Below are positions 1 to 64,000 of a stretch of 64,000 bases of DNA, piece after piece. The notes below the pieces were generated by a model, which worked only from the letters and a program-made list of their open reading frames with translations, was not told the origin of the DNA and searched no databases. A program made the position numbers and the translations under genes. The stretch is from Granulibacter bethesdensis (lineage in GTDB: Bacteria > Pseudomonadota > Alphaproteobacteria > Acetobacterales > Acetobacteraceae): positions 2,587,501 to 2,651,500 of the forward strand of contig NZ_CP018192.1 in the NCBI RefSeq assembly GCF_001889525.1, in the 5' to 3' direction. Each line of letters starts with the position of its first letter. The first letter of the stretch is position 1.

Positions 1-337
1 GCACACCCTTTTCACGATGGCACTGCTCCAGATCGACAGCACAGGCCACTGATATTGTAGCCATATTGATATGGATGGCACCCGGCTTCATCGCCTCCAG
101 CCCGCCGGCATCCATCATGACAGCACGGGTGGCCGCATCGTCCGACAGCATGGAGATGACCACATCTGCACCCGCGCAGGTGTCGCGAGGCGTCGCCCCG
201 GCCACAGCGCCTTGGGCCACCAGCGCTGAGACCGAGTCAGGCGAGCGGTTCCAGACTCTGACCCGGTAGCCGGCCTTCACCAGATTGGCTGCCATGGGCT
301 TGCCCATTGTGCCAAGTCCCAGAAATCCGATCTTCAT
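1..337 (-). CDS. NAD(P)-dependent oxidoreductase, 3-hydroxyisobutyrate dehydrogenase family (partial)
   Basis: Only the first 112 codons are inside the window; the C-terminal part lies beyond base 1. The N-terminus reads MKIGFLGLGTMGKPMAANL, the GxGxMGxxMAxNL Rossmann signature of beta-hydroxyacid dehydrogenases (3-hydroxyisobutyrate, tartronate semialdehyde and related). It is followed by the VRVWNRS segment that in this family sets NADP or NAD preference. The ATG at 337 follows a GAGGAG ribosome site. The family oxidises a 3-hydroxy acid to the semialdehyde in the cytosol. The exact substrate cannot be assigned without the catalytic C-terminal domain. Confidence 0.85.
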   Translation of the reverse strand, partial: MKIGFLGLGTMGKPMAANLVKAGYRVRVWNRSPDSVSALVAQGAVAGATPRDTCAGADVVISMLSDDAATRAVMMDAGGLEAMKPGAIHINMATISVACAVDLEQCHREKGV

Positions 338-396
338 TCCGCGTCTCCTCATGGTCAGGGCTTGGTCCGCAGAGTTCTTCATACTCTCCATGACAA

Positions 397-417
397 CAGG
401 CGGCTTTTCACCGCCTG
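397..417 (-). terminator. Hairpin downstream of the OprB porin gene
   Basis: A perfect 7-bp stem, CAGGCGG/CCGCCTG with a 7-nt loop, lies about 30 nt past the porin stop. On the minus strand it is followed by TTGTCAT, so the U-tract is poor. It may terminate the porin transcript or protect its 3' end. Confidence 0.4.
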
Positions 418-445
418 CTCCACACCACGAGGAATCTGACGGCTC

Positions 446-1888
446 TTACAGACCCAGCATAGCCCCGAACGGCAGAATGAACGTGCCACCCACATAGACG
501 CCATCCTGAGGCCGCTTCGCAGCGGTCGGCGTATAGTAGGAGTTCGGATTGACGATGTAGTCGAACACCGGCTCGAACGCGACGGCGGAGTAAAGCTGGA
601 TATGCGCGTTCAGCTCAAAAATCGCCTTGTCGCGGGAGAAGTCACCGCCGGTACCACCGGCCACCGCATTGGCCTGCGCCAGATAATTGGCCAGCGCGCC
701 CGTCATCCGTTCCCACTTGATCTTGACGCCGAAACGATCATTGGGACGGCTCTGGAAAGGTGCCTGCAGGGTTGCTCCGACATAGAGGTCTGATTGAATA
801 GGAGCCGTTGCATCCAGCCCAAGCCCAAGCCCGCTATACAGCACCAGCGCGGTCGGGGTCAGGGTTTTACCTTTGCCGCCATCCGCACGCCACACCGTCT
901 GCTGAGTATTCAGTACCAGCCCCTGCGTACCGTGGCTCTGGCGGAGCGGATCACCCGGAAAATAGGCTTTCGGCTGACCGGAGACGGTTTTGAAGGAATT
1001 ATGATCTGCATTGTTGTAAAATGCGGTGAATGAATAGCTGCCAGGATAGGCTGAATTACTGAAATCAGTTTTCTGGCCGATTTCAACCATGGTCAACGCG
1101 CCCTGAGGCGTTTCCAGACCCCAATCCCACCCGCTGCGGCTGTTCGCATTCGGATTAGTGGCAAAAGACCCCGCCTCCACATACCAGCCTGGGCTGAAGG
1201 CGTAGCTAACCCTGCCGCCCCACATCGAATACTGCGGAGAAACATAGCCGGCATTAATATAAAGAACATCCTGATAACAGCTGTTGATAACCTGACAGTT
1301 CGGAGCCGCGAAATACCGGTTGGGATGCGTGCGGCCTGCTTCGATGACTAGCTTGTCATTCAGGAGATGCTGTTCATAAGTCAGCAGGGACAACTGATTA
1401 GGACGAAGATTATAGGGAGGCGGATAACCGATACTGTTATCGCCGATCTCCCCCGAGATCAGGACATTGGAACGCAGGGTAAAAATCGTTTCCTCGAAAT
1501 GGAACGTGCCGCCCTTGATCCCGAGAATTTTTTCCAGATCAGCATCGGCCCCGACAATCAGATAACCCGAATTCGCAGTATTGCCGGTATAGGTGCCCGC
1601 GCTCGGATTGGCTTCCATGAAATCGAGAAACGTCCCGTGCAGCTTCAGCCCCGATTCGCGAAGCTTGCGCGAGAACGGGGCCAGGATTTCCTCTTTTTTC
1701 TCCTCCGGTGTGAGCCTCGGCTTTATCAGCCCTTCCACCACGCGGGGATTGAAATTGCCCTGTGCATCCGGTTTGCGTAGGACTCCTGATGTCTGGGCAT
1801 GGGCAATACTGCCGCCGGCCAGCACCGCATTCATCATTACAATGGCCGTCACAGCGGCCCGCCGCCCTGTCTGCCTACCCATCACCAT
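446..1888 (-). CDS. oprB: Carbohydrate-selective porin, OprB family
   Basis: 480-residue outer-membrane protein. Residues 1 to about 32 form a signal peptide (charged start, hydrophobic core, AHA-Q cleavage region). The rest is rich in aromatic, Gly and Asn residues, with beta-strand-like stretches such as YEQHLLNDKLVIEAGRTHPN and a C-terminal VYVGGTFILPFGAMLGL strand. This pattern fits the OprB family, which forms sugar-selective channels in Pseudomonas and acetic acid bacteria. The ATG at 1888 is preferred over GTG 1891 because GGGAGAG lies 7 nt upstream. The gene lies alone, 167 nt downstream of poxB, with a 26-bp palindrome in between. Substrate is inferred to be a sugar or polyol. Confidence 0.85.
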   Translation of the reverse strand: MVMGRQTGRRAAVTAIVMMNAVLAGGSIAHAQTSGVLRKPDAQGNFNPRVVEGLIKPRLTPEEKKEEILAPFSRKLRESGLKLHGTFLDFMEANPSAGTYTGNTANSGYLIVGADADLEKILGIKGGTFHFEETIFTLRSNVLISGEIGDNSIGYPPPYNLRPNQLSLLTYEQHLLNDKLVIEAGRTHPNRYFAAPNCQVINSCYQDVLYINAGYVSPQYSMWGGRVSYAFSPGWYVEAGSFATNPNANSRSGWDWGLETPQGALTMVEIGQKTDFSNSAYPGSYSFTAFYNNADHNSFKTVSGQPKAYFPGDPLRQSHGTQGLVLNTQQTVWRADGGKGKTLTPTALVLYSGLGLGLDATAPIQSDLYVGATLQAPFQSRPNDRFGVKIKWERMTGALANYLAQANAVAGGTGGDFSRDKAIFELNAHIQLYSAVAFEPVFDYIVNPNSYYTPTAAKRPQDGVYVGGTFILPFGAMLGL

Positions 1889-2008
1889 CACTCGTCTCTC
1901 CCGAAAGAAGCAGGACGACTGACTTTTCTTCCCGATCAGATTTTCGCGATGCGTTCTGAAAAGCGCGCTCGTTCTTCTGTCGTTATGATGGGTGGATCAG
2001 ACGGGGCA

Positions 2009-2034
2009 GGGGATACGTCATATGACGTATCCCC
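2009..2034. promoter_or_regulatory. Perfect 26-bp palindrome between poxB and oprB
   Basis: The sequence GGGGATACGTCAT followed directly by its exact reverse complement spans these bases. It lies 21 nt past the poxB stop and about 120 nt upstream of the oprB start. It could be a terminator-like cruciform for poxB, but there is no loop and no clean T-tract. It could equally be a dyad operator for oprB. The function is not resolved by sequence. Confidence 0.5.
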
Positions 2035-2055
2035 CTTATGTATCAGGGTGCTCCA

Positions 2056-3789
2056 TCAACGGAACAGGTTGGTACGGGCCATCTCCAGCACGGAATCGCC
2101 ACGGCCACTCATCACCGCACGCAGCATGTAAAGGCTGAAGCCCTTGACCTGTTCCACGCTGACTTTCGGCGGCATGGACAGTTCCTGACGATTGACCACC
2201 GCATCCAGCAAAGCCGGCCCGGGATGGTTCAGAACATCCCGCACGGCCTCATCCAGCTTGCCCGGATCCTCGACCCTGCGCGCATACACACCACAGGCAC
2301 GGGCCATGGCTGCGAAATCGGGGTTATCCAGAGCCACGCCGCTTTCCAGCAGCCCCGCTGCCTTCATCTCCATTTCGACAAAGCCGAGCGTGCCATTATT
2401 GAACACCACGATTTTTACAGGCAGACGATGCTGCACCAGCGTCAGGAAATCGCCCATCAACATGGCGAAACCACCATCACCCGACATGGAAACAACCTGC
2501 CGTTCCGGTGCCGATACCTGCGCCCCGATCGCCTGCGGCAGCGCATTGGCCATCGAGCCGTGAGCGAAAGAGCCGAGCAGACGGCGGCGGCCATTCATCT
2601 TGAGATACCGCGCCGCCCAGATGGTCGGCGTGCCGACATCGCAGGCAAAGACAGCATCATCACTGGCATGTTCGCTGATCAGCCGGGCCACGTGCTGGGG
2701 ATGAATCGGGGGACGGCCCGCCTTTCCATCAGCCAGATCATCCAGCCCCTTGCGGGCCTTCAGGTAATGCTGACGGCAGGTGTCCAGATGCGCCGTATCC
2801 TGTTTGGCTTTCAGACGCGGCAACAGGGCGCTGATCGTGGCACTGACATCACCCACAACACCGAGATCAATCCGGGTGCGACGGCCCAGATTTTCCGGAC
2901 GCAGATCGACCTGCGCGATTTTCGCCTCTTCCGGGAAAAACTGCCGATAGGGAAAATCAGTCCCGAGCATCAGCAGCATGTCACATGATTCCATGGCGTA
3001 GTAACCGGATGAAAATCCGATCAGCCCCGTCATGCCGACATCATAGGGATTGTCGTATTCGATCCATTCCTTGCCCCCAAGCGCATGGACGATAGGGGCT
3101 TTTAAATGCTCCGCGAGCGCCACCACCTCATCATGCGCACCGCGACAGCCGCGTCCACACATCAGTGTGACCTTACCCGCCGCCTCCAGCAGCGCTGTCA
3201 GGGCATTCAGCGATTCTTCAGAGGGAGACGTCACCGGCGGCTCCGGACAGAGCGCCGTTTTCGTCGAGACGACGGGCGATGGAACCGTCTTCATCGCAAC
3301 GTCACCGGGGATCACCACCACCGCAACGCCCTGATGGCCGATGGCGGCACGAATCGCGGTGTTCAAGGTACGGGGCATCTGGTCGGGGTCGGAGACCGTC
3401 TCGCAATAGACACTGCATTCCCGGAACAGCGCTTCCGGTCTGGTCTCCTGAAAGTAGTTCGAGCCGATTTCCGCCGTCGGAATATGGGCGGCAATCGCCA
3501 GCATCGGAGTGCGGGAACGCTGCGCATCATACAAACCATTGATCAGATGCAGGTTGCCCGGCCCACAGGAACCGGCGCAAACGGCGATCTGGCCAGTCAA
3601 TTGAGAGTCTGCACCTGCTGCAAAGGCCGCTGATTCTTCGTGGCGCACATGGATCCAGTCCATGTCCGGACGCCGTCGCAATGCCTCCGTAATGGCGTTC
3701 AGGCTGTCGCCCACCACGCCATAGACGCGACGGACGCCGATGACATGCAGTGTTTCAGCCAGTATTTCCGCGACTGTGGGCTCGGCCAT
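2056..3789 (-). CDS. poxB: Pyruvate:quinone oxidoreductase (pyruvate dehydrogenase, cytochrome), ThDP-dependent
   Basis: 577 residues, colinear with E. coli PoxB (572 aa). It converts pyruvate, water and quinone to acetate, CO2 and quinol at the inner face of the membrane. Diagnostic blocks are HEESAAFAAGADSQLTG (ThDP catalytic Glu), AVCAGSCGPGNLHLINGLYD, the FAD-domain stretch YDVGMTGLIGFSSG, and the ThDP-binding GDGGFAMLMGDFLT...NN motif near residues 430-460. The C-terminal block GFSLYMLRAVMSGRGD matches the PoxB lipid-activation tail. The ATG at 3789 is chosen because it aligns with the E. coli start and has AGAGG upstream; the frame stays open 41 codons further. An oxidative acetate-producing enzyme fits an acetic acid bacterium. 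Confidence 0.95.
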   Translation of the reverse strand: MAEPTVAEILAETLHVIGVRRVYGVVGDSLNAITEALRRRPDMDWIHVRHEESAAFAAGADSQLTGQIAVCAGSCGPGNLHLINGLYDAQRSRTPMLAIAAHIPTAEIGSNYFQETRPEALFRECSVYCETVSDPDQMPRTLNTAIRAAIGHQGVAVVVIPGDVAMKTVPSPVVSTKTALCPEPPVTSPSEESLNALTALLEAAGKVTLMCGRGCRGAHDEVVALAEHLKAPIVHALGGKEWIEYDNPYDVGMTGLIGFSSGYYAMESCDMLLMLGTDFPYRQFFPEEAKIAQVDLRPENLGRRTRIDLGVVGDVSATISALLPRLKAKQDTAHLDTCRQHYLKARKGLDDLADGKAGRPPIHPQHVARLISEHASDDAVFACDVGTPTIWAARYLKMNGRRRLLGSFAHGSMANALPQAIGAQVSAPERQVVSMSGDGGFAMLMGDFLTLVQHRLPVKIVVFNNGTLGFVEMEMKAAGLLESGVALDNPDFAAMARACGVYARRVEDPGKLDEAVRDVLNHPGPALLDAVVNRQELSMPPKVSVEQVKGFSLYMLRAVMSGRGDSVLEMARTNLFR

Positions 3790-3870
3790 GAAAACCTCTG
3801 TTCCTTCGATTGAGGAAATCGAGCATGCACGAAACCACCGCTGTATGCGCCCTCCAAATTCATTGGGCGC

Positions 3871-3900
3871 AAAAAAAAATCCCTCGCCGAAGCAAGGGAT
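3871..3900 (-). terminator. Rho-independent terminator of the nitronate monooxygenase-like gene
   Basis: Read on the minus strand, a 9-bp stem (ATCCCTTGC/GCGAGGGAT) is closed by a TTCG tetraloop and followed by a run of nine Ts. It starts 18 nt after the stop of the 3918-5330 gene. This is a textbook intrinsic terminator, and it separates that gene from poxB. Confidence 0.92.
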
Positions 3901-3917
3901 GATCAACGGCATCCGGC

Positions 3918-5330
3918 TCAGCGACCGGTCATGATCCGGTCAACAAGCTGTTTGACGGTGGGGATGAAGCCGTTCGCATAGAACGGGTCAGTGCCGAACC
4001 GGTAGGCATTGTGACCACTGAACATCAGATTGTCCTCGATCACGTCCGGGTCGTTCTTGTGATGTCCGATCGTCTGCAACGTTTTCTGAATGCAGAAGCT
4101 GCGCGGATCGGCCTTGCGGCCATTGGTATGGTTCTCGGAACGCTGGCTCCAATTGGAGAAACGGCATTCCGTCAGGCACCCCATGCACGCCACCTGATCG
4201 GCCTGGATTGTGGCAGCCTGATCGGGGGTGACGAAAATCAGCGTGGAATCGGGTGTGCGCAAAGCCTCGATAAATCCGGCCTGTTCCCATTCCTGTACCC
4301 GACGCAGATCGGCCGGGGTCAGATAGACAGAACGCTTGCGCGGCCCTACTCCGTATACCGCCGTATGCTCGCCGACCACCTCACCCGTGTAGGCAACCTG
4401 ACGGTCGCTGCGGGCGCGGAGTTCCTGCATAAAACGGTTGTTCACGGCTGAAGAATAAAATCCGGTCGGGCTGAACGGATTCAGAAACACATCCCCCGGC
4501 TTCAGGGCCAGCAGCTTGGCCTTCCACTGCTCGGATACAGGGCTTTCGCGTGTGAGCAGAGGACGGGTGCCAAACTGGAAGGCGACAGGGCCGAGTTCGG
4601 GATTATCGATCCAGTCTTCCCATTCCTCCAGCCACCAGACGCCACCCGCCATAATGATAGGGGTCTCGCCAAGGCCGAACTGACGCATCTGGTTACGAAG
4701 CGCCAGCACGCGGGGATAGGGATCTTCCGGCCGGTTCGGATCTTCCGTGTTGGAAAGCCCGTTATGGCCGCCCGCAAGCCAGGGATCTTCATACACCACG
4801 CCCCCCAGCAGGCTGGCCGCCTTGTGGTAGGCGCGCTTCCACAGCGCATTGAAGGCGCGCGCGGAGGAAACAATCGGATAATAATGAATGCCGAAATGGG
4901 TGGCGATCTCGGACAGTCGATACGGCATGCCGGCACCGCAGGTCAGGCCATGCACCAACCCCTTCGCGCCTTCCAGAATGCCGGTGATCACCCGCTCCGC
5001 CCCACCCATCTCCCACAGGATATTGGCGTGGATGCGGCCCCGGCCGTTGGATTCCTCATGCGCCTGACGGGCCTGCTCGATCCCGCCACGAATGGCGTAA
5101 TCAACCAGTTCGTCATGCCGTTCCCGGCGGGTACGGCCCCGGTAGATCTGTTCAATCAGCCGGCCACTGGAATCATGGCTGTCCGCGTTCACCGCGCTGA
5201 AGGTTCCCACCCCACCGGCAGATGCCCAGCAGCCGGAGGAACGTCCGTTGGAAACAGCAATGCCCTTGCCACCTTCCACCAGCGGCAGAACGTCAACACC
5301 GCCCATACGGATCGCGTTAATGGCCTTCAT
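3918..5330 (-). CDS. Nitronate monooxygenase / 2-nitropropane dioxygenase family flavoprotein
   Basis: 470 residues, predicted FMN-dependent TIM-barrel protein of the nitronate monooxygenase family, which oxidises alkyl nitronates. Visible features are an N-terminal GGKGIAVSNGRSSG loop, the phosphate-binding-like PIIMAGGVWWLEEWEDW segment (about residue 228), and a C-terminal Cys-containing block ACMGCLTECRFSNW that might bind metal. It is longer than typical NMOs (about 320-380 aa), so it belongs to an extended subgroup of unknown substrate. The ATG at 5330 is used (GTG at 5333 is also possible); GAGAGTGAG lies just upstream. It is monocistronic, with its own strong terminator. Confidence 0.72.
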   Translation of the reverse strand: MKAINAIRMGGVDVLPLVEGGKGIAVSNGRSSGCWASAGGVGTFSAVNADSHDSSGRLIEQIYRGRTRRERHDELVDYAIRGGIEQARQAHEESNGRGRIHANILWEMGGAERVITGILEGAKGLVHGLTCGAGMPYRLSEIATHFGIHYYPIVSSARAFNALWKRAYHKAASLLGGVVYEDPWLAGGHNGLSNTEDPNRPEDPYPRVLALRNQMRQFGLGETPIIMAGGVWWLEEWEDWIDNPELGPVAFQFGTRPLLTRESPVSEQWKAKLLALKPGDVFLNPFSPTGFYSSAVNNRFMQELRARSDRQVAYTGEVVGEHTAVYGVGPRKRSVYLTPADLRRVQEWEQAGFIEALRTPDSTLIFVTPDQAATIQADQVACMGCLTECRFSNWSQRSENHTNGRKADPRSFCIQKTLQTIGHHKNDPDVIEDNLMFSGHNAYRFGTDPFYANGFIPTVKQLVDRIMTGR

Positions 5331-5454
5331 CACTCACTCTCTTCCGCAATCTGCCAGAACCCGGGAGGAGGTCTGACCGATCCTGACCGTTTCCGGTCTT
5401 CATCAGCGTCTCCGGCAGGCTGCCCCTGATCGGGACAGCTTGCCGAATCACGTC

Positions 5455-7617
5455 TTACTCGGCCAGATCGCCCTCACCGCGACCGGCTCTGCCACCTTTG
5501 GGGCCGACCTTGTCAGAGATGTCCTCGCCCGTGGCCTGATCAACCAGCCGCATGGACAGTTTCACCTTGCCGCGATCATCGAAGCCGAGAACCTTCACCT
5601 TCACCGCATCACCGACATTGATGACGTCGGAGGTCTTGTTGACCCGGCCCTGCTGAAGCTCGCTGATATGCACCAGCCCGTCGCGGGAACCGAGGAAATT
5701 GACGAAGGCACCAAAATCAGCGGTTTTCACCACTTTGCCATTATAGATCTTGCCCACTTCCGGCTCTGCCACGATGCCCTGAATGCGATCAATCGCCTTC
5801 TGGGTGCTTTCCTCGCTGGTCGAGGCAATCTTGATGGTTCCATCATCCTCGATATCGATCTTCGCACCGGAAAATTCAACGATCTCGCGGATCACCTTGC
5901 CACCGGTGCCGATGACTTCGCGGATCTTTTCCTTCGGCACGTTGATAACGGTGATGCGTGGTGCAGTCGCGGCGACGGAGCCACGGGCACCGGTGATCGC
6001 CTTTGCCATCTCGCCCAGAATGTGCATACGGCCGTCACGGGCCTGCTGCAGGGCGATGCGCATGATCTCGGTGGTGATGGAGGTGATTTTGATGTCCATC
6101 TGCAGGGAAGTCACGCCCTGCTCGGTTCCGGCCACCTTGAAATCCATATCACCAAGATGATCTTCATCGCCGAGAATGTCGGACAGCACGGCAAAGGCGC
6201 GATCTTCCTTGATCAGGCCCATAGCGATACCCGCTACCGGACGCTTCAGCGGCACGCCCGCATCCATCAGCGCCAGAGAAGAGCCGCATACGGTGGCCAT
6301 GGAGGACGAGCCATTGCTCTCCGTGATCTCGCTGACCACGCGCAGGGTATAGGGGAAGGCGTCCTTGGCCGGCAGCACCGGATGAACGGCGCGCCAGGCC
6401 AGCTTGCCATGGCCGATTTCACGACGGCCCGGGCTGCCCATACGACCGGCCTCACCCACGGAGTAGGGAGGGAAGTTGTAGTGCAGCATGAAATGACTAC
6501 GATATTCGCCGGTCAGGGCGTCCACCACCTGCTCATCCTGCCCGGTGCCCAGCGTGGCCACGCAGAGCGCCTGCGTTTCACCACGGGTGAACAGCGCGGA
6601 GCCATGGGCGCGCGGCAGAATACCGACCTCGCCGATGATCGGGCGCACAGTGCGGGTGTCACGGCCATCGATGCGGATACCGGTATCGAGGATCGCATTC
6701 CGGACGATATCTGCTTCCAGATCCTTCAGCATCGACTTGGCGATGGATTCTTCCGGTGTACCACCGATCCCCAGCGTTTCGATAATCTGCTTCTTGGCGG
6801 CGGAAATCTTCTCCTGGCGAAGCTGCTTCACCTTTTCCTGATAGGCATTGCCCAGCAGGGTACGGCCAGCCTCGTTCAGGCGCTGCTTCAGCGCGACATG
6901 CTCCGGATTCTGCTCGGGCAGCGTCCAGGGATCGCGGGCAGCGTGTTCGGCCAGAGCGATGATCGCGTCGATCACCGGCTGGAAGCCCTTATGGCCGAAT
7001 TCAACGGCGGCCAGCATCTGGTCTTCGCTCAGCTCTTCAGCCTCGCTCTCGACCATCAGCACGCCTTCCGCGGTGCCGGCGACCACCAGATCCAGCTTGC
7101 TTTCGGCGCGCTGCTCAAGGGTAGGGTTCAGCACGAATGCGCCATTCACCAGACCGACGCGAGACGCCGCGACCGGGCCGAAGAACGGAATGCCGGACAA
7201 GGTCAGCGCCGCGGAGCAACCGATCAGGGCGACAATATCCGGATCGTTCTCCATATCGTGCGACAGCACGGTGGCGATGACTTGAACCTCGTTATAGAAC
7301 CCTTCCGGGAAGAGCGGGCGGATCGGACGGTCGATCAGGCGGGAGACAAGGGTCTCATGCTCGCTGGGACGGCCCTCACGCTTGAAGAAGCCACCGGGGA
7401 TCTTGCCCGCGGCGAAGGCTTTTTCCTGATAGTTGACGGTCAGCGGGAAAAAATCCTGACCGGCCTTGGCGGATTTCGCACCTACCGCCGTACATAGAAC
7501 GATGGTGTCACCCAGCCGGGCCAGAACGGCACCGTCGGCCTGGCGGGCGATCTTGCCCGTTTCCAGTACCAGCGTGCGTCCACCCAGATCGAGTTCCTTG
7601 CGGAAATAATTGAACAT
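5455..7617 (-). CDS. pnp: Polynucleotide phosphorylase
   Basis: 720 residues, the usual PNPase length. The enzyme degrades RNA 3' to 5' by phosphorolysis as a trimer and is a degradosome partner. Two RNase PH-like cores flank an alpha-helical linker. The second core contains [14 protein letters not shown] and [25 protein letters not shown]-type catalytic loops. A KH domain ([18 protein letters not shown], about residue 560) and an S1 domain ([20 protein letters not shown], about residue 625) follow. The Gly-rich C-terminal tail is basic. The ATG at 7617 has GGAG upstream. It follows rpsO on the same strand, as in most bacteria, after a long 359-nt spacer. Confidence 0.98.
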
Positions 7618-7976
7618 GCAGTCTCCGTCTCTTGCGGTGTTTTGAGTGCGCTGCGAGGCGGAGTCCGGCGGCTCGGGCTACAGGGATCGCGGCCTGCATG
7701 GATGCAGCCGCTTGCCGTGTAGCCGGAGACGCCGATCAAATTCCGCCACCCGGCGCGGTTCGGTCACTCTCTTACAGGAACAGGCGCGATAGCCCAAATC
7801 CTAATCGTCCAACCCTGTCCAGGGTGAGGGATCCAGAGTGCGTGGGGGGAGAAAAGAATATTTCTCCCCTGCTCCATCCCTTTTGGCATCCGGCCCTGCC
7901 GGCGAATCAGGAATGGAGAAGTCCGGCGGAGGCCAGCCTGGGCTGACCCCCTTTATGCCGGTTGGAAACGCCAAAA
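7618..7976 (-). other. rpsO-pnp spacer, no gene seen
   Basis: This 359-nt gap between the rpsO stop and the pnp start shows no convincing coding frame. It holds a 9-bp inverted repeat (see 7846-7869). In E. coli the rpsO-pnp spacer carries a terminator and an RNase III-cut hairpin that lets PNPase repress itself. A similar role here is an inference from position only. Confidence 0.6.
7846..7869 (-). terminator. Hairpin in the rpsO-pnp spacer
   Basis: The stem GGGGAGAAA/TTTCTCCCC (9 bp, perfect) has a 6-nt loop. On the minus strand CCACGC follows, not a T-tract, so it is more likely a processing or stability stem than a strong intrinsic terminator. Confidence 0.45.
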
Positions 7977-8246
7977 TTAGCGGCGCAGGCCCAGACGCTT
8001 GATCAGCGCGTCATAACGGGCAACTTCCTTACGCTTCAGATAGTCCAGCAGGCCACGACGCTGGCCAACCAGCATCAGCAGGCCACGACGGGAATGGAAG
8101 TCCTTCGCGTGGGTCTTCAGATGTTCGGTCAGGTTGGCGATACGCTCGGAGAGCAGGGCAATCTGGACTTCCGGGCTGCCGGTATCGTTGGCGGCGCGGG
8201 CATATTCGCTGATCAGCGCGGTACGGCGCTCTGCGGTAATCGACAT
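7977..8246 (-). CDS. rpsO: 30S ribosomal protein S15
   Basis: 89 residues, exactly the family length. S15 binds the three-way junction of 16S rRNA helices 20-22 and helps form the central domain and bridge B4. The sequence carries the conserved [23 protein letters not shown] and [23 protein letters not shown] blocks. The ATG at 8246 follows GGAGTGACCG. It lies between truB and pnp, the standard order. Confidence 0.98.
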
Positions 8247-8281
8247 CGGTCACTCCATGAGTCAGGGTTACAGTGGATGTG

Positions 8282-9205
8282 TCACATCATGCGCTCAGGC
8301 CGCAGCAGACCATCCTGCAAGCGGCACAGACCAACGACGCGGCTCCCCGCCATGGCGCGAACCAATCCACCATCGGGATCGATCCGGTCTGGAATGCGGC
8401 CCATCAACGGGATCAGGCTGAGGGCCTGCCCATGGGAAAGGCCGGTGGCCTCCTGCTCGGTCAGGGCCAGCGCCGGGATGTCGGCCAGCGCGGTCGCGAC
8501 CGGAAGCAAAAGGTCCGGGGAAGCATGGGGGGTATCGCCGGAAGCAAGCGCCTTGTCCAGCGAAATAGCCGTCGCCTCCGTAAAGGGGCCGACCCGCAGC
8601 CGACGCAGGGCAACGATATGGCCCACCGTTCCGCAGGCGCGGGCAATATCGCGGGCGAGGCTGCGCATATAGACGCCCTTGCCGGACTGGACCTCGAACA
8701 CCGCCAGATCATCATCCAGACGCTCGATCAGTTCGAACCGGTCCACCCGAGCGGGGCGGGGCGGCAGATCGGGCGGACGCCCATCCCGCGCCATATCATA
8801 AGCGCGCTCTCCCGCCACCTTGATAGCCGAATAGGCGGGGGGAATCTGCATGATCGTACCGCGAAAACCCTCCAGCGCCGCCCGCAGCACATCATCGGTG
8901 GGGCGCACCGTGCTGGTGGCGGTTACTGCGCCCTCGGCGTCGTCCGTATCGCGCGACTCGCCCATTTTCAACGTGAAATGATACAGCTTCGTGCCGTCCA
9001 TCACATAAGGCACGGTCTTGGTCGCCGCCCCGAACGCAATCGGCAGCAGGCCGGTCGCCAGAGGGTCCAGCGTGCCGCCATGCCCCGCTTTCTGGGCATC
9101 GAAGCCGCGCTTGACCCTGTTCACCACATCGGTGCTGGTCATACCCTGCGGCTTGTCAATGATCAGCCAGCCATCCAGAGGCCGACCTTTTCTGCGTCTG
9201 TTCAT
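8282..9205 (-). CDS. truB: tRNA pseudouridine(55) synthase
   Basis: About 307 residues. TruB makes pseudouridine 55 in the T-loop of tRNAs. The catalytic motif is KRGFDAQKAGHGGTLDPLATGLLPIAFG, with the nucleophilic Asp in GTLD (about residue 46). GWLIIDKPQGMTSTDVV at the N-terminus is also diagnostic. The start is ATG 9205 (TTG 9211 is possible) with only a weak ribosome site. In most proteobacteria rbfA lies immediately upstream; here rbfA is 48 kb away and a divergent gmd gene is upstream instead. Confidence 0.96.
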   Translation of the reverse strand: MNRRRKGRPLDGWLIIDKPQGMTSTDVVNRVKRGFDAQKAGHGGTLDPLATGLLPIAFGAATKTVPYVMDGTKLYHFTLKMGESRDTDDAEGAVTATSTVRPTDDVLRAALEGFRGTIMQIPPAYSAIKVAGERAYDMARDGRPPDLPPRPARVDRFELIERLDDDLAVFEVQSGKGVYMRSLARDIARACGTVGHIVALRRLRVGPFTEATAISLDKALASGDTPHASPDLLLPVATALADIPALALTEQEATGLSHGQALSLIPLMGRIPDRIDPDGGLVRAMAGSRVVGLCRLQDGLLRPERMM

Positions 9206-9398
9206 GCTCAAAAACTATCCCGGCCCACCCAAAGGGCCACCTCCCGGCAGCCCGGCCGCGGGCCTGTAACATGGGATGACGGGTTCGGATATGCCCCGCT
9301 TTCCCATATCCGGCATGTGCAGACACGGATCAGAGCACCACAGATGGCCATAGCAGGCAGACTTGCCAGTTGCTCCATACTATGGCTCAAAAGAGTAA

Positions 9399-10409
<1,011 letters not shown>

Positions 10410-10482
10410 CCTGCATACATCCCGTCAGACCCGGCTTTACGGCCATCCGGACCTGACGGATTTCATTGAAGGAGATTATTCG

Positions 10483-10713
10483 ATGCGCTTTTCCCGCGCG
10501 ATTTTTCTGACCATTCCCGCCCTGATTGCGACATCTGGCCTGCTCGGCCTGACCGGCTGTGAACGCGAAGCCCCCATGCAACGTGCAGGGGCCGCGCTGG
10601 ATCGGGCCGGAACCAAAACCGGGGAGGCCGTCGGCACCGCCGCCGACAAAACCGGCAAGGCCATGAACAATGCCGGCCAGTGGGTTGATCAGAAAGTGAA
10701 CGACAACAAATAG
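10483..10713 (+). CDS. Small entericidin-like lipoprotein
   Basis: 76 residues. A signal peptide ends in a lipobox (LLGLTGC, Cys about 23), followed by a hydrophilic tail with AGAALDRAGTKTGEAVGTAADKTGKA repeats typical of small amphipathic envelope lipoproteins. AAGGAG lies 9 nt before ATG 10483. A strong hairpin terminator follows. The length and composition recall entericidin/antitoxin-like or YtxH-like lipoproteins, but no specific function can be assigned. Confidence 0.8.
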   Translation: MRFSRAIFLTIPALIATSGLLGLTGCEREAPMQRAGAALDRAGTKTGEAVGTAADKTGKAMNNAGQWVDQKVNDNK

Positions 10714-10740
10714 TCCCGTCGGTACCGGCTATATGCAAAG

Positions 10741-10767
10741 CCCCCGCTTTCAGAGGCGGGGGTTTTT
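10741..10767 (+). terminator. Rho-independent terminator after the 76-aa lipoprotein gene
   Basis: The stem CCCCCGC(C/T)T.../...GCGGGGG with a short loop is followed by TTTTT on the plus strand, 27 nt past the stop. It also faces the converging pbpC gene, which ends at 10779. Confidence 0.9.
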
Positions 10768-10778
10768 CGTATCAGCCT

Positions 10779-12836
10779 CTACTGGGCCGTCACGTCCTGT
10801 GCCTCTACCATCAACCTGACGTCTATCGAATCCGATCGTCCTGCGCTGTCCTGCACAGTCAGGTGATGAAAGCCCGGCCCATCCTGTCCCTTTGATGGCG
10901 TCCAGACCGGACTCTGCCCGGGAAATGAAAGCGGCGGCAGAGTCCGGCCATCCACCATCCACCGGTAGGGAGGCTTGCCCTCCGCAGCCCGCAGATCGAC
11001 CGGCTGCCCGCCGCTGCTGTCGATCACTGCTCCCTTGGGAGGAAACAGGATGCGCGGCCCCTGCGCCATCATCGACTGCCCCAGACGCGCCAGTCCTGCC
11101 CCCAGTCTTCCCCTTCGTTCCGGGGCAGCCACCGTCAGAGGTGCCTCCGGCGGCAGAAGGTCGAACAGCCGGAACAGCACTGGGCCGGAAGCTGTCAGAC
11201 CATATGCACCGGGTCGAGGGGCACCGTCTTTCCGCCCGCTCCAGACCACAATCGTGTAGAGGGGGGAGACGCCAACCGACCATGCATCCCGGAATCCATA
11301 GGATGTACCGGTTTTATAGGCGATGGGGCGCTCGGGCTTCGCCACGCCATCGGGCAAGGAGGTATCACGCAGACTATCCAGCACCGCCGCAGCAGAAGAC
11401 GCAGAGCACAGCCGTCCATTCTCCACCGTCTGACCGTGCCGACGCAGTGTGAGGGGAGACATGATCCCACCAGAAGCAAGCCCGGCATAGAGCGCGGCCA
11501 GATCCTCCATCCGCACCCCCGCCCCGCCCAATGCCAGCGACAGACCGGCAGAGGAAGCCCCTCTCGGAAGCCGAACCGTCATGCCCGCAGCCCGCAGAGC
11601 CGCCAGAAAACGATCCGGGCCGAGCCGCGCCAGCAAGGCCACCGCCGGAATATTGAGCGATCCTTGCAAGGCACGACGGGCCGTGACATCGCCATGCCAG
11701 CGATGATCGAAATTATGCGGGGCATAGGTGCTGACCTGCAAAGGCATATCGGCAATCAGCGTATCAGGAGCCGCCAGCGCATGATCGAACGCCATGGCAT
11801 ACAGAAACGGCTTCAGCGTGGAGCCCGGTGAGCGGATCGCCCGCACCATATCTACCATCCCGGCATCCACCATCCCGGTTGGGCCGAAATAATGGCCACC
11901 TCCGACATAGGCCAACACGGCGCGATCCCTGTTGCGGATGACCAGAGCCGCCATATCAGCACCGGAGCCGCTCCATTGCTCCAGCTGGCTGGTGATGACC
12001 TGTTCCGTGCCGGACTGGATATGTCGATCCAGCATCGTCTCCACCGGCCCGGCATCGCGCCCAAAGCGAGCGGTGAGGTGCTGCGCAAAGGCTGGAAACC
12101 TGTGCCAGCGCATATCGGGCCAGATGGCAGCAGAACCATCCGGTTTTCCATGCTCCGCGATGGCCAAAACATGGGCGGCGCCGCGACGGGCGGCCTCCTG
12201 ATGCCGATCCGGGCGGCGGCTGGTCGGACTTTGCGGAATAGCGACCAGCAGGGAAGCTTCCTCCCTGCTCAGGCGGTCCGGTTCATGGCCGAACCAGATC
12301 AGGGATGCACTGCGCACCCCTTCGACATTGCCCCCCATGGGAACCAGCGTTTCATACAGGGCCAGCACCCCCTCCCGCCCGAGATGCGCCTGCAACTGCA
12401 CCGCCCGCGCCATTTCCAGCAGCTTGGCGGGAATGCCCCGCCAGTTGCGGGCATGCTGATACTCCGGATGCAGCAGACGCACGGTCTGCATGGCAATGGT
12501 CGAGCCGCCCGACACCACCCTGCCATGCCGCAGCACCTGCCAGCTCGCCCGCAATAGGGAAAGAGGGTTCACCCCCGGATGCCATGCAAACCACCGGTCC
12601 TCACGCGCCAGCAGCAGGGAACGGTAGAGCGGCGCCACCCCCTCCATCCGAGGACGCAGCCGCCAGAACCCGTCGGACGTCACGGCAACGTTCAGAATCC
12701 CGCCCGAGGAGTCCCGCAGCTCCGTCGAAAGCCGCCCCGCACGGGACAGATCGGGCGGACAAGCCGCGTCAAGCACCAGCAGGCTGGACGGCACCAGCAC
12801 GACCGCCAACGCAACCAGCCGCCATTTACCCCGCAT
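10779..12836 (-). CDS. pbpC: Penicillin-binding protein 1C (bifunctional glycosyltransferase/transpeptidase)
   Basis: 685 residues with one N-terminal membrane anchor (residues about 7-25). The family 51 glycosyltransferase domain shows LLAREDRWFAWHPGVNP (catalytic Glu) and GGSTIAMQTVRLL. The transpeptidase domain shows SPGSTLKPF (active Ser about 338), SLN and KTGTSYGFRD (KTG). A C-terminal biPBP immunoglobulin-like domain, about the last 90 residues, marks the PbpC subgroup. It starts 3 nt after the upstream alpha-2-macroglobulin gene stops (TGATCCATG). Budd and colleagues described this PbpC-macroglobulin pairing in many proteobacteria, where the pair is proposed to repair the wall when the envelope is breached. 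Confidence 0.95.
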   Translation of the reverse strand: MRGKWRLVALAVVLVPSSLLVLDAACPPDLSRAGRLSTELRDSSGGILNVAVTSDGFWRLRPRMEGVAPLYRSLLLAREDRWFAWHPGVNPLSLLRASWQVLRHGRVVSGGSTIAMQTVRLLHPEYQHARNWRGIPAKLLEMARAVQLQAHLGREGVLALYETLVPMGGNVEGVRSASLIWFGHEPDRLSREEASLLVAIPQSPTSRRPDRHQEAARRGAAHVLAIAEHGKPDGSAAIWPDMRWHRFPAFAQHLTARFGRDAGPVETMLDRHIQSGTEQVITSQLEQWSGSGADMAALVIRNRDRAVLAYVGGGHYFGPTGMVDAGMVDMVRAIRSPGSTLKPFLYAMAFDHALAAPDTLIADMPLQVSTYAPHNFDHRWHGDVTARRALQGSLNIPAVALLARLGPDRFLAALRAAGMTVRLPRGASSAGLSLALGGAGVRMEDLAALYAGLASGGIMSPLTLRRHGQTVENGRLCSASSAAAVLDSLRDTSLPDGVAKPERPIAYKTGTSYGFRDAWSVGVSPLYTIVVWSGRKDGAPRPGAYGLTASGPVLFRLFDLLPPEAPLTVAAPERRGRLGAGLARLGQSMMAQGPRILFPPKGAVIDSSGGQPVDLRAAEGKPPYRWMVDGRTLPPLSFPGQSPVWTPSKGQDGPGFHHLTVQDSAGRSDSIDVRLMVEAQDVTAQ

Positions 12837-12839
12837 GGA

Positions 12840-15800
12840 TCAACGCGCACCAACCCGCGTGACGCCGGCTTCCGTGCGGGCCATGACGGACGGGCGATAC
12901 ATATCCTCGACAATCGCTTCGGGGCGGGTGAATTGTCCGGGGGTTACCAGGCGCACGATATAGGCCACCCGGAATTCCCGGGATGACAGGACGGGATGTT
13001 CTTCATCGTGATCCTCGTAGCGACGACTCCCCTCTTGCCCCAGCACGAAAGCAGCCACAAAACGGTCATCGCGGGCCTGCCAGTTTTGCAACGGAGACAG
13101 ATCCTGAAGGAATTCATACCCTTTCACGCTACTCATCGGCGCCTCGATTTCCCAGCCCGCCGGTAGCATATCCACCAGCACCGTCTGATGATTGCCATCA
13201 TCCCTGACCTGACCGGACAACGCGACGATCAGCCGGTCGTTCTGCCGCAGACGCTGCGGATCAACCGGCGAGCCATCCATGTTCAGCAAGGTGCGGGTCA
13301 GGGTGTAGCCAGCCTCGATCGGCTTCGGGGACGCTTTCGGCGTTCCCGTCACGGTCACCGTGCGGAAAAGTCGCGCCTGCGTGTCATTGCGGACTGCATA
13401 TCCGCTGGCCAGTTGCTCCGGCGAGGGTGACAGCGCTATCGGCAACACCCCCGGTCGGGATATACCGTTCACCGTCAGCAACGACCCGCCCTTGAGCGGC
13501 GCTCCGTTCTGTAATTCATGCGCCGCCATCAGCAGCCATGCCTTTTCCTGCGTATTCAGGCTCCCCGGCTGAAGGTTCTGATTCTGCACGCTCGCCAGCA
13601 GAGAGGTCGCAAGATCGTCATTGCGCGTTTCCGCCGCAATCGCGATCAGCGCCGCCAGATCACGCAACGGCGTGTAGTAAAAGCCGCCCATCCACTCACC
13701 GGGCACAGAGGAAAGTTTGAGATTGGCGGACGCCAGCCGGAACAGTTTTTTCGCCCGCTCCGTATCGCCGGTGAAGGAAGCGGCCCCCGCCAGCTGGGCG
13801 AGCGCAATCGCCGGGGCCGGTTTGCCGTTCTCGAACGTCACACTGCCCGGCTCCGGCTTGTCACCACCCATCCAGCCGAGACTGTCACTGATACGGTGCA
13901 GCAGGGCCGCATCCACCTGGCCACCCGAACGGGCCAACAGATAAAGACCATACACGACCGTCACATCCCGGCTGGCGCGATAATAACCGCTTTCCTCGTT
14001 GCCGGAACCGGATACGATGGCCTGAACATTGGCCAGCCCGCGACGGAGCGCCGCATCGGGAATATCGAAACCGGCCTGCCGCGCATGCGCCAGAAAATCA
14101 ACGGTATAGATGTTCAGCCAATCCGAAGCCCCGTTATCGCCCAGATGCCATAAACCGAACCGGCCGGTTGCGTCCTGACGATCGAGAATCGTGTCGATCG
14201 CTCCCTGCACACGCTGAATGACGACCCGGTTTTCCTTCCCGTCCCTGCCGATCAGGGTCGGATCATTGAAATAGAGCAGGGGCAGCGCCGCAGAGGCTAA
14301 CTGTTCCGTGCAACCATACGGATACTGGTACAGCGACCGCAGCAGACCGGCAACATCGATACCGCCGAAACGGTTATAGCCGATGGAAACCGACACACTG
14401 CCAGGGGCGAAGCTTTTCTGCGCAACCGGGTCATAGCTCCATAGCTCTCCCGGCGTCTGAAGGGCGGTCTGTGCGATGCTGAAGGGAAAATGAGGTTCCC
14501 TTACCGCAATCTCGTCATGATGGGTGACATGGAACCCGTTCGGGCCCGTGACCTCGGTCTCCATGGTCAGGATGCCTTCACCACTGGCAGTCAGGGTCAG
14601 CGGATCAGCCACGCGATCCCCCTGCTTCAGATCATAGTCCAGCGCATGTTGTGCACTGACCTGGCCGGGCCCCTGAGTCGTAATCTTCACGGTGTAGCGG
14701 CCTGCCGCGCCGTCAACATCATGCAGTTGCAACACCGGCTGCGCGACATCGCCCGGTGCCAGAAAACGTGGCAGCGCCAGAGTCACCACCACCGGATCGC
14801 GCACCGTCAACGGCACATCCGCATGCCCCAGCGCCTGCGGATCATAGGCCACCGCCATCAGACGTAGTTCACCCTGAAAATCCGGGACATCCAGTTCAAT
14901 GGTGGCATCGCCCTTCGCATCCAGCGCCACCGGTCCGTGGAACAGCGCCACGGTCCGGCTGCTGCGCACCGGCAGGGCGGCCCCGCCCAGATCGTCATCT
15001 CCGCCGCCACCGCCTTCATGCACCGCGCCGACACGGGCACCGCCATCCAGCAGACGGCCGTAATCATCGCGCATGGACACGCCCAGACGCTGTTTTGCCG
15101 CCAGCGCACCCAGCGGGTCCGGCGCGTGGAATTTCGTAATCTGGAGGATGCCCTCATCCACTGCCGCCAGCGTGACATAGGCGGATTGCAAGGTGCCTCC
15201 ATCAGGCCGTACTACATGCACCGGCACCCATATGTGCTGACGTGGCAATGTCTGCTGCGGCGCCTTCATCTCAACGGTCAGATGATGGGAGGAAGTATCC
15301 GTAGCGATCCAGGCGAGCCCCACCGCCCGTACCGGATCATGCGCCCGACGCTTCTGATTAAGCGGCCTGTACAGCGTTGCCAGAACATACGCCCCCGCCC
15401 CCCAATCCTCTGCAGCCTTCACATCGACTGTCAGACCGCCCGCAGGAACCGCAATATCACGGGTTTCCAGCACCCGGCTGTTGGCGATAACGATCTCCGC
15501 CCGACCGGCAAAAGGTGCGTCGATATGCACCCGGGCGGTCTCGCCGGTTTTCAGGGTGTTTTTGTCCGTGGAGACAGCCAGCTTGTCGGGACTATCCACA
15601 TTCATATCGGTGGAGGATTGCCAGCCGGAAGAAAATCTCATGCTGGTGACAGCCCCGCTGGCCTCATCCGAGACGATCAGCCGATAGGTGCCCCATGGCA
15701 GAGAACGCTCGATTCCGGTCTTCCCGTCCGCGGTGCTGTCCACTGTGCCGGACGCCACCGTCCGATCCACGACATGATAATGATACGTCCAGTGGCTGCC

Positions 15801-17843
15801 GTTTTCACGCAGCCAGTCCCAGTGCCGCTCCTCCTGCACCAGCGCCCAGTGCAGGCCGGGACGGGCCACGGGCTTGCCATCGGTGGAGAACGTAGCAAGC
15901 CGGAAACGGGCGGGCGTATCCTCCTTTACCTGATCGCCGGAAAATTCCGGCAGCAAGCCGATCAGAAGAGGTTTTGTCCGCAGCTTGATCTGCTGACTGG
16001 CCTCTACCACCCGCCCGCTCGGCTCCGCCAGACCAGCCACCAATGTCGCGATCAGGGGGGAGGCAACAGAATCAGGCAGCTTGGGGGTCACGTCGATTGC
16101 CACCTTCCCCGCCGCATCGGCATCAGGCAGTTCGAGCGGCATGGCATTCTGCGCCACCGTCTCATCCACCACGCCGAAATGCCAGCCTTTCAGACCAGGC
16201 ACCGGTTCGGCGTCGGGGGCAAATTCCAGCCGTGCTTCCGCATGCAGCCCGGCCGCCGGAGCACCATACAGGAACCGGCCCGTCAGCGTGCCGGTGATAG
16301 GCTGGGCCGGGCCGACTGCCTTCGGCATTCCATCCAGCGTCACCGCAAGCGTCTGCGGCACGAAATCCCTCACCTGCACCTGAAGCGTGCCGACCGGCGG
16401 TCTGGAGGGATCGGTCAGCGCCTCGATCGTCCAGTTGCCGTGAGAGGATGGGTCAGGGAGCGTGAAATCATGCTGGAATCCGCCAGACGGGCTGCCAGAC
16501 GGGCTGCCAGACGGGCTGGATTTCGCATCCAGCATAATGCGCTTCGCCTCCATCCCGTTCGGGCGGCGCAACACCAGACTCAACGGCATGGAAGCAGCCG
16601 CATCCAGCGAACGTTGACGCAACAGCGCCATGACATGGATCGTCTCGCCGGGGCGGTAAATGCCGCGATCCGCATAAAGATAGGCTTCGATAGGGCCAGG
16701 CGGCTGCCGCCCGGAAACACCGCGATCAGATAAATCGAAAGGCTGACCCTCCAGACTCTGAACCGCGATATCCCCATTCCCGCCCTGTGCAATCAGCAGT
16801 GCCGGCGCAGCCGCCCCGGTGCCTGCCAGCAATGGCGCGGCGAAATGGGCTTTGCCGGAGGAGTCGGTTTTCGCAGTGGCCAGCACATCCTGCCCGCGTG
16901 AGAGCAGATGCAGGCTCAGCCCCGCCTGCGGCATCGCATCAGACAGCGCGCGCGCCACCACGGTCAGCCCATCCTCACCCTGCCATGTGGACAGGCCGGT
17001 ACGGGTGGCAATCAGCCAGTGTCCCGCAATGCTGCTTTCATACACATCGCCATTGTCGCTGGCCCCATCCTCCGTTCCCGGCAGCAAAGAAGCCACTGGC
17101 CGATCCGCATTTTCCGCGATGACCAGATACGCACCAGCCTCTTCCGGCTTGATGATGGAGGGAATCGGGAATGCCGTTTCAACGGTCGCATTCTTCTCCG
17201 ACGCAGCACCGGTTCCGGTATCCATCGTGCCGGACCAGATCTGTGTCACATCGCTCTGCAACAGACGGCGGAGTTCCCAGACCGAGAAATTCTGTTTGCC
17301 GAGATCGATATCGCGTCCGTACTGCGCCGTATTCGTCAGTTTGGAGGACAGCAGATGTTCGCCCATGCGGAACACCCGCACCCGCACCCGGCGCGTATTG
17401 ACCGTCTGGATCGTCAGACCGGAGGCAGTCGCGCGCGACAGGATCCAGCCTTTGCCACCCACCGCGATCATCGGATCGCGATCGGGCATTGTCGCCTTGA
17501 CGGTAAATGCACGGCTGGTCTTCTGCCCTTTGCTGCCCGTCAGACCGGGCAGAACGGTGATGGTATAATCGCGCCCCGGCGACAGGCCATCCACACAAAG
17601 GCGGTTTGCGGTCACGCGGGTGACGATGCGGGCGGCCGGAGACACTTTCAAAAAGCCGGCTTCATTGGTGCCGGCCTCGGTCGAAAGCTTGTCATCGAAT
17701 CTCAGACACAGACCGGAGCTTTCGGCTGTCTGTTCGGGAGTCACACCCCGAAACTGCAATGTCTCCTGCCCAAAGGCGGGGGAGATGGCCAATCCTGCCA
17801 ACAGAGCCGCAGTCCAGAAATGTGTTGCAGCCCTGCCAAACAT
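12840..17843 (-). CDS. yfhM: Bacterial alpha-2-macroglobulin family protein
   Basis: 1667 residues. It begins with a cleavable signal (ends ISPAFGQ) without a lipobox Cys, so it is probably periplasmic rather than lipid-anchored. The family traps attacking proteases. The thioester motif YPYGCTEQLAS is intact near residue 1175, and the macroglobulin block YADRGIYRPGETIHVMALLR is at about residue 390. An acidic/Gly-rich bait-like stretch (VHEGGGGGDDDLGGA) lies near residue 950. A ribosome site, GGAGG, precedes ATG 17843. The coding sequence contains three perfect 12-bp tandem repeats encoding Ser-Pro-Ser-Gly units. It is co-transcribed with pbpC. Confidence 0.95.
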   Translation of the reverse strand: MFGRAATHFWTAALLAGLAISPAFGQETLQFRGVTPEQTAESSGLCLRFDDKLSTEAGTNEAGFLKVSPAARIVTRVTANRLCVDGLSPGRDYTITVLPGLTGSKGQKTSRAFTVKATMPDRDPMIAVGGKGWILSRATASGLTIQTVNTRRVRVRVFRMGEHLLSSKLTNTAQYGRDIDLGKQNFSVWELRRLLQSDVTQIWSGTMDTGTGAASEKNATVETAFPIPSIIKPEEAGAYLVIAENADRPVASLLPGTEDGASDNGDVYESSIAGHWLIATRTGLSTWQGEDGLTVVARALSDAMPQAGLSLHLLSRGQDVLATAKTDSSGKAHFAAPLLAGTGAAAPALLIAQGGNGDIAVQSLEGQPFDLSDRGVSGRQPPGPIEAYLYADRGIYRPGETIHVMALLRQRSLDAAASMPLSLVLRRPNGMEAKRIMLDAKSSPSGSPSGSPSGGFQHDFTLPDPSSHGNWTIEALTDPSRPPVGTLQVQVRDFVPQTLAVTLDGMPKAVGPAQPITGTLTGRFLYGAPAAGLHAEARLEFAPDAEPVPGLKGWHFGVVDETVAQNAMPLELPDADAAGKVAIDVTPKLPDSVASPLIATLVAGLAEPSGRVVEASQQIKLRTKPLLIGLLPEFSGDQVKEDTPARFRLATFSTDGKPVARPGLHWALVQEERHWDWLRENGSHWTYHYHVVDRTVASGTVDSTADGKTGIERSLPWGTYRLIVSDEASGAVTSMRFSSGWQSSTDMNVDSPDKLAVSTDKNTLKTGETARVHIDAPFAGRAEIVIANSRVLETRDIAVPAGGLTVDVKAAEDWGAGAYVLATLYRPLNQKRRAHDPVRAVGLAWIATDTSSHHLTVEMKAPQQTLPRQHIWVPVHVVRPDGGTLQSAYVTLAAVDEGILQITKFHAPDPLGALAAKQRLGVSMRDDYGRLLDGGARVGAVHEGGGGGDDDLGGAALPVRSSRTVALFHGPVALDAKGDATIELDVPDFQGELRLMAVAYDPQALGHADVPLTVRDPVVVTLALPRFLAPGDVAQPVLQLHDVDGAAGRYTVKITTQGPGQVSAQHALDYDLKQGDRVADPLTLTASGEGILTMETEVTGPNGFHVTHHDEIAVREPHFPFSIAQTALQTPGELWSYDPVAQKSFAPGSVSVSIGYNRFGGIDVAGLLRSLYQYPYGCTEQLASAALPLLYFNDPTLIGRDGKENRVVIQRVQGAIDTILDRQDATGRFGLWHLGDNGASDWLNIYTVDFLAHARQAGFDIPDAALRRGLANVQAIVSGSGNEESGYYRASRDVTVVYGLYLLARSGGQVDAALLHRISDSLGWMGGDKPEPGSVTFENGKPAPAIALAQLAGAASFTGDTERAKKLFRLASANLKLSSVPGEWMGGFYYTPLRDLAALIAIAAETRNDDLATSLLASVQNQNLQPGSLNTQEKAWLLMAAHELQNGAPLKGGSLLTVNGISRPGVLPIALSPSPEQLASGYAVRNDTQARLFRTVTVTGTPKASPKPIEAGYTLTRTLLNMDGSPVDPQRLRQNDRLIVALSGQVRDDGNHQTVLVDMLPAGWEIEAPMSSVKGYEFLQDLSPLQNWQARDDRFVAAFVLGQEGSRRYEDHDEEHPVLSSREFRVAYIVRLVTPGQFTRPEAIVEDMYRPSVMARTEAGVTRVGAR
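16483..16518. repeat. Three perfect 12-bp tandem repeats inside the macroglobulin gene
   Basis: The unit CCAGACGGGCTG occurs three times without interruption. It is in frame and encodes a Ser-Gly-Ser-Pro type linker on the minus strand, near residue 445. Copy number could change by slippage without breaking the frame. Confidence 0.9.
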
Positions 17844-17981
17844 TTTTTCATCCTCCCGTGCTGTCGATCAGGAAGCAGCAAGAAGAAACATGCTACAAAA
17901 TTCAAGACGCAACATCGTGATTTCGATCTGAAACCAGAACGCACATTATTCTGCCTTGCAGGATCAGTAAGCCAATACTGA

Positions 17982-18009
17982 AACCGGCGCCCTTTTCACG
18001 GCGCCGGTT
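17982..18009 (-). terminator. Hairpin downstream of the Gly/Pro-rich lipoprotein gene
   Basis: The perfect 10-bp stem AACCGGCGCC/GGCGCCGGTT has an 8-nt loop and lies 18 nt past the stop at 18028. The minus-strand continuation (TCAGTATT) lacks a T-run, so termination would be weaker than at a canonical site. Confidence 0.55.
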
Positions 18010-18027
18010 CTGATCGGGATGATCTAC

Positions 18028-18378
18028 TTATTTAAAGAATACTGCCGCAGACCCGCGCGCGGACGGAGGCCCAGGCGGTGGCCCCGGAGGAGGACCCGGG
18101 GGCGGGCCAGGCCGTGGTGCAGGCGGTGGCGGTCCAGGAGGAGGGGGAGGCGGTGGCCCACCACCCCAGCGGCGGCCACCACCCCAATAAGGCCCACCCC
18201 AGTAGGGATTGCCGTAATAACCGGGATAGCCGCCACCCCAGTAAGGCCCGCCATACCCCCCGCTATACCCACCCCCGTAGCCGCCAAAGCCGCCCATATT
18301 CGAGCAAGCCCCCACCACCAGCACAGAGGAGAGGAGCAAACAACGTGTCATCCAGCGAAGAGCGGTACAGTGCATCAT
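18028..18378 (-). CDS. Gly/Tyr- and Pro-rich small lipoprotein
   Basis: About 116 residues. A signal peptide ends with lipobox VVGAC. The mature part has a Gly/Tyr/Trp-rich half (GGYGGG and PYWGG units) and then a Pro-rich half built of PPPG repeats. Composition suggests an extended, unstructured surface or periplasmic polypeptide. The start ATG 18378 has GAAGGTG upstream; Met codons at 18393 and downstream are alternatives. No homologous function is recognised. It lies about 150 nt downstream of another small lipoprotein gene. Confidence 0.7.
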   Translation of the reverse strand: MMHCTALRWMTRCLLLSSVLVVGACSNMGGFGGYGGGYSGGYGGPYWGGGYPGYYGNPYWGGPYWGGGRRWGGGPPPPPPPGPPPPAPRPGPPPGPPPGPPPGPPSARGSAAVFFK

Positions 18379-18527
18379 CGCACCTTCAAACACCTATAAA
18401 GTGGCCAGATCATGGCGGCGGAGCATAAGGGTTACAACGTTTACCGATCGTAAAGTTTCCAGCGTGAAATAGCCCTTTTGGGCATACACAGACCCGACAC
18501 TCCCGTAGAAGAGTGTATGAGGAGAAA

Positions 18528-18770
18528 TCACGGGGGAGGATCAGCCGGTCTTCCCGGCGGAAGAACCGGTGCGCCCGTCCAGTTCCTGCCCCCCGCGGCA
18601 TACGGATCAATCCCGTAAGGACCACTGGCATTGCCGGGCTTGTACGCGGCTCCTGCATATCCTCCATTCTGCGCACATCCGGCCAGCGCCAGACCAAAGG
18701 CCAGCAGCAGACATGAGGTGCGGAGGGCACCATACCGGATCACACCATCACGGCATGAACGCATCCCCAT
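18528..18770 (-). CDS. Small lipoprotein following the acyl-ACP synthetase fusion
   Basis: About 80 residues. A signal peptide with lipobox ALAGC is followed by a short Gly/Pro/Tyr-rich tail (YAGAAYKPGNASGPYGIDPY). The start codon ATG 18770 overlaps the stop of the upstream acyltransferase/synthetase gene by one base (TGATG), so translation is probably coupled. The function is unknown. Its partner raises a possible envelope-lipid role, which is inference from position only. Confidence 0.72.
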   Translation of the reverse strand: MGMRSCRDGVIRYGALRTSCLLLAFGLALAGCAQNGGYAGAAYKPGNASGPYGIDPYAAGGRNWTGAPVLPPGRPADPPP

Positions 18771-21700
18771 CACAGCAGAGTTTCCGCCTGACGCCGCACG
18801 GCGGGATGGTCGATTTTACCGCTGCCCATCAGGGGCAGCGCATCCACCGTCACGATCACCGCCGGGACCATCATTTCAGAGGCACCGGCTGCCTTGGCAT
18901 GGACCAGAAATACCTGTTTGGACGCATCGGCCTGCGTGGTCAGCATCACAATCCTCTCCCCCTTGCGGCCATCCGGCAGGGATGTGGCCGCCGACATCGC
19001 ATCCGGCCACAGATCGGAGGCGAGAGCCTCCACCGCCGCCAGCGAGATCATTTCTCCGCCCAGTTTTGCAAAACGTTTGGCACGGCCTTGAATAGTGACG
19101 AAGCCATCCTCGCCGATGGTGACGATATCACCCGTATCGTGTTCACCTCCCGGTGGAGGCTCGATCACACCCGGTGTATCAGCGCGCAGATAGCCGAGCA
19201 TCACATTCGGCCCCCGCACCCACAGACGCCCGCCCGTCTCGACCCCTGCCACCGGCTCCAGACGCGGCACGATCCCCGGCAGCAGACGACCGACGGTGCC
19301 GTAACGGTTATGCATCGGCGTGTTCAAGGCCAGCACTGGAGAGGTCTCCGTTACGCCATAACCCTCCAGCACACGCACCCCGAATTTTTCCTCATAGACA
19401 TGGCGGGTCACGGCTTTCACCGGCTCCGCCCCTGCCACGACATAACGCAGGGCGCGCATATCATAGGGATGCGCCATACGCGCATACCCCATCAGAAATG
19501 TGTCCGTGCCCAGCAGGATGGTCGCATTGGTGGCGTAAATCAGCTCCGGCACGATGCGGTAGTGCAAAGGCGAGGGATACAGATAGCTCGGCACCCCGAA
19601 AGACAATGGCAGCACCAGTCCCGCCATCAGCCCGAAAGAGTGAAAAACGGGCAGTACATTGAACACTTTGTCCTGCCGCCCGAAATCGATCACCGCCGCC
19701 GTCTGCGCGGAGTTCGCCAGAATATTCCGGTGGCTGATCACGACGCCTTTCGGCGTACCCTCCGAACCGGAGGTAAACAAAATAGCCGCCGGCGCATCAG
19801 GGTTCCGCCCCGGCACCAACGCCCTGGATTTGGTCAACAGCCCGCGGAGCTTGTCCCATTTGCTCAACCCGGCGCGCACATCTTCCAGATAGACGATGCG
19901 CTGGCTGGCAGAGAGGGCCTCGATCACCGGCTCCAGCGCGGCCTTGCTGATGAAAGCGCGGGAGGTAATCACTGTTTTCACCTGCGCAGCCCGGCAAGCC
20001 GCCAGCAGATTGGCCGCGCCCGCCGTGAAGTTCAGCATCGCCGGAATCCGGCGAGCAGATTGCAGCGCGAAAAACGTCACGGCGGTGGCATTGGCGTTAG
20101 GCAGCAGAACGCCCAGCGCCTCATCCGGCCCGGCATACACGCTCAGCGCACGGCCCAGTACTGCCGCACCTGTCAGCAGACGGCTGTAGGTCAGCGGACC
20201 GGTGACCGGATCCTCGATCGCCACGCGCCGCCAGCCATGCAGGCAGGCCGCCTGTCGCACCGCCTCGAACAGCGTGTGTTCAACCGTGGTCGTGCGCCAG
20301 ATCAGATCGGTCATCACATCATTCAGCGCACGGCCCGCAACCTCCCTGCGGCGACGGCCGATCAGACCGGCGGGAACTTCCAGACGTTGCGGTGCCAGCG
20401 CCGTTATCCGCACCTTGGGAAACAGGCGACGTGGCGCCTGTTCCCGGTTGAGGCGGCTGAATGGCGTGTATTCCAGACCGCTGAGCCGGACCGGAATGAC
20501 GTCCGCCTCGCTCCGCTCCGCGATCATCGCCGCGCCGTCATAGACCTTCATCAGGCTGCCGGTGACGGTGATGCGGCCCTCGGGGAAGATAATAAGCGGA
20601 TCGCCTGCTTTCACGGCATTGATCAGTGTGCGCGTAGCAAACGGCTTCGCTGGCTCGATCGGCAGCGCCCGCACGAAGCGCAGGAAAGGCCGCACCCACC
20701 ATTTTTCAGACACGGAACGATCAATCGCGAAAACCGGCTCCTGTTCCAGCAAGGCCAGAGACAGCACGGCATCCAGCCAGCTGACATGATTAAGCGCGAT
20801 CACCGTACGCGGACCAGTGCGGGCCAGATGTTCAGCCCCCTGCAACTCGACACGATAGACGATGCGGAACAGCAGCCAGATCGCATCCCGCAGCGCATTG
20901 GTAGGCAGAAATGCCAGCGCCAGCCCAGCCACCACCAGACTGGCCATGCCGAGCAGTCCGAACAACACCCCGCTGCCCAAGCCCACCAGTTGCAGCACCG
21001 CCACCACCATGCCGCCAGCGACCATGCCACCCGCTGAAACAATATTCGCAGCCGCCACGATACGGGCGCGTTCGGATCTGGCGGCCCATGCCTGCAAGGC
21101 GGAAAAGGATGGCACGGCGATCAGACCGGCCGACACCGCCAGCAGGACCAGATCACCCATCACATGCGGCACACCGGGCTGGTGCAGGAACGTGCCGAGC
21201 GGCAGATCATGCCCTGTACCCGTCGGCACATGCGCGATCACCCGCCACAGATCGAGACCGGCCAGCCCTTGCAGAACCGCCCCCAGCACCGAAGGCAGCA
21301 ATGCGATCCGTCCCCCGCCCAGTGCCGCCGCCAGAAAGGAGCCGAGCGCCACGCTGATGGAGAACACCGTCAACGACAGAGTCACGGCCAGTTCATTGCC
21401 ATGCAGCACGGATTTCACCAGCGGCCCCAGCAACGACAAGCCCACAGCGCCCGATACCCAGAACCATGCGGCAATCAGCGCAGTCCGCCACAGCCGCTTT
21501 TCTTCCCATAACTGACGCAGCAGGGAACCGGTAGAGGCCATGATATTAGCCCGGATCCGAAGCCCCGGGACAGCAACACCGGTCGCTGGAATACGCCGTG
21601 CAAATAGGAAGGAGAGCACCGCAAACAGCGTGACCAGCACGGCAAACACCGCAGGTGGCGCACCCCTTGCCGCCAGTCCGCCAGCAACGGTGCCCAGCAG

Positions 21701-22186
21701 GATGGAAACGAAAGTCGCCGCCTCGATCAGCGCATTCGCAGCCCCCAGACGGGTCTGGGGCAAATGATCGGGCAGAATGGCGTATTTCACCGGCCCGAAC
21801 AGGGCGGACAAAACACCGAAGCAGAACAGCGCCAGAAACAGCAAAGGCAAAGAGTGCAACAGAAATCCGGTCACGGCCAGAATCGCCGCCGGAATTTCCG
21901 CCGCCTTCAGCCATGTGGCGACACGGGCCTTGTCATGTCCATCCGCCATCTCTCCTGCCAGACCGGACAGCAGAAAAAATGGCGCGATGAATACCGCGCC
22001 CGCCAGAGTGACCAGAGCTTCCCCGCCATACTGGGTACCCTGGTGACCGCCGACACCCCAGAGGATCAGGAAGACCAGTGCATTTTTCAGAAAATTGTCA
22101 TTGAACGCCGCAAAGAACTGGCACCAGAACAGCGGCGCAAAAGCCCGCTCGGCCAGCAACGGACGCCGCTCGGGCGGGCGCTCCAT
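18770..22186 (-). CDS. aas: Three-domain LplT-like transporter / acyltransferase / acyl-ACP synthetase fusion
   Basis: About 1138 residues. Residues 1 to about 420 form an MFS domain with some 12 hydrophobic segments and the LplT-like start FWCQFFAAFNDNFLKNALVF. Residues about 440-620 are a PlsC-type acyltransferase with NHVSWLDAVLSLAL (HX4D) and FPEGRITVTGSLMK. The rest is an AMP-forming acyl synthetase with TSGSEGTPKGVVISHRN (P-loop) and YGVTETSPVLALN. In E. coli LplT imports lysophospholipids and Aas re-acylates them; here both jobs are in one chain. ATG 22186 sits 6 nt after AGGAG and is preferred over 22192. Confidence 0.93.
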   Translation of the reverse strand: MERPPERRPLLAERAFAPLFWCQFFAAFNDNFLKNALVFLILWGVGGHQGTQYGGEALVTLAGAVFIAPFFLLSGLAGEMADGHDKARVATWLKAAEIPAAILAVTGFLLHSLPLLFLALFCFGVLSALFGPVKYAILPDHLPQTRLGAANALIEAATFVSILLGTVAGGLAARGAPPAVFAVLVTLFAVLSFLFARRIPATGVAVPGLRIRANIMASTGSLLRQLWEEKRLWRTALIAAWFWVSGAVGLSLLGPLVKSVLHGNELAVTLSLTVFSISVALGSFLAAALGGGRIALLPSVLGAVLQGLAGLDLWRVIAHVPTGTGHDLPLGTFLHQPGVPHVMGDLVLLAVSAGLIAVPSFSALQAWAARSERARIVAAANIVSAGGMVAGGMVVAVLQLVGLGSGVLFGLLGMASLVVAGLALAFLPTNALRDAIWLLFRIVYRVELQGAEHLARTGPRTVIALNHVSWLDAVLSLALLEQEPVFAIDRSVSEKWWVRPFLRFVRALPIEPAKPFATRTLINAVKAGDPLIIFPEGRITVTGSLMKVYDGAAMIAERSEADVIPVRLSGLEYTPFSRLNREQAPRRLFPKVRITALAPQRLEVPAGLIGRRRREVAGRALNDVMTDLIWRTTTVEHTLFEAVRQAACLHGWRRVAIEDPVTGPLTYSRLLTGAAVLGRALSVYAGPDEALGVLLPNANATAVTFFALQSARRIPAMLNFTAGAANLLAACRAAQVKTVITSRAFISKAALEPVIEALSASQRIVYLEDVRAGLSKWDKLRGLLTKSRALVPGRNPDAPAAILFTSGSEGTPKGVVISHRNILANSAQTAAVIDFGRQDKVFNVLPVFHSFGLMAGLVLPLSFGVPSYLYPSPLHYRIVPELIYATNATILLGTDTFLMGYARMAHPYDMRALRYVVAGAEPVKAVTRHVYEEKFGVRVLEGYGVTETSPVLALNTPMHNRYGTVGRLLPGIVPRLEPVAGVETGGRLWVRGPNVMLGYLRADTPGVIEPPPGGEHDTGDIVTIGEDGFVTIQGRAKRFAKLGGEMISLAAVEALASDLWPDAMSAATSLPDGRKGERIVMLTTQADASKQVFLVHAKAAGASEMMVPAVIVTVDALPLMGSGKIDHPAVRRQAETLL

Positions 22187-22222
22187 GGTCATCTCCTATG
22201 ACGGGGCTAAGGCGCGCAAGCG

Positions 22223-22675
22223 CTATTCGAGTTCGAGAGTGCTGGTGGGCAACGGACGGGCACGCCGATTTTCATCAATGGCGACGAACACGAACACAGC
22301 CCGCGTCACCTTGCGATAATCCTCCGCGACGCGCGGGCGTCGCCACGCTTCCACCGCAATCCGCATCGAACTGCGCCCGGTGGAGAGCAGCTTTGCATAC
22401 AGGCTGACCTCATCACCCACCACCACCGGCGCCAGAAAGGCGATCGAGTCGACAGCGACCGTGACGCAGCGGCCCCGTGCATAGCGTGTGGCCACGTTTC
22501 CAGCCGCCATATCCATCAGCGACATCAACCAGCCGCCGAAAATATCACCGGCTGGATTCGTATCCGCCGGCATGGCGATAGTACGGATCATCGGCGGTTC
22601 GGCAGGCGGCCCTTCACCTTCGGACAGTTCAGGATCCGCAGAATGGGAGGAGGAGGTTAAGTCTGGATCGGACAT
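22223..22675 (-). CDS. Acyl-CoA thioesterase, YciA-type hotdog fold
   Basis: 150 residues, close to the family length. It contains the hotdog active-site stretch [29 protein letters not shown] (quoted in part: [17 protein letters not shown]), with the catalytic Asp in LMDMA. The downstream segment [20 protein letters not shown] is typical of the YciA/BACH group. It would hydrolyse acyl-CoA to fatty acid and CoA in the cytosol. ATG 22675 has GAAGG upstream. It lies 36 nt before the acyltransferase fusion on the same strand, so the two are probably co-expressed in fatty acyl metabolism. Confidence 0.9.
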
Positions 22676-22881
22676 TCGAACCTTCGCTTTTTTCCGGCTG
22701 TCACCTGGTGACAGGTCAGGAAAAGGGCGGCACCCTCTCCCCTGACCGGGTTATTCGATCCTATCCTGTTGCATCACTTCATGCCGGTCCAGAGTTAGAA
22801 CTACCAAAAATCTCACGGATCGCATGGCTGACAGGCCGCTTGACGGCAAGGCAAGGCCATTGCCACATCCGATCCAGTGAC

Positions 22882-23556
22882 ATGAGCAGCACCATGACCG
22901 ATACAGCGACATCTTCCCAGTCTGACAACTCTACTGACAACCCTACCAATGCGCCCCTCCACACAGAACTGCCTGCACTTGATGAAAGGCTGGCAACCTC
23001 CCTGTTTCGGGACGGACGGAGCTTCGACCGATGGAAACCGCTGCCGGTCAGCGATGAAACCCTGCGCACTGTTTATGATCTGGCCCGGCTTGGCCCGACA
23101 TCCGGCAACTCCTGTCCGGCCCGGTTCGTTTTCATCCGTCATCCGGAAGCAAAACAGAAACTGCGCCCGGCCCTGTCCAGCGGGAATGTCGAGAAGACCA
23201 TGCAGGCGCCAGTCACGGTCATCGTCGCTCATGATCCGTTATTTTACGATAAGCTGCCGCATCTGTGGCCTTACGAGGATGCCCGCGACTGGTTCGTGCA
23301 TAATGCGGCGCTGGCTGAGGAAACAGCGATCCGGAATGCAACCCTGCAAGGGGCCTATCTGCTGCTGGCTGCCCGTGCGGTCGGGCTGGATGCCGGGCCC
23401 ATGTCGGGTTTCGACCGGGCAAAGGTCGATTCCGCTTTTCTGATGCCGCAGGGTTGGCGCAGCGAATTTCTGATCAATCTCGGCTATGGCGATCCTGAAG
23501 ACCTGCCTCCCCGTGCACCGCGTCTGACATTCGAGGAAGCCTGCGAGATCCTGTAA
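22882..23556 (+). CDS. Nitroreductase family protein, RutE/HadB-like
   Basis: About 224 residues. Contains the FMN-binding segments [20 protein letters not shown] and [42 protein letters not shown], closely resembling the RutE (probable malonic semialdehyde reductase) subgroup. No other rut genes are near, so pyrimidine breakdown is not supported and a general NAD(P)H-dependent reductase is safer. The frame remains open upstream to 22708. ATG 22882 or 22894 is likely because a low-complexity Ser/Thr/Asn stretch follows; neither has a clear ribosome site. Confidence 0.82.
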
Positions 23557-23574
23557 CCCTTGTTTTCTCAAGGC

Positions 23575-25134
23575 CTACAGCGACACCGCACTGTCCTGAT
23601 GGGGCAAATGAGCCTGCAAAGCGGATGAGGCCAGCCCATTACCTGAGTCTCCGACATCCGGGTCATTGTCTCTGGACAGTATATCGGGTGGTGATTTTTC
23701 CCATACGGGAATCCAAAAAGCGAAAGTGCTGCCTTTGCCCTGCTCGCTCTCGATGAATAACTGCCCGCGATGACGGTTGACGATGTGCTTGACGATAGCC
23801 AGGCCCAGCCCGGTACCGCTGGCCGCACGGGACCGTGCCTTGTCCACCCGGTAGAATCGTTCCGTCAGACGCGGCAGGTGCATGCGTGGAATACCGGGAC
23901 CATCATCCCCGACCTTCACCAGCACACCACGCCGTTTCAGGCCGTAAGAATTCAGGGAAACATCCTGATCAGGCTGCGCCGCCAGGGTGCCCGTCTCAAA
24001 GCCGGTTTCGATGGCGGTGATCGTGACCTCTCCGCCATCACGCCCATATTTGATGGCATTGTCCAACAGATTCTGTAGAACCTGTGTCAACTGATCCGCA
24101 TCCCCGGCCACTGTCGACAAAGGCGGCAGGTTCAGCTGCAATCGCATGTTCCGCTCCTGAAGGCGCGGCTCGAACGCCTCAATCTGACGTTCGATCAACT
24201 CATGCAGCATGACCGGGCGATCCGGGCGCTGATGCTCCATCAATTCGATCCGCGACAGGCTGAGAAGATCATCGATCAGACGGTTCATCCGCTCCGCCTG
24301 TTCGGCCATGATGCCCAGAAAACGGGTCTGCGCTGGAAGATCCTCGGCAGCGGGGCCGCGCAGCGTGTCGATAAAACCGATCAGGCTGGCAAGTGGCGTG
24401 CGCAACTCATGGCTGGCATTGGCGACGAAATCGGCCCGCATTCGCTCAACCGCTGCCTCCCGCGAGCGGTCTGACAGAACCAGCAGGGCATTACCGGCTT
24501 TCTGAGGATCAGGCTCCAGATGCAGGATGGTTGCCTCGACCTCCCGCTGCATCGGCGCAGCCAACACGATACGGGCATTCTGGCGGGTACGGGTTTCATA
24601 GGCTTTCGTCACCGCCGCCTGAATACCCGGATGACGCAGCACCGCCGGAAGATCATGGCCAAAAGTCGTGCGGGCCGCCTCGTTACGGCGCGCAGGCAGG
24701 CGGCGCTCGTCCAGAATGATCAGCGGATCAGGCAGTTTTTCAACAATCGTTTCGTTCAGCAGGGCGCGATCATCGGCGGCTGCGACCTGCAATGCGAAAG
24801 AGCCGGTTACACGGCGGGTTTCTGCCCTCAACCAATGCGGCGCACCCCATGCCACCGGACCATCGTTCATCACTTCCGGCTTCACGCCGTCACCCGCACG
24901 AAGCGCGGTATACAAACCTCGTAGTTCAATAACCCGCGATCCGGCTGCCGACAGGGCCAATGCGATGATGATGGACGCGGTGATCGCGCACTCCCGCCAG
25001 GTCAGAAGCTGAAACGCGGCCAATCCGCCCAGCAACAGCAAAAAGGGCAGACTGAGCCGGATAGCCGTCAGCCAGAACAACGTCATGCCCGGCGGTTTGA
25101 CCGCCGGAGGAGAAGGAGGAAAAGTCAGGGGCAC
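23575..25134 (-). CDS. phoR: PhoR-type sensor histidine kinase
   Basis: About 519 residues. Two hydrophobic segments at residues about 20-60 anchor it in the inner membrane. A PAS-like region follows (about 120-230). The dimerisation/phosphoacceptor box is FVANASHELRTPLASLIGFIDTLRG (His about 245; core ASHELRTPL). The ATPase domain shows NLLDNAIKYG (N-box), GDDGPGI (G1) and GTGLGLAIVKHIVNRH (G2). The sequence is close to PhoR, which senses phosphate status with PstSCAB-PhoU and phosphorylates PhoB. None of those partners is nearby. The start could be GTG 25134 or ATG 25086; neither has a good ribosome site. Confidence 0.85.
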   Translation of the reverse strand: MPLTFPPSPPAVKPPGMTLFWLTAIRLSLPFLLLLGGLAAFQLLTWRECAITASIIIALALSAAGSRVIELRGLYTALRAGDGVKPEVMNDGPVAWGAPHWLRAETRRVTGSFALQVAAADDRALLNETIVEKLPDPLIILDERRLPARRNEAARTTFGHDLPAVLRHPGIQAAVTKAYETRTRQNARIVLAAPMQREVEATILHLEPDPQKAGNALLVLSDRSREAAVERMRADFVANASHELRTPLASLIGFIDTLRGPAAEDLPAQTRFLGIMAEQAERMNRLIDDLLSLSRIELMEHQRPDRPVMLHELIERQIEAFEPRLQERNMRLQLNLPPLSTVAGDADQLTQVLQNLLDNAIKYGRDGGEVTITAIETGFETGTLAAQPDQDVSLNSYGLKRRGVLVKVGDDGPGIPRMHLPRLTERFYRVDKARSRAASGTGLGLAIVKHIVNRHRGQLFIESEQGKGSTFAFWIPVWEKSPPDILSRDNDPDVGDSGNGLASSALQAHLPHQDSAVSL

Positions 25135-25243
25135 AGGGGCAGGCTCAATGAAAACAGGACGTCAGCCTAGCGCATTGACGCGCCAGGCGGCAGTCACACC
25201 GTGTGACACTTCAAACACAATGCACCAGCGCCCGGCTTTATCG

Positions 25244-26464
25244 TCAGCTCCCGGTAGAGTTCAGCTTTTGCGGGGCCGGTTCGATCATTTTGGGATTGCC
25301 CGACTCTATCTCATACAGAGCCAACCCGCGGCTGACCTTTCCGTCCGGATGCAACACCAGAACCCCATCCACGCCTGCAAATCCGGCCGGTCTGGTCAGG
25401 CTGTCCGCCGACACGCTGCCTTCACTGGCAATGACCCGCGCGATGGAGGCGGCATCATAGGCCAGATCCTGCAACGCCAACGGCACCGAGCCGTATTTCG
25501 TCTGGTAACGCTGCACATAATCGGTACGCGTGGCCTGATCGGGGGCAGCATACCATGCTCCGTTCAGCGTATCGCCGGAACCGGCGCGAGCGCGCTCTGA
25601 AGACCACAGCGCAGGCCCCATGATACGCACGGTTGGCGTGTTGATATCATAATAGGGCAGCAGGCTGCCGATCTCGGCCAGACGGGTGCCGACATCCGCA
25701 AGCAGCAACGCATCGAAAGGCGGTGGCGGAACGGAATTACGGGACAGCTCTGCCGCCAGTTTGCGATCACCATTCTTTTTGGCCTCGCGGATTTTCTGCT
25801 CCAGCGGCCCGCGACGGCTGGCATAACCGGACAGGTCACGCACGGTGGCGTTCATGGCCTCCATCCCGCCGGAATAATGCCGCACCGTGGCATCCGGCGC
25901 AAACTGCACCAGCGCCCGGCCCATGGCAGAGCCCAGTTCGGTATTCGGCAGCAGCGCCGCGATATGAGACTTACCTTGGGCGCGTGCAGCCTGCACCAGT
26001 CGCTCTACCTGCTGATCTGGGGTCAGCCCCATCACCCATATGCCGGGCTGGGCCTGGGCCGGACTGGAGGTAAAGGCGAGCACTGGTATCCCGGCCTGCC
26101 GTGCCGGCCCTGCCGCTGCGCCTGTTTCCGCCGCGCTGAACGGGCCAAGAATCATATAGGCGCCCCCCGCCACCGCCGCCTGGGCAGCCTGTGCCGCCCC
26201 GTTGGGCGTGCCATGCGTATCAATCGGCTCCAGACGCGGAGAGCCGGGGATATCAAGCGCCAGCTGTGCCGCCTTGAGCATCGCCTGCCCACGCGCAGCA
26301 TCCGGACCGGAGAGCGGCAACAGAATCGCCAGATGCTCCAGTTTACCGCTACCCTGCCCTGCGCTACCGCTGAGACGGAGTGGGCCGCTCCCCCCTGAAA
26401 GGGTGTTCGAGCACCCCGCCAGTGCCAGACTGGCTACGAGGAGAGACAATGTCCGACGCCGCAT
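25244..26464 (-). CDS. lpoA: LppC/LpoA-family penicillin-binding protein activator lipoprotein
   Basis: 406 residues. The signal peptide ends in lipobox SLALAGC (Cys about 18). The rest is a periplasmic-binding-protein fold: LAILLPLSGPDAARGQAMLKAAQLAL, then GPFSAAETGAAAGPARQAGIPVLAFTS. In E. coli LpoA activates PBP1A from the outer membrane; the alphaproteobacterial relatives share the C-terminal LppC domain but the role is inferred. ATG 26464 has AAGGGG upstream. Its first 16 nt overlap the start of the divergent rsmI gene. The lpoA/rsmI divergent pairing is also seen in E. coli (yraM/yraL). Confidence 0.88.
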   Translation of the reverse strand: MRRRTLSLLVASLALAGCSNTLSGGSGPLRLSGSAGQGSGKLEHLAILLPLSGPDAARGQAMLKAAQLALDIPGSPRLEPIDTHGTPNGAAQAAQAAVAGGAYMILGPFSAAETGAAAGPARQAGIPVLAFTSSPAQAQPGIWVMGLTPDQQVERLVQAARAQGKSHIAALLPNTELGSAMGRALVQFAPDATVRHYSGGMEAMNATVRDLSGYASRRGPLEQKIREAKKNGDRKLAAELSRNSVPPPPFDALLLADVGTRLAEIGSLLPYYDINTPTVRIMGPALWSSERARAGSGDTLNGAWYAAPDQATRTDYVQRYQTKYGSVPLALQDLAYDAASIARVIASEGSVSADSLTRPAGFAGVDGVLVLHPDGKVSRGLALYEIESGNPKMIEPAPQKLNSTGS

Positions 26465-27456
26465 GCGATCCCCTTTCCACCGGTGCATCCCTGCCCGATG
26501 CCCACACCCGGCAGGCAAACGCAGAGAACCCGGCCATTGTTGCACAACCCGCCCGAACGACGGAACTGGACGATCCGGGCGAACAGACCCGCGCTCTTCC
26601 CGCTGGTCTTGCCCCTTCCGGTCTTGTGCTCGTCTCCACGCCGATCGGCAACCTTCAGGATCTGTCGGCACGTGGCATTGAGACACTCAGACACGCCGAT
26701 ATGATCCTGTGCGAGGATACCCGCACCACCACCCGCCTCTGCACCGCTTTCGGCATCAACCGCCGTCTGGAAGCCCTGCATGAGCATAATGAGGAAGCCC
26801 GGATTCCCGCGCTGCTGGGACTGATGCGGGCCGGAAAGCGGCTGGCTCTCGTCTCCGATGCCGGCACACCGCTGGTCTCCGATCCCGGATTCCGTCTGGT
26901 GCGCGCCGCCATCGCCGAAGGGTTGCCGGTGACCGGCATTCCCGGCGCCAATGCCGCCCTGCTGGCCCTGACCCTGTCCGGCCTGCCGCCGCATCCCTTC
27001 CTGTTCCTGGGCTTCCCCGCCTCGAAGGAGGCCGCGCGGCGCACCGGCTTTACCATCTTACGGGCGGCAGAAGCGGCCGGGCTGAACGCCACCATGATCT
27101 GGCACGAAGCCCCTCACCGACTGGCAGCCTGCCTGCATGACATGCTGGCCGTTTTCGGGGATCGCCCCGCCGCCGTCGCGCGCGAGCTGACCAAGCGGTT
27201 CGAGGAAGTCCGACGCGGCTCTCTCTCCGACCTCGTCCAGCATTATCGGACCAGTGAAGCGCGCGGCGAGATCACCGTCCTGCTCGGCCCCCCCCCTGCC
27301 GAGCAGGCCACAGCGCAGGATCTGGATACCGCCCTGTTGCAGGCGCTGGAAACCCACAGCGTCAAGGATGCGGCCGCCCTGGTGGCCACCGCCATCGCCA
27401 TGCCGCGCAAGCAGGTTTATGCGCGCGCGTTACAGCTTCAGCAGCGGTTGAAATAA
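26449..27456 (+). CDS. rsmI: 16S rRNA (cytidine(1402)-2'-O)-methyltransferase
   Basis: 335 residues. The tetrapyrrole-methylase fold carries VSTPIGNLQDLSARGIETLRHAD, CEDTRTTTRLC and SDAGTPLVSDPGFRLV. RsmI adds the 2'-O-methyl group at C1402 of 16S rRNA using SAM. About 60 extra residues precede the core; ATG 26449 has GAGGAG 6 nt upstream. A later internal start cannot be excluded, because the extension is low complexity. It is divergent from and overlaps lpoA. Confidence 0.95.
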   Translation: MSDAACDPLSTGASLPDAHTRQANAENPAIVAQPARTTELDDPGEQTRALPAGLAPSGLVLVSTPIGNLQDLSARGIETLRHADMILCEDTRTTTRLCTAFGINRRLEALHEHNEEARIPALLGLMRAGKRLALVSDAGTPLVSDPGFRLVRAAIAEGLPVTGIPGANAALLALTLSGLPPHPFLFLGFPASKEAARRTGFTILRAAEAAGLNATMIWHEAPHRLAACLHDMLAVFGDRPAAVARELTKRFEEVRRGSLSDLVQHYRTSEARGEITVLLGPPPAEQATAQDLDTALLQALETHSVKDAAALVATAIAMPRKQVYARALQLQQRLK

Positions 27457-27479
27457 TCCGATGAGGACAGGCAGGGGAG

Positions 27480-27556
27480 TGGTGTCCCCGGCGGGATTCG
27501 AACCCACGGCCCCAGGATTAGGAATCCTGTGCTCTATCCTGCTGAGCTACGGAGAC
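27480..27556 (-). tRNA. tRNA-Arg (CCU)
   Basis: Folds as a complete 77-nt cloverleaf. The acceptor GTCTCCG pairs with CGGGGAC, with one G-T pair. The D-arm is GCTC/GAGC, the anticodon stem CAGGA/TCCTG with loop TTCCTAA (anticodon CCT), and the T-arm GTGGG-TTCGAAT-CCCGC. The discriminator is A and the CCA end is encoded. It reads the rare codon AGG and lies between rsmI and the dipeptidase gene. Confidence 0.97.
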
Positions 27557-27668
27557 ACTGCTTCCCATCATACCCGATCCTGAAATTCTTGCTACCCCGC
27601 GCCACCTCAAGCGGCGTCCCTCGGCAGCACCGTCTTGACTTCGTCGGGCGAGCGCCGATGCTTCCGAT

Positions 27669-28688
27669 ATGGACCCTCACACGCTGCATCATTCTCTGCT
27701 GACTTTCGATAGCCATATCGACATCCCATGGCCGGACGGGCCAGGCGTGTTCGAAGACAGCCCAAAGCGGCATGTCGACATTCCCAAGATGGAGCGTGGC
27801 TCTCTCTCCGCCGGATGTCTGGTGGCCTATGTACCGCAGGGGCCGCGCACCGATGAAGGCCGCAGCGCTGCACGCAACCGCGCCCTGGCCATGCTGGAAA
27901 CCATCCGGAGAATCGGCGATGATGCTGCCTCCCACGGGAAATCCGTGCGCGTGGTCGATACCGCCGACGCCATCGAAGCGGCCCATCGCGACAAGGCCAT
28001 CGCCATCCTGCCCGCGGTCGAAAATGGCTATGCCATGGGCACCGACCTGACCGTGCTGGACCGATTCCGTGCTTTGGGCGCGCGGTATCTGACCCTGACC
28101 CATAACGGCCATAACGATATTGCCGACTCAGCCCGGCCCATTCCGGCACTGGGTGATGACGGGCCGGAGCATCACGGACTGTCTGCTCTGGGACGAGACG
28201 TCATCCAGCGCCTCAACCGGCTGGGCATGCTGGTCGATGTCAGCCATGCCTCGAAAGAGACCATGCTTCAGGCGGCCGACCTGTCCACCACTCCGGTCGT
28301 GGCCACGCATTCCTGTGTCCGGGCGCTGTGCGACCATCCGCGCAACCTCGATGACGAACAGCTCGATGTGCTGAAAAGCACGGGGGGGCTGATCCAGATC
28401 ACCGCCATGGACGGATTCCTGCGCAAGGGGGGCACACTGGAAACGGTCGGCATCGCGGATTTCGTCGATCATATTGATTATGTCGTGCGCCGCATCGGCA
28501 TCGCGCATGTCGGTATTTCCTCCGACTTTGATGGCGGCGGAGAAATCACCGGCTGGCGGAATGCGGCGGACAGCCCGAACCTGACCGCCGAGCTGGTGAA
28601 GCGCGGCTATGACGAAGCCGCTATTCAGGCATTCTGGGGCGGCAATTTCCTGCGCCTGTTGCGAATCGCGGAGCAGCGTGCGGGCTGA
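27669..28688 (+). CDS. Membrane dipeptidase family (M19) zinc peptidase
   Basis: 339 residues. Peptidase M19 dipeptidases cleave dipeptides, often with D-residues at the C-terminal position, using two zinc ions. The metal-binding HxD motif is FDSHIDIPW. The remaining ligands are in AILPAVENGYAMG (Glu), the LTHNGHND region, VDVSHASKE (His) and VATHSCVRAL (His). GISSDFDGGGEITGW is the conserved C-terminal Asp loop. No signal peptide is seen, so it is probably cytosolic. The start ATG 27669 has a poor ribosome site. A strong hairpin follows the gene. Confidence 0.92.
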   Translation: MDPHTLHHSLLTFDSHIDIPWPDGPGVFEDSPKRHVDIPKMERGSLSAGCLVAYVPQGPRTDEGRSAARNRALAMLETIRRIGDDAASHGKSVRVVDTADAIEAAHRDKAIAILPAVENGYAMGTDLTVLDRFRALGARYLTLTHNGHNDIADSARPIPALGDDGPEHHGLSALGRDVIQRLNRLGMLVDVSHASKETMLQAADLSTTPVVATHSCVRALCDHPRNLDDEQLDVLKSTGGLIQITAMDGFLRKGGTLETVGIADFVDHIDYVVRRIGIAHVGISSDFDGGGEITGWRNAADSPNLTAELVKRGYDEAAIQAFWGGNFLRLLRIAEQRAG

Positions 28689-28712
28689 ACGAACACATGC
28701 CCTTCAATCAGA

Positions 28713-28748
28713 TCGGGGCGGTTGGCCCTCCCGTGCCAACCGCCCCGA
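28713..28748 (+). terminator. Long hairpin after the dipeptidase gene
   Basis: A perfect 13-bp stem (TCGGGGCGGTTGG/CCAACCGCCCCGA) with a 10-nt loop lies 24 nt past the dipeptidase stop. There is no T-run after it, so it would act as a 3' stabiliser or Rho-assisted terminator. Confidence 0.6.
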
Positions 28749-28763
28749 CAGCAAGGGGAAACC

Positions 28764-28922
28764 ATGCCACACCTCGCTTTCCCCTCGCCTCCAGACGACG
28801 CGCCAACCCCTTTATGGCAGGCCGTCCGGGCGTTCCCTTCCGCCGAGCAGGGGGCTTTGCGGAACAGAACATCTTCTTATCAATCTGTTCCTCCCTCCCG
28901 AGCGGGACGAAAACCGGTCTGA
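28764..28922 (+). CDS. Possible 52-aa small protein
   Basis: ATG 28764 follows AAGGGGAA at good spacing, and the frame runs 52 codons. The peptide is Pro/Ser-rich with a central PLWQAVRAFPSAEQGAL segment. No family is recognised and codon usage gives no help at this length. Its only context is a terminator-like hairpin upstream and an iron-box-like site downstream. It may be chance. Confidence 0.25.
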   Translation: MPHLAFPSPPDDAPTPLWQAVRAFPSAEQGALRNRTSSYQSVPPSRAGRKPV

Positions 28923-29005
28923 CGACCGATGTACCGGCGGGGGCCAGCACCGTTCGGATGGGGGGGAACATCGCCCACACTCTTATCAATCGCCCTCCGG
29001 AAATA

Positions 29006-29024
29006 GCGATTGATAATGATTCGC
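29006..29024 (-). promoter_or_regulatory. Fur-like 19-bp operator (site A)
   Basis: The sequence gcgattgataatgattcgc is a near-dyad resembling the Fur consensus. Written on the minus strand it shares 14 of 19 positions with the site at the iuc promoter (43224-43242) and the GCGAATCA-core with the site at 45516-45534. It would face minus-strand transcription into the gene-poor stretch at 28.7-29.0 kb. Fur is the natural reader, but Irr-type regulators cannot be excluded in alphaproteobacteria. Confidence 0.5.
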
Positions 29025-29074
29025 ATTTAAAGGGTGAGCACAAGCCCCGTCAAGCCTCTTTTTTCCTTAGGCTC

Positions 29075-29725
29075 TCATTTCGTGCCGAACAGGCGATCTC
29101 CCGCATCACCGAGGCCGGGCCGGATATAACCATGCGTATCCAGCTCCCGATCCAGCCCGACGGTGACGATCTCGATATCCGGATGGGCGGACGCCAGATG
29201 ACGAACCCCTTCCGGCACTGCCAGCAGGCACAGAAAAATAATCTGAACCGCCCCGGCCTGTTTCAGCCGCGTGATCGCCGTGACCGCCGACCCTCCGGTA
29301 GCAAGCATCGGATCGACCACCACCACCAGCCGCTCGGCAATATCGGCGGGGAGTTTCAGATAATACTCCACCGGCATCAGCGTCGCCTCATCACGATACA
29401 GACCGACATGGCCAACCCTGGCGGCAGGGATCAGTTCAAGCAGCCCGTCCAGAAGCCCGTTGCCGGCCCGGAGAATCGAGACCAGACACAATTTCTTGCC
29501 AGTCAGAACCGGGGACCGCATCTTCTCCAACGGCGTTTCAATCTCGATATCCTCGACGGGCAGGGCGCGCGTGACCTCATACCCCATCAACAGGCTCATC
29601 TCCCGCACCAGACGACGAAACTCTCCGGTGGACGTGTCATGACGCCGCAGCAAGGTCAGCTTGTGCTGCAACAGCGGGTGACGCAGCACCGTCAGAGTCG
29701 GGAAGGTCTCATCTGTCCGGTCCAT
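29075..29725 (-). CDS. upp: Uracil phosphoribosyltransferase
   Basis: 216 residues, close to the usual 208-210. Converts uracil and PRPP to UMP in pyrimidine salvage. Motifs are [33 protein letters not shown], the PRPP loop [14 protein letters not shown] and the uracil-binding [18 protein letters not shown] at the C-terminus. The frame is open far upstream, but ATG 29725, preceded by CAGGGTGC, matches the family start. It diverges from mobA by 79 nt. Confidence 0.97.
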
Positions 29726-29804
29726 GCACCCTGCCCCGCTGCTTTCGCCACATCGTCGCATGTCCATATGATCAGGCGCCATACAAGAAACGAACGGAGT
29801 CACA

Positions 29805-30479
29805 ATGGCAGATGATTTCCCTGCCATACCCGGCATCGTTCTGGCGGGTGGTCTGGCCCGCAGAATGGGGGGCGGTGACAAGGGATTGTGCCTGCTCCAT
29901 GGCCGTCCGCTGCTGGCCCATATCTGCGCCCGCATCCGGCCGCAGGTGGCCATGCTGGCCCTGAATGCCAATGGCGATCCATCCCGTCTGACGCAGGCTC
30001 TGCGCCAGGAGGCGGATTATCCGGCATGGGCGCCCACCACGATTCTGCCCGACAGGAGTCCGGATTTTTCGGGTCCTTTGGCAGGTGTGCTGGCAGGGCT
30101 GGCATGGGCCGAGTCGCATGGATTCACCCATCTGCTGAGCGTGCCGGGCGATACGCCCTTCCTGCCGCCCGATCTGGTCCACCGCCTTTGGCGCGCCCGG
30201 CAAAGTCTGACCGAGACCTCGCCAGGAGCAGTCGCAATCGCCCTTGCCCGTTCCGGCGACCGCACCCATCCCGTCATCGGCATCTGGCCTGTCATGCTGA
30301 GGGACACACTGGCGCAGGCCCTGCAAAGTGGCATGCGGCGCATCGGCCAGTTCACAGCCGCTTTTCCGGTGGCCCACGCCGAATGGGCCATCCCCGAAGC
30401 GGGTGATCCTTTCATCAATATCAACACTCCAGCCGATCTGGACCATGCCCGACTTGCAGGAGCAGCCTTCACGTCATGA
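29805..30479 (+). CDS. mobA: Molybdenum cofactor guanylyltransferase
   Basis: 224 residues. MobA joins GMP to molybdopterin-Mo to make the MGD cofactor of DMSO-reductase-family enzymes. It has the nucleotidyltransferase signature [31 protein letters not shown] and [16 protein letters not shown] (metal-binding Asp). GGAG precedes ATG 29805. The last 4 nt overlap the start of the esterase gene (ATGA). No molybdoenzyme gene is in this window. Confidence 0.95.
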
Positions 30480-31441
30480 CCGACATCTCTCCCGATCCGC
30501 AGAGCCTGCTGCACCCGGAAGCGGCCGGATTTCTGGTCCGCATGCAGCAACTGGACAGGCCACGCTTGCACACAATGCCACCGGACCAGGCACGGGCAAT
30601 CTATGATCGCGGTCAGTTGCATCTGAACCCGGACCCGCCACCCATTGCCGAGTGCCGTGACCTGTCCTGTCCCGTAGAAGCCGGCGAGATCACATTGCGA
30701 CTTTACCGCAATGCACCGCCCTCTTCGGAAGGCGATCCCGTATTTGTTTTCTTCCATGGCGGAGGCTGGGTGCTCGGTACTCTGGACACGCATGACGTGC
30801 CCTGTCGCCAGATTGCCATTGCCGCCGGGGTCACCGTTATTTCAGTCGGGTATCGTCTGGCGCCGGAGCATAAATTCCCGACCGCGGTCAATGATGCCAT
30901 CATCGCCTGCACGTGGATTGCACACAATGCCGCCATGCTTGGCATCGACCCGGCGCGCATCGCCGTCGGCGGTGACAGTGCCGGTGGCAATCTTGCGGCT
31001 GTGCTTTGTCTGACGGCACGGGACCAGCCCATCCTGCCCCACCCGATCCGCCAACAGATCCTGCTCTATCCCAGCACGGATATGAGAGGGCGGCAGGCCA
31101 GCCACACCCTGTTCGGACAGGGATTCGGCCTGACATCCGACTCGATGCGGTATTTCCTGACGCATTATCTCAGCTCCCCTCAGGATATACGGGACTGGCG
31201 CGCCTCCCCCTTGCTGGCCCCACGACATGACGCCCTGCCGGAAGCCCTGATCATCACCAGCGGGTGCGACCCGCTGCGGGATGAGGGGGAAGATTATGCT
31301 ATCAAACTGCGCGAAGCCGGGGTGCTGGTTTCGATGCAGCGTCTGGAAGGGCAGATCCATGGCTTCCTGACCACCGGCCGCTATTTATCCGCAGCCGGGG
31401 AAACCATCGCTACGATCGCGGATTTTCTACATCGGCTTTAG
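30476..31441 (+). CDS. Alpha/beta hydrolase, hormone-sensitive-lipase family
   Basis: 321 residues. The HSL-family oxyanion motif HGGGW (in VFFHGGGWVLGTL) and nucleophile elbow GGDSAGGN (Ser about 160) are intact. The catalytic Asp is in CDPLRDEGEDYA and His in GQIHGFLTTG. These are carboxylesterases acting on short acyl esters; the natural substrate is unknown. Start ATG 30476 overlaps the mobA stop, suggesting translational coupling. The gene ends tail-to-tail, 4 nt overlapping, with the lipoprotein gene on the other strand. Confidence 0.92.
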   Translation: MTDISPDPQSLLHPEAAGFLVRMQQLDRPRLHTMPPDQARAIYDRGQLHLNPDPPPIAECRDLSCPVEAGEITLRLYRNAPPSSEGDPVFVFFHGGGWVLGTLDTHDVPCRQIAIAAGVTVISVGYRLAPEHKFPTAVNDAIIACTWIAHNAAMLGIDPARIAVGGDSAGGNLAAVLCLTARDQPILPHPIRQQILLYPSTDMRGRQASHTLFGQGFGLTSDSMRYFLTHYLSSPQDIRDWRASPLLAPRHDALPEALIITSGCDPLRDEGEDYAIKLREAGVLVSMQRLEGQIHGFLTTGRYLSAAGETIATIADFLHRL

Positions 31442-31929
31442 AAATAGCCTACCCCATTCACCACATCCTCCCCGGTCAACCAGGGGTAGTAGTCGTTGAA
31501 TCCGGAATAGGTCGGCATGCCCCCTCCCATCATCATGGGAGGAGTCATGGCGGCAGGCGGAGCAGGCTGAGCAGACGCGGCAGGCTGCTGGCTGGCCGCC
31601 TTGGCCTTCATCATGGCGGCAACATATCCGGCAGCCATGAGCACATTGCCGTGCTCCTGCATGCAGGTGAGATAATCCGGATAGGAATAAGTCCGCTTCG
31701 GTTCAGAAGCCGGCAGCCGGGCCAGTAAAGCTGGATCGCCCGCCTTTTCGCGGCAGGTTTTGCCATCACTGCGATACTCCGCCAGCGACTTATACGGTCC
31801 CGGCAGAGCCACCAGCGGATTGCGCGGCGGTGTGGAATGTGTCGAGCATCCGCTGACCGCCATCATGACGGCCAGCGCGACCAGAGAGCCAATCCGCCTT
31901 CCATTTCGTTTCATCTGCGTATCCTTCAT
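31438..31929 (-). CDS. Hypothetical lipoprotein with Cys pair and Pro/Ala/Met-rich tail
   Basis: About 163 residues. The signal peptide ends with lipobox AVSGC. The mature N-terminal half contains two Cys (YRSDGKTCREKAG and YLTCMQEHG), perhaps a disulfide. The C-terminal half is rich in Ala, Pro and Met (MMMGGG) and ends NGVGYF. ATG 31929 has AAGGAGG 9 nt upstream; ATG 31914 with AAGGA is a good alternative. No function is recognised. Confidence 0.75.
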   Translation of the reverse strand: MKDTQMKRNGRRIGSLVALAVMMAVSGCSTHSTPPRNPLVALPGPYKSLAEYRSDGKTCREKAGDPALLARLPASEPKRTYSYPDYLTCMQEHGNVLMAAGYVAAMMKAKAASQQPAASAQPAPPAAMTPPMMMGGGMPTYSGFNDYYPWLTGEDVVNGVGYF

Positions 31930-32089
31930 CCCGTCCTGCCTCCTTGAGCCGCTTTTTCCCGCGACAGGAAAGGCACGACTAGCGTAGACCCACCCCTGTC
32001 CGATTGCCACCTGCGGTCGCGGCGGCGCAAGCGGTCCCTGCCGACAGGGACCGCCCCCCGATGATCCCGCCCTGAAACGGAGACGTCTT

Positions 32090-32506
32090 TTGTCCGATAT
32101 CGGTAACCCGTTCGACCACAAGCAGACCCCACAGATCATGGAAGATGCCGGTCGTGCCATGCCGGGGCTGATGGCCCATGCCCTGCGCGTCATCATCTGG
32201 GGCACTTTTCACTTCTTCCTGTCGCTGATCGAGCAGATCGCAGCCCTGTTCGCGCCATTGCTGCTGGTTGTCGGCGGTATCTGGCTGGCGGTCAGGCATG
32301 CTGCAGGGATGGTCAACGTGCATGAAGAACATGTCCAGGAAGCCATCAGCCAGGCCACATCCGTTCTCGGCCATGATGTCCTCCTCGCTGGTCATACGCT
32401 GTCACCGTTGGGACTGATTATTGACGGGCTGATTCTGGTTGCAATCGCTGCCGCCTGTCACACTTTGGGGCTGGTACTGGTCAACGAAATGTATGCAGAC
32501 AAATGA
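32090..32506 (+). CDS. Hypothetical two-TM inner membrane protein
   Basis: 138 residues from a TTG codon at 32090 preceded by CGGAGA. Two hydrophobic stretches (about residues 33-68, partly amphipathic, and about 105-132) suggest two or three membrane passes separated by a His-rich loop (HEEHVQEAIS). No family is recognised. Its stop overlaps the start of a 48-aa lipoprotein gene (ATGA), so the two are probably one transcript. Confidence 0.65.
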   Translation: MSDIGNPFDHKQTPQIMEDAGRAMPGLMAHALRVIIWGTFHFFLSLIEQIAALFAPLLLVVGGIWLAVRHAAGMVNVHEEHVQEAISQATSVLGHDVLLAGHTLSPLGLIIDGLILVAIAAACHTLGLVLVNEMYADK

Positions 32507-32649
32507 AGCAGCTTTCCCGCCTTTTCATCCTTGGCATGCTGACAATGACTTTGTTCGGGCTGACTGCCTGCCATACCGGGCGCCTGCAAAGTCAGGATGG
32601 TCGGATTCGGGGCGGCTATGTCAGCGGCGGTATCGGACCGGGATTCTGA
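32503..32649 (+). CDS. 48-aa lipoprotein, translationally coupled to the upstream membrane protein
   Basis: Starts MKQLSRLFILGML and has a lipobox LTAC with Cys about residue 23. The mature peptide is only about 26 residues (TGRLQSQDGRIRGGYVSGGIG). ATG 32503 overlaps the upstream stop by 4 nt. Such tiny lipoproteins are easily missed. Function unknown. An AT-rich stretch with a TATAAT-like box (32680-32685) follows and may start the glycine-riboswitch transcript. Confidence 0.6.
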   Translation: MKQLSRLFILGMLTMTLFGLTACHTGRLQSQDGRIRGGYVSGGIGPGF

Positions 32650-32750
32650 CACCATTTTATTGATAAAAATTATAAATCATATAATAAGATTTTTTTAAAT
32701 TTCCATTGACGGTGCCGTGCAGCCTTCACACAGTAAGGTTGTCTGATGAC

Positions 32751-32960
32751 AGCGTGCGGGAGAGTGCTTTCCCTCCTCACGGAGAATGGCCGCCGAAGGA
32801 GCAACCCCCCGGGAACCTCTCAGGCCCATGAACCGCACGCTCAGGACACTCTGGAGAGAGGCCCGGCAGGGTCCGCCGAAGGGGAAGTCCGGCTTTTTGC
32901 GGAAACGCCAGCCGGGTGATGCTCTCAGGCACCAAGACAGACGGGGGCGACGGACACGCG
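32751..32960 (+). promoter_or_regulatory. Tandem glycine riboswitch
   Basis: Two glycine aptamers lie back to back. Aptamer 1 spans 32751-32841, closed by a perfect 9-bp P1 (AGCGTGCGG/CCGCACGCT), with conserved GCGGGAGAG, GCCGAAGGAGCAA and CTCTCAGG. Aptamer 2 follows (about 32842-32960) with GGAGAGAGG, GCCGAAGGGGAAG and CTCTCAGGCACCAAGACAGA. This is the classic cooperative architecture. It lies 50 nt upstream of malate synthase G rather than of the glycine cleavage genes. Glycine and glyoxylate are directly linked metabolically, so control of glyoxylate use is plausible. Confidence 0.93.
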
Positions 32961-33010
32961 GAGACACGTGACCGGTCGCGTTCCCACCCCTGTCGAGGAA
33001 CCGGATCACG

Positions 33011-35227
33011 ATGAACGCGATCACCCTTTCCACCCGATCCCTTCTGCCCTCCGGCCTTCAGATTGCGCCGGTTCTGCGTCGATTTGTGGAAGAGGAAGCC
33101 ATGCCCGGCACTGGCATCACAGCCGAGGCATTCTGGGCCGCACTCGCCGTCGCCCTGCGCACCTTGGGGCCCGCAAACGCTGCCCTGCTCAATCAGCGGA
33201 ATACGTTTCAGGCCGAGATCAACCAGTGGCACCGCGCCCATACCCTGCCGCAATCCGGTGTCGGTGCTGCCCTGGCGACACAATCCGACGCCTACCGCGC
33301 TTTTCTGCATGAAATCGGCTATCTGCTGCCGCCACCCACCGCGTTTCAGGTCGATACCGCACAGGTGGATGATGAGATCGCCCATATCTCCGGGCCTCAG
33401 CTCGTCGTTCCGGTCAACAATGCACGGTATGCTTTGAATGCCGCCAATGCGCGCTGGGGCAGCCTGTATGATGCGCTGTACGGCACAGATGCCGTTGGAC
33501 GTCAGCAAACCGCGACGCGCGGCTATGATGAAGCACGCGGAGCCGAGGTCATAAGGCATGGCCGCGCCGTGCTGGATATCGCAGCCCCTCTGGCCGAAGG
33601 CAGCCATGCCGATGCCATGCTCTATGCGGTGTATAATGGCAAGTTACGGATCGCGCTGGCCAACGGACATGTGACCGGACTGCGCGATGCGTCCGGATTC
33701 TGCGGATATACTGGCGCGCCTGATGCACCGAGCCGTATTCTGCTGGTCCGGCACGGACTGCATCTGGAAATCCTGTTCGATCGCGACCATCGCGTCGGTC
33801 GCAATGATAAAGCCGGTATTGCCGATCTGATTCTTGAATCCGCCCTGTCCACCATCATGGATGCGGAAGACTCCGTCGCCGCGGTGGATGCGGAGGACAA
33901 GGTCGAAGTCTATCGCAACTGGCTGGGTCTGATGCGCGGCGACCTGACCATCCGGTTCGAGAAAAACGGTGCCTCGGTCGAACGTAGCCTGCATCAGGAT
34001 CGGGTTTACACCACGCCTGATGGCAGCGGCAGCCTGACGCTGCCCGGTCGATCCCTGCTGCTGATCCGCAATGTCGGTCATCACATGATGACCGATGCGG
34101 TTATGCTGGACGGGGCAGAGGTGCCGGAGACCATTCTGGACGCATTCATCACCAGCCTGATCGGACTGCATGATCTGCGCGGCCGGCCCGGCAGGCGCAT
34201 CACCAACAGCCGAACCGGCAGCCTGTATATCGTGAAGCCGAAAATGCATGGGCCGGATGAGGTAGCCTGGGCAGGGCGTCTGTTCAGCGCGGTAGAAGAT
34301 GCGCTGAATCTGCCCCGCAACACCATCAAAATGGGCATCATGGATGAGGAGCGCCGGACCAGCCTCAATCTGGCGCATTGCATCGAGGCAGTCCGCAGCC
34401 GGGTGTTCTTTATTAATACGGGCTTCCTGGACCGCACCGGAGATGAAATCCACACCAGCATGGAAGCCGGTCCCATGCTGCGCAAGAACGATATGAAGCA
34501 GACGGCCTGGTTCGTGGCCTATGAGAATGGCAACGTGGATACCGGGCTGGCCTGTGGCCTGCCCGGCCATGCCCAGATCGGCAAAGGTATGTGGGCGGCA
34601 CCCGACAACATGGCGGCGATGCTGGCCGAGAAAATCGACCATCAGCGCGCCGGGGCCAGTACCGCCTGGGTCCCTTCCCCCACGGCAGCCACGCTGCATG
34701 CGCTGCATTATCATCAGATCGACGTGGCCCAACGGCAAGCGACCATTGCCAGAGAAGGCGCCCGCACCTCCCTGCACGCTCTGCTGACCCTGCCATTGCT
34801 GGAGGAGGCGGGGAAACTCACGGCTCAGGAAATCAGGGATGAGCTGGACAATAATGTTCAGGGTATTCTGGGCTATGTCGTCCGCTGGGTAGATCAGGGG
34901 ATTGGCTGCTCCAAAGTGCCAAACATCTACAATGTCGGCTTGATGGAGGACCGCGCCACGCTGCGCATTTCCGCACAGCACATCGCCAATTGGCTGCGTC
35001 ATCGTGTCGTGAGCCGGGAACAGGTCGAAGAAACACTGCGCCGCATGGCCGTAGTGGTGGATGGGCAGAATGCGGGCGATCCCGCCTATCGACCCATCGC
35101 ACCCGCCTTCGATGGACCCGCCTTTCTGGCGGCATGCGATCTGATCTTCAAGGGCACCGAGCAGCCAAATGGCTATACCGAGTTCGTGCTGCATCTTCGG
35201 CGTCGAGAGGCCAAAGCCCGGGCCTGA
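33011..35227 (+). CDS. glcB: Malate synthase G
   Basis: 738 residues, the usual length of isoform G. It condenses glyoxylate with acetyl-CoA to malate. Recognised blocks are [25 protein letters not shown], the glyoxylate/Mg-binding [41 protein letters not shown] region (core [11 protein letters not shown]) and [28 protein letters not shown] precedes ATG 33011. The tandem glycine riboswitch upstream should sense glycine. No glc-operon oxidase or isocitrate lyase is adjacent. Confidence 0.97.
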
Positions 35228-35239
35228 ACAGCGCTCCGA

Positions 35240-35836
35240 TCATTCCGGTTCATGATGAGCCGGGATGATCCCGCGTAACTGCCAGCGTCCACCCCCCGCA
35301 TTCATCTCAACGCGGGAGAGGGGTGCAATGTCGATCCTCCAGAATGCATCAACGGGCGCACCCAGCGCATGGATGACAGCAGCCCGCATCACGGCGGGAT
35401 GCGTCACCGCCATGACATACCCACCTGAATGCTCAGCCACGCCATTCAGCCAGTCGGATACACGGCGAAGCAGGGCAGAGACCGACTCCCCACCATGCGG
35501 CGCCGCATCAGGGTCTTTGATCCATGACTGCACCGCCTCCTTCATGGTCTGTGCGCAATCGGCCAGAGTTCTGCCGCGCCACGTGCCGTACTCCAGATCC
35601 GCCAGCGCTGCTGTTATCTCCATCTGCTCAGCCCGTTCAGGCAGGCGCAAAACCTCTGCCGTCTGCTGCACCCTTAATTCGGGGGAGAGAAACAGCTGCC
35701 CCATTCTGGCAGGCAGGGAGGGATTCCATATGGCCAGACGCTGCCTCTCCCGCTCTTCGATCGGCTCGTCGCCTGGAAAGCGTGCCTGACGCGTGGCGTC
35801 GGTCGCAGCATGACACAGCAGGATCAGACGAAGCAT
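35240..35836 (-). CDS. Histidine phosphatase superfamily protein with CHAAT in place of RHG
   Basis: 198 residues. The fold signature is clear (LRVQQTAEVLRLP, LADLEYGTWRGRTL, GGESVSALLRRVSDWL, VTHPAVMRAA). The phosphate-binding start is LILLCHAATDA, so the usual R-H-G is C-H-A: the catalytic His is kept and the first Arg is lost. ATG 35836 follows GGAGAAGG. It diverges from a cobalamin riboswitch and the cbtBA cobalt genes, and the family includes CobC/CobZ alpha-ribazole phosphatases. A cobalamin link is inferred from context. Confidence 0.75.
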   Translation of the reverse strand: MLRLILLCHAATDATRQARFPGDEPIEERERQRLAIWNPSLPARMGQLFLSPELRVQQTAEVLRLPERAEQMEITAALADLEYGTWRGRTLADCAQTMKEAVQSWIKDPDAAPHGGESVSALLRRVSDWLNGVAEHSGGYVMAVTHPAVMRAAVIHALGAPVDAFWRIDIAPLSRVEMNAGGGRWQLRGIIPAHHEPE

Positions 35837-35892
35837 CCCAGCCTTCTCCCCTTCGCAAAATACGCTTTGCATTGACAGGAAAGGTCGGGATT

Positions 35893-36000
35893 TTCTACGG
35901 TTCGTCCACTGCAAACATATGGAAGCCGGTGTAAATCCGGTGCGGTCGCGCCACTGTAATCAGCCTGAGAGGGCTGAAAGTCAGACCCTGTTTTTGCAGA
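35893..36000 (+). promoter_or_regulatory. Cobalamin (B12) riboswitch
   Basis: The core GGAAGCCGGTGtaAATCCGG (35921-35940), GCGGTCGCGCCACTGTAA (B12 box GCCACTG) and AAAGTCAGACCC are all present in order. It lies directly upstream of cbtB. A GC-rich hairpin (36028-36044) ends 2 nt before the cbtB ribosome site AGGAG, and could be the expression platform that hides it when cobalamin is bound. Confidence 0.95.
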
Positions 36001-36027
36001 CTCTATCCATTTCACCTGCCGTTTCAT

Positions 36028-36044
36028 CGGGGCGCGCTTCCCCG
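36028..36044 (+). promoter_or_regulatory. Candidate ribosome-site-adjacent hairpin of the cobalamin riboswitch
   Basis: CGGGG/CCCCG stem with a 7-nt loop, sitting just upstream of AGGAG (36047-36051) and ATG 36062. Position fits an expression platform acting on translation start; this is inferred from layout. Confidence 0.45.
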
Positions 36045-36061
36045 TCAGGAGTTTCCACCCA

Positions 36062-36283
36062 ATGTCTGCCATTTATTCGACCCTTCCCCGTCCGACCGCC
36101 ACCCCACTGCCTCGTCCGGTTCCGCTGCGGGATATTCTGCCCTGGACGCTGTTCGGGATGGTCATGTTGCTGGCACTGTATTTCGTTGGCATTGAGGAAG
36201 GGGCCACCTCCCTGATTTCCGGCATGTATGTCCATGAATTCGTGCATGACGGCCGGCATCTGCTCGGCTTTCCCTGCCACTGA
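36062..36283 (+). CDS. cbtB: CbtB cobalt transporter small subunit
   Basis: 73 residues with one membrane segment (DILPWTLFGMVMLLALYFVGIEEGA) and a C-terminal His-rich metal site HEFVHDGRHLLGFPCH, the CbtB hallmark. CbtB works with CbtA in cobalt uptake for cobalamin synthesis. AGGAG precedes ATG 36062. It is the first gene under the cobalamin riboswitch, and cbtA follows 21 nt later. Confidence 0.95.
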   Translation: MSAIYSTLPRPTATPLPRPVPLRDILPWTLFGMVMLLALYFVGIEEGATSLISGMYVHEFVHDGRHLLGFPCH

Positions 36284-36304
36284 CGCCATTATTCTGACCG
36301 TATC

Positions 36305-37066
36305 ATGATCCGGACATTGTTGATCCGGGGCATGCTTGCCGGGTTTCTGGCAGGCATTGCCGCGTTCGGGTTCGCACATCTGTATGGGGAACCGCAGGTG
36401 GACCGCGCCATCGCTTTTGAAGCTGCCGCCGAACACGCAGCCCATCACACTCATCATGCCTCCGGCGGGACAGCGGAGGAAGCAGAGGCCGAACCTGAAC
36501 TGGTATCCCGTACCACGCAGGCCGGGCTGGGGCTGCTGACCGGTGTAACCGTGTACGGGGCTGCTTTCGGTGGTCTGTTCAGCCTCGTATTTGCCGCCAT
36601 GCTGGGCCGCCTGCCACTTGGTCCCCGTGGCCTGTCCGCCTTGCTGGCAGGATGCGGATTTATCGCCATCTGCCTCGTACCGGGGCTGGTCTATCCACCC
36701 AATCCCCCTGCCGTGGGACAGGCTGATACCATCACCGAACGCACCACCCTGTATTTCGAAATGCTGCTGATCTCCCTGTCAGCCATGACGCTGGCCTTCG
36801 TGATCCGGCAGCTTTTTGCAACACGCTGGGGAGGATGGAACAGCACGCTGGCCGGGGCCGGTTTCGCTCTGTCAGCCCTGCTTCTCATCGGGCGTGTCAT
36901 GCCGGTTATCAATGAAGTGCCGGTGACATTTCCTGCTGATCTGCTCTGGCATTTCCGGATCGCTGCCTTCGGCACACAGGCCGTGCTATGGGCGGTGATC
37001 GGTATCGGCTTCGGCTGGGTTGCAGAGCAGCAGATACAACTGTCAGCCCGCCCCACAAACCGCTAA
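36305..37066 (+). CDS. cbtA: CbtA cobalt transporter subunit
   Basis: 253 residues with about five membrane segments. It starts IRTLLIRGMLAGFLAGIAAFGFAHLYGEP, typical of CbtA, followed by a periplasmic His cluster HAAHHTHH (about residues 44-51) that likely binds Co2+. The segment PGLVYPPNPPAVG is also conserved. It belongs to the cbtBA unit controlled by the B12 riboswitch, for repression of cobalt import when cobalamin is plentiful. It converges on iucD with a 9-nt gap. Confidence 0.95.
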   Translation: MIRTLLIRGMLAGFLAGIAAFGFAHLYGEPQVDRAIAFEAAAEHAAHHTHHASGGTAEEAEAEPELVSRTTQAGLGLLTGVTVYGAAFGGLFSLVFAAMLGRLPLGPRGLSALLAGCGFIAICLVPGLVYPPNPPAVGQADTITERTTLYFEMLLISLSAMTLAFVIRQLFATRWGGWNSTLAGAGFALSALLLIGRVMPVINEVPVTFPADLLWHFRIAAFGTQAVLWAVIGIGFGWVAEQQIQLSARPTNR

Positions 37067-37075
37067 CCCAGCCCT

Positions 37076-38401
37076 TTATTCAGCCGCGAGACGGGAGGTC
37101 TCATCCTCCCTCTCCACCCCCCAATCCACCAATGGCTCCGGATCCTCCAGATCGAAATGCGGCCGGCCGAGCAGGCTGTTGATGATTGTCCCCGCCCGCC
37201 ATGCCATCAGACTGAGCTGAGGTTCGGCAATCCCATGGCTGTGGCGCCCTGCATTCTGGACAAAGATGCGGGCAGAAGCGGGACCATCCCAGACAGCCGA
37301 AAAATCGGGCCGCAATGTGTACCGCCCTTCTTCATCCAGTTTGAGACGCTTCTGGAGCAATCCGAAACAGGCTGGCACGGCTGCCTTGTATCCGGTTGCA
37401 CAGATGACCGTATCCCCGGTGACCTTATCCATCTGACCATCGAGGTGATGACGCAGATGCAGGGTGATCCCTTCTCCCTGACGCCTTGCAGCCTCCGCCT
37501 CCCGATACGGCATCAGCCGCACGAAATCGCGTCGGCCATCAAGGTGGCGGATCTGGTATAGCGCGCGATAGATCTCGTTCAGTGTGGTCGGGGAAGCCCC
37601 GTCACTTGCCAGTTTCTGCGCGGCCACATGACGGGCACGCAGATCAGGCGACAGTCCATGGAAGCGCGCGACATAGGACGGCGTAAAATATTCGTTGCTG
37701 AAAGCGACTTCATCCAACGATGAGAAATTCATCCGGCGCGTAATCCAGGTAACCTCCCCCACACGGTCTGGCCCCCGACGCAGCAAATCAAGCACGATTT
37801 CCGCACCGCTCTGCCCCCCACCGACCACAATGACATGGCGACCCGTGTAATCACGGTCTTTCTCGGCAAAACGGGATGTATGCAGGCACATATCTTCCAG
37901 ACCAGCCGCCCAGCGCGGCAGATAGGGATGATGCCCGGTTCCGATCAACACATTGCGCGATCTGACTTCTCCATGGCGGTGCGTCAGCACAAAGTGACGG
38001 CCATCGAAATCAACCGACTCAACGGGGGTTCCGAAGTGCAGCGATGGAAGCTGTGCTGCAACCCAGCCGAGATAATCATCGAATTCCCGGCGATAGATTC
38101 CTTCAAATCCCGCTGTGATGAATTCGTAAAACCGGCGCCGCGCCACCAGATAGGAGGTAAAGCTGAACGGGCTGGTCGGCTGTACGGCACTGACCAGATC
38201 CTTCAACCATGATGTCTGCAAGGTGACATCAGGCAGCATCATGCCGGGATGCCAGGCAAAGCGCGGGTTGCGATCAAAAAACTGCGCCTGCACCTCCGGC
38301 ACGCCATCCAGCAGGGCCGCAACACTCAGATTGAACGGTCCGATCCCGATCGCCGCAAGATCCTGCAACGGAGAGTCAGAAAACTGAAAGCGATCCGTCA
38401 T
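37076..38401 (-). CDS. iucD: L-lysine N6-monooxygenase (aerobactin biosynthesis)
   Basis: 441 residues, matching IucD (about 445). It hydroxylates the epsilon-amine of lysine, using FAD and NADPH, as the first step to aerobactin. The FAD loop is AAIGIGPFNLSVAALL (residues 17-32), the NADPH loop VIVVGGGQSGAEIVLDLL (about 190-207), and the C-terminal NAGRHSHGIAEPQLSL is typical. ATG 38401 overlaps the iucC stop by one base (TGATG). It is the last gene of the overlapping iucABCD unit. Confidence 0.92.
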   Translation of the reverse strand: MTDRFQFSDSPLQDLAAIGIGPFNLSVAALLDGVPEVQAQFFDRNPRFAWHPGMMLPDVTLQTSWLKDLVSAVQPTSPFSFTSYLVARRRFYEFITAGFEGIYRREFDDYLGWVAAQLPSLHFGTPVESVDFDGRHFVLTHRHGEVRSRNVLIGTGHHPYLPRWAAGLEDMCLHTSRFAEKDRDYTGRHVIVVGGGQSGAEIVLDLLRRGPDRVGEVTWITRRMNFSSLDEVAFSNEYFTPSYVARFHGLSPDLRARHVAAQKLASDGASPTTLNEIYRALYQIRHLDGRRDFVRLMPYREAEAARRQGEGITLHLRHHLDGQMDKVTGDTVICATGYKAAVPACFGLLQKRLKLDEEGRYTLRPDFSAVWDGPASARIFVQNAGRHSHGIAEPQLSLMAWRAGTIINSLLGRPHFDLEDPEPLVDWGVEREDETSRLAAE

Positions 38402-40278
38402 CAGGCCATACTCCCTGACTGTAAAGCTGAGTATTGGTGCGGGGCATAATTCCAATCGCCGCGAAGTGACCAGTCATCATAAAGAGGATTATGGAGAGAC
38501 GTTCCGATTTCAGGTTTCGGCCGTACCGGTGTGTCGCCATACCCGATGGAGAAACGGGCACGGTTGATGCAGATACGCATCATGGTCGGGGCAAAAAGAT
38601 CAAACATCTCAAAACGTGCCGCCAATTCCGGACAGCCGGCCTGATATCGACGGATGACACGGGCGAGACCCTGATAAAAAGCCTGCTCAGGATATCCATC
38701 ATGCATCAGCAAAGCATCTGACAGGAACCGAAGAACACTGACAAAATGGCCCGTCTGGAGATGATGAATCAGATGCTCGGCCGGACGCCGGCCAACCTGA
38801 TCAGCCAATCCTTCCGGCAGAGTCTCATGCTCCGGCAAGGCAGGAGTGACGAGATCGAAATCCCCCTGCAAATCCTTCAACGCCACGCCACAGGGCACCC
38901 AGTCTTTCAACAACAGCGTGACATTCTGTCCATGGGCGATAAACCCGGCGCCATAGCGGCACATCAGATGATAAAGCGGGACCACGACAGAAGAAAACAA
39001 CCTCTCAAGCCAGATGTCGCACGGCATGGAAGAACGGCGGATACAGGCCGAGATCAGCGGCACACCATCCCCGCCACTCACCTGCAATGCCCCCAACATG
39101 ATGGCTCGCTCATCCCCGGCCAGTGATGGCTCAGCACGCTGCCGCCATACGGCGCCCAGTAATTCATGAAAACGGTAGGGAGCCTGAGCAATTTTTCCAT
39201 ATACAATTTGCGGCACTGCATAACCAGCCATATCCCGAAGGATCAGGACCTTCGTATTATGGAAAACAGAATCTTTGGCGACACATTCACTCAGCCATGA
39301 TGACAGGCCAACACCGGTCAGAATGCCTTTACCAGGCAGGCCACGCCATGCAGACGTATTGAGAATGGTTACCGGCAGTTTGATATCATGCGCCGCCGCT
39401 CTTTCGGCATTGGCCAGCGTCCGTAGCGATTGTTGTGGTCGATAAAGATCACCCCTTTCACCCAGTGGTACAATCCTGCCTGATGCAATATCAGCTGCAA
39501 AATGCGTCTGGATATAATTCTGCCACTGCCATGGATGCACCGGGATCAGACGATGACTGATTCTGTCAAATCCACGCTCGAACAGAATACGATCAATCTC
39601 CCGCAGATCATCAACACGCAGCATTTCCGACAAAAGATCATCTTCGCTGATATCACGCGTCATACCACCAAGGCAGGCTTCACGCGCCACAGCAATCCAG
39701 TGCAGGCGGAACACAGGATCATATTCAGGGGCATAGGCGCGCTGATCTTCCAATCCCCAGCCAACCCTGCCTTTCGAGGCCGGCGCTTTGGGATGCCCAT
39801 CGAGCCTTGCCTGCAAACGATCATTGTCGAGATCAAGCATAGCCGTCGCAGACAGACCATCCCGCCTTCTCAGCAGTTCCATATCGGTTTGCAGTGTGGC
39901 GTACAGCTCCTGCAGATACATTGCCAATGTCGCATCACTCATACCCAGTGCAGATTGTGCATCCACAAAAAACTGTGCAGCATCATGGGCCTGACTTTCA
40001 TCGCCGTTTTCAATCCTGATGATACTATCAGGATCGATCGTCAGCTGCCCCCAGATGCGCAGCTCCGCTTCACACCGGTAACGCACGTCACCAAAGCGGA
40101 ATATCCATAGTCCGCCGGCTTCTTCCTCGGGATGAAATGCTTCCTCATAGGCCAGTTCAGACAGGGACTTGGCAAGACAGGTCAGATTGACGCGTCGCCA
40201 CAGGGAAGCATGCAAGGAGGCATGGCGGAGAGCATCCTGACGATCACGCATCACGTTGAATTCATTTGATACAATCAT
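38401..40278 (-). CDS. iucC: NIS siderophore synthetase, IucC-like aerobactin synthase
   Basis: 625 residues. NIS synthetases couple a carboxylate to an amine by ATP activation; IucC adds the second N-acetyl-N-hydroxylysine to the citrate intermediate. The order and many blocks follow E. coli IucC: GMSDATLAMYLQELYATL, DGHPKAPASKGRVGWG, VHPWQWQNYIQTHFA, LPVTILNTSAWRGLPG, HGQNVTLLLKDWVP. A C-terminal FhuF-like reductase segment is present. ATG 40278 overlaps the iucB stop (ATGA). About 40 residues longer than E. coli IucC. Confidence 0.92.
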   Translation of the reverse strand: MIVSNEFNVMRDRQDALRHASLHASLWRRVNLTCLAKSLSELAYEEAFHPEEEAGGLWIFRFGDVRYRCEAELRIWGQLTIDPDSIIRIENGDESQAHDAAQFFVDAQSALGMSDATLAMYLQELYATLQTDMELLRRRDGLSATAMLDLDNDRLQARLDGHPKAPASKGRVGWGLEDQRAYAPEYDPVFRLHWIAVAREACLGGMTRDISEDDLLSEMLRVDDLREIDRILFERGFDRISHRLIPVHPWQWQNYIQTHFAADIASGRIVPLGERGDLYRPQQSLRTLANAERAAAHDIKLPVTILNTSAWRGLPGKGILTGVGLSSWLSECVAKDSVFHNTKVLILRDMAGYAVPQIVYGKIAQAPYRFHELLGAVWRQRAEPSLAGDERAIMLGALQVSGGDGVPLISACIRRSSMPCDIWLERLFSSVVVPLYHLMCRYGAGFIAHGQNVTLLLKDWVPCGVALKDLQGDFDLVTPALPEHETLPEGLADQVGRRPAEHLIHHLQTGHFVSVLRFLSDALLMHDGYPEQAFYQGLARVIRRYQAGCPELAARFEMFDLFAPTMMRICINRARFSIGYGDTPVRPKPEIGTSLHNPLYDDWSLRGDWNYAPHQYSALQSGSMA

Positions 40279-41321
40279 CTAATGCACTCCCTGAAAAAGT
40301 GATCACGTGTGCAGGTAATCAGCATCGAACGTTTGTGCGGAAAATCGAACTCGTATTCCAGCTTGTAACCGGATTCCTCACAGAGACGCAGCATATTGCT
40401 ATGAGCGGCACTCGGTTCCCCAACGACCTTTCGTGTTCGGCAATCATCCAAAAACAGGCAATGCGTGATCGCACGGAACCATGCCAGCGTACGGTCGCGA
40501 CCAAGATGGCGTTTTTCTCCAACCAGCACATGCCAGCCACGATCATAATCATCGGCATCGTAATGCGGGCCGAGCCTGTCTTCCTTACCCCAATAGATCT
40601 CGAAATAGGTCGATGGCTCACCATCCAGTTCACCGATCACGGAGAATGCATGCGGATCAGCATCCATACGACGCAGATAGGCTTCATGCTTTTCAATCGG
40701 GCCGGCTTCATCCCAGAATTTTGCCACACGCGGCTGGTTCTGCCACATATGGAACAGTTCGAGATCACGGCCGATATCCAGTGCACGCAAGGTTAATTCA
40801 TGCCCGGTTATGGCATCACGCCGTCGATAGAACACACCTTTCGGAGCAGGCGGACGTAACGGATGATCACGCCCATCCGCGAGCGCACGACGCAGAAGCG
40901 GCTGACGATGCGCAGGTGGACCGGCCTGCCAGAAATCCCGGTGCTGACGATGCCCCTGCCGGTACAGCAAAGCTGTGTTATCCCGTATCTCATGCACCGG
41001 GAATGATGCATCGGCAGGATCAGAAACCGATTCAAGAGAAACTGAAAAACAATCAGCCCCTTCTGAAAAAGCATAATCAGCCAGGACATAGATCAGAAAA
41101 TTTCTGTCCCTTTCCGGCATAGACCAATGCAGGCCGATGGCCTTGGCCATTTCCTCCTCAAAATGAAGGTGCGTATGAGCGACGACAGATCCATTAAGCA
41201 GTATGCTCAGTTCGCCTCCTCCCATGATCATGACAGAGCGGCCATGTGCATCCCGGAATGTCCAGACCGGGGCCATATCCTTAACCGGTAGCGCGACCGG
41301 ATGCTCCAGAACACCACTCAT
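40275..41321 (-). CDS. iucB: N6-hydroxylysine O-acetyltransferase, IucB-like
   Basis: 348 residues, slightly longer than E. coli IucB (about 315). It acetylates N6-hydroxylysine with acetyl-CoA to give the hydroxamate donor. The C-terminal GNAT-type domain shows WQNQPRVAKFWDEAG, STYFEIYWGKEDRLGPHYDADDYDRG and RTRKVVGEPSAAHSNMLRLCEESGYKLEYEFDFPHKR. It starts at ATG 41321, overlapping the iucA stop by 4 nt, and ends overlapping iucC. An unknown N-terminal domain of about 150 residues has no clear motif. Confidence 0.88.
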   Translation of the reverse strand: MSGVLEHPVALPVKDMAPVWTFRDAHGRSVMIMGGGELSILLNGSVVAHTHLHFEEEMAKAIGLHWSMPERDRNFLIYVLADYAFSEGADCFSVSLESVSDPADASFPVHEIRDNTALLYRQGHRQHRDFWQAGPPAHRQPLLRRALADGRDHPLRPPAPKGVFYRRRDAITGHELTLRALDIGRDLELFHMWQNQPRVAKFWDEAGPIEKHEAYLRRMDADPHAFSVIGELDGEPSTYFEIYWGKEDRLGPHYDADDYDRGWHVLVGEKRHLGRDRTLAWFRAITHCLFLDDCRTRKVVGEPSAAHSNMLRLCEESGYKLEYEFDFPHKRSMLITCTRDHFFRECIR

Positions 41322-43162
41322 GACTGCACCAGCGGATTTGGAACGGATACATAACTGGCAAGAGGGCTGGCAGTATCTGCGTTTTCGTTGACATCCCTCA
41401 GGTATGTCATCACATTGCCTTTCATCCAGATCGACGGACAATCCAGCAGGTAGCGAATCACAGATGGATCACGCAGCCCATCATCGCTCATGGATTGAAG
41501 TCTTTGCCGTAAAATGCGTAGAAGTGCCTGTTCCTGTGCGACTCTATCGAGCACAAGTGTATCAAGAACGCCGAATACGGAATTACCGATCAGATAATAC
41601 CCGATCAGTTGCGGCCCCAATGCGGCATCGATGATATTATCTGTCCATCGTCCCAACTCTGGAACGTAAGTTCGTAGAGTCTCGATCATATCGGTTGCAA
41701 TGGCCGTGCCCTGGCAATCACGGAACCAGGCCTGTTCGGGCCAGCCATTCCGCAGACCAAGCACGACATTCTGCTGATGGGCACTCATCATCACACCATG
41801 ACGGGCATGGAGATACAGTACCGGCTCCATCAGAATAGCGAGGAAACGGCGAAACCATTCCTCCGCAACATCGGACTGGCTGCGTTTATCGCGTGTAGCG
41901 ATCATGCGGATGATATGGCCCAGTCTGCTGGGAGCATTTCTGTCGAACAGATCATCCTGACAAAGCGTCGCAAGCATCGCAACATGACGACCACCTGCAT
42001 GTACGCCCTTTGCTTTATCGGCGAAAGGATTATCCCTGAATACAACGGAACTTTCGACCATAACCTTCCCATCAAGCCCTCTCAGGGACAAATGAGCTGG
42101 TTCTTCGATCACTGAAAAACCCTGATAGCGGGTAAAGACATCCCGACCGACCGGGCCACGCAACAGACGCGCCAGATGCAGGCCGCGATCAAGCTCACGC
42201 GGCAAAATTGTACGAATCGAATTGGTAATCCGCATCGATAGCGAGAACTTTATCATTAATGGAGACTGCGCACTCCATAGACTGCGCAGGGATGCAGTTG
42301 CACGGAATTGTGGCCCCATGACACCCAGATCGCGCAGCCGATCCTCCATGCGCAGACTGGCAAGTTCGGGCAGGCACAAAAGTTGACCGGCTTGCCAGGG
42401 ATGAACCGGTAACAAGGTCCAGCCTTCCGGGACGGCATGCAGTGCTTCCTGACCGGCATCGGTCGATGCAAGCATCTCTTTCAGCAGTGACTGTATGTCG
42501 GCCACGTGAACACTGTCGCCAATTACGTGATCCGGATGGACTGCGAACCAACGTAACGCGAAGCTGTTGCCATGATCAGGCCCATACGCCGCATCTTCAC
42601 TTTCAGAGAGGCCTTCACGGAATTTGGGTGCGGGATGAAACGGATGACCCAGGATCAACCCCTGTTCCGCCGTGATAAAATCAGGCATACTGTCTGCCTG
42701 ATCATGTGTTCTATATTGATGACTGAGCAAGGCGGCTGAGACACGTTCGGCGCTGTCCATCACGCGCTTTCGGAAAGTCATCCTGGTCGGCAGGGATGCC
42801 GTCTGTGCAAAGGCCGTGTGATCCAGGAGAAGATCCAGCAGCAAACGCATATCCACCGATCGGATGGCACCATGACGCCTCAGCAAAGGCGGCCCCGCAA
42901 ATCTGAAACGCCCGGTTTCAGTGGACGCGGCAAGCGGCAGCAGCAACTCCCCTTCCTGCAACAGCAGGGGAACTGAAATCGCACCTGCCGGACAATGCAC
43001 ATATGCACCACATCGTGATGCAGCTTCCTGCGGATCGAGCTTTTTCCAGCCGCGCCATTCACGCAGCACACCGTTCAGCAATGTCGTCGTTGCCATTCCG
43101 GCCTCAAAGGAACGACGTTCAATGCATGCTGACGTATCGCGGGTTTCCATGGCTTCCAGCAC
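41318..43162 (-). CDS. iucA: NIS siderophore synthetase, IucA-like
   Basis: About 614 residues. IucA joins citrate to the first N6-acetyl-N6-hydroxylysine. Typical IucA/IucC blocks are LLPVHPWQAGQLLCLPEL, KFSLSMRITNSIRTI, VMMSAHQQNVVLGLRNGWP and RDCQGTAIATDM. The frame opens at GTG 43210. GTG 43162 is chosen because AAAGGG sits 8 nt upstream; ATG 43150 or 43096 are alternatives. Its promoter region holds a Fur-like site shared with the divergent exporter. It is the first gene of the iucABCD unit; no iutA receptor follows. Confidence 0.9.
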   Translation of the reverse strand: MLEAMETRDTSACIERRSFEAGMATTTLLNGVLREWRGWKKLDPQEAASRCGAYVHCPAGAISVPLLLQEGELLLPLAASTETGRFRFAGPPLLRRHGAIRSVDMRLLLDLLLDHTAFAQTASLPTRMTFRKRVMDSAERVSAALLSHQYRTHDQADSMPDFITAEQGLILGHPFHPAPKFREGLSESEDAAYGPDHGNSFALRWFAVHPDHVIGDSVHVADIQSLLKEMLASTDAGQEALHAVPEGWTLLPVHPWQAGQLLCLPELASLRMEDRLRDLGVMGPQFRATASLRSLWSAQSPLMIKFSLSMRITNSIRTILPRELDRGLHLARLLRGPVGRDVFTRYQGFSVIEEPAHLSLRGLDGKVMVESSVVFRDNPFADKAKGVHAGGRHVAMLATLCQDDLFDRNAPSRLGHIIRMIATRDKRSQSDVAEEWFRRFLAILMEPVLYLHARHGVMMSAHQQNVVLGLRNGWPEQAWFRDCQGTAIATDMIETLRTYVPELGRWTDNIIDAALGPQLIGYYLIGNSVFGVLDTLVLDRVAQEQALLRILRQRLQSMSDDGLRDPSVIRYLLDCPSIWMKGNVMTYLRDVNENADTASPLASYVSVPNPLVQS

Positions 43163-43223
43163 AGGCGTTTCCCTTTCTGTTGCATATCGTGCCGCTTTGC
43201 GGAGAATCACCTTGCGGCATATT

Positions 43224-43242
43224 GCAATTGATATTCATTCCT
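43224..43242 (-). promoter_or_regulatory. Fur-like operator in the iuc/exporter divergent promoter (site B)
   Basis: gcaattgatattcattcct lies between the iucA and exporter starts and has the GAATNANTATCAAT core seen on the minus strand in sites A and C. It is 14 nt from each of the two nearest possible starts, so an iron-bound regulator here could block both directions. The match to the Fur consensus is partial. Confidence 0.55.
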
Positions 43243-43256
43243 AATTTAATGCTGAA

Positions 43257-44540
43257 ATGCAACCCCGGAACCCCTCCCTCTCTGCGGGCATCAGCCCTGC
43301 TGATCCAACATCACCCGATGTTATCACTTTGTCGTGCGCAGATCGTTTCGGCTTTGCTTCGCTTGTCTGCTGTGTAGGGCTGACACAATCATCACTGATT
43401 GCATTTTTGCCGATTTTATCGATCAAAACAGGATTATCTGTTCTGTCACTTGGTATTGTTACCAGTTGTGGAATGCTGGCCATGCTTGGTGGTGCGCCTC
43501 TGGCGGGATGGCTGAGCGATCGGGCAGGTCGACGACAGACTTTGATGGCCTGCCTTGCCATTTTCTGCGTAGCCCAGCTTTTTCTGGCGGCCATTGTATC
43601 GGCTGCGATGAACGGGACTTTATCCCCTTCGCTCTGTCTCGGACTGTTGATGATATGCCGCCTGTTACATGGCATCGCGACAGGCGGCCTGCTTCCAGTG
43701 GCACAGGCATGGGTCGCCGATCTGACCGGAATTCAAGGTCGTATGGCTGGGCTTGCAGCCATCAGTGCCGGGTTCAGTGCCGGTCGGCTGGCGGGTCCGC
43801 TGCTGGTCTCGGCCACTTTACCGCTGGGGGCTACAATGCCGCTCTGGGTCATGGCGCTGCTGCCCCTGCCGCTCGGCAGCATCCTGTTACGCCGCCCGCC
43901 CCCGGAAAGCTGTCATAGGAACATCCGGCCCCGATCAGGGGCTGCATGCTGGCGCAATCCGGCGATTCTGCGGTTGCTGATATTGGCCGCCATCGTCAAC
44001 ATTGCTTTTGGTGCCTTGCATTTCGTGCTTGGCCCCTTGTTCCAGCAAAGGCTGGGCTGGACCGCACAGATGGCAGGAATCAGGCTGGGCTGGATCACCG
44101 CCCTGATGGCAGCCCTGATGCTGGCAAACCAGATGAGCATCATTCCGCGGCTGACCGCATGGCCACGGCACACTCTGGCGGTCGGCATAGCCGTGATCTG
44201 GCTATCCGCACTCTGTCTGACCTGCGGGCAGGGCATGTGGAGTCTTGGGGCCGGTGTCTGTCTGCTCGGGCAAGGGCTGGCCTTATCGGGTCCGGCCTGC
44301 ACGGCCCTGGTCAGCATTGCTGCCGGAGGAAGACAGGGGGCCGCCTCCGGGCTGTTATCCTCCGTTCTGACGCTGGGGTATGCTGCGGGAGCCACGTTGG
44401 GCGGTTTTCTGTTCACCTGGGGGGATGCATGGCCCGCTATGACCGCACTGGTGATCCTGCCGCTGATCCTGCCGTTTTTCCCGCTTCCGGAATCATGGAC
44501 AAAGCGGTCCGATGATCGGCAGATAGCAGGCGATGCGTAA
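43257..44540 (+). CDS. MFS transporter, probable aerobactin exporter
   Basis: 427 residues with about 12 membrane segments. The MFS signature between TM2 and TM3 is GWLSDRAGRRQTL. The divergent position, one shared promoter and overlap with fhuF argue that it exports the siderophore (as IucE/YceE-type transporters do). ATG 43257 has no clear ribosome site and may be leaderless. Other drug substrates cannot be excluded by sequence. Confidence 0.82.
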   Translation: MQPRNPSLSAGISPADPTSPDVITLSCADRFGFASLVCCVGLTQSSLIAFLPILSIKTGLSVLSLGIVTSCGMLAMLGGAPLAGWLSDRAGRRQTLMACLAIFCVAQLFLAAIVSAAMNGTLSPSLCLGLLMICRLLHGIATGGLLPVAQAWVADLTGIQGRMAGLAAISAGFSAGRLAGPLLVSATLPLGATMPLWVMALLPLPLGSILLRRPPPESCHRNIRPRSGAACWRNPAILRLLILAAIVNIAFGALHFVLGPLFQQRLGWTAQMAGIRLGWITALMAALMLANQMSIIPRLTAWPRHTLAVGIAVIWLSALCLTCGQGMWSLGAGVCLLGQGLALSGPACTALVSIAAGGRQGAASGLLSSVLTLGYAAGATLGGFLFTWGDAWPAMTALVILPLILPFFPLPESWTKRSDDRQIAGDA

Positions 44541-45291
44541 AGACGAAGACATAGCGGCATGGTGCGAGGCGCGTATGGCCTCTCCCGCCGGGTTTTCTCC
44601 GGCGGATGACATGGACGTCTCCCTCCTGACAAGGCGGGAGACACTGGCCCCCGGGATAGAGCGATTCGCCAAAACCCTGCCGGCAGGCGCCGATCCACGC
44701 GCCATCGGATCACTCTGGAGCAAGGCCTATACGCGGGCCGTGTTGCCGCCGCTGTTTATTCTGGCTATTCGGGACGGACGCAACGCTCTTAATCCCGCAC
44801 AGACCGTGCCACCCGGACTGGTTCTTCTTAAGGATCGCCCGGATCAACTGGCACTGGATGCAGCCACCCTGCCACGTCAAACGCCTGAGCAGATCATGAC
44901 CATCGCGCTGGGGCAGCATATGCAAAGCGTATTCACCGCGTTGCGGGACTGCACCGGCCTTTCTCCGCGCGTGGCATGGTCCAATGCGGGCAACATGGCT
45001 GATTTCCTGTTCCGACGCATGGCCGAAACGCCATCATTGGCCGATCAGGCCGCACAGTATGAGGCCCTGATCATGGAGCCACGCCAGACCCCGTGGTTTC
45101 CACGCCAGAACTGGCTGCATGCACCGTTGCGAACCGTTTCTGTCCTGCTGGACGGAGAAGCGATTCCGTTGCGCCAGCGCCGGATATGCTGTCTGAGAGA
45201 CAAGGTGCCGGGCATGACACTTTGCTCTACCTGCCCCAGATTATCGGAGGAAGAGCGCCGCGCGCTGGTCGGTCAACGGCACCGCCATTGA
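44533..45291 (+). CDS. FhuF-like ferric siderophore reductase
   Basis: 252 residues. The C-terminal motif ICCLRDKVPGMTLCSTCP (CCX10CX2C) is the [2Fe-2S] site of FhuF-type ferric-siderophore reductases, which release iron from hydroxamates in the cytosol. The N-terminal half is weakly conserved, as usual. Start ATG 44533 overlaps the exporter stop by 8 nt, so the two are coupled. It completes an export-reduce pair with the iuc biosynthesis genes. Confidence 0.9.
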   Translation: MRKDEDIAAWCEARMASPAGFSPADDMDVSLLTRRETLAPGIERFAKTLPAGADPRAIGSLWSKAYTRAVLPPLFILAIRDGRNALNPAQTVPPGLVLLKDRPDQLALDAATLPRQTPEQIMTIALGQHMQSVFTALRDCTGLSPRVAWSNAGNMADFLFRRMAETPSLADQAAQYEALIMEPRQTPWFPRQNWLHAPLRTVSVLLDGEAIPLRQRRICCLRDKVPGMTLCSTCPRLSEEERRALVGQRHRH

Positions 45292-45310
45292 TCCTGTCCG
45301 CAGACATTTG

Positions 45311-45481
45311 TCAGGAAGGCGAAGGATAATGAGCCGCCGTTTCCAGAGCATGCTCCTCACCCCCTGTTTCATCCGGGGTGCCAAACTCCAGAGTATCGTC
45401 CCGCAATCGTGGCACAGCGGGCCGGTTTGCGGCCATCAGGCTGACAAGAGTGGCAGTACCAAGTGAAAAAGTGCGTTCCAT
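45311..45481 (-). CDS. 56-aa small protein behind a Fur-like site
   Basis: ATG 45481 follows GGAG at 7 nt spacing. The product starts MERTFSLGTATLVSLMAANRP and is acidic at the C-terminus. The frame continues upstream to 45598 but that part runs through the Fur-like site (45516-45534), which argues for the shorter start. No family is recognised. It is divergent from the hyf-like operon and may be iron-controlled. Real expression needs confirmation. Confidence 0.5.
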   Translation of the reverse strand: MERTFSLGTATLVSLMAANRPAVPRLRDDTLEFGTPDETGGEEHALETAAHYPSPS

Positions 45482-45515
45482 CACACGCTCCAGCCGGTGA
45501 TCTGCCGAGTATGTC

Positions 45516-45534
45516 GATAATGATAGTGATTCGC
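45516..45534. promoter_or_regulatory. Fur-like operator between the 56-aa gene and the hyf-like operon (site C)
   Basis: gataatgatagtgattcgc matches 15 of 19 positions of the classic Fur consensus by eye. It lies 34 nt upstream of ATG 45481 (minus) and 175 nt upstream of ATG 45710 (plus). It could control either the small gene, the hyf-like operon, or both. Confidence 0.65.
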
Positions 45535-45709
45535 AACTAAAGACTGCTCGACCAGCGGTAAAAAGGGAAATAGCCGCTTCGGCCCCTGTCCCGCTCAATT
45601 CAACAGGAAGACGCTTCCGTGATGGCGAGGCTCCCGGCTATGTTTTGGCGGTGATCACATGCACCGTTTTTCAATCCCGCCCGACCTGTCCCTGTAAAGG
45701 GGTGTAGGC

Positions 45710-47800
45710 ATGGCCATTCTGCCCATCCTGCTCTGCGCCGCCACCTGCCTGGGACTGGCGGGGGAATGGCTGATGGCCGCACCGCCGCGGCAGGATCGGC
45801 GGATTCTGCCCGCACGGCTGAGGCGGCTGGTATTGTACCATATCGTGCTGTGTGCCGTGGGGGGTCTATCCTGCCTGTCTGTTCTGCTCGGGGGCGCGTC
45901 ATGGAATGGAACAGCATGGGTTGGCGGTTCCCTGCCCGCGCTGGTATCGGATGCCATTGCCCTGCGTCTGGGGCTGGACGGATTTTCCGCCTTTACGGCG
46001 CTAGCCGGATTTTGTGCGCTCGGGCTGGCCAGCACCACCGGGCTGGATCGACCCGGAGAAGGAGCCACGCGGTTGGCCTTTGTAACAGCCGCGTTGATGC
46101 TGACCGTCATGGCGGCCGATGTCATGACACTGGCAGGGGGCATCGCTTTGCTTTTAGTCGCCCTGTGGGCCTGCCCCACCCATGATGGGGCGTCCCCCGG
46201 CACGGAAACGAACACGTCCAGCCCGGCCCATACCGTGCCCCATTCGGGGAATGCGGCTGCCATTGTGGGAATTCCGCTGCTGATCATCTCTACGGTCATG
46301 CTGATGCAGCACGCCTCTCCCGCAGGTGGGGGTCCGGTACAGGCCGTCGGGTCAGCCCGGCCTCTGGTCTGGATTGCCTTGTTACTGCTGACCATCGTCG
46401 TTCTGACGACGATGGTTGCCCTGCGCACGCCCTCCTCCGAGCGATCCCGGATCGTGACGGAGGAGCACCCTTCGGGGTTGGAACCGACCGCCCCGGATCT
46501 TGCTGCCATCACCCCTGCTCTGCCAGTCCAGCGCAGCCCTGCCCCCGCCCTCGCCACTCCGGCGCAGATCGTCCGGCCCGCCTTGCAGGTGATTGTGCCG
46601 GTTTACCTGCTCGGGCGGCTGGGACTCGACTTCCTGCGTGAAGCGGCGGGACCGGGAGAAAGCACTCCGCTGATGCTGGCGGGAGCGATTCTGGCCTTGG
46701 CCGGCGGAATCAGCACTTTGCGGGGACACAGCATTGGCAGCTGCGTGAACGGAATGGCAGACAGCCAGACCGGCCTTGCGATTCTGGGATGCGGGCTGGC
46801 CGTAGCCGCCATGGCGGTTGATCTGCCCGATCTTGCCAGCCTTGCCCTGGCTTCCGTCCTGATCATCGTCCTGTCAGCCGCCCTGCTGATGCCAGTGCTG
46901 GGGACCGGTGCCACACTGATCGAGGAAGGGGCCGGCACCACCATGCTGGACCGGCTTGGCGGCACCATCATCGGGATGCCACGCATCGCTTTACTGACCG
47001 GCGGAGCCTGCCTGGCCAGCGCAATGCTGCCGCCTTCCCCGCTTTATGCCGGACGCTGGATGCTGGTTCAGGCCCTGATCGGCGGCCAGAGAATTCAGGA
47101 TGCCGGTCTGGATGCCCTGCTGACGCTCGGACTGGTCGCCACGGCGCTGGCCTCGGCATTGGGGATGGTGGCGGTACTGCGCCTGCTCTGCATCGCCATT
47201 CTCGGCCGCCCCCGTGCGCCACGGGCCGCCGCCAGCACGGAGCCGCGGCGCCCCGCCGGCCTACGGGCCATGCAGGCAGGGCTTGCGGCCTGTGTCGTGG
47301 CAGGGCTGATCCCCGGCCCTGTCCTGCGCCTTCTGCACGGGTCGCTGATTGCGCTGTGCGGTCATACCATGGATGATCGGGCTGGCTGGATCGGTATCAG
47401 CGCACAAGTCGACAGCATGCTCAGCTACACCCCGCTGTGGATCGCGCTGGCGCTGATCTCCGGCACCGCCCTGCTGCTGCGCTTCCTGCACGGGCGGCGC
47501 AGCACGACCCGGAACGCCGTGCCATGGAATGATGGCGATGCGCCGCCGCCGCCCTGGCTGCCCTTCGGCGATCCGGCCACCCAGCCTGACCCTGATTCGG
47601 TGGCCGATACTTTTCTGGCCCCGCTGCCGCCTCTGAAACCCACCCCTCCGGCCCTGTCCGGCCTGTCGTCACGGCTGCAGATGATGCTGACAGCCATGCT
47701 GGGCCGGGCAGAACGTTTCATACCGGCCGGCGCCTCTGCCGGGCTGCTGGCAGTGCTCTGTCTGCTGCTGGCCATGGCCGCTCTGGAGGCACGGCCATGA
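45710..47800 (+). CDS. hyfB: HyfB-like antiporter subunit of an atypical complex-I-related operon
   Basis: 696 residues with about 16 hydrophobic segments. The frame ending LDRLGGTIIGMPRIALLTGGACLASAMLPPSPLYAGRWMLVQALI aligns with the NuoL/M-type HyfB block (DRLGGL...PPLNGFVSEWLLLQAL). By eye the membrane Glu of WELM (here GGIALL) and the pump lysines (HALFKG, LKRLLAY) are missing. A Pro/Thr-rich soluble stretch (about 155-175) is unusual. AAGGGG precedes ATG 45710. First gene of six. Confidence 0.8.
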   Translation: MAILPILLCAATCLGLAGEWLMAAPPRQDRRILPARLRRLVLYHIVLCAVGGLSCLSVLLGGASWNGTAWVGGSLPALVSDAIALRLGLDGFSAFTALAGFCALGLASTTGLDRPGEGATRLAFVTAALMLTVMAADVMTLAGGIALLLVALWACPTHDGASPGTETNTSSPAHTVPHSGNAAAIVGIPLLIISTVMLMQHASPAGGGPVQAVGSARPLVWIALLLLTIVVLTTMVALRTPSSERSRIVTEEHPSGLEPTAPDLAAITPALPVQRSPAPALATPAQIVRPALQVIVPVYLLGRLGLDFLREAAGPGESTPLMLAGAILALAGGISTLRGHSIGSCVNGMADSQTGLAILGCGLAVAAMAVDLPDLASLALASVLIIVLSAALLMPVLGTGATLIEEGAGTTMLDRLGGTIIGMPRIALLTGGACLASAMLPPSPLYAGRWMLVQALIGGQRIQDAGLDALLTLGLVATALASALGMVAVLRLLCIAILGRPRAPRAAASTEPRRPAGLRAMQAGLAACVVAGLIPGPVLRLLHGSLIALCGHTMDDRAGWIGISAQVDSMLSYTPLWIALALISGTALLLRFLHGRRSTTRNAVPWNDGDAPPPPWLPFGDPATQPDPDSVADTFLAPLPPLKPTPPALSGLSSRLQMMLTAMLGRAERFIPAGASAGLLAVLCLLLAMAALEARP

Positions 47801-48756
47801 CGGGAAACATCTCGGGAAACATCTCGGCCAGCTTCTTTTCCCCCGCACTGCATATCGTGCTGCATATCGTGCTGCTGGCCCTGCTGGCGCCGCTGGTGTC
47901 CGGGATCATCACCAGCATCCGCATCCGGGCCAATGGGGGCGGCAGTGGGGGCGGCTGGCTGTCCCCCGCCGCGCCTTACACATGGCTCCGGGCGACGATG
48001 AAACACGGCATTGTCATTCCCGCACAGGCAACCAGCCTGTTCATGGTCCTGCCATGCGTCTCCCTGGTTGCAACCGCGCTGGCCGCCTTCCTGACGCCTT
48101 CCTTTCTGATCGACGGCCCTGTGACCGGAGAAGGCGACGCCATCCTCATCCTGGGCCTGCTGTCACTGTCCCTGATCGCCAGAATCATGGGGAGCATGGA
48201 TACGGGGCTGAGCCAGAACAGTATCGGCACGCTGCGACAGGGCGGAGAGGTTCTGTGGATGGAGTTGATTGTAACCCTCAGCCTCTCCGCCCTGACGATG
48301 CTGGGCGGAAACCCGGTCCTGACAGCCCTGCATACGACCGGGATGATCTCCGGTGGCACCTTGCTGATCTCATTGCTGCTGCCAGGCCTGTGCCTTGCCG
48401 CGCTGGCCGGAGCAGGGATGTTGCGCACGCCATCAGAAGACATGCCGCATCTCTCCGGCCCGCTGCTGGCCATGGCTTCTTATGAACGGTCCCTGCGTCT
48501 GTTGACCTGGATCAGCGTCATGGCGATCGTTTTTCTGCCTTTTGACATGATCTCCCTTCAGGCCGGCCTCCTGCACTGGGGCTTCGCCATTCTGACATGG
48601 GGCGGCAAAATCCTGTTTCTGGCCGCTCTGCTGGGTCTGGCGCAGGCGCTGCTGCCTTTTCCGGCGGCCGGACGGGGAGCTGCGTTCCTGCTGCTGGGCA
48701 GCGTCTTTACCCTTCTGGCCGTCCTGTGCCTGCTGGCGGGACAATATCCGGCATGA
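47797..48756 (+). CDS. hyfC: HyfC-like (NuoH-related) membrane subunit
   Basis: 319 residues with about eight membrane segments. The loop MDTGLSQNSIGTLRQ replaces the LDTGSAFGGMGASRE quinone/proton loop of NuoH/HyfC. The SGPLLAMASYERSLRLL segment corresponds to the conserved EYSGPLLALLEYARWLKLL. Overlaps the upstream gene by 4 nt (ATGA). In complex I and group-4 hydrogenases this subunit joins the membrane arm to the hydrophilic arm. Confidence 0.85.
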   Translation: MTGNISGNISASFFSPALHIVLHIVLLALLAPLVSGIITSIRIRANGGGSGGGWLSPAAPYTWLRATMKHGIVIPAQATSLFMVLPCVSLVATALAAFLTPSFLIDGPVTGEGDAILILGLLSLSLIARIMGSMDTGLSQNSIGTLRQGGEVLWMELIVTLSLSALTMLGGNPVLTALHTTGMISGGTLLISLLLPGLCLAALAGAGMLRTPSEDMPHLSGPLLAMASYERSLRLLTWISVMAIVFLPFDMISLQAGLLHWGFAILTWGGKILFLAALLGLAQALLPFPAAGRGAAFLLLGSVFTLLAVLCLLAGQYPA

Positions 48757-49454
48757 CCATCACACCCGGCACCATTTTCATCCCGCTTCTGGCGATGATC
48801 CTGCTCTCCGCTATGATCGCCGCGCTCTGCACCCGGCTTCGGGCCGCGCGACAGGCGGTATTGGCTCAAGCCTTGCTGGTAACAATCGTGGCCGCGGCAA
48901 ATGCCTCGTTAACGGCTTTCTGTCTGCCTGATCGCCCGGCCTGGCCCATGGCCGGAGTTGCTCTCACGGTGCTGCTGGCAGGGTTGTTTCTGGGGCATAG
49001 ATGGCGGAGCAGGCCGCTCGCCTTGTCATCAGAACCGGATCTCAAGACTGATCAGCCAACCCTGCCCGATACAGTCTGGATGATGGGAACCGGCCTGATT
49101 ATCGCCTTGGTCGTCTCCGGCGGCATCGGATTGACGCCTGTTGTCTCTCACGCTCCGGTATCCGCCGCGACGCTACCCATAGTCGCGCCCGATCCCGCAA
49201 CGGTGATCGCCATCAGCCTGACGATGGGGATGCTGTCTCTGCTATGGCTGGCCCGTGATAGCAGGGTTGGTTTCCTCGGCCCGGCACTGCTTCAGGCCGG
49301 GCTGGCAATCGCACTGGTCATGAGTGCGCTGGATACTCACCGGCTGATACCGCTCTACACCCTGCTGGGTCTGCTGCCCGCTTTGCTGACGGAAGAAGCC
49401 TTCCGCCTTCTGCGCCAGCGGGAAGCAAGGGCTGAGACGGAGGCTGCACCATGA
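48753..49454 (+). CDS. hyfE: HyfE-like (NuoK-related) membrane subunit
   Basis: 233 residues, about seven membrane segments (LLAMILLSAMIAALCTRL at the start, LTMGMLSLLWLARDSRVG later). HyfE is a NuoK-like protein with extra helices. The C-terminal LGLLPALLTEEAFRLLRQRE tail matches HyfE. The ATG at 48753 overlaps the hyfC-like stop by 4 nt. Charged residues inside its predicted helices are few. Confidence 0.75.
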   Translation: MTITPGTIFIPLLAMILLSAMIAALCTRLRAARQAVLAQALLVTIVAAANASLTAFCLPDRPAWPMAGVALTVLLAGLFLGHRWRSRPLALSSEPDLKTDQPTLPDTVWMMGTGLIIALVVSGGIGLTPVVSHAPVSAATLPIVAPDPATVIAISLTMGMLSLLWLARDSRVGFLGPALLQAGLAIALVMSALDTHRLIPLYTLLGLLPALLTEEAFRLLRQREARAETEAAP

Positions 49455-50860
49455 CGGATCACGCCCCCGATTGGCTTTCCCTTCTGACCGATCCGGCATG
49501 GTGGCCTTGGCTGCTGCCACTGCCGTCGCTGTTGACCGCCGCACTGAGCATGGCGCTGTCCGGCTGGCAGGGAGCAGCCTGGGCCGGTCTGGTATCCGCC
49601 TTTCTGACGCTGGGGCTGGCAGCTGGGGGGATGGCCGCTGGGGGGATGGCAGAGGCTTCATCGACCACCATGGCATCTGATCCGGCCGCGGGAGGAGCGT
49701 TGCTCACGGCCCTGATCAGCGTGATGGCCGCCACATCCTGGCTTGGCTGGTGCGCGGATGAAGTCGCTGCCATGCGTATCTCCCTCGCCCGATTGAAAAT
49801 CCTGGCAGTCGGGCAGCAAACCGCATTGGCGGGAATTCTGCTGGCCTTTGCCCCCTCTCCATGGGCAGGCTGGGCCGGGATCAGCATCGCCATAGCCGTG
49901 CTGACTGTTTTGACCGCTTTATTCGGCTCTGCATTCCCCTCTTCGGCCCTATCCCGACGGAAAGAGACGCTGACAGTCGGGATCATGGCCTGTCTGCTGT
50001 CCCTGTTCGGCCTGATCATCCTTCAGGCGTCCTCCGCCGGCCTCCCTTTTTCCGGACAGGGGCACGGTCTGGTCCCCACCATGCCAGGCCTGATCTGCCT
50101 TGCCGCCGGGCTGGCCGTTCCTGCAGGCCTCGCCCCGGTGCATCAATGGCTGCGAGAGACCGTCAGCGCCCTGCCACCGCCGGGACAAGCGCTGATCACC
50201 GGCGGGCTGCCTGCTGCCGCCCTGCTGTTCATGCTGAAACAAGCCGGCGCGGGCATGCCGCCTTTTATCTATGGCACGCTGGGGATTCTCTCCGTGCTGG
50301 CCGGTGCGGTGCTGGCGATCCGCTCCAGCGTCACCCTTTCATGGCGCTGGAGCGGACCACTCTCCTGTCTCGGCGGCGGCTGTCTGGCGGGGGGGAGTCA
50401 TGGTCTGCTCTATCCGGCGCTCGGGCTGCCGGCCCTGTGTGCCTGTCTGCTGCTCGACGGGCGAGCACGGCAGATCGGCGCTGTCTCCGATCATACGCCC
50501 TCTCCGCCGGGGCATGGCGGGTTGGATGCATTGCGACTCGCGGCCCGTTTCAGTCTGGCCGGACTACCGGGGGGCACTCTCGCGGGACTGGTCGCCCTGC
50601 TGTCCGGGACTGCCCTGACGCATCCTCTTCTGGCCCTGCTGCTGGCGGCCGGGCTTGGAAGCAATGGCTATGCACTGCTCCGTCAGGCTCCGATGCTGCG
50701 ACCCGCCCGAAGACCACCAACCCCCTCACGCGCCTGTCTGCCGCTTGATATGACCGCAACCCTGCCCGCCGTGATCCTGCTGCTGACCGGCATCCTGCTG
50801 GGGCTTGGCAATGGGCCATCCCGCTGGTTCACCTCTGCCATCGCTGCGGTGACGCAATGA
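49451..50860 (+). CDS. hyfF: HyfF-like (NuoN/M-related) antiporter subunit
   Basis: 469 residues, about 12-14 membrane segments. The conserved motif KAGxxPFHxWLPDA is here PAGLAPVHQWLRE, so the key TM7 Lys is Pro. The following VMLKVGLY block is GGLPAAALLFML, also without Lys, and the DLKRVLAYS block is SSVTLSWRWSG. Thus the ion-pump lysines appear absent. Overlaps both neighbours by 4 nt (ATGA). Confidence 0.8.
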   Translation: MTDHAPDWLSLLTDPAWWPWLLPLPSLLTAALSMALSGWQGAAWAGLVSAFLTLGLAAGGMAAGGMAEASSTTMASDPAAGGALLTALISVMAATSWLGWCADEVAAMRISLARLKILAVGQQTALAGILLAFAPSPWAGWAGISIAIAVLTVLTALFGSAFPSSALSRRKETLTVGIMACLLSLFGLIILQASSAGLPFSGQGHGLVPTMPGLICLAAGLAVPAGLAPVHQWLRETVSALPPPGQALITGGLPAAALLFMLKQAGAGMPPFIYGTLGILSVLAGAVLAIRSSVTLSWRWSGPLSCLGGGCLAGGSHGLLYPALGLPALCACLLLDGRARQIGAVSDHTPSPPGHGGLDALRLAARFSLAGLPGGTLAGLVALLSGTALTHPLLALLLAAGLGSNGYALLRQAPMLRPARRPPTPSRACLPLDMTATLPAVILLLTGILLGLGNGPSRWFTSAIAAVTQ

Positions 50861-52410
50861 GTCTGGACTCCCTGTTGCAGGGTGCCGACACCGAGGCAAC
50901 CCACCACGATGCCGCCACGCATGCCGTGGCACGGAGGCTTCTGACCGCCTCGCTCTGGCAGGAGCTGGCAGCCAGCACCCAGGCCGGGTTGCTGGCGCTC
51001 TGGGCCGACCAGGCGCGCTGCCATGCCTTGTATCGCACCGCGCATGGCATTCTGCCGGTGGCAATCCCGATCGAAGGGGGGCGCTTCCCCGCGCTTTCCC
51101 CCTTCCGTCCAGCCGCCGCATGGCAGGAGCGGGCCATCCGCGATTTATGGGGCTATGAGGCCGAGCACGGCGTGGATAGCCGCCCATGGCTCGATCACGG
51201 CAGATGGCCGATGAGTGCCCCGCTTTCCGCCCGGCCCGGACCGCCTTTGCCACCGCCCGAGCAGGCGGAGTGGCGGATGGCCTCGCCCTTCGCCTCCTCC
51301 TTTGTCTCGTCCCGGCCCGATAGCACGCTGCACGAGCGCAGTATTGGGCCTGTTCATCCATTGATGCGGGAGCCGGCACAGTTGCGCCTGCACCTGCATG
51401 GCACCCTCATCCGGCAGGCGGAATGGCGGCTCGGCTATACTCATCGCGGGATCCCGTGGCTGATGCGCGGGAAATCCCTGCGGGACGCGATACGGATCGC
51501 GTCCCGGATCACCGGAGATGCAGCGCTTGCCCACGGTCTGGCCTTCGCCCGTGCTGCTGAGGCCGCCTTGCGGCTGGAGCCGCCTCCCCGCGCCCTGCTG
51601 CTGCGTGGCCTGATGAATGAGCTGGAACGCTGTGCCGTCCATCTGCATGTCCTCGCCGCCACAGCCAGCGCCGCCGGAACCGACACTTATGCCGCGAAGC
51701 TGTCCGCATGGCGGGAACGTCTGTTGCGCGCCATTCAGGATGCCCTTGGCAGCCGCATGATGATCGACCTGCTTATTCCTGGCGGGGTGCTGACCGATCT
51801 TCTGGACGGCACCGCGTTGGAAACAGCCTTGCAGGCCCTCGCCCGGACCATGCCGGAGCTGATCGAAGGCTATGAAACGGCTGCCAGCCTGAGTGGACAT
51901 GGACTTTGCGCCTGTCTCCGTGGATGCGCTGTCCTGTCCGAGTCGGATGCTGTTTCTCTGGCCGTGCCCGGCCCCGCCGGACGCGCATCGGGTCGTCCCC
52001 ATGATCTGCGCACCACCTGGCAGCAGGCTCCGCATGGTACGGTGCACAGGCTGGTGCTGGCAAATGGCGACGCGGATGCCAGAATGCGGGTCCGTCTGGC
52101 GGAAATTCAGGAGAGCCTACGGCTGGCACTGCTGTTCCTGGAGTCCCTGCCGGTCGGACCGATTGCCAATCCCATGCCGATCGGTACAGGCAATGCCAGC
52201 GGAGAGGGGTATGGCGGGGTGGAATCGGCCCGTGGCGCATGCTGGCACTGGCTGCGCATCGAAGGCGGAATGGTGGTCTCCGCCCATGCGGCCGATCCGT
52301 CATGGCGGCTGATTCCCGCTATTGAGGCCGCTCTGCCCGGCACCGACATTGATCTGCTGGGGGTGGCGCTGGCCTCTTTCGCGCTCTCGCCCGCCGGGGC
52401 TGATCTGTGA
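50857..52410 (+). CDS. hyfG: HyfG-like (NuoCD-related) large subunit lacking [NiFe] cysteines
   Basis: 517 residues. The N-terminal NuoC-like part has RDLWGYEAEHGVDSRPWLDHGRWP. The NuoD-like part shows LGYTHRGIPWLMRGKSLRDA. In catalytic [NiFe] large subunits CGxC follows; here it is T219-G220-D221-A222. The C-terminal DPCxxC is replaced by ASFALSPAGADL (residues 506-517). All four metal-ligand cysteines are therefore lost. GEGYGGVESARGACWHWLRIEGG is conserved. Not a hydrogenase. Confidence 0.9.
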   Translation: MSLDSLLQGADTEATHHDAATHAVARRLLTASLWQELAASTQAGLLALWADQARCHALYRTAHGILPVAIPIEGGRFPALSPFRPAAAWQERAIRDLWGYEAEHGVDSRPWLDHGRWPMSAPLSARPGPPLPPPEQAEWRMASPFASSFVSSRPDSTLHERSIGPVHPLMREPAQLRLHLHGTLIRQAEWRLGYTHRGIPWLMRGKSLRDAIRIASRITGDAALAHGLAFARAAEAALRLEPPPRALLLRGLMNELERCAVHLHVLAATASAAGTDTYAAKLSAWRERLLRAIQDALGSRMMIDLLIPGGVLTDLLDGTALETALQALARTMPELIEGYETAASLSGHGLCACLRGCAVLSESDAVSLAVPGPAGRASGRPHDLRTTWQQAPHGTVHRLVLANGDADARMRVRLAEIQESLRLALLFLESLPVGPIANPMPIGTGNASGEGYGGVESARGACWHWLRIEGGMVVSAHAADPSWRLIPAIEAALPGTDIDLLGVALASFALSPAGADL

Positions 52411-52417
52411 GGCGCTC

Positions 52418-52942
52418 ATGAGATGGTTTCCGTCCCTTCGTGCTTCCCATCCAGGGCTGTGGGAGGATGCCGCCAGCCTGCCGCATACGGAAACCGTCGC
52501 CGCGCTGATAGCCCGCCGCAGAAGCAGCGCAAGGCCAAGGCTGGGACAGGCCCTGTCCATCCTGCACGCAGAGAGCGGCGGCGGCGGCGCCTGCCTGCTT
52601 GAATTGGAGGCATTGCGCGCCGCGCCCGGCCTGCTGGCTCGTCATGGATTACGGTTTGTCGGCTCGCCGCTGCATGCCGATATCCTGCTGATCACCGGCT
52701 ATGGCTGTCGCAACCTGACGAGCGCCATCCATCAGGCATGGGAGGTGATGCCAGGCCCGCGATGGGCCATCGCCGTCGGTGACGGAGCCGCAGGGGATGG
52801 TCTGCTGCACGGAAGCTATGCCAGCACCGGCAGTATGGAAGAGATCCCTCTTGATCTGGTCATTCCAGGCAGTCCACCTGCAGCGGATACAATCCTGTCC
52901 GGCCTGCGCGCCCTGGTCGCAGCGAATGCTGATCCGGTCTAG
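52418..52942 (+). CDS. hyfI: HyfI-like (NuoB-related) small subunit lacking most [4Fe-4S] ligands
   Basis: 174 residues. Homology to HyfI/NuoB is clear from FVGSPLHADILLITGYGCRNLT, AIAVGDGAAGDGLLHGSY and PLDLVIPGSPP. The four cluster ligands should be C-x-x-C, GDC and GCPP; the sequence has G56...C59, G123 (GDG) and S152 (GSPP), so three of four are missing. C97 (GYGC) is an extra Cys. Starts 7 nt after the large-subunit stop. Last gene of the operon. Confidence 0.9.
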   Translation: MRWFPSLRASHPGLWEDAASLPHTETVAALIARRRSSARPRLGQALSILHAESGGGGACLLELEALRAAPGLLARHGLRFVGSPLHADILLITGYGCRNLTSAIHQAWEVMPGPRWAIAVGDGAAGDGLLHGSYASTGSMEEIPLDLVIPGSPPAADTILSGLRALVAANADPV

Positions 52943-53204
52943 AAGCTGACCCCAACAGCGGCTGATCAGTCGCATGATAAGCAAGCTGCCTTTCCCCGAA
53001 ATCGCTTGCCGCCTCTGGACCGTCATTCACATCATCCGTGGTATACCTCCATGGTCCGGTGCTGTACCGACCGCTTTCCGGTGTCCACCCACGCTGTCAT
53101 GATCCTCCACAGACGCTGGAACAGGGCTATTTCCTCCTTCCACGCTGGACCCTGATGGCCAGGATTGGGTAAATCGCTCTCCTTCACAGCGATAAGTGAT
53201 CTTC

Positions 53205-53462
53205 ATGTCCATGACCCGTACTGATATCGACCGCGTGCAGACCTACCTGCGCCGCCTGCTTGGCACCGACCGGATTCAACTGATTGTCCCGCCCAAGGCC
53301 GGACTGTCCGTAGAAGTGGCCGTTCAGGATGAAGTCATTGGCACGATCCACAAGGACACCGATGATGGTGAAACCTCCTATTCCGTGCATCTGACCATTC
53401 TTGAAGAAGATCTTCCTCCGGCACCGAAAGCCGTCCCTGTCAAAACAGGCAGAACACGCTGA
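53205..53462 (+). CDS. DUF3126 family protein
   Basis: About 85 residues. The pattern MTRTDIDRVQTYLRRLLGTDRI, VPPKAGLSVEVAVQDEVIGTIHKDTDDGETSYSVHLTILEEDL matches the alphaproteobacterial DUF3126 family (about 70 aa), function unknown. A Lys/Pro-rich C-terminal extension of about 15 residues is extra. Start ATG 53205 or 53211 (GTG 53196 upstream is possible). A two-tier hairpin follows. Confidence 0.88.
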   Translation: MSMTRTDIDRVQTYLRRLLGTDRIQLIVPPKAGLSVEVAVQDEVIGTIHKDTDDGETSYSVHLTILEEDLPPAPKAVPVKTGRTR

Positions 53463-53476
53463 TCATTCGACACGCG

Positions 53477-53522
53477 GGATTTCGTTTTCAGGGATGATAT
53501 GCTCCCTGGAGGCGAAATCCCT
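53477..53522 (+). terminator. Two-tier hairpin after the DUF3126 gene
   Basis: An outer 9-bp stem (GGGATTTCG/CGAAATCCC) encloses an inner 6-bp stem (CAGGGA/TCCCTG). It lies 14 nt past the stop. The T-tract after it is poor (TTCATTGTG). After it an AT-rich stretch begins. Confidence 0.6.
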
Positions 53523-53559
53523 TCATTGTGTCAGAATTGTTTTACTGTCACGGCATAAA

Positions 53560-53705
53560 AATCGTGAACGTTCAACCTTAAGTTTTCATAATCCAGATAG
53601 TTTACAAATAAACACTATAAAAACCAAAAAATTATATTTGTTTTTTATTAGAAATTTCTTGCCAATAAACAGGATTTTGGCTTTCTTTGGTTCGCGAACA
53701 TAGGA
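53560..53705. promoter_or_regulatory. AT-rich region upstream of the glycosyltransferase pair
   Basis: This stretch is far richer in A and T than its neighbours (for example AAAAATTATATTTGTTTTTTATTAG, quoted in part). It probably contains the promoter of the 53715 gene and could mark a horizontally acquired segment or a site bound by nucleoid proteins. No sigma-70 pair is certain. Confidence 0.55.
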
Positions 53706-53714
53706 GCCAAGTCC

Positions 53715-54083
53715 ATGGCTATTTCCGTCTGGCAAAAGAAAAAAATGTTCCTGAATGCTCGCGACATGCAATCCCCGCCATCGGAAACCCCCTCAAATGT
53801 GATTTCATTGCGGGGCGGAGACACACCTGCCGTGGAAAACATTCTGAACGTGCTGATCTTCGATCCAGATTTCTACCGGTCACGTTACATTGACGTGGCC
53901 GAGGCCGGGATTGATCCCGTTGACCATTACTTTACCGTTGGCTGGAGAGAAGGACGGCAGCCCAACGCCGCGTTCGACCCGGAAGCCTATCAGAATGCCA
54001 ATCCAGATGTCCGGGACGCACAGATTAATCCCTTCGCCCATTATCTGCTGAGAGGATACCGGGAAGGTCGCCCGCTGCGGTAA
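53715..54083 (+). CDS. Small protein with two FDPxxYxxxNPD-type repeats, linked to glycosyltransferase
   Basis: 122 residues. The C-terminal 75 residues are two copies of a unit: DPDFYRSRYIDVAEAGIDPVDHYFTVGWREGR and DPEAYQNANPDVRDAQINPFAHYLLRGYREGR (cores DPDFYRSRY and FAHYLLRGYREGR). This repeat is common at the N-terminus of surface-polysaccharide glycosyltransferases. Here it is a separate short gene in front of one. Possibly a substrate- or membrane-tethering module. The start ATG 53715 follows an AGGAGCCAAG stretch. Confidence 0.7.
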   Translation: MAISVWQKKKMFLNARDMQSPPSETPSNVISLRGGDTPAVENILNVLIFDPDFYRSRYIDVAEAGIDPVDHYFTVGWREGRQPNAAFDPEAYQNANPDVRDAQINPFAHYLLRGYREGRPLR

Positions 54084-54201
54084 AGCATAGAATGCCAAGA
54101 ATAGAAAATAATCTCCTTTCCCGGGTCTTTCTGAGTATTACATTCATAATATGGTTTCAAACCTGCCTGACGTCCCCCCCTTGTTTTAATGGAGGGTTTT
54201 G

Positions 54202-54261
54202 ATGCCAATCAAGAAAATGAGGCCGGATTTTGACAAGCAAGATCGTAGCCAGGCGGGTTGA
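54202..54261 (+). CDS. Possible 19-codon leader ORF overlapping the glycosyltransferase start
   Basis: ATG 54202 has the strongest ribosome site of the region (GGAGGG, 54191-54196). It encodes MPIKKMRPDFDKQDRSQAG and stops at 54261. It overlaps the TTG start of the 990-aa gene (54230) in another frame. Either a coupling leader, or a sign that the real start is here with a frame change. Confidence 0.35.
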   Translation: MPIKKMRPDFDKQDRSQAG

Positions 54262-57202
54262 AACCGGCCTCAATATTACGTTTAAGCCTTTTATGCTCTC
54301 CACAATGCCGGAATTCGCTTCCGTCGTGCTGGATCAGATACTGACCGCCACCATCCCCCTCAAGCCCGGCAAAGGCGGCACTCTCATCGCCGATATTGCT
54401 CTGCCGGATTCCCAGATTCTTCAGACGCTTGAACTGCTGGATCCCGCCTCCGGACGGTCTCTGTTCGATGCCCCTTATTCCCTGGCAGATTTCTACAGCC
54501 TTGAAGCTGAAGAACCTACTGTGAGCGACGGGCGGCTGACCGGGCGCTTTTCCGCCAGCGCCTTTCTGGCAGACCGGCTTCTGGTCGATCTGACCACTGA
54601 AAACGATACGATCGTCGCACGTGGTTTCGCCATACGGCAGAAAAAAACCGCCCGCATCGCCCATTATACGTTCGACATCCCCCTCTCCCTGATGTGCCGG
54701 CCGGATGAAAAAATCATCACCATCATCCGTATTGCCGGAGCCGTCATTCATGCCCCGGTGACTATCACCGCACGGGATATCGGATGGCTCGGTTTCGTGG
54801 ATCTGGTGCAGACTGGTCTGATATCCGGCTGGGCCATTGATCTGACCGGGGCCGGTCGCCGGGTAGCACTGGATCTGATCGTCAATAACGAGGTCATGTC
54901 GCAGATTATCGCAGATGATTTCCGACCTGATCTGCAACAGACCGGAATCAGTGATGGGCATTCCGCCTTTTCATTCAGCCTGACGGCAAAACCGGGATTC
55001 AAAGGTCCCTCTCCGGCACGCGTCGTCGTCTCCGGAACGGAAATGACCCTGATCAATGGATCATTCCAGGCCACGCCACCTTCCAGTATTCGCGGCTGTT
55101 TCGACATTCTGCATGGCATGTCCGCCCATGGTTGGGCCGTTGATCTGGATAATCCGAAAAAACCGGTCAAGGTGGAAGCCGTCTGCAACGGCAATATCAT
55201 CGGCACCGCGGAAGCCAAACTGTTTCGTGGCGATCTGCTGGACGCCGGCTATAATAATGGCCTCTGCGCGTTCAAAATCGATATTGGTGCACAGCTGCTC
55301 GACCTTCTCGGACAGGACGTGCTGGTGCGTATTGCCGGAACGGATCAATACCTGATCGGATCACCACGGGTCGCACAACAGAACAAGCATATTCTGCGTT
55401 ATCTTCAGCCACATCGGGATGTTCCGCCTGCTGTCCTGCCGCGTCTGAAACGGATGATGAATTATCGGGCCGGTGCAGTGCGTCTTTCAATCGTCATGCC
55501 GGTGTATAATACACCACAGGATTGGCTGATCGAGGCCCTGAACAGCGTCCGCGCTCAATGGTGCGACAATTGGGAACTGCTGTGCATCAACGATGCCTCT
55601 TCCGAGCCGCATGTCGAAACTATCCTGCATGCCTATGCACAGCAGGATCCCCGCATTCGTATCCTGCGCACGGGTAACAATGTCGGCATTGCACGGGCCA
55701 CGAATTTCGGCCTGCGTGCCGCATCCGGACAATACGTCACCTTCATGGATCATGACGATTATCTGGAGCCTGATGCCGTCTATCATCTGCTGAAAGCAGC
55801 CGGAGAAACACGGGCTGATTTCATCTATTCTGATGAAGCCACCACGGATGAAAACATTGCCAGCATTGCCGAAGTACGTGGTAGGCCTGCTTTCTCCCAT
55901 GACTATTATCTGTCCCACCCCTATATCGTGCATATGCTCTGCCTGAAACGCGAGGTGGCCCACCAGCTGGGCGGGTGGGATGAAAGCATGGCGATTTCAG
56001 CGGATGTGGATTTCGTCCTGCGAATCATCGAACATGCCCGCACCATCGCCCATGTTCCACGGGTGTTGTATCGCTGGCGTACCCATAGCGGCAGCACCGG
56101 CCATTCCAAGAAACAGCAGGTTATGGAGGCCACGCAGAAAGCCATTCAGGCGCATCTTGATCGCCTGAAAACCGGTGCGACGGTCGAGGAAGGGGTATGG
56201 TTCAATCAGTTCCGCATCAACTGGCCGAAAAGTAAGGGCAGGGTACTGATCGTTATCCCGACCAAGAACAAGGCCGATCTGGTCCAAACCGCGGTCGAGT
56301 CCATCGAGCGAACCACCCCGCCTGATGTGGATTACCGCATCGTCGTGGTTGATCATGAATCCACCGAACCGGAAAGCCAGAAATATTTCCGTGCCCTGGC
56401 CAAACGGCATATCGTGATGCCGTATCAAGGCCCGTTCAACTATTCGAAAATCAATAATGAAGCCGTGAAAAAGCACGGGGATGATTGTGAATTCGTCCTG
56501 TTCCTGAACAACGATGTCGAAGCCATCACGGATAACTGGATCGACCGTATGCGCAGCCTTGCCAATCGTCAGGAGGTCGGTGCTGTCGGCGCATTGCTGC
56601 TGTATCCCGACAAGCGTGTGCAGCATGCGGGTGTAATCATGGGATTCAATGAATCCGCCGATCATGCCTTCAAGTTTGTCGATGCCTATCTGAATGACAA
56701 GGGGCGTCGCAATCTCGGCTATAATTGCAGCCTGAGTTCAGTACGAGATTATTCTGCTGTTACCGCGGCCTGTCTGATGATGCGGAAATCCGTATTCGAT
56801 CAACTGGGTGGTTTCGAGCCCAGATTCGGCGTTGGATTCAACGATACCGATCTTTGCTTGCGGGTCCGGGAAGCCAATCTGAAAGTGCTGTATGATGGCG
56901 CCACGGTTTTGTTCCATTATGAAAGCGCCACGCGCAGCCAGACCAAGCAGGTGATGCATCCGGAAGACACCGATTATCTGCTGCAACGTCATGCTGCGAT
57001 CCTGAAAAACGGTGATCCTTTCTATAACCCCAATCTTAGCTATGTGACGCAGGATCACGTTTTGCGTGAAGACGATGGCTGCAAATATTTCAGTGTTCGG
57101 GTCACGGAAAAGCCGGTTCCCGAAACCACGTCTCCTGTAATCTCATCGCCGAAACCGGTCAGAAAACAGAAGCGGCAACAACCACTGGCCATACCAGCCT
57201 GA
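54230..57202 (+). CDS. Large bimodular family-2 glycosyltransferase with GWAxD domains
   Basis: 990 residues. Residues about 180-400 hold two copies of a beta-rich unit with the GWAxD motif (LISGWAIDLTGA, SAHGWAVDLDNP). Then a first GT2 domain: SIVMPVYNTPQDWL, LLCINDASSE, FMDHDDYLEPDA (DxD-like). Then a second: LIVIPTKNKADLV, VVVDHESTEPES, FLNNDVEAITDNW, followed by VGFNDTDLCLRVREA. Likely builds surface polysaccharide. Start is TTG 54230 preceded by GAGG; ATG 54293 is the first ATG in frame. Rich in Lys at the C-terminus. Confidence 0.85.
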   Translation: MTSKIVARRVETGLNITFKPFMLSTMPEFASVVLDQILTATIPLKPGKGGTLIADIALPDSQILQTLELLDPASGRSLFDAPYSLADFYSLEAEEPTVSDGRLTGRFSASAFLADRLLVDLTTENDTIVARGFAIRQKKTARIAHYTFDIPLSLMCRPDEKIITIIRIAGAVIHAPVTITARDIGWLGFVDLVQTGLISGWAIDLTGAGRRVALDLIVNNEVMSQIIADDFRPDLQQTGISDGHSAFSFSLTAKPGFKGPSPARVVVSGTEMTLINGSFQATPPSSIRGCFDILHGMSAHGWAVDLDNPKKPVKVEAVCNGNIIGTAEAKLFRGDLLDAGYNNGLCAFKIDIGAQLLDLLGQDVLVRIAGTDQYLIGSPRVAQQNKHILRYLQPHRDVPPAVLPRLKRMMNYRAGAVRLSIVMPVYNTPQDWLIEALNSVRAQWCDNWELLCINDASSEPHVETILHAYAQQDPRIRILRTGNNVGIARATNFGLRAASGQYVTFMDHDDYLEPDAVYHLLKAAGETRADFIYSDEATTDENIASIAEVRGRPAFSHDYYLSHPYIVHMLCLKREVAHQLGGWDESMAISADVDFVLRIIEHARTIAHVPRVLYRWRTHSGSTGHSKKQQVMEATQKAIQAHLDRLKTGATVEEGVWFNQFRINWPKSKGRVLIVIPTKNKADLVQTAVESIERTTPPDVDYRIVVVDHESTEPESQKYFRALAKRHIVMPYQGPFNYSKINNEAVKKHGDDCEFVLFLNNDVEAITDNWIDRMRSLANRQEVGAVGALLLYPDKRVQHAGVIMGFNESADHAFKFVDAYLNDKGRRNLGYNCSLSSVRDYSAVTAACLMMRKSVFDQLGGFEPRFGVGFNDTDLCLRVREANLKVLYDGATVLFHYESATRSQTKQVMHPEDTDYLLQRHAAILKNGDPFYNPNLSYVTQDHVLREDDGCKYFSVRVTEKPVPETTSPVISSPKPVRKQKRQQPLAIPA

Positions 57203-57228
57203 TCTGATCCTTTCAGAAACCTGAATAC

Positions 57229-57261
57229 AAAAAAGGCCAGACGCTTTTGTCTGACCTTTTT
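57229..57261. terminator. Bidirectional terminator between the glycosyltransferase and rbfA
   Basis: An inverted repeat AAAAGG-c-CAGAC / GTCTG-a-CCTTTTT (one mismatch) with a short loop. T-runs occur on both strands, so it can end both converging transcripts, 27 nt past the plus-strand stop and 24 nt past the rbfA stop. Confidence 0.85.
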
Positions 57262-57284
57262 ACGATTCGCAGAACCCTACAGGC

Positions 57285-57701
57285 TTATTCGTCGAGATCC
57301 CGCTTAACCTCTGGACGGCGAAGCAGGGAATCCACATGCATCGCGTACTCAAGAGCCGAGTCTGGCTGGAAATGCAACTCTGGCGCATAACGCAGCCGCA
57401 TCACCTTGGCCACTTCTCCACGCAAATAGGTCGCAACACGCTTCAGATTAGGCAGAAGCGGTTCGATCTCACTGCTGCCCAGACGGGAGATGAACACGGT
57501 GGCATGTTTCAAATCCGGGCTGATCCGCACTTCATTGATTGTAAAAGTGGTCGTGGCTAATTCCGGGTCCCGGAATTCCTGGCGTGCGAACACCCCGGCC
57601 AGCACGTGGCGGATTTCTTCCGCTACACGCAGCTGACGCTGGGATGGCGCACCTTTCGGTATACCGGCAGGCCCGGAGGAGGAGGGCGGACGGCTGCTCA
57701 A
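57285..57701 (-). CDS. rbfA: Ribosome-binding factor A
   Basis: 138 residues. RbfA matures the 16S 5' end and is needed in the cold. Blocks are [44 protein letters not shown] and [27 protein letters not shown]. It begins at TTG 57701, overlapping the infB stop by 4 nt (TTGA). In most relatives truB follows directly; here a terminator and a converging glycosyltransferase gene follow. Confidence 0.95.
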
Positions 57702-60445
57702 GCGGGAACAAGCTCCGTCTCATAGCATTCAACGACATCGCCTTCCTTGATGTCATTGTAGCCTGCAAAGGACAGACCGCATTCGTAATTGCGGGCCACT
57801 TCCTTCACATCATCCTTGAAGCGCTTCAACTGGCTCAATTCACCCGTGTGAATGACAACGTTGTCACGCAGCAGACGCACGCCACAGCCACGCTTCACCA
57901 CACCTTCGGTCACCATACAGCCAGCGACCTTGCCGACCTTGGTAATTTCGAAAACCTTGCGGATCTCGGCATAGCCCAAGAATTTCTCGCGCTGTTTCGG
58001 CGCGATTTTGCCGCGTACCAGCGCCTCGATATCATCCGCCACTTCATAAATGATGGAGTAGTAACGGATATCGACGCCCTCGCGCTGGGCAAGCTCACGC
58101 GCCTGATTGGTTGCACGCACATTGAAGGCGATCAGCACGGCATTGGAAGCCTTGGCCAGCTGCACATCGCTTTCGCTGATCTGGCCGACCGAGGAAAGCA
58201 GGGTGCGGACCTTGACCTCTTCGTGCTCCTGCTTCTGCACGGTGGAGGCAATTGCCTCCGCGCTGCCCTGCACATCGGCCTTGATGACAACAGCAACTTC
58301 TTTCTGCGCACCAGCCTGAATGCGGCTGAGCATCTGTTCCAGCGTGCCACGACCAGCGGCAATACCGGCGGCCATTTTCTCGCGGATTTTGCGCTGACGG
58401 AACTCACTGATTTCCCGCGCCCGGCTTTCGTTTTCCACCGCAACGAAAGGCTCGCCCGCCGACGGAACCCCGGCGAGACCGAGAATCTCGACCGGTGTCG
58501 AAGGCAGGGCTTCTTTCATCTGCTGGCCCTTATCGTCCAGCATGGCACGCACGCGGCCCCATTCCGCCCCGGCGACGACAATGTCGCCCTGACGCAACGT
58601 GCCTTTCTGTACCAGCACGGTGGCCACCGGACCGCGTCCACGATCCAGACGGCTTTCCACCACGGTGCCTTCAGCGGCCCGATCCGGATTGGCTTTCAGA
58701 TCCAGCACTTCCGCCTGAAGCAGAATGGCCTCTTCCAGCTTGTCCAGATTCTGGCGCTTCAGGGCCGAAACCTCGACATCCTGTGTATCGCCGCCCATAT
58801 CCTCGACCACGATTTCGTGGTGGAGCAGTTCCTGACGGACGCGGCCCGGATTAGCACCCGGTTTGTCGCACTTGTTGATGGCGACAATGATGGGCGCGTT
58901 CGCGGCCTTGGCATGTTTGATGGCCTCGATCGTCTGTGGCATCACGCCGTCATCCGCCGCCACCACCAGCACGACGATATCCGTCACCGATGCACCACGA
59001 GAGCGCATGGCCGTGAAGGCTTCATGGCCGGGCGTATCCAGGAAGGTCAGCTTCTGCCGGGAGGGCAGAGTCACCTGATACGCACCGATATGCTGGGTGA
59101 TACCGCCCGCTTCGCCCGCCGCCACATCGGTGGCACGCAGCGCATCGAGCAGCGAGGTCTTGCCATGATCGACATGCCCCATGACCGTGACCACAGGTGG
59201 CCGCGGCTGAAGATCGGAGTCGATATCGCTGATCCCTTCCAGACCGACTTCCACATCGCTTTCGCTGACGCGACGGACGCGATGACCGAATTCCTGAACG
59301 ACCAGTTCGGCGGTATCGGCGTCGATGGTCTGGGTCACAGTGGCCATCATGCCCATGCGCATCAGCTGCTTGATCACATCGGCAGCCCGCACGGCCATAC
59401 GGTTGGCAAGCTCACCCACCGCAATGGTTTCCGGCAGCACGACATCGCGCACCACTTTCAGCTGATCAGCGCGCAGACGCTCCAGTTCCGCCTGACGGCG
59501 TTCACGGTCACGCTGACGACGCATAGAGGCGATGGAACGCGTGCGCTCATCCTCCCCCTCGATCGCAGCACGCACATCGATGCGGCCACCACGACGCGGC
59601 TCAGCAACGGCTTTTTTCGCAACCGGAGCGGCCGCTTTGCGCGGTGCAGGTGCACCGCCACCGCCTGCACGGCGCGGCTTGCGTTCTTCCTCACCCTCAT
59701 CCCCACGTTCCCGCAGACGCAGCGTCTGCGGAGCGGACGGTGCTGCAACAGGAACCTTGGAGGGAATCGGCGCGGGGCGGGAGGGACGACGAATATCGTC
59801 CGACGGTGCTGTGCGAGAGGGGGCAGACCGCGAAGAAGGGGCAGCCGTACGCTCACGCTGGGCCGGAGGAGGCACAGGAGGAGCCTCGGCCGGCGGCGCG
59901 GATTCAGCGGCCTTACGGGCCGCTTCTGCGGCAATCCGGTCGGCCTCTTCCTGTTCCTTGCGACGTTCCTCTTCTTCAGCGGCGCGTTTGGCTTCTTCCT
60001 CGCGGCGGCGTGCTTCCTCGGCAGCAGAGAGGATCGAGATCTTCTCCTGCTCGCGGCGCTCCACCTCACGGCGCGCGGCCTCGATACGTTGCTGTTCCAG
60101 CACGCGCTGGCGAATAGCCAGTTCCTGCGCCGTCAGAGCGCGGCCTGCGCCCCCGGCACCACCACGACCGGAGCCGCGATTACCACCACCGCTGCGTGGC
60201 GTACCCTGTGGGGCATTACCACTCTGTGGGGCGGGTGCGCTGCTGCTGCCGCCTTCCGGGGCCGAAGGGGTGCCGGGCTGCAATCCGCGCTTCTTGCGGA
60301 CCTCAACCTGCACAACCTTCGAACGTCCGTGGCTGAAGCTTTGCCGCACGGATCCGGCATCCACGGTACGGCCCAGCTCCATCCGGCCAGCTGGCCGAAG
60401 CGACAGCCGGCCCTTGCCCGCGTCCTGATCGTTGCCTTCGCTCAT
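57698..60445 (-). CDS. infB: Translation initiation factor IF-2
   Basis: 915 residues. The N-terminus has an IF2-N-like stretch ([16 protein letters not shown]), then a long Ala/Arg/Glu-rich coiled coil (about 100-170) and Pro-rich linker. The GTPase G1 is [19 protein letters not shown] (about residue 420), G3 DTPGHEAF, G4 [11 protein letters not shown]. Domains II-IV are complete. AAGG precedes ATG 60445. Confidence 0.97.
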
Positions 60446-60453
60446 CTAACGCC

Positions 60454-61116
60454 TTAACCCTCAATCGTGTCGCCGGTGAGTCCGGCCAACCGTTCCGCCT
60501 CAATCTCCAGCCGCGTGGCCAGAGCCCCCGGCGTAACCGCGATATGCACAGCATGATCGCGGCCAAATATCCGTCCCAGTTCCTCACCGCTCAGCGGCGA
60601 GATGACCGGCACGGTCCTCTGTCCCGACAGGAAACGCGCCCTTTCGTCCCGGCTGCCATCCGCAGCCTGCACAATCAGCGCCGCCCGACCGGCGACCAGC
60701 CATTCGCGGGCTTTGGTATAACCCGCCACTGCCTGCCCGGCGCGGCGCGCCAGACCAAGGCAATCCGTAACCCGTCGTAGAAGGCCGTGCCGCACCCTAT
60801 CGGTCAGATCGGACGGAACAACCACCTGTGCGCGCGCAGCCCTGGCGAAAGCACCCCGGCGCTGGGCTGTTTCTAGCACATCGCGCCGTGCGCTCAACCA
60901 TATTCCCCTGCCCGGCAGGGTTGCCGTCAGGTCGGGGACCACCGAGCCGTCAGGACCAATGACAAAACGGAGCATGCGGGCGCGTTCACCCTGCGCCCTC
61001 GTCACGACACAACGGCGCAGCGGCCCCCGCTCGTCCTGCTCATCATCCGCGTTGTCCAGCGGCGAATCGTCCGGTACTAGGGGCACGTCAGGCGTGGTCA
61101 GCCTCCTGTTCCTCAT
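60454..61116 (-). CDS. ylxR: YlxR-domain RNA-binding protein with L7Ae-like C-terminal domain
   Basis: About 220 residues. The YlxR domain (residues about 30-100) shows GPLRRCVVTRAQ, RFVIGPDGSVVPDLTATLPGRGIWLSA and the GAFARAAR stretch. The C-terminal half resembles an L7Ae/ribosomal-L30e fold (CLGLARRAGQAVAGYTKAREWL). Such fusions are the usual alphaproteobacterial form between nusA and infB. ATG 61116 lies 29 nt inside nusA; GTG 61086 is an alternative. Confidence 0.9.
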   Translation of the reverse strand: MRNRRLTTPDVPLVPDDSPLDNADDEQDERGPLRRCVVTRAQGERARMLRFVIGPDGSVVPDLTATLPGRGIWLSARRDVLETAQRRGAFARAARAQVVVPSDLTDRVRHGLLRRVTDCLGLARRAGQAVAGYTKAREWLVAGRAALIVQAADGSRDERARFLSGQRTVPVISPLSGEELGRIFGRDHAVHIAVTPGALATRLEIEAERLAGLTGDTIEG

Positions 61117-62611
61117 CGGTGAACCAATGGGCGCGGGCAGCCATGATGATCTCGTTGGCTGTCTCTTCATCCATGGCATCGCTGCCGACGATTTCCACCA
61201 ACTCGTCACCGGCCAGATCGGCCAGATCATCCAGGGTTTTGACGCCCTTTTCACCCAGCGCCACCAGCATGGCAGGCGTCAACGTTTCGATATCGGCGAT
61301 CTCGTCGGTAACACCCAGCGCCTTGCGCTTGTCATCCATCTCATTCGCACGGCGGGTCAGATCGACCTCGGCGCGGCGGATCAGCTCTTCCGCCACGTTC
61401 TCGTCAAAGCCCTCGATTTCGCTGAGTTCTTCCAGCGGCGAGAAAGCCAGTTCCTCGACCGTCGTGAAGCCTTCGGTCACCAGCAGGCCGGCGATCACGT
61501 CATCGACATCCAGCGCATCAACAAACAGGCTGGTACGCTTGCGGAATTCTTCCTGACGGCGCTCGCTTTCCTCGGCCTCGGTCAGGATGTCGATATCCCA
61601 ACGGGTCAACTGGCTGGCGAGGCGGACATTCTGGCCACGGCGACCGATTGCCAGACTGAGCTGGTCATCCGGCACGACGACTTCAACGCGGCCTGCTTCC
61701 TCATCCATCACCACCTTGGTGACTTCAGCCGGAGCAAGCGCGTTCACCACGAAGGTCGCGGCCTGCGGGCTCCAGGGGATGATATCAATTTTCTCGCCCT
61801 GCAACTCGGCCACCACCGCCTGCACGCGGCTACCGCGCATACCGACACAGGCGCCGACCGGGTCGATGGACTGGTCACGGCTGATCACCGCCATTTTCGC
61901 ACGGCTGCCGGGATCGCGGGAAACTGCCTTGATCTCAATAATGCCATCGTAGATTTCCGGCACTTCCTGCGCGAACAGTTTGGCCAGGAAATTCGGATGC
62001 GTGCGGCTGAGGAAAATCTGTGGGCCGCGCGGCTCTTCACGCACATCATAGATATAGGCCCGCACGCGATCGCCATTACGGAAGCTTTCACGGGCAATCA
62101 GCTCGTCACGGCGCAGCAGCGCTTCGGACTTGCCAAGATCAACCATCAGATTGCCGTATTCGGTCCGCTTGACCACACCGTTGATGATCTCGCCCACGCG
62201 GTCCTTGAATTCGTCGTATTGACGGCGACGCTCATATTCGCGCACGCGCTGTACGATCACCTGCTTGGCGGTCTGCGCGGCAATACGCCCGAAATCGATC
62301 GGCGGCAGGGGATCGACCAGATGACCGCCAAGCTCGATATCGGGTTTGAATTTACGGGCGATATGAATCGGGATCTGAGTTTCCTCATTTTCCACGACCT
62401 CGACCGCCTCGGTCCAGCGGGACAGGCGCACATCACCGGTTTTACGATCGATGGTGGCGCGGATATCCTTTTCATGCCCGTATTTCGCACGACCAGCCTT
62501 CTGGATGGCCTGCTCCATCGCCTCGAGCACTTCTTCTCGGTCGATCGACTTTTCCCGCGCCACAGCATCGGCGACGAGAAGCAGTTCGGGACGGGAAATC
62601 GCCGTATCCAT
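61088..62611 (-). CDS. nusA: Transcription termination/antitermination protein NusA
   Basis: 507 residues. An N-terminal RNA-polymerase-binding domain starts MDTAISRPELLLVADAVAREK. S1 and two KH domains follow (VGACVGMRGSRVQAVVAEL, LAIGRRGQNVRLASQLT). Two C-terminal acidic repeats contain VEELAFSPLEELSEIEGFDE and related segments. ATG 62611 has GAGG 5 nt upstream and is preferred over TTG 62626. It lies between rimP and ylxR. Confidence 0.97.
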   Translation of the reverse strand: MDTAISRPELLLVADAVAREKSIDREEVLEAMEQAIQKAGRAKYGHEKDIRATIDRKTGDVRLSRWTEAVEVVENEETQIPIHIARKFKPDIELGGHLVDPLPPIDFGRIAAQTAKQVIVQRVREYERRRQYDEFKDRVGEIINGVVKRTEYGNLMVDLGKSEALLRRDELIARESFRNGDRVRAYIYDVREEPRGPQIFLSRTHPNFLAKLFAQEVPEIYDGIIEIKAVSRDPGSRAKMAVISRDQSIDPVGACVGMRGSRVQAVVAELQGEKIDIIPWSPQAATFVVNALAPAEVTKVVMDEEAGRVEVVVPDDQLSLAIGRRGQNVRLASQLTRWDIDILTEAEESERRQEEFRKRTSLFVDALDVDDVIAGLLVTEGFTTVEELAFSPLEELSEIEGFDENVAEELIRRAEVDLTRRANEMDDKRKALGVTDEIADIETLTPAMLVALGEKGVKTLDDLADLAGDELVEIVGSDAMDEETANEIIMAARAHWFTDEEQEADHA

Positions 62612-62622
62612 GCGGTCCTCTA

Positions 62623-63159
62623 TCAATTCGGCTGCTGCGGAGAATCGGCCACGCCTGCGTCCTGGGCGGTGGCGTCGATCAATGCATCCGTCAGCACCAG
62701 TTTAGCCTTCTTCAGCCCATCCATCGGCAGGCTGACTTCCTCGCCGTCATCCAGCCGCAGACGAGCAGCGGTTTCGTCAGCCCCCAGCACCGTGCCGGCA
62801 AAGCGCCGGCGACCGCCGGGGCCGGGAATCGACATCTCGACCTTTGCCAGATGACCGGCAAAACGCACCCAGTCCTTCACCCTGGTCAGCGGACGGTCGA
62901 TCCCTGCGGAGCTGACCTCCAGATTCCAGGTAGACTGGATCACATCCTCCACATCCAGCAGCGCGCCGGCTGCGTGGCTGATAGCCTCGCAATCGTCGAT
63001 GCCGATCAGGGAACCGTCGGCACGATCAGCCATGATCTGCACCGTGGGCTGCTCCCGCCCCAGCACGGCCACACGCACCAGTTCGAATCCCATATCGGCC
63101 AGACCGGGAGCGATCAATCCGGCAATACGTTGTTCGAGAGGAGTTTGCGCCACACTCAT
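62623..63159 (-). CDS. rimP: Ribosome maturation factor RimP
   Basis: 178 residues. The RimP fold is visible: [63 protein letters not shown]-type block (here [22 protein letters not shown]). It assists 30S assembly. First gene of the rimP-nusA-ylxR-infB-rbfA unit. nusA begins 11 nt after its stop. The ribosome site before ATG 63159 is weak. Confidence 0.95.
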
Positions 63160-63180
63160 ATGGTCATACGTCCGAGAAAG

Positions 63181-63209
63181 AAAAAGGGCGGCCCGTGGGC
63201 CACCCTTTT
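63181..63209 (-). terminator. Terminator between the YihY-like gene and rimP
   Basis: The stem AAAAGGG(t/c)GGCCC / GGGCC(g/a)CCCTTTT has a 2-nt loop. On the minus strand it ends CCCTTTTTCTTTC, so it terminates the 63237 gene just upstream of rimP. Confidence 0.88.
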
Positions 63210-63236
63210 ACAGGCATAAGTATAGGAACAATGTTC

Positions 63237-64000
63237 CTACGCCTTTAACGTGTCCGGTGCAATACCTGCCTGTCGGCGGGCGTGCCGATCATCGGAATAG
63301 GCGCGGGTCAACTCGGCCCCGAACAGGAAAATCTGCGCGGAGTAATAAACCCACAGCAGCATGATCACCAGCGCCCCGGCAGCGCCATAAGAAGTCGCCG
63401 CATTGCTGGAGCCGATATACATGCCGATCAGCATCTTGCCGACGCTGAACAGGAGCGCGGTCGTCACAGCCCCCATCCCTACATCACGCCATGCAATCAC
63501 CCGGTCCGGCAGGATTTTGTAGGTTGCCCCGAAGATCAGGGCGATGATGAAAAAGGACATGGCGGCATTGGCCAGTTGCAGCAGTAATCTGGTTTCCGGA
63601 ATAAAACTGTCGAGCCAATCGCCGATAGCGGCCAGCACCGCACTGGCCACCAACGAGACCATCAGTAAAAAACCCATCGTCATCACCAACCCAAGGCTGA
63701 GCAATCTGACCCTGACCAATTGTCCGACCGTGGAGCGTGGCGGCTCCGCCCGCCAGATCACATTCAGCGTCGCCTGAATTTCACCGAACACACCGCTGGC
63801 CGTTATCAGCAATGTCCCGATGCCGATCACCGTCGCAATCGGTCCCGCACCATGCCGTCCGGCACTGGCAATCATGGCCTGCAATGCCTCGGCGGCCTGC
63901 TTGCCCATCAGACCGCCCAGTTGGCTGACGATCGCACCGCGCGCGGCATCCTCACCGAACAGGGTGCCTGCCACGGCAATGACGATCACCAGCACCGGCG
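63237..64000 (-). CDS. YihY/BrkB family inner membrane protein (partial)
   Basis: About 254 residues are inside the window; the N-terminus is beyond base 64000. Six membrane segments and the family block SGVFGEIQATLNVIWRAEPP, then YKILPDRVIAWRDVGMGA and SYGAAGALVIMLLWVYYSAQIFLFGAEL. The family (once misnamed RNase BN) has unknown transport function. The C-terminal tail is short and basic. Strong terminator follows. Confidence 0.92.
   Translation of the reverse strand, partial: PVLVIVIAVAGTLFGEDAARGAIVSQLGGLMGKQAAEALQAMIASAGRHGAGPIATVIGIGTLLITASGVFGEIQATLNVIWRAEPPRSTVGQLVRVRLLSLGLVMTMGFLLMVSLVASAVLAAIGDWLDSFIPETRLLLQLANAAMSFFIIALIFGATYKILPDRVIAWRDVGMGAVTTALLFSVGKMLIGMYIGSSNAATSYGAAGALVIMLLWVYYSAQIFLFGAELTRAYSDDRHARRQAGIAPDTLKA

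Follow-up and report, generated by a model that had tools for sequence, protein, structure and literature searches.

The window, a stretch of 64,000 nucleotides from the genome of Granulibacter (Acetobacteraceae; a single 2.69 Mb contig), carries six consecutive open reading frames on the forward strand between positions 45710 and 52942, linked by four 4-base overlaps and, before the last gene, a 7-base gap. We refer to them as B, C, E, F, G and I, after the hydrogenase-4 (Hyf) subunits whose homologues the initial annotation took these six intact genes to encode. That assignment held, with evidence that differs from gene to gene. G (50857..52410, 517 residues), a HyfG/NuoCD-like large subunit, and I (52418..52942, 174 residues), a HyfI/NuoB-like small subunit, are clear homologues, beyond chance, of HycE/NuoD and HycG/NuoB, respectively, as judged from their Pfam matches (1e-22 for G; 2e-12 for I, with a query carrying six extra N-terminal residues), from an alignment of I with 168 other rows, and from their best solved relatives, formate hydrogenlyase subunit 5 (HycE, 1.8e-29) for G and subunit 7 (9.5e-18) for I. 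B (45710..47800, 696 residues), an antiporter-like membrane subunit, matches the NCBIfam HyfB model at 8e-31 over residues 296-609 only, with a score under the model cut-off, and reads as a clear HyfB relative across its second half. C (47797..48756, 319 residues), a HyfC/NuoH-like membrane subunit, reaches 6e-5 against Pfam NADHdh, under the Pfam cut-off, and 92 bits with our own profile; its identification as a NuoH relative is weak. F (49451..50860, 469 residues), a HyfF/antiporter-like membrane subunit, was recognised by profile-profile comparison alone (hhalign, 98.4% along its whole length; 96.9% when run again under different settings). E (48753..49454, 233 residues, six hydrophobic segments) gave no match in the family searches (Pfam, NCBIfam) or in profile-profile comparison, and is presumed to be a HyfE-like membrane subunit by position, length and hydropathy only. 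The genes flanking the operon offered no functional hint.

The large subunit reads T219-G220-D221-A222 at the CGxC position, and its C-terminal end, ASFALSPAGADL, contains no DPCxxC, which bears out the claim that its [NiFe] ligands are gone. None of its six cysteines forms a CxxC pair at the old [NiFe] site, and the flanks of the lost ligands, GD-A and PG-PP, are kept. A HypD (PF01924) search of the genome returned no match, while the same search was positive in 4 of 14 control genomes; this agrees with the earlier statement that no maturation gene is present, and the marks of a group 4 [NiFe] hydrogenase (Hyd-4), namely CGxC, DPCxxC and a HypD gene, are thus all absent. In excerpts of two published accounts, energy-converting-hydrogenase-related (Ehr) complexes are defined by missing [NiFe] ligands, and their function is given as unknown (PMC6349859, PMC10284858). 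The operon falls under this definition: its large subunit is related to those of group 4 hydrogenases and to NuoD, the [NiFe] CxxC ligands are absent, and antiporter-like membrane subunits are encoded alongside (B and F, with E by position only). The 84-row tree of G plus I described below covers alphaproteobacterial relatives and E. coli HyfG/I. A small subunit capable of carrying a cluster, whose status as an Ehr-defining feature is our assumption, is general in the relatives and missing here.

Rhizobium and Bradyrhizobium carry all six genes in an identical order, annotated as hydrogenase-4 subunits; in Azospirillum five of the six are so annotated, the E position having no annotation among the rows listed. 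HyfA-, HyfD-, HyfH- and HyfJ-like genes are absent from the window's operon and from those of its relatives. CGxC is likewise missing from every aligned row with a large-subunit match except E. coli HyfG and one hydrogenase-like copy (L169, which is included in the 149 small subunits described below). The [NiFe] site and the ferredoxin-like genes were thus lost long ago, and the relatives share both losses. The initial annotation was correct that the [NiFe] ligands and HyfA/HyfH are missing, but neither absence is a local event, as both are normal for this widespread alphaproteobacterial Ehr-type operon in Acetobacteraceae, rhizobia and Azospirillum. When 200 Acetobacteraceae genomes were searched with I, at least 196 gave a match, many of them NuoB; with duplicates removed and one (G099:C64) left out, the matches listed comprised 149 distinct Ehr-like small subunits from 132 genomes. 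The family is patchy in other alphaproteobacteria, where a match above 160 bits was obtained in 23 of 288 genomes besides the window's. I lies apart from the operon in four genomes, each of which still has a G gene elsewhere, and this retention of G where I has moved away favours a shared function of the G-I pair in the family at large.

The small subunit has G56, C59, G123 and S152 at its four [4Fe-4S] ligand positions, so that a cysteine is kept at one of four; the replacements had been read correctly at the outset and prove to be common to three species. The chain contains just two cysteines, C59 and C97, so no alternative set could rebuild the cluster within it, and a hidden replacement site in I was ruled out. 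Cysteines elsewhere that restore both metal sites, named at the outset as a refutation, were not seen in I. A second intact copy in the genome was also ruled out, the only two genes matching PF01058 being NuoB and I itself. C59 is preserved, as are the loops that surround the ligand sites. Among the matches listed, four cysteines are present in 144 of the 149 distinct small subunits, and Gly-Cys-Gly-Ser in three, which come from all three genomes of the window's genus (G000, G100 and G157) and only from there; the remaining two are one Ser-Cys-Cys-Cys (G001) and one truncated sequence. All 80 named-genome loci carry the four cysteines, as do 22 of 23 loci in other alphaproteobacterial families, the last reading CCCA (L295). 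In these samples, ligand loss in the small subunit is rare, and the description of the lost proximal cluster as unusual stands.

Excerpts of the literature on antiporter-like subunits assign roles to a Glu-Lys pair, a central Lys, lateral His/Lys residues and a terminal Glu (PMC11496545). HyfB of pump-keeping relatives carries seven residues matching these, at positions that we matched to Nqo13 ourselves, by spacing. B keeps none of the seven (TM5 Glu, TM7 Lys, TM8 Lys, His-His-Lys and TM12 Glu), and therefore shows neither the Glu-Lys pair nor the central Lys, His and terminal Glu of a proton-pumping membrane arm; it holds one lysine in 696 residues, at 643. The two sister genomes retain 0 and 1 of these residues. 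Channel residues are likewise missing from F in a profile alignment, and the charged TM5-TM6 loop of C, which in complex I lies towards the quinone site, is mostly gapped in the alignment. The loss of the proton path, here and in other lineages, had escaped the initial annotation.

This loss extends well beyond the genus. Of 219 deduplicated rows, 159 could be scored: six or seven residues are kept in 122, four in 4, and three or fewer in 33. In the 149-member family sample (among the matches listed), 84 loci are pump-intact, 2 partial, 19 lost and 44 not assessable, so that the pump is lost in 19 of 105 assessable loci; the cluster is kept in 16 of those 19. Intact and lost HyfB copies coexist in four genomes. 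Misalignment as the source of the apparent losses was rejected, since lysine counts in B, which need no alignment, separate the classes (0-3, median 1.5, in 32 pumpless rows versus 3-14, median 6, in 122 intact ones). In a tree of G plus I, the branch leading to the genus measures 1.38 changes per column and lies within 31 rows of which 26 are pumpless and 5 not assessed. The fewest changes that explain pump loss number two on an 84-row tree (alphaproteobacterial relatives and E. coli HyfG/I only, unassessed rows left out) and four on a 37-row tree, and a single origin was rejected (AU p 0.003; 23 pumpless versus 14 intact rows); in these counts the pumpless label comes from B and the trees, built by a quick method, from G plus I, and long branches may affect both. 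Pumpless operons are found across many genera. Since pump loss with the cluster kept recurs and arose more than once, pumping is dispensable in this family.

The frames of all six genes are open in each of the three species of the genus compared, and no frame decay was seen, with one genome per species, a sample in which strain-level breakage could not show. Their pN/pS ranges from 0.10 to 0.45 (0.10-0.17 for G), with one-sided Fisher p <=0.0036 in 12 of 12 gene-by-species tests. Purifying selection acts on all six genes, most strongly on G. Conserved ligand loss combined with purifying selection, which had been proposed as the signature of a repurposed complex, is therefore found across the three species, and broken frames, which had been named as evidence against it, were not seen there. 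Under random substitution at 0.2 per site, the six genes acquired 27 stops on average, and none of 1000 runs was free of them; no stop was observed in 2,408 codons in any of the three species.

Constraint differs among the subunits. Omega between the three species is lowest for G (0.09-0.16), followed by B (0.22-0.24); F stands at 0.22-0.34, E at 0.25-0.39, C at 0.28-0.43 and I, the least constrained of the soluble subunits, at 0.29-0.39. Six neighbouring genes, one of them aligned over part of its length only, lie at 0.06-0.23, a level that G shares, while NuoD is far more constrained (pN/pS 0-0.009). The order of I and G is reversed in six pairs of relatives from in or next to pumpless lineages, some members of which are unscorable for the pump: there, omega is 0.10-0.20 for I, below the 0.17-0.24 of G. 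In the pair L049/L117, the small-subunit row (702 codons, omega 1.15) was a wrong open frame and was excluded; G there stands at 0.39. The weaker constraint on I than on G in the window's genus fits a loss of the cluster's job. The rate of G relative to NuoD is 2.8 from the genus to pump-keeping relatives, versus 1.35 when such relatives are compared with one another; inside the genus, with NuoD almost invariant, it reaches about 14.

We also asked which columns conserved in at least 95% of the pump-keeping relatives the genus retains. G keeps 87 of 132 (counting charged or His columns alone, 38 of 48), I keeps 35 of 56, C keeps 32 of 87 (7 of 28) and B keeps 28 of 93 (3 of 19). The value for B is a lower bound owing to local misalignment, since in about 11 of its 65 changed columns the change is confined to a misaligned second or third species. 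The losses are selective, the surviving conserved columns being concentrated in G and I and not in the membrane subunits.

On this evidence, the familiar part of the locus would be an Ehr-type operon without [NiFe] ligands, and the new part the added loss of cluster ligands and proton path; a search of open-licence papers found no description of either further loss in Ehr or complex I relatives. We suggest, with a probability of roughly 45%, that a complex of the complex I family has been kept here as a membrane scaffold or sensor with no redox or pumping function. Slightly more tentative is the fuller proposal of a six-subunit "pseudo-complex I" that has shed its [NiFe] site, [4Fe-4S] cluster and proton path, a cofactor-free scaffold or sensor at the end of a stepwise path with intermediates in related genera. 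Along such a path, the [NiFe] ligands would have been lost in an early ancestor of the Ehr-type complex; the membrane arm would next have given up its proton-path residues, and the last [4Fe-4S] cluster would have followed in no genus but the window's. The product would most likely be an assembled membrane complex that neither transfers electrons nor pumps protons by known routes, in which the NuoD-like G, its most constrained part, may bind a small ligand or a partner at the cytoplasmic side, with the membrane subunits as its anchor. The homology, the three losses, their distribution and the purifying selection come from direct calculation; beyond them, we infer that the cell makes and assembles these proteins, that they carry no further cofactor and that G does the work.

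The scaffold or sensor reading is favoured by the open frames, the purifying selection, the selective nature of the losses and the kept GD-A and PG-PP flanks, as well as by the recurrence of pump loss in the family and the retention of G where I sits apart. We count against it that I is less constrained than G, the reverse of the relatives, that G evolves fast compared with NuoD, and that E is unrecognisable by sequence. The non-redox role put forward initially is consistent with these data, including the selection on all six genes, but the weaker constraint on I and the fast evolution of the operon are predicted by decay too. Slow decay under residual constraint is indeed the main and a serious rival, though we consider it doubtful. 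The operon would then be a relic that drifted after losing the pump and later the cluster, while residual selection against misfolding, aggregating or membrane-poisoning variants kept its frames open for a while. Such a history could explain why omega of C, E, F and I is relaxed compared with the neighbouring genes and NuoD, as well as the long stem branch and the state of E; it sits less easily with a G as constrained as its neighbours, with zero stops where about 27 would be expected at 0.2 per site, and with the persistence of pumpless operons in many genera.

Two other explanations are much less probable. An ordinary Ehr complex, in which the observation amounts to a known Ehr property and nothing more, is improbable and already disfavoured: [NiFe] ligand loss does define Ehr in the published excerpts (PMC6349859, PMC10284858), and hyfA, D, H and J are missing from the relatives' operons too, but neither the cluster loss (3 of 149) nor the pump loss (19 of 105 assessable loci, both among the matches listed) is family-wide. 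Still less probable is an unusual redox route, in which C59 and non-cysteine ligands hold a cluster, or G pairs with NuoB of complex I, and quinone is reduced with no pumping, perhaps as in the pumpless relatives that keep the cluster. The preserved C59 and ligand-site loops, the four cysteines in 16 pumpless relatives (among the matches listed) and the NuoB gene in the genome speak for such a route. However, three of the four ligands are Gly, Gly and Ser, which are not usual cluster ligands, the presumably quinone-facing loop of C is largely deleted, and of the soluble subunits I is under the weakest constraint.

Textbooks present complex I and its relatives as redox-driven pumps. If the scaffold or sensor reading is true, a member of this superfamily would be under selection with neither redox centres nor a proton path, and the scaffold would be useful by itself. 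The Acetobacteraceae series (pump and cluster; cluster only; neither) provides natural variants in which the roles of the cluster, the membrane arm and the large subunit come apart, and offers a way into what Ehr complexes do, a function described as unknown in the published excerpts (PMC6349859, PMC10284858).

Compared with known systems, the complex shares with Ehr complexes its group-4-like large and small subunits, its antiporter-like membrane subunits and the absence of [NiFe] CxxC ligands, and differs in additionally lacking the small-subunit cluster ligands and the proton-path residues. With E. coli hydrogenase 4 and formate hydrogenlyase (Hyf, Hyc) it has in common the order B-C-E-F-G-I and subunit homology, whereas E. 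coli has hyfA, D, H and J, CGxC, DPCxxC, four small-subunit cysteines and all seven HyfB channel residues. Respiratory complex I (NuoB, NuoD, NuoH, NuoL/M/N), which is encoded separately in the same genome, similarly places a NuoB/NuoD-like soluble pair on a NuoH- and antiporter-like base, but the window's operon is without an NADH module, an N2-type ligand set and a proton path. Finally, the pumpless Acetobacteraceae operons of Rhodopila, Acidisphaera, Caldovatus and strain AT-5844 have likewise lost the HyfB channel residues and lysines, with C, E and F divergent and G and I intact; unlike the window's operon, they keep the four cysteine ligands and a strongly constrained small subunit.

The small subunit encoded in the operon (I, window positions 52418-52942) contains no lysine, and the large subunit (G) contains only two. 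Siderophore-type genes lie directly upstream of the six-gene operon, at 38401-43210 on the minus strand and 43257-45291 on the plus strand; two of the proteins encoded there are of the IucA/IucC-FhuF type, and the others are an acetyltransferase, an MFS transporter, and a ferric reductase resembling FhuF. The window also holds a 990-aa protein (54230-57202) in which two stretches are of the glycosyltransferase-2 type. An open frame of 957 aa (57584-60457) gave no Pfam match at a threshold of 0.001. Since a 915-aa frame on the opposite strand overlaps the 957-aa frame, the latter may not be a gene.

Across the Acetobacteraceae comparison set, Ehr-type small subunit genes were also found away from the operon. 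Four loci (L045, L067, L072, and L084, in genomes G001, G187, G199, and G059) carry solitary copies among unrelated neighbors, which across the four include a tRNA synthetase, an acyl-CoA dehydrogenase, ThiG with an ABC protein, and a xanthine/uracil-type permease. An Ehr-type large subunit is present elsewhere in all four of these genomes. In four other cases, operons that keep the HyfB channel residues coexist with operons that have lost them, as one pump-keeping and one pumpless locus per genome: L050/L142 (G083), L117/L123 (G047), L049/L133 (G127), and L099/L125 (G051). Finally, one Acetobacteraceae genome (G113) encodes a hydrogenase-4-like operon (L169) whose large subunit retains the CGxC motif, and the tree places this locus outside the Ehr-type set.
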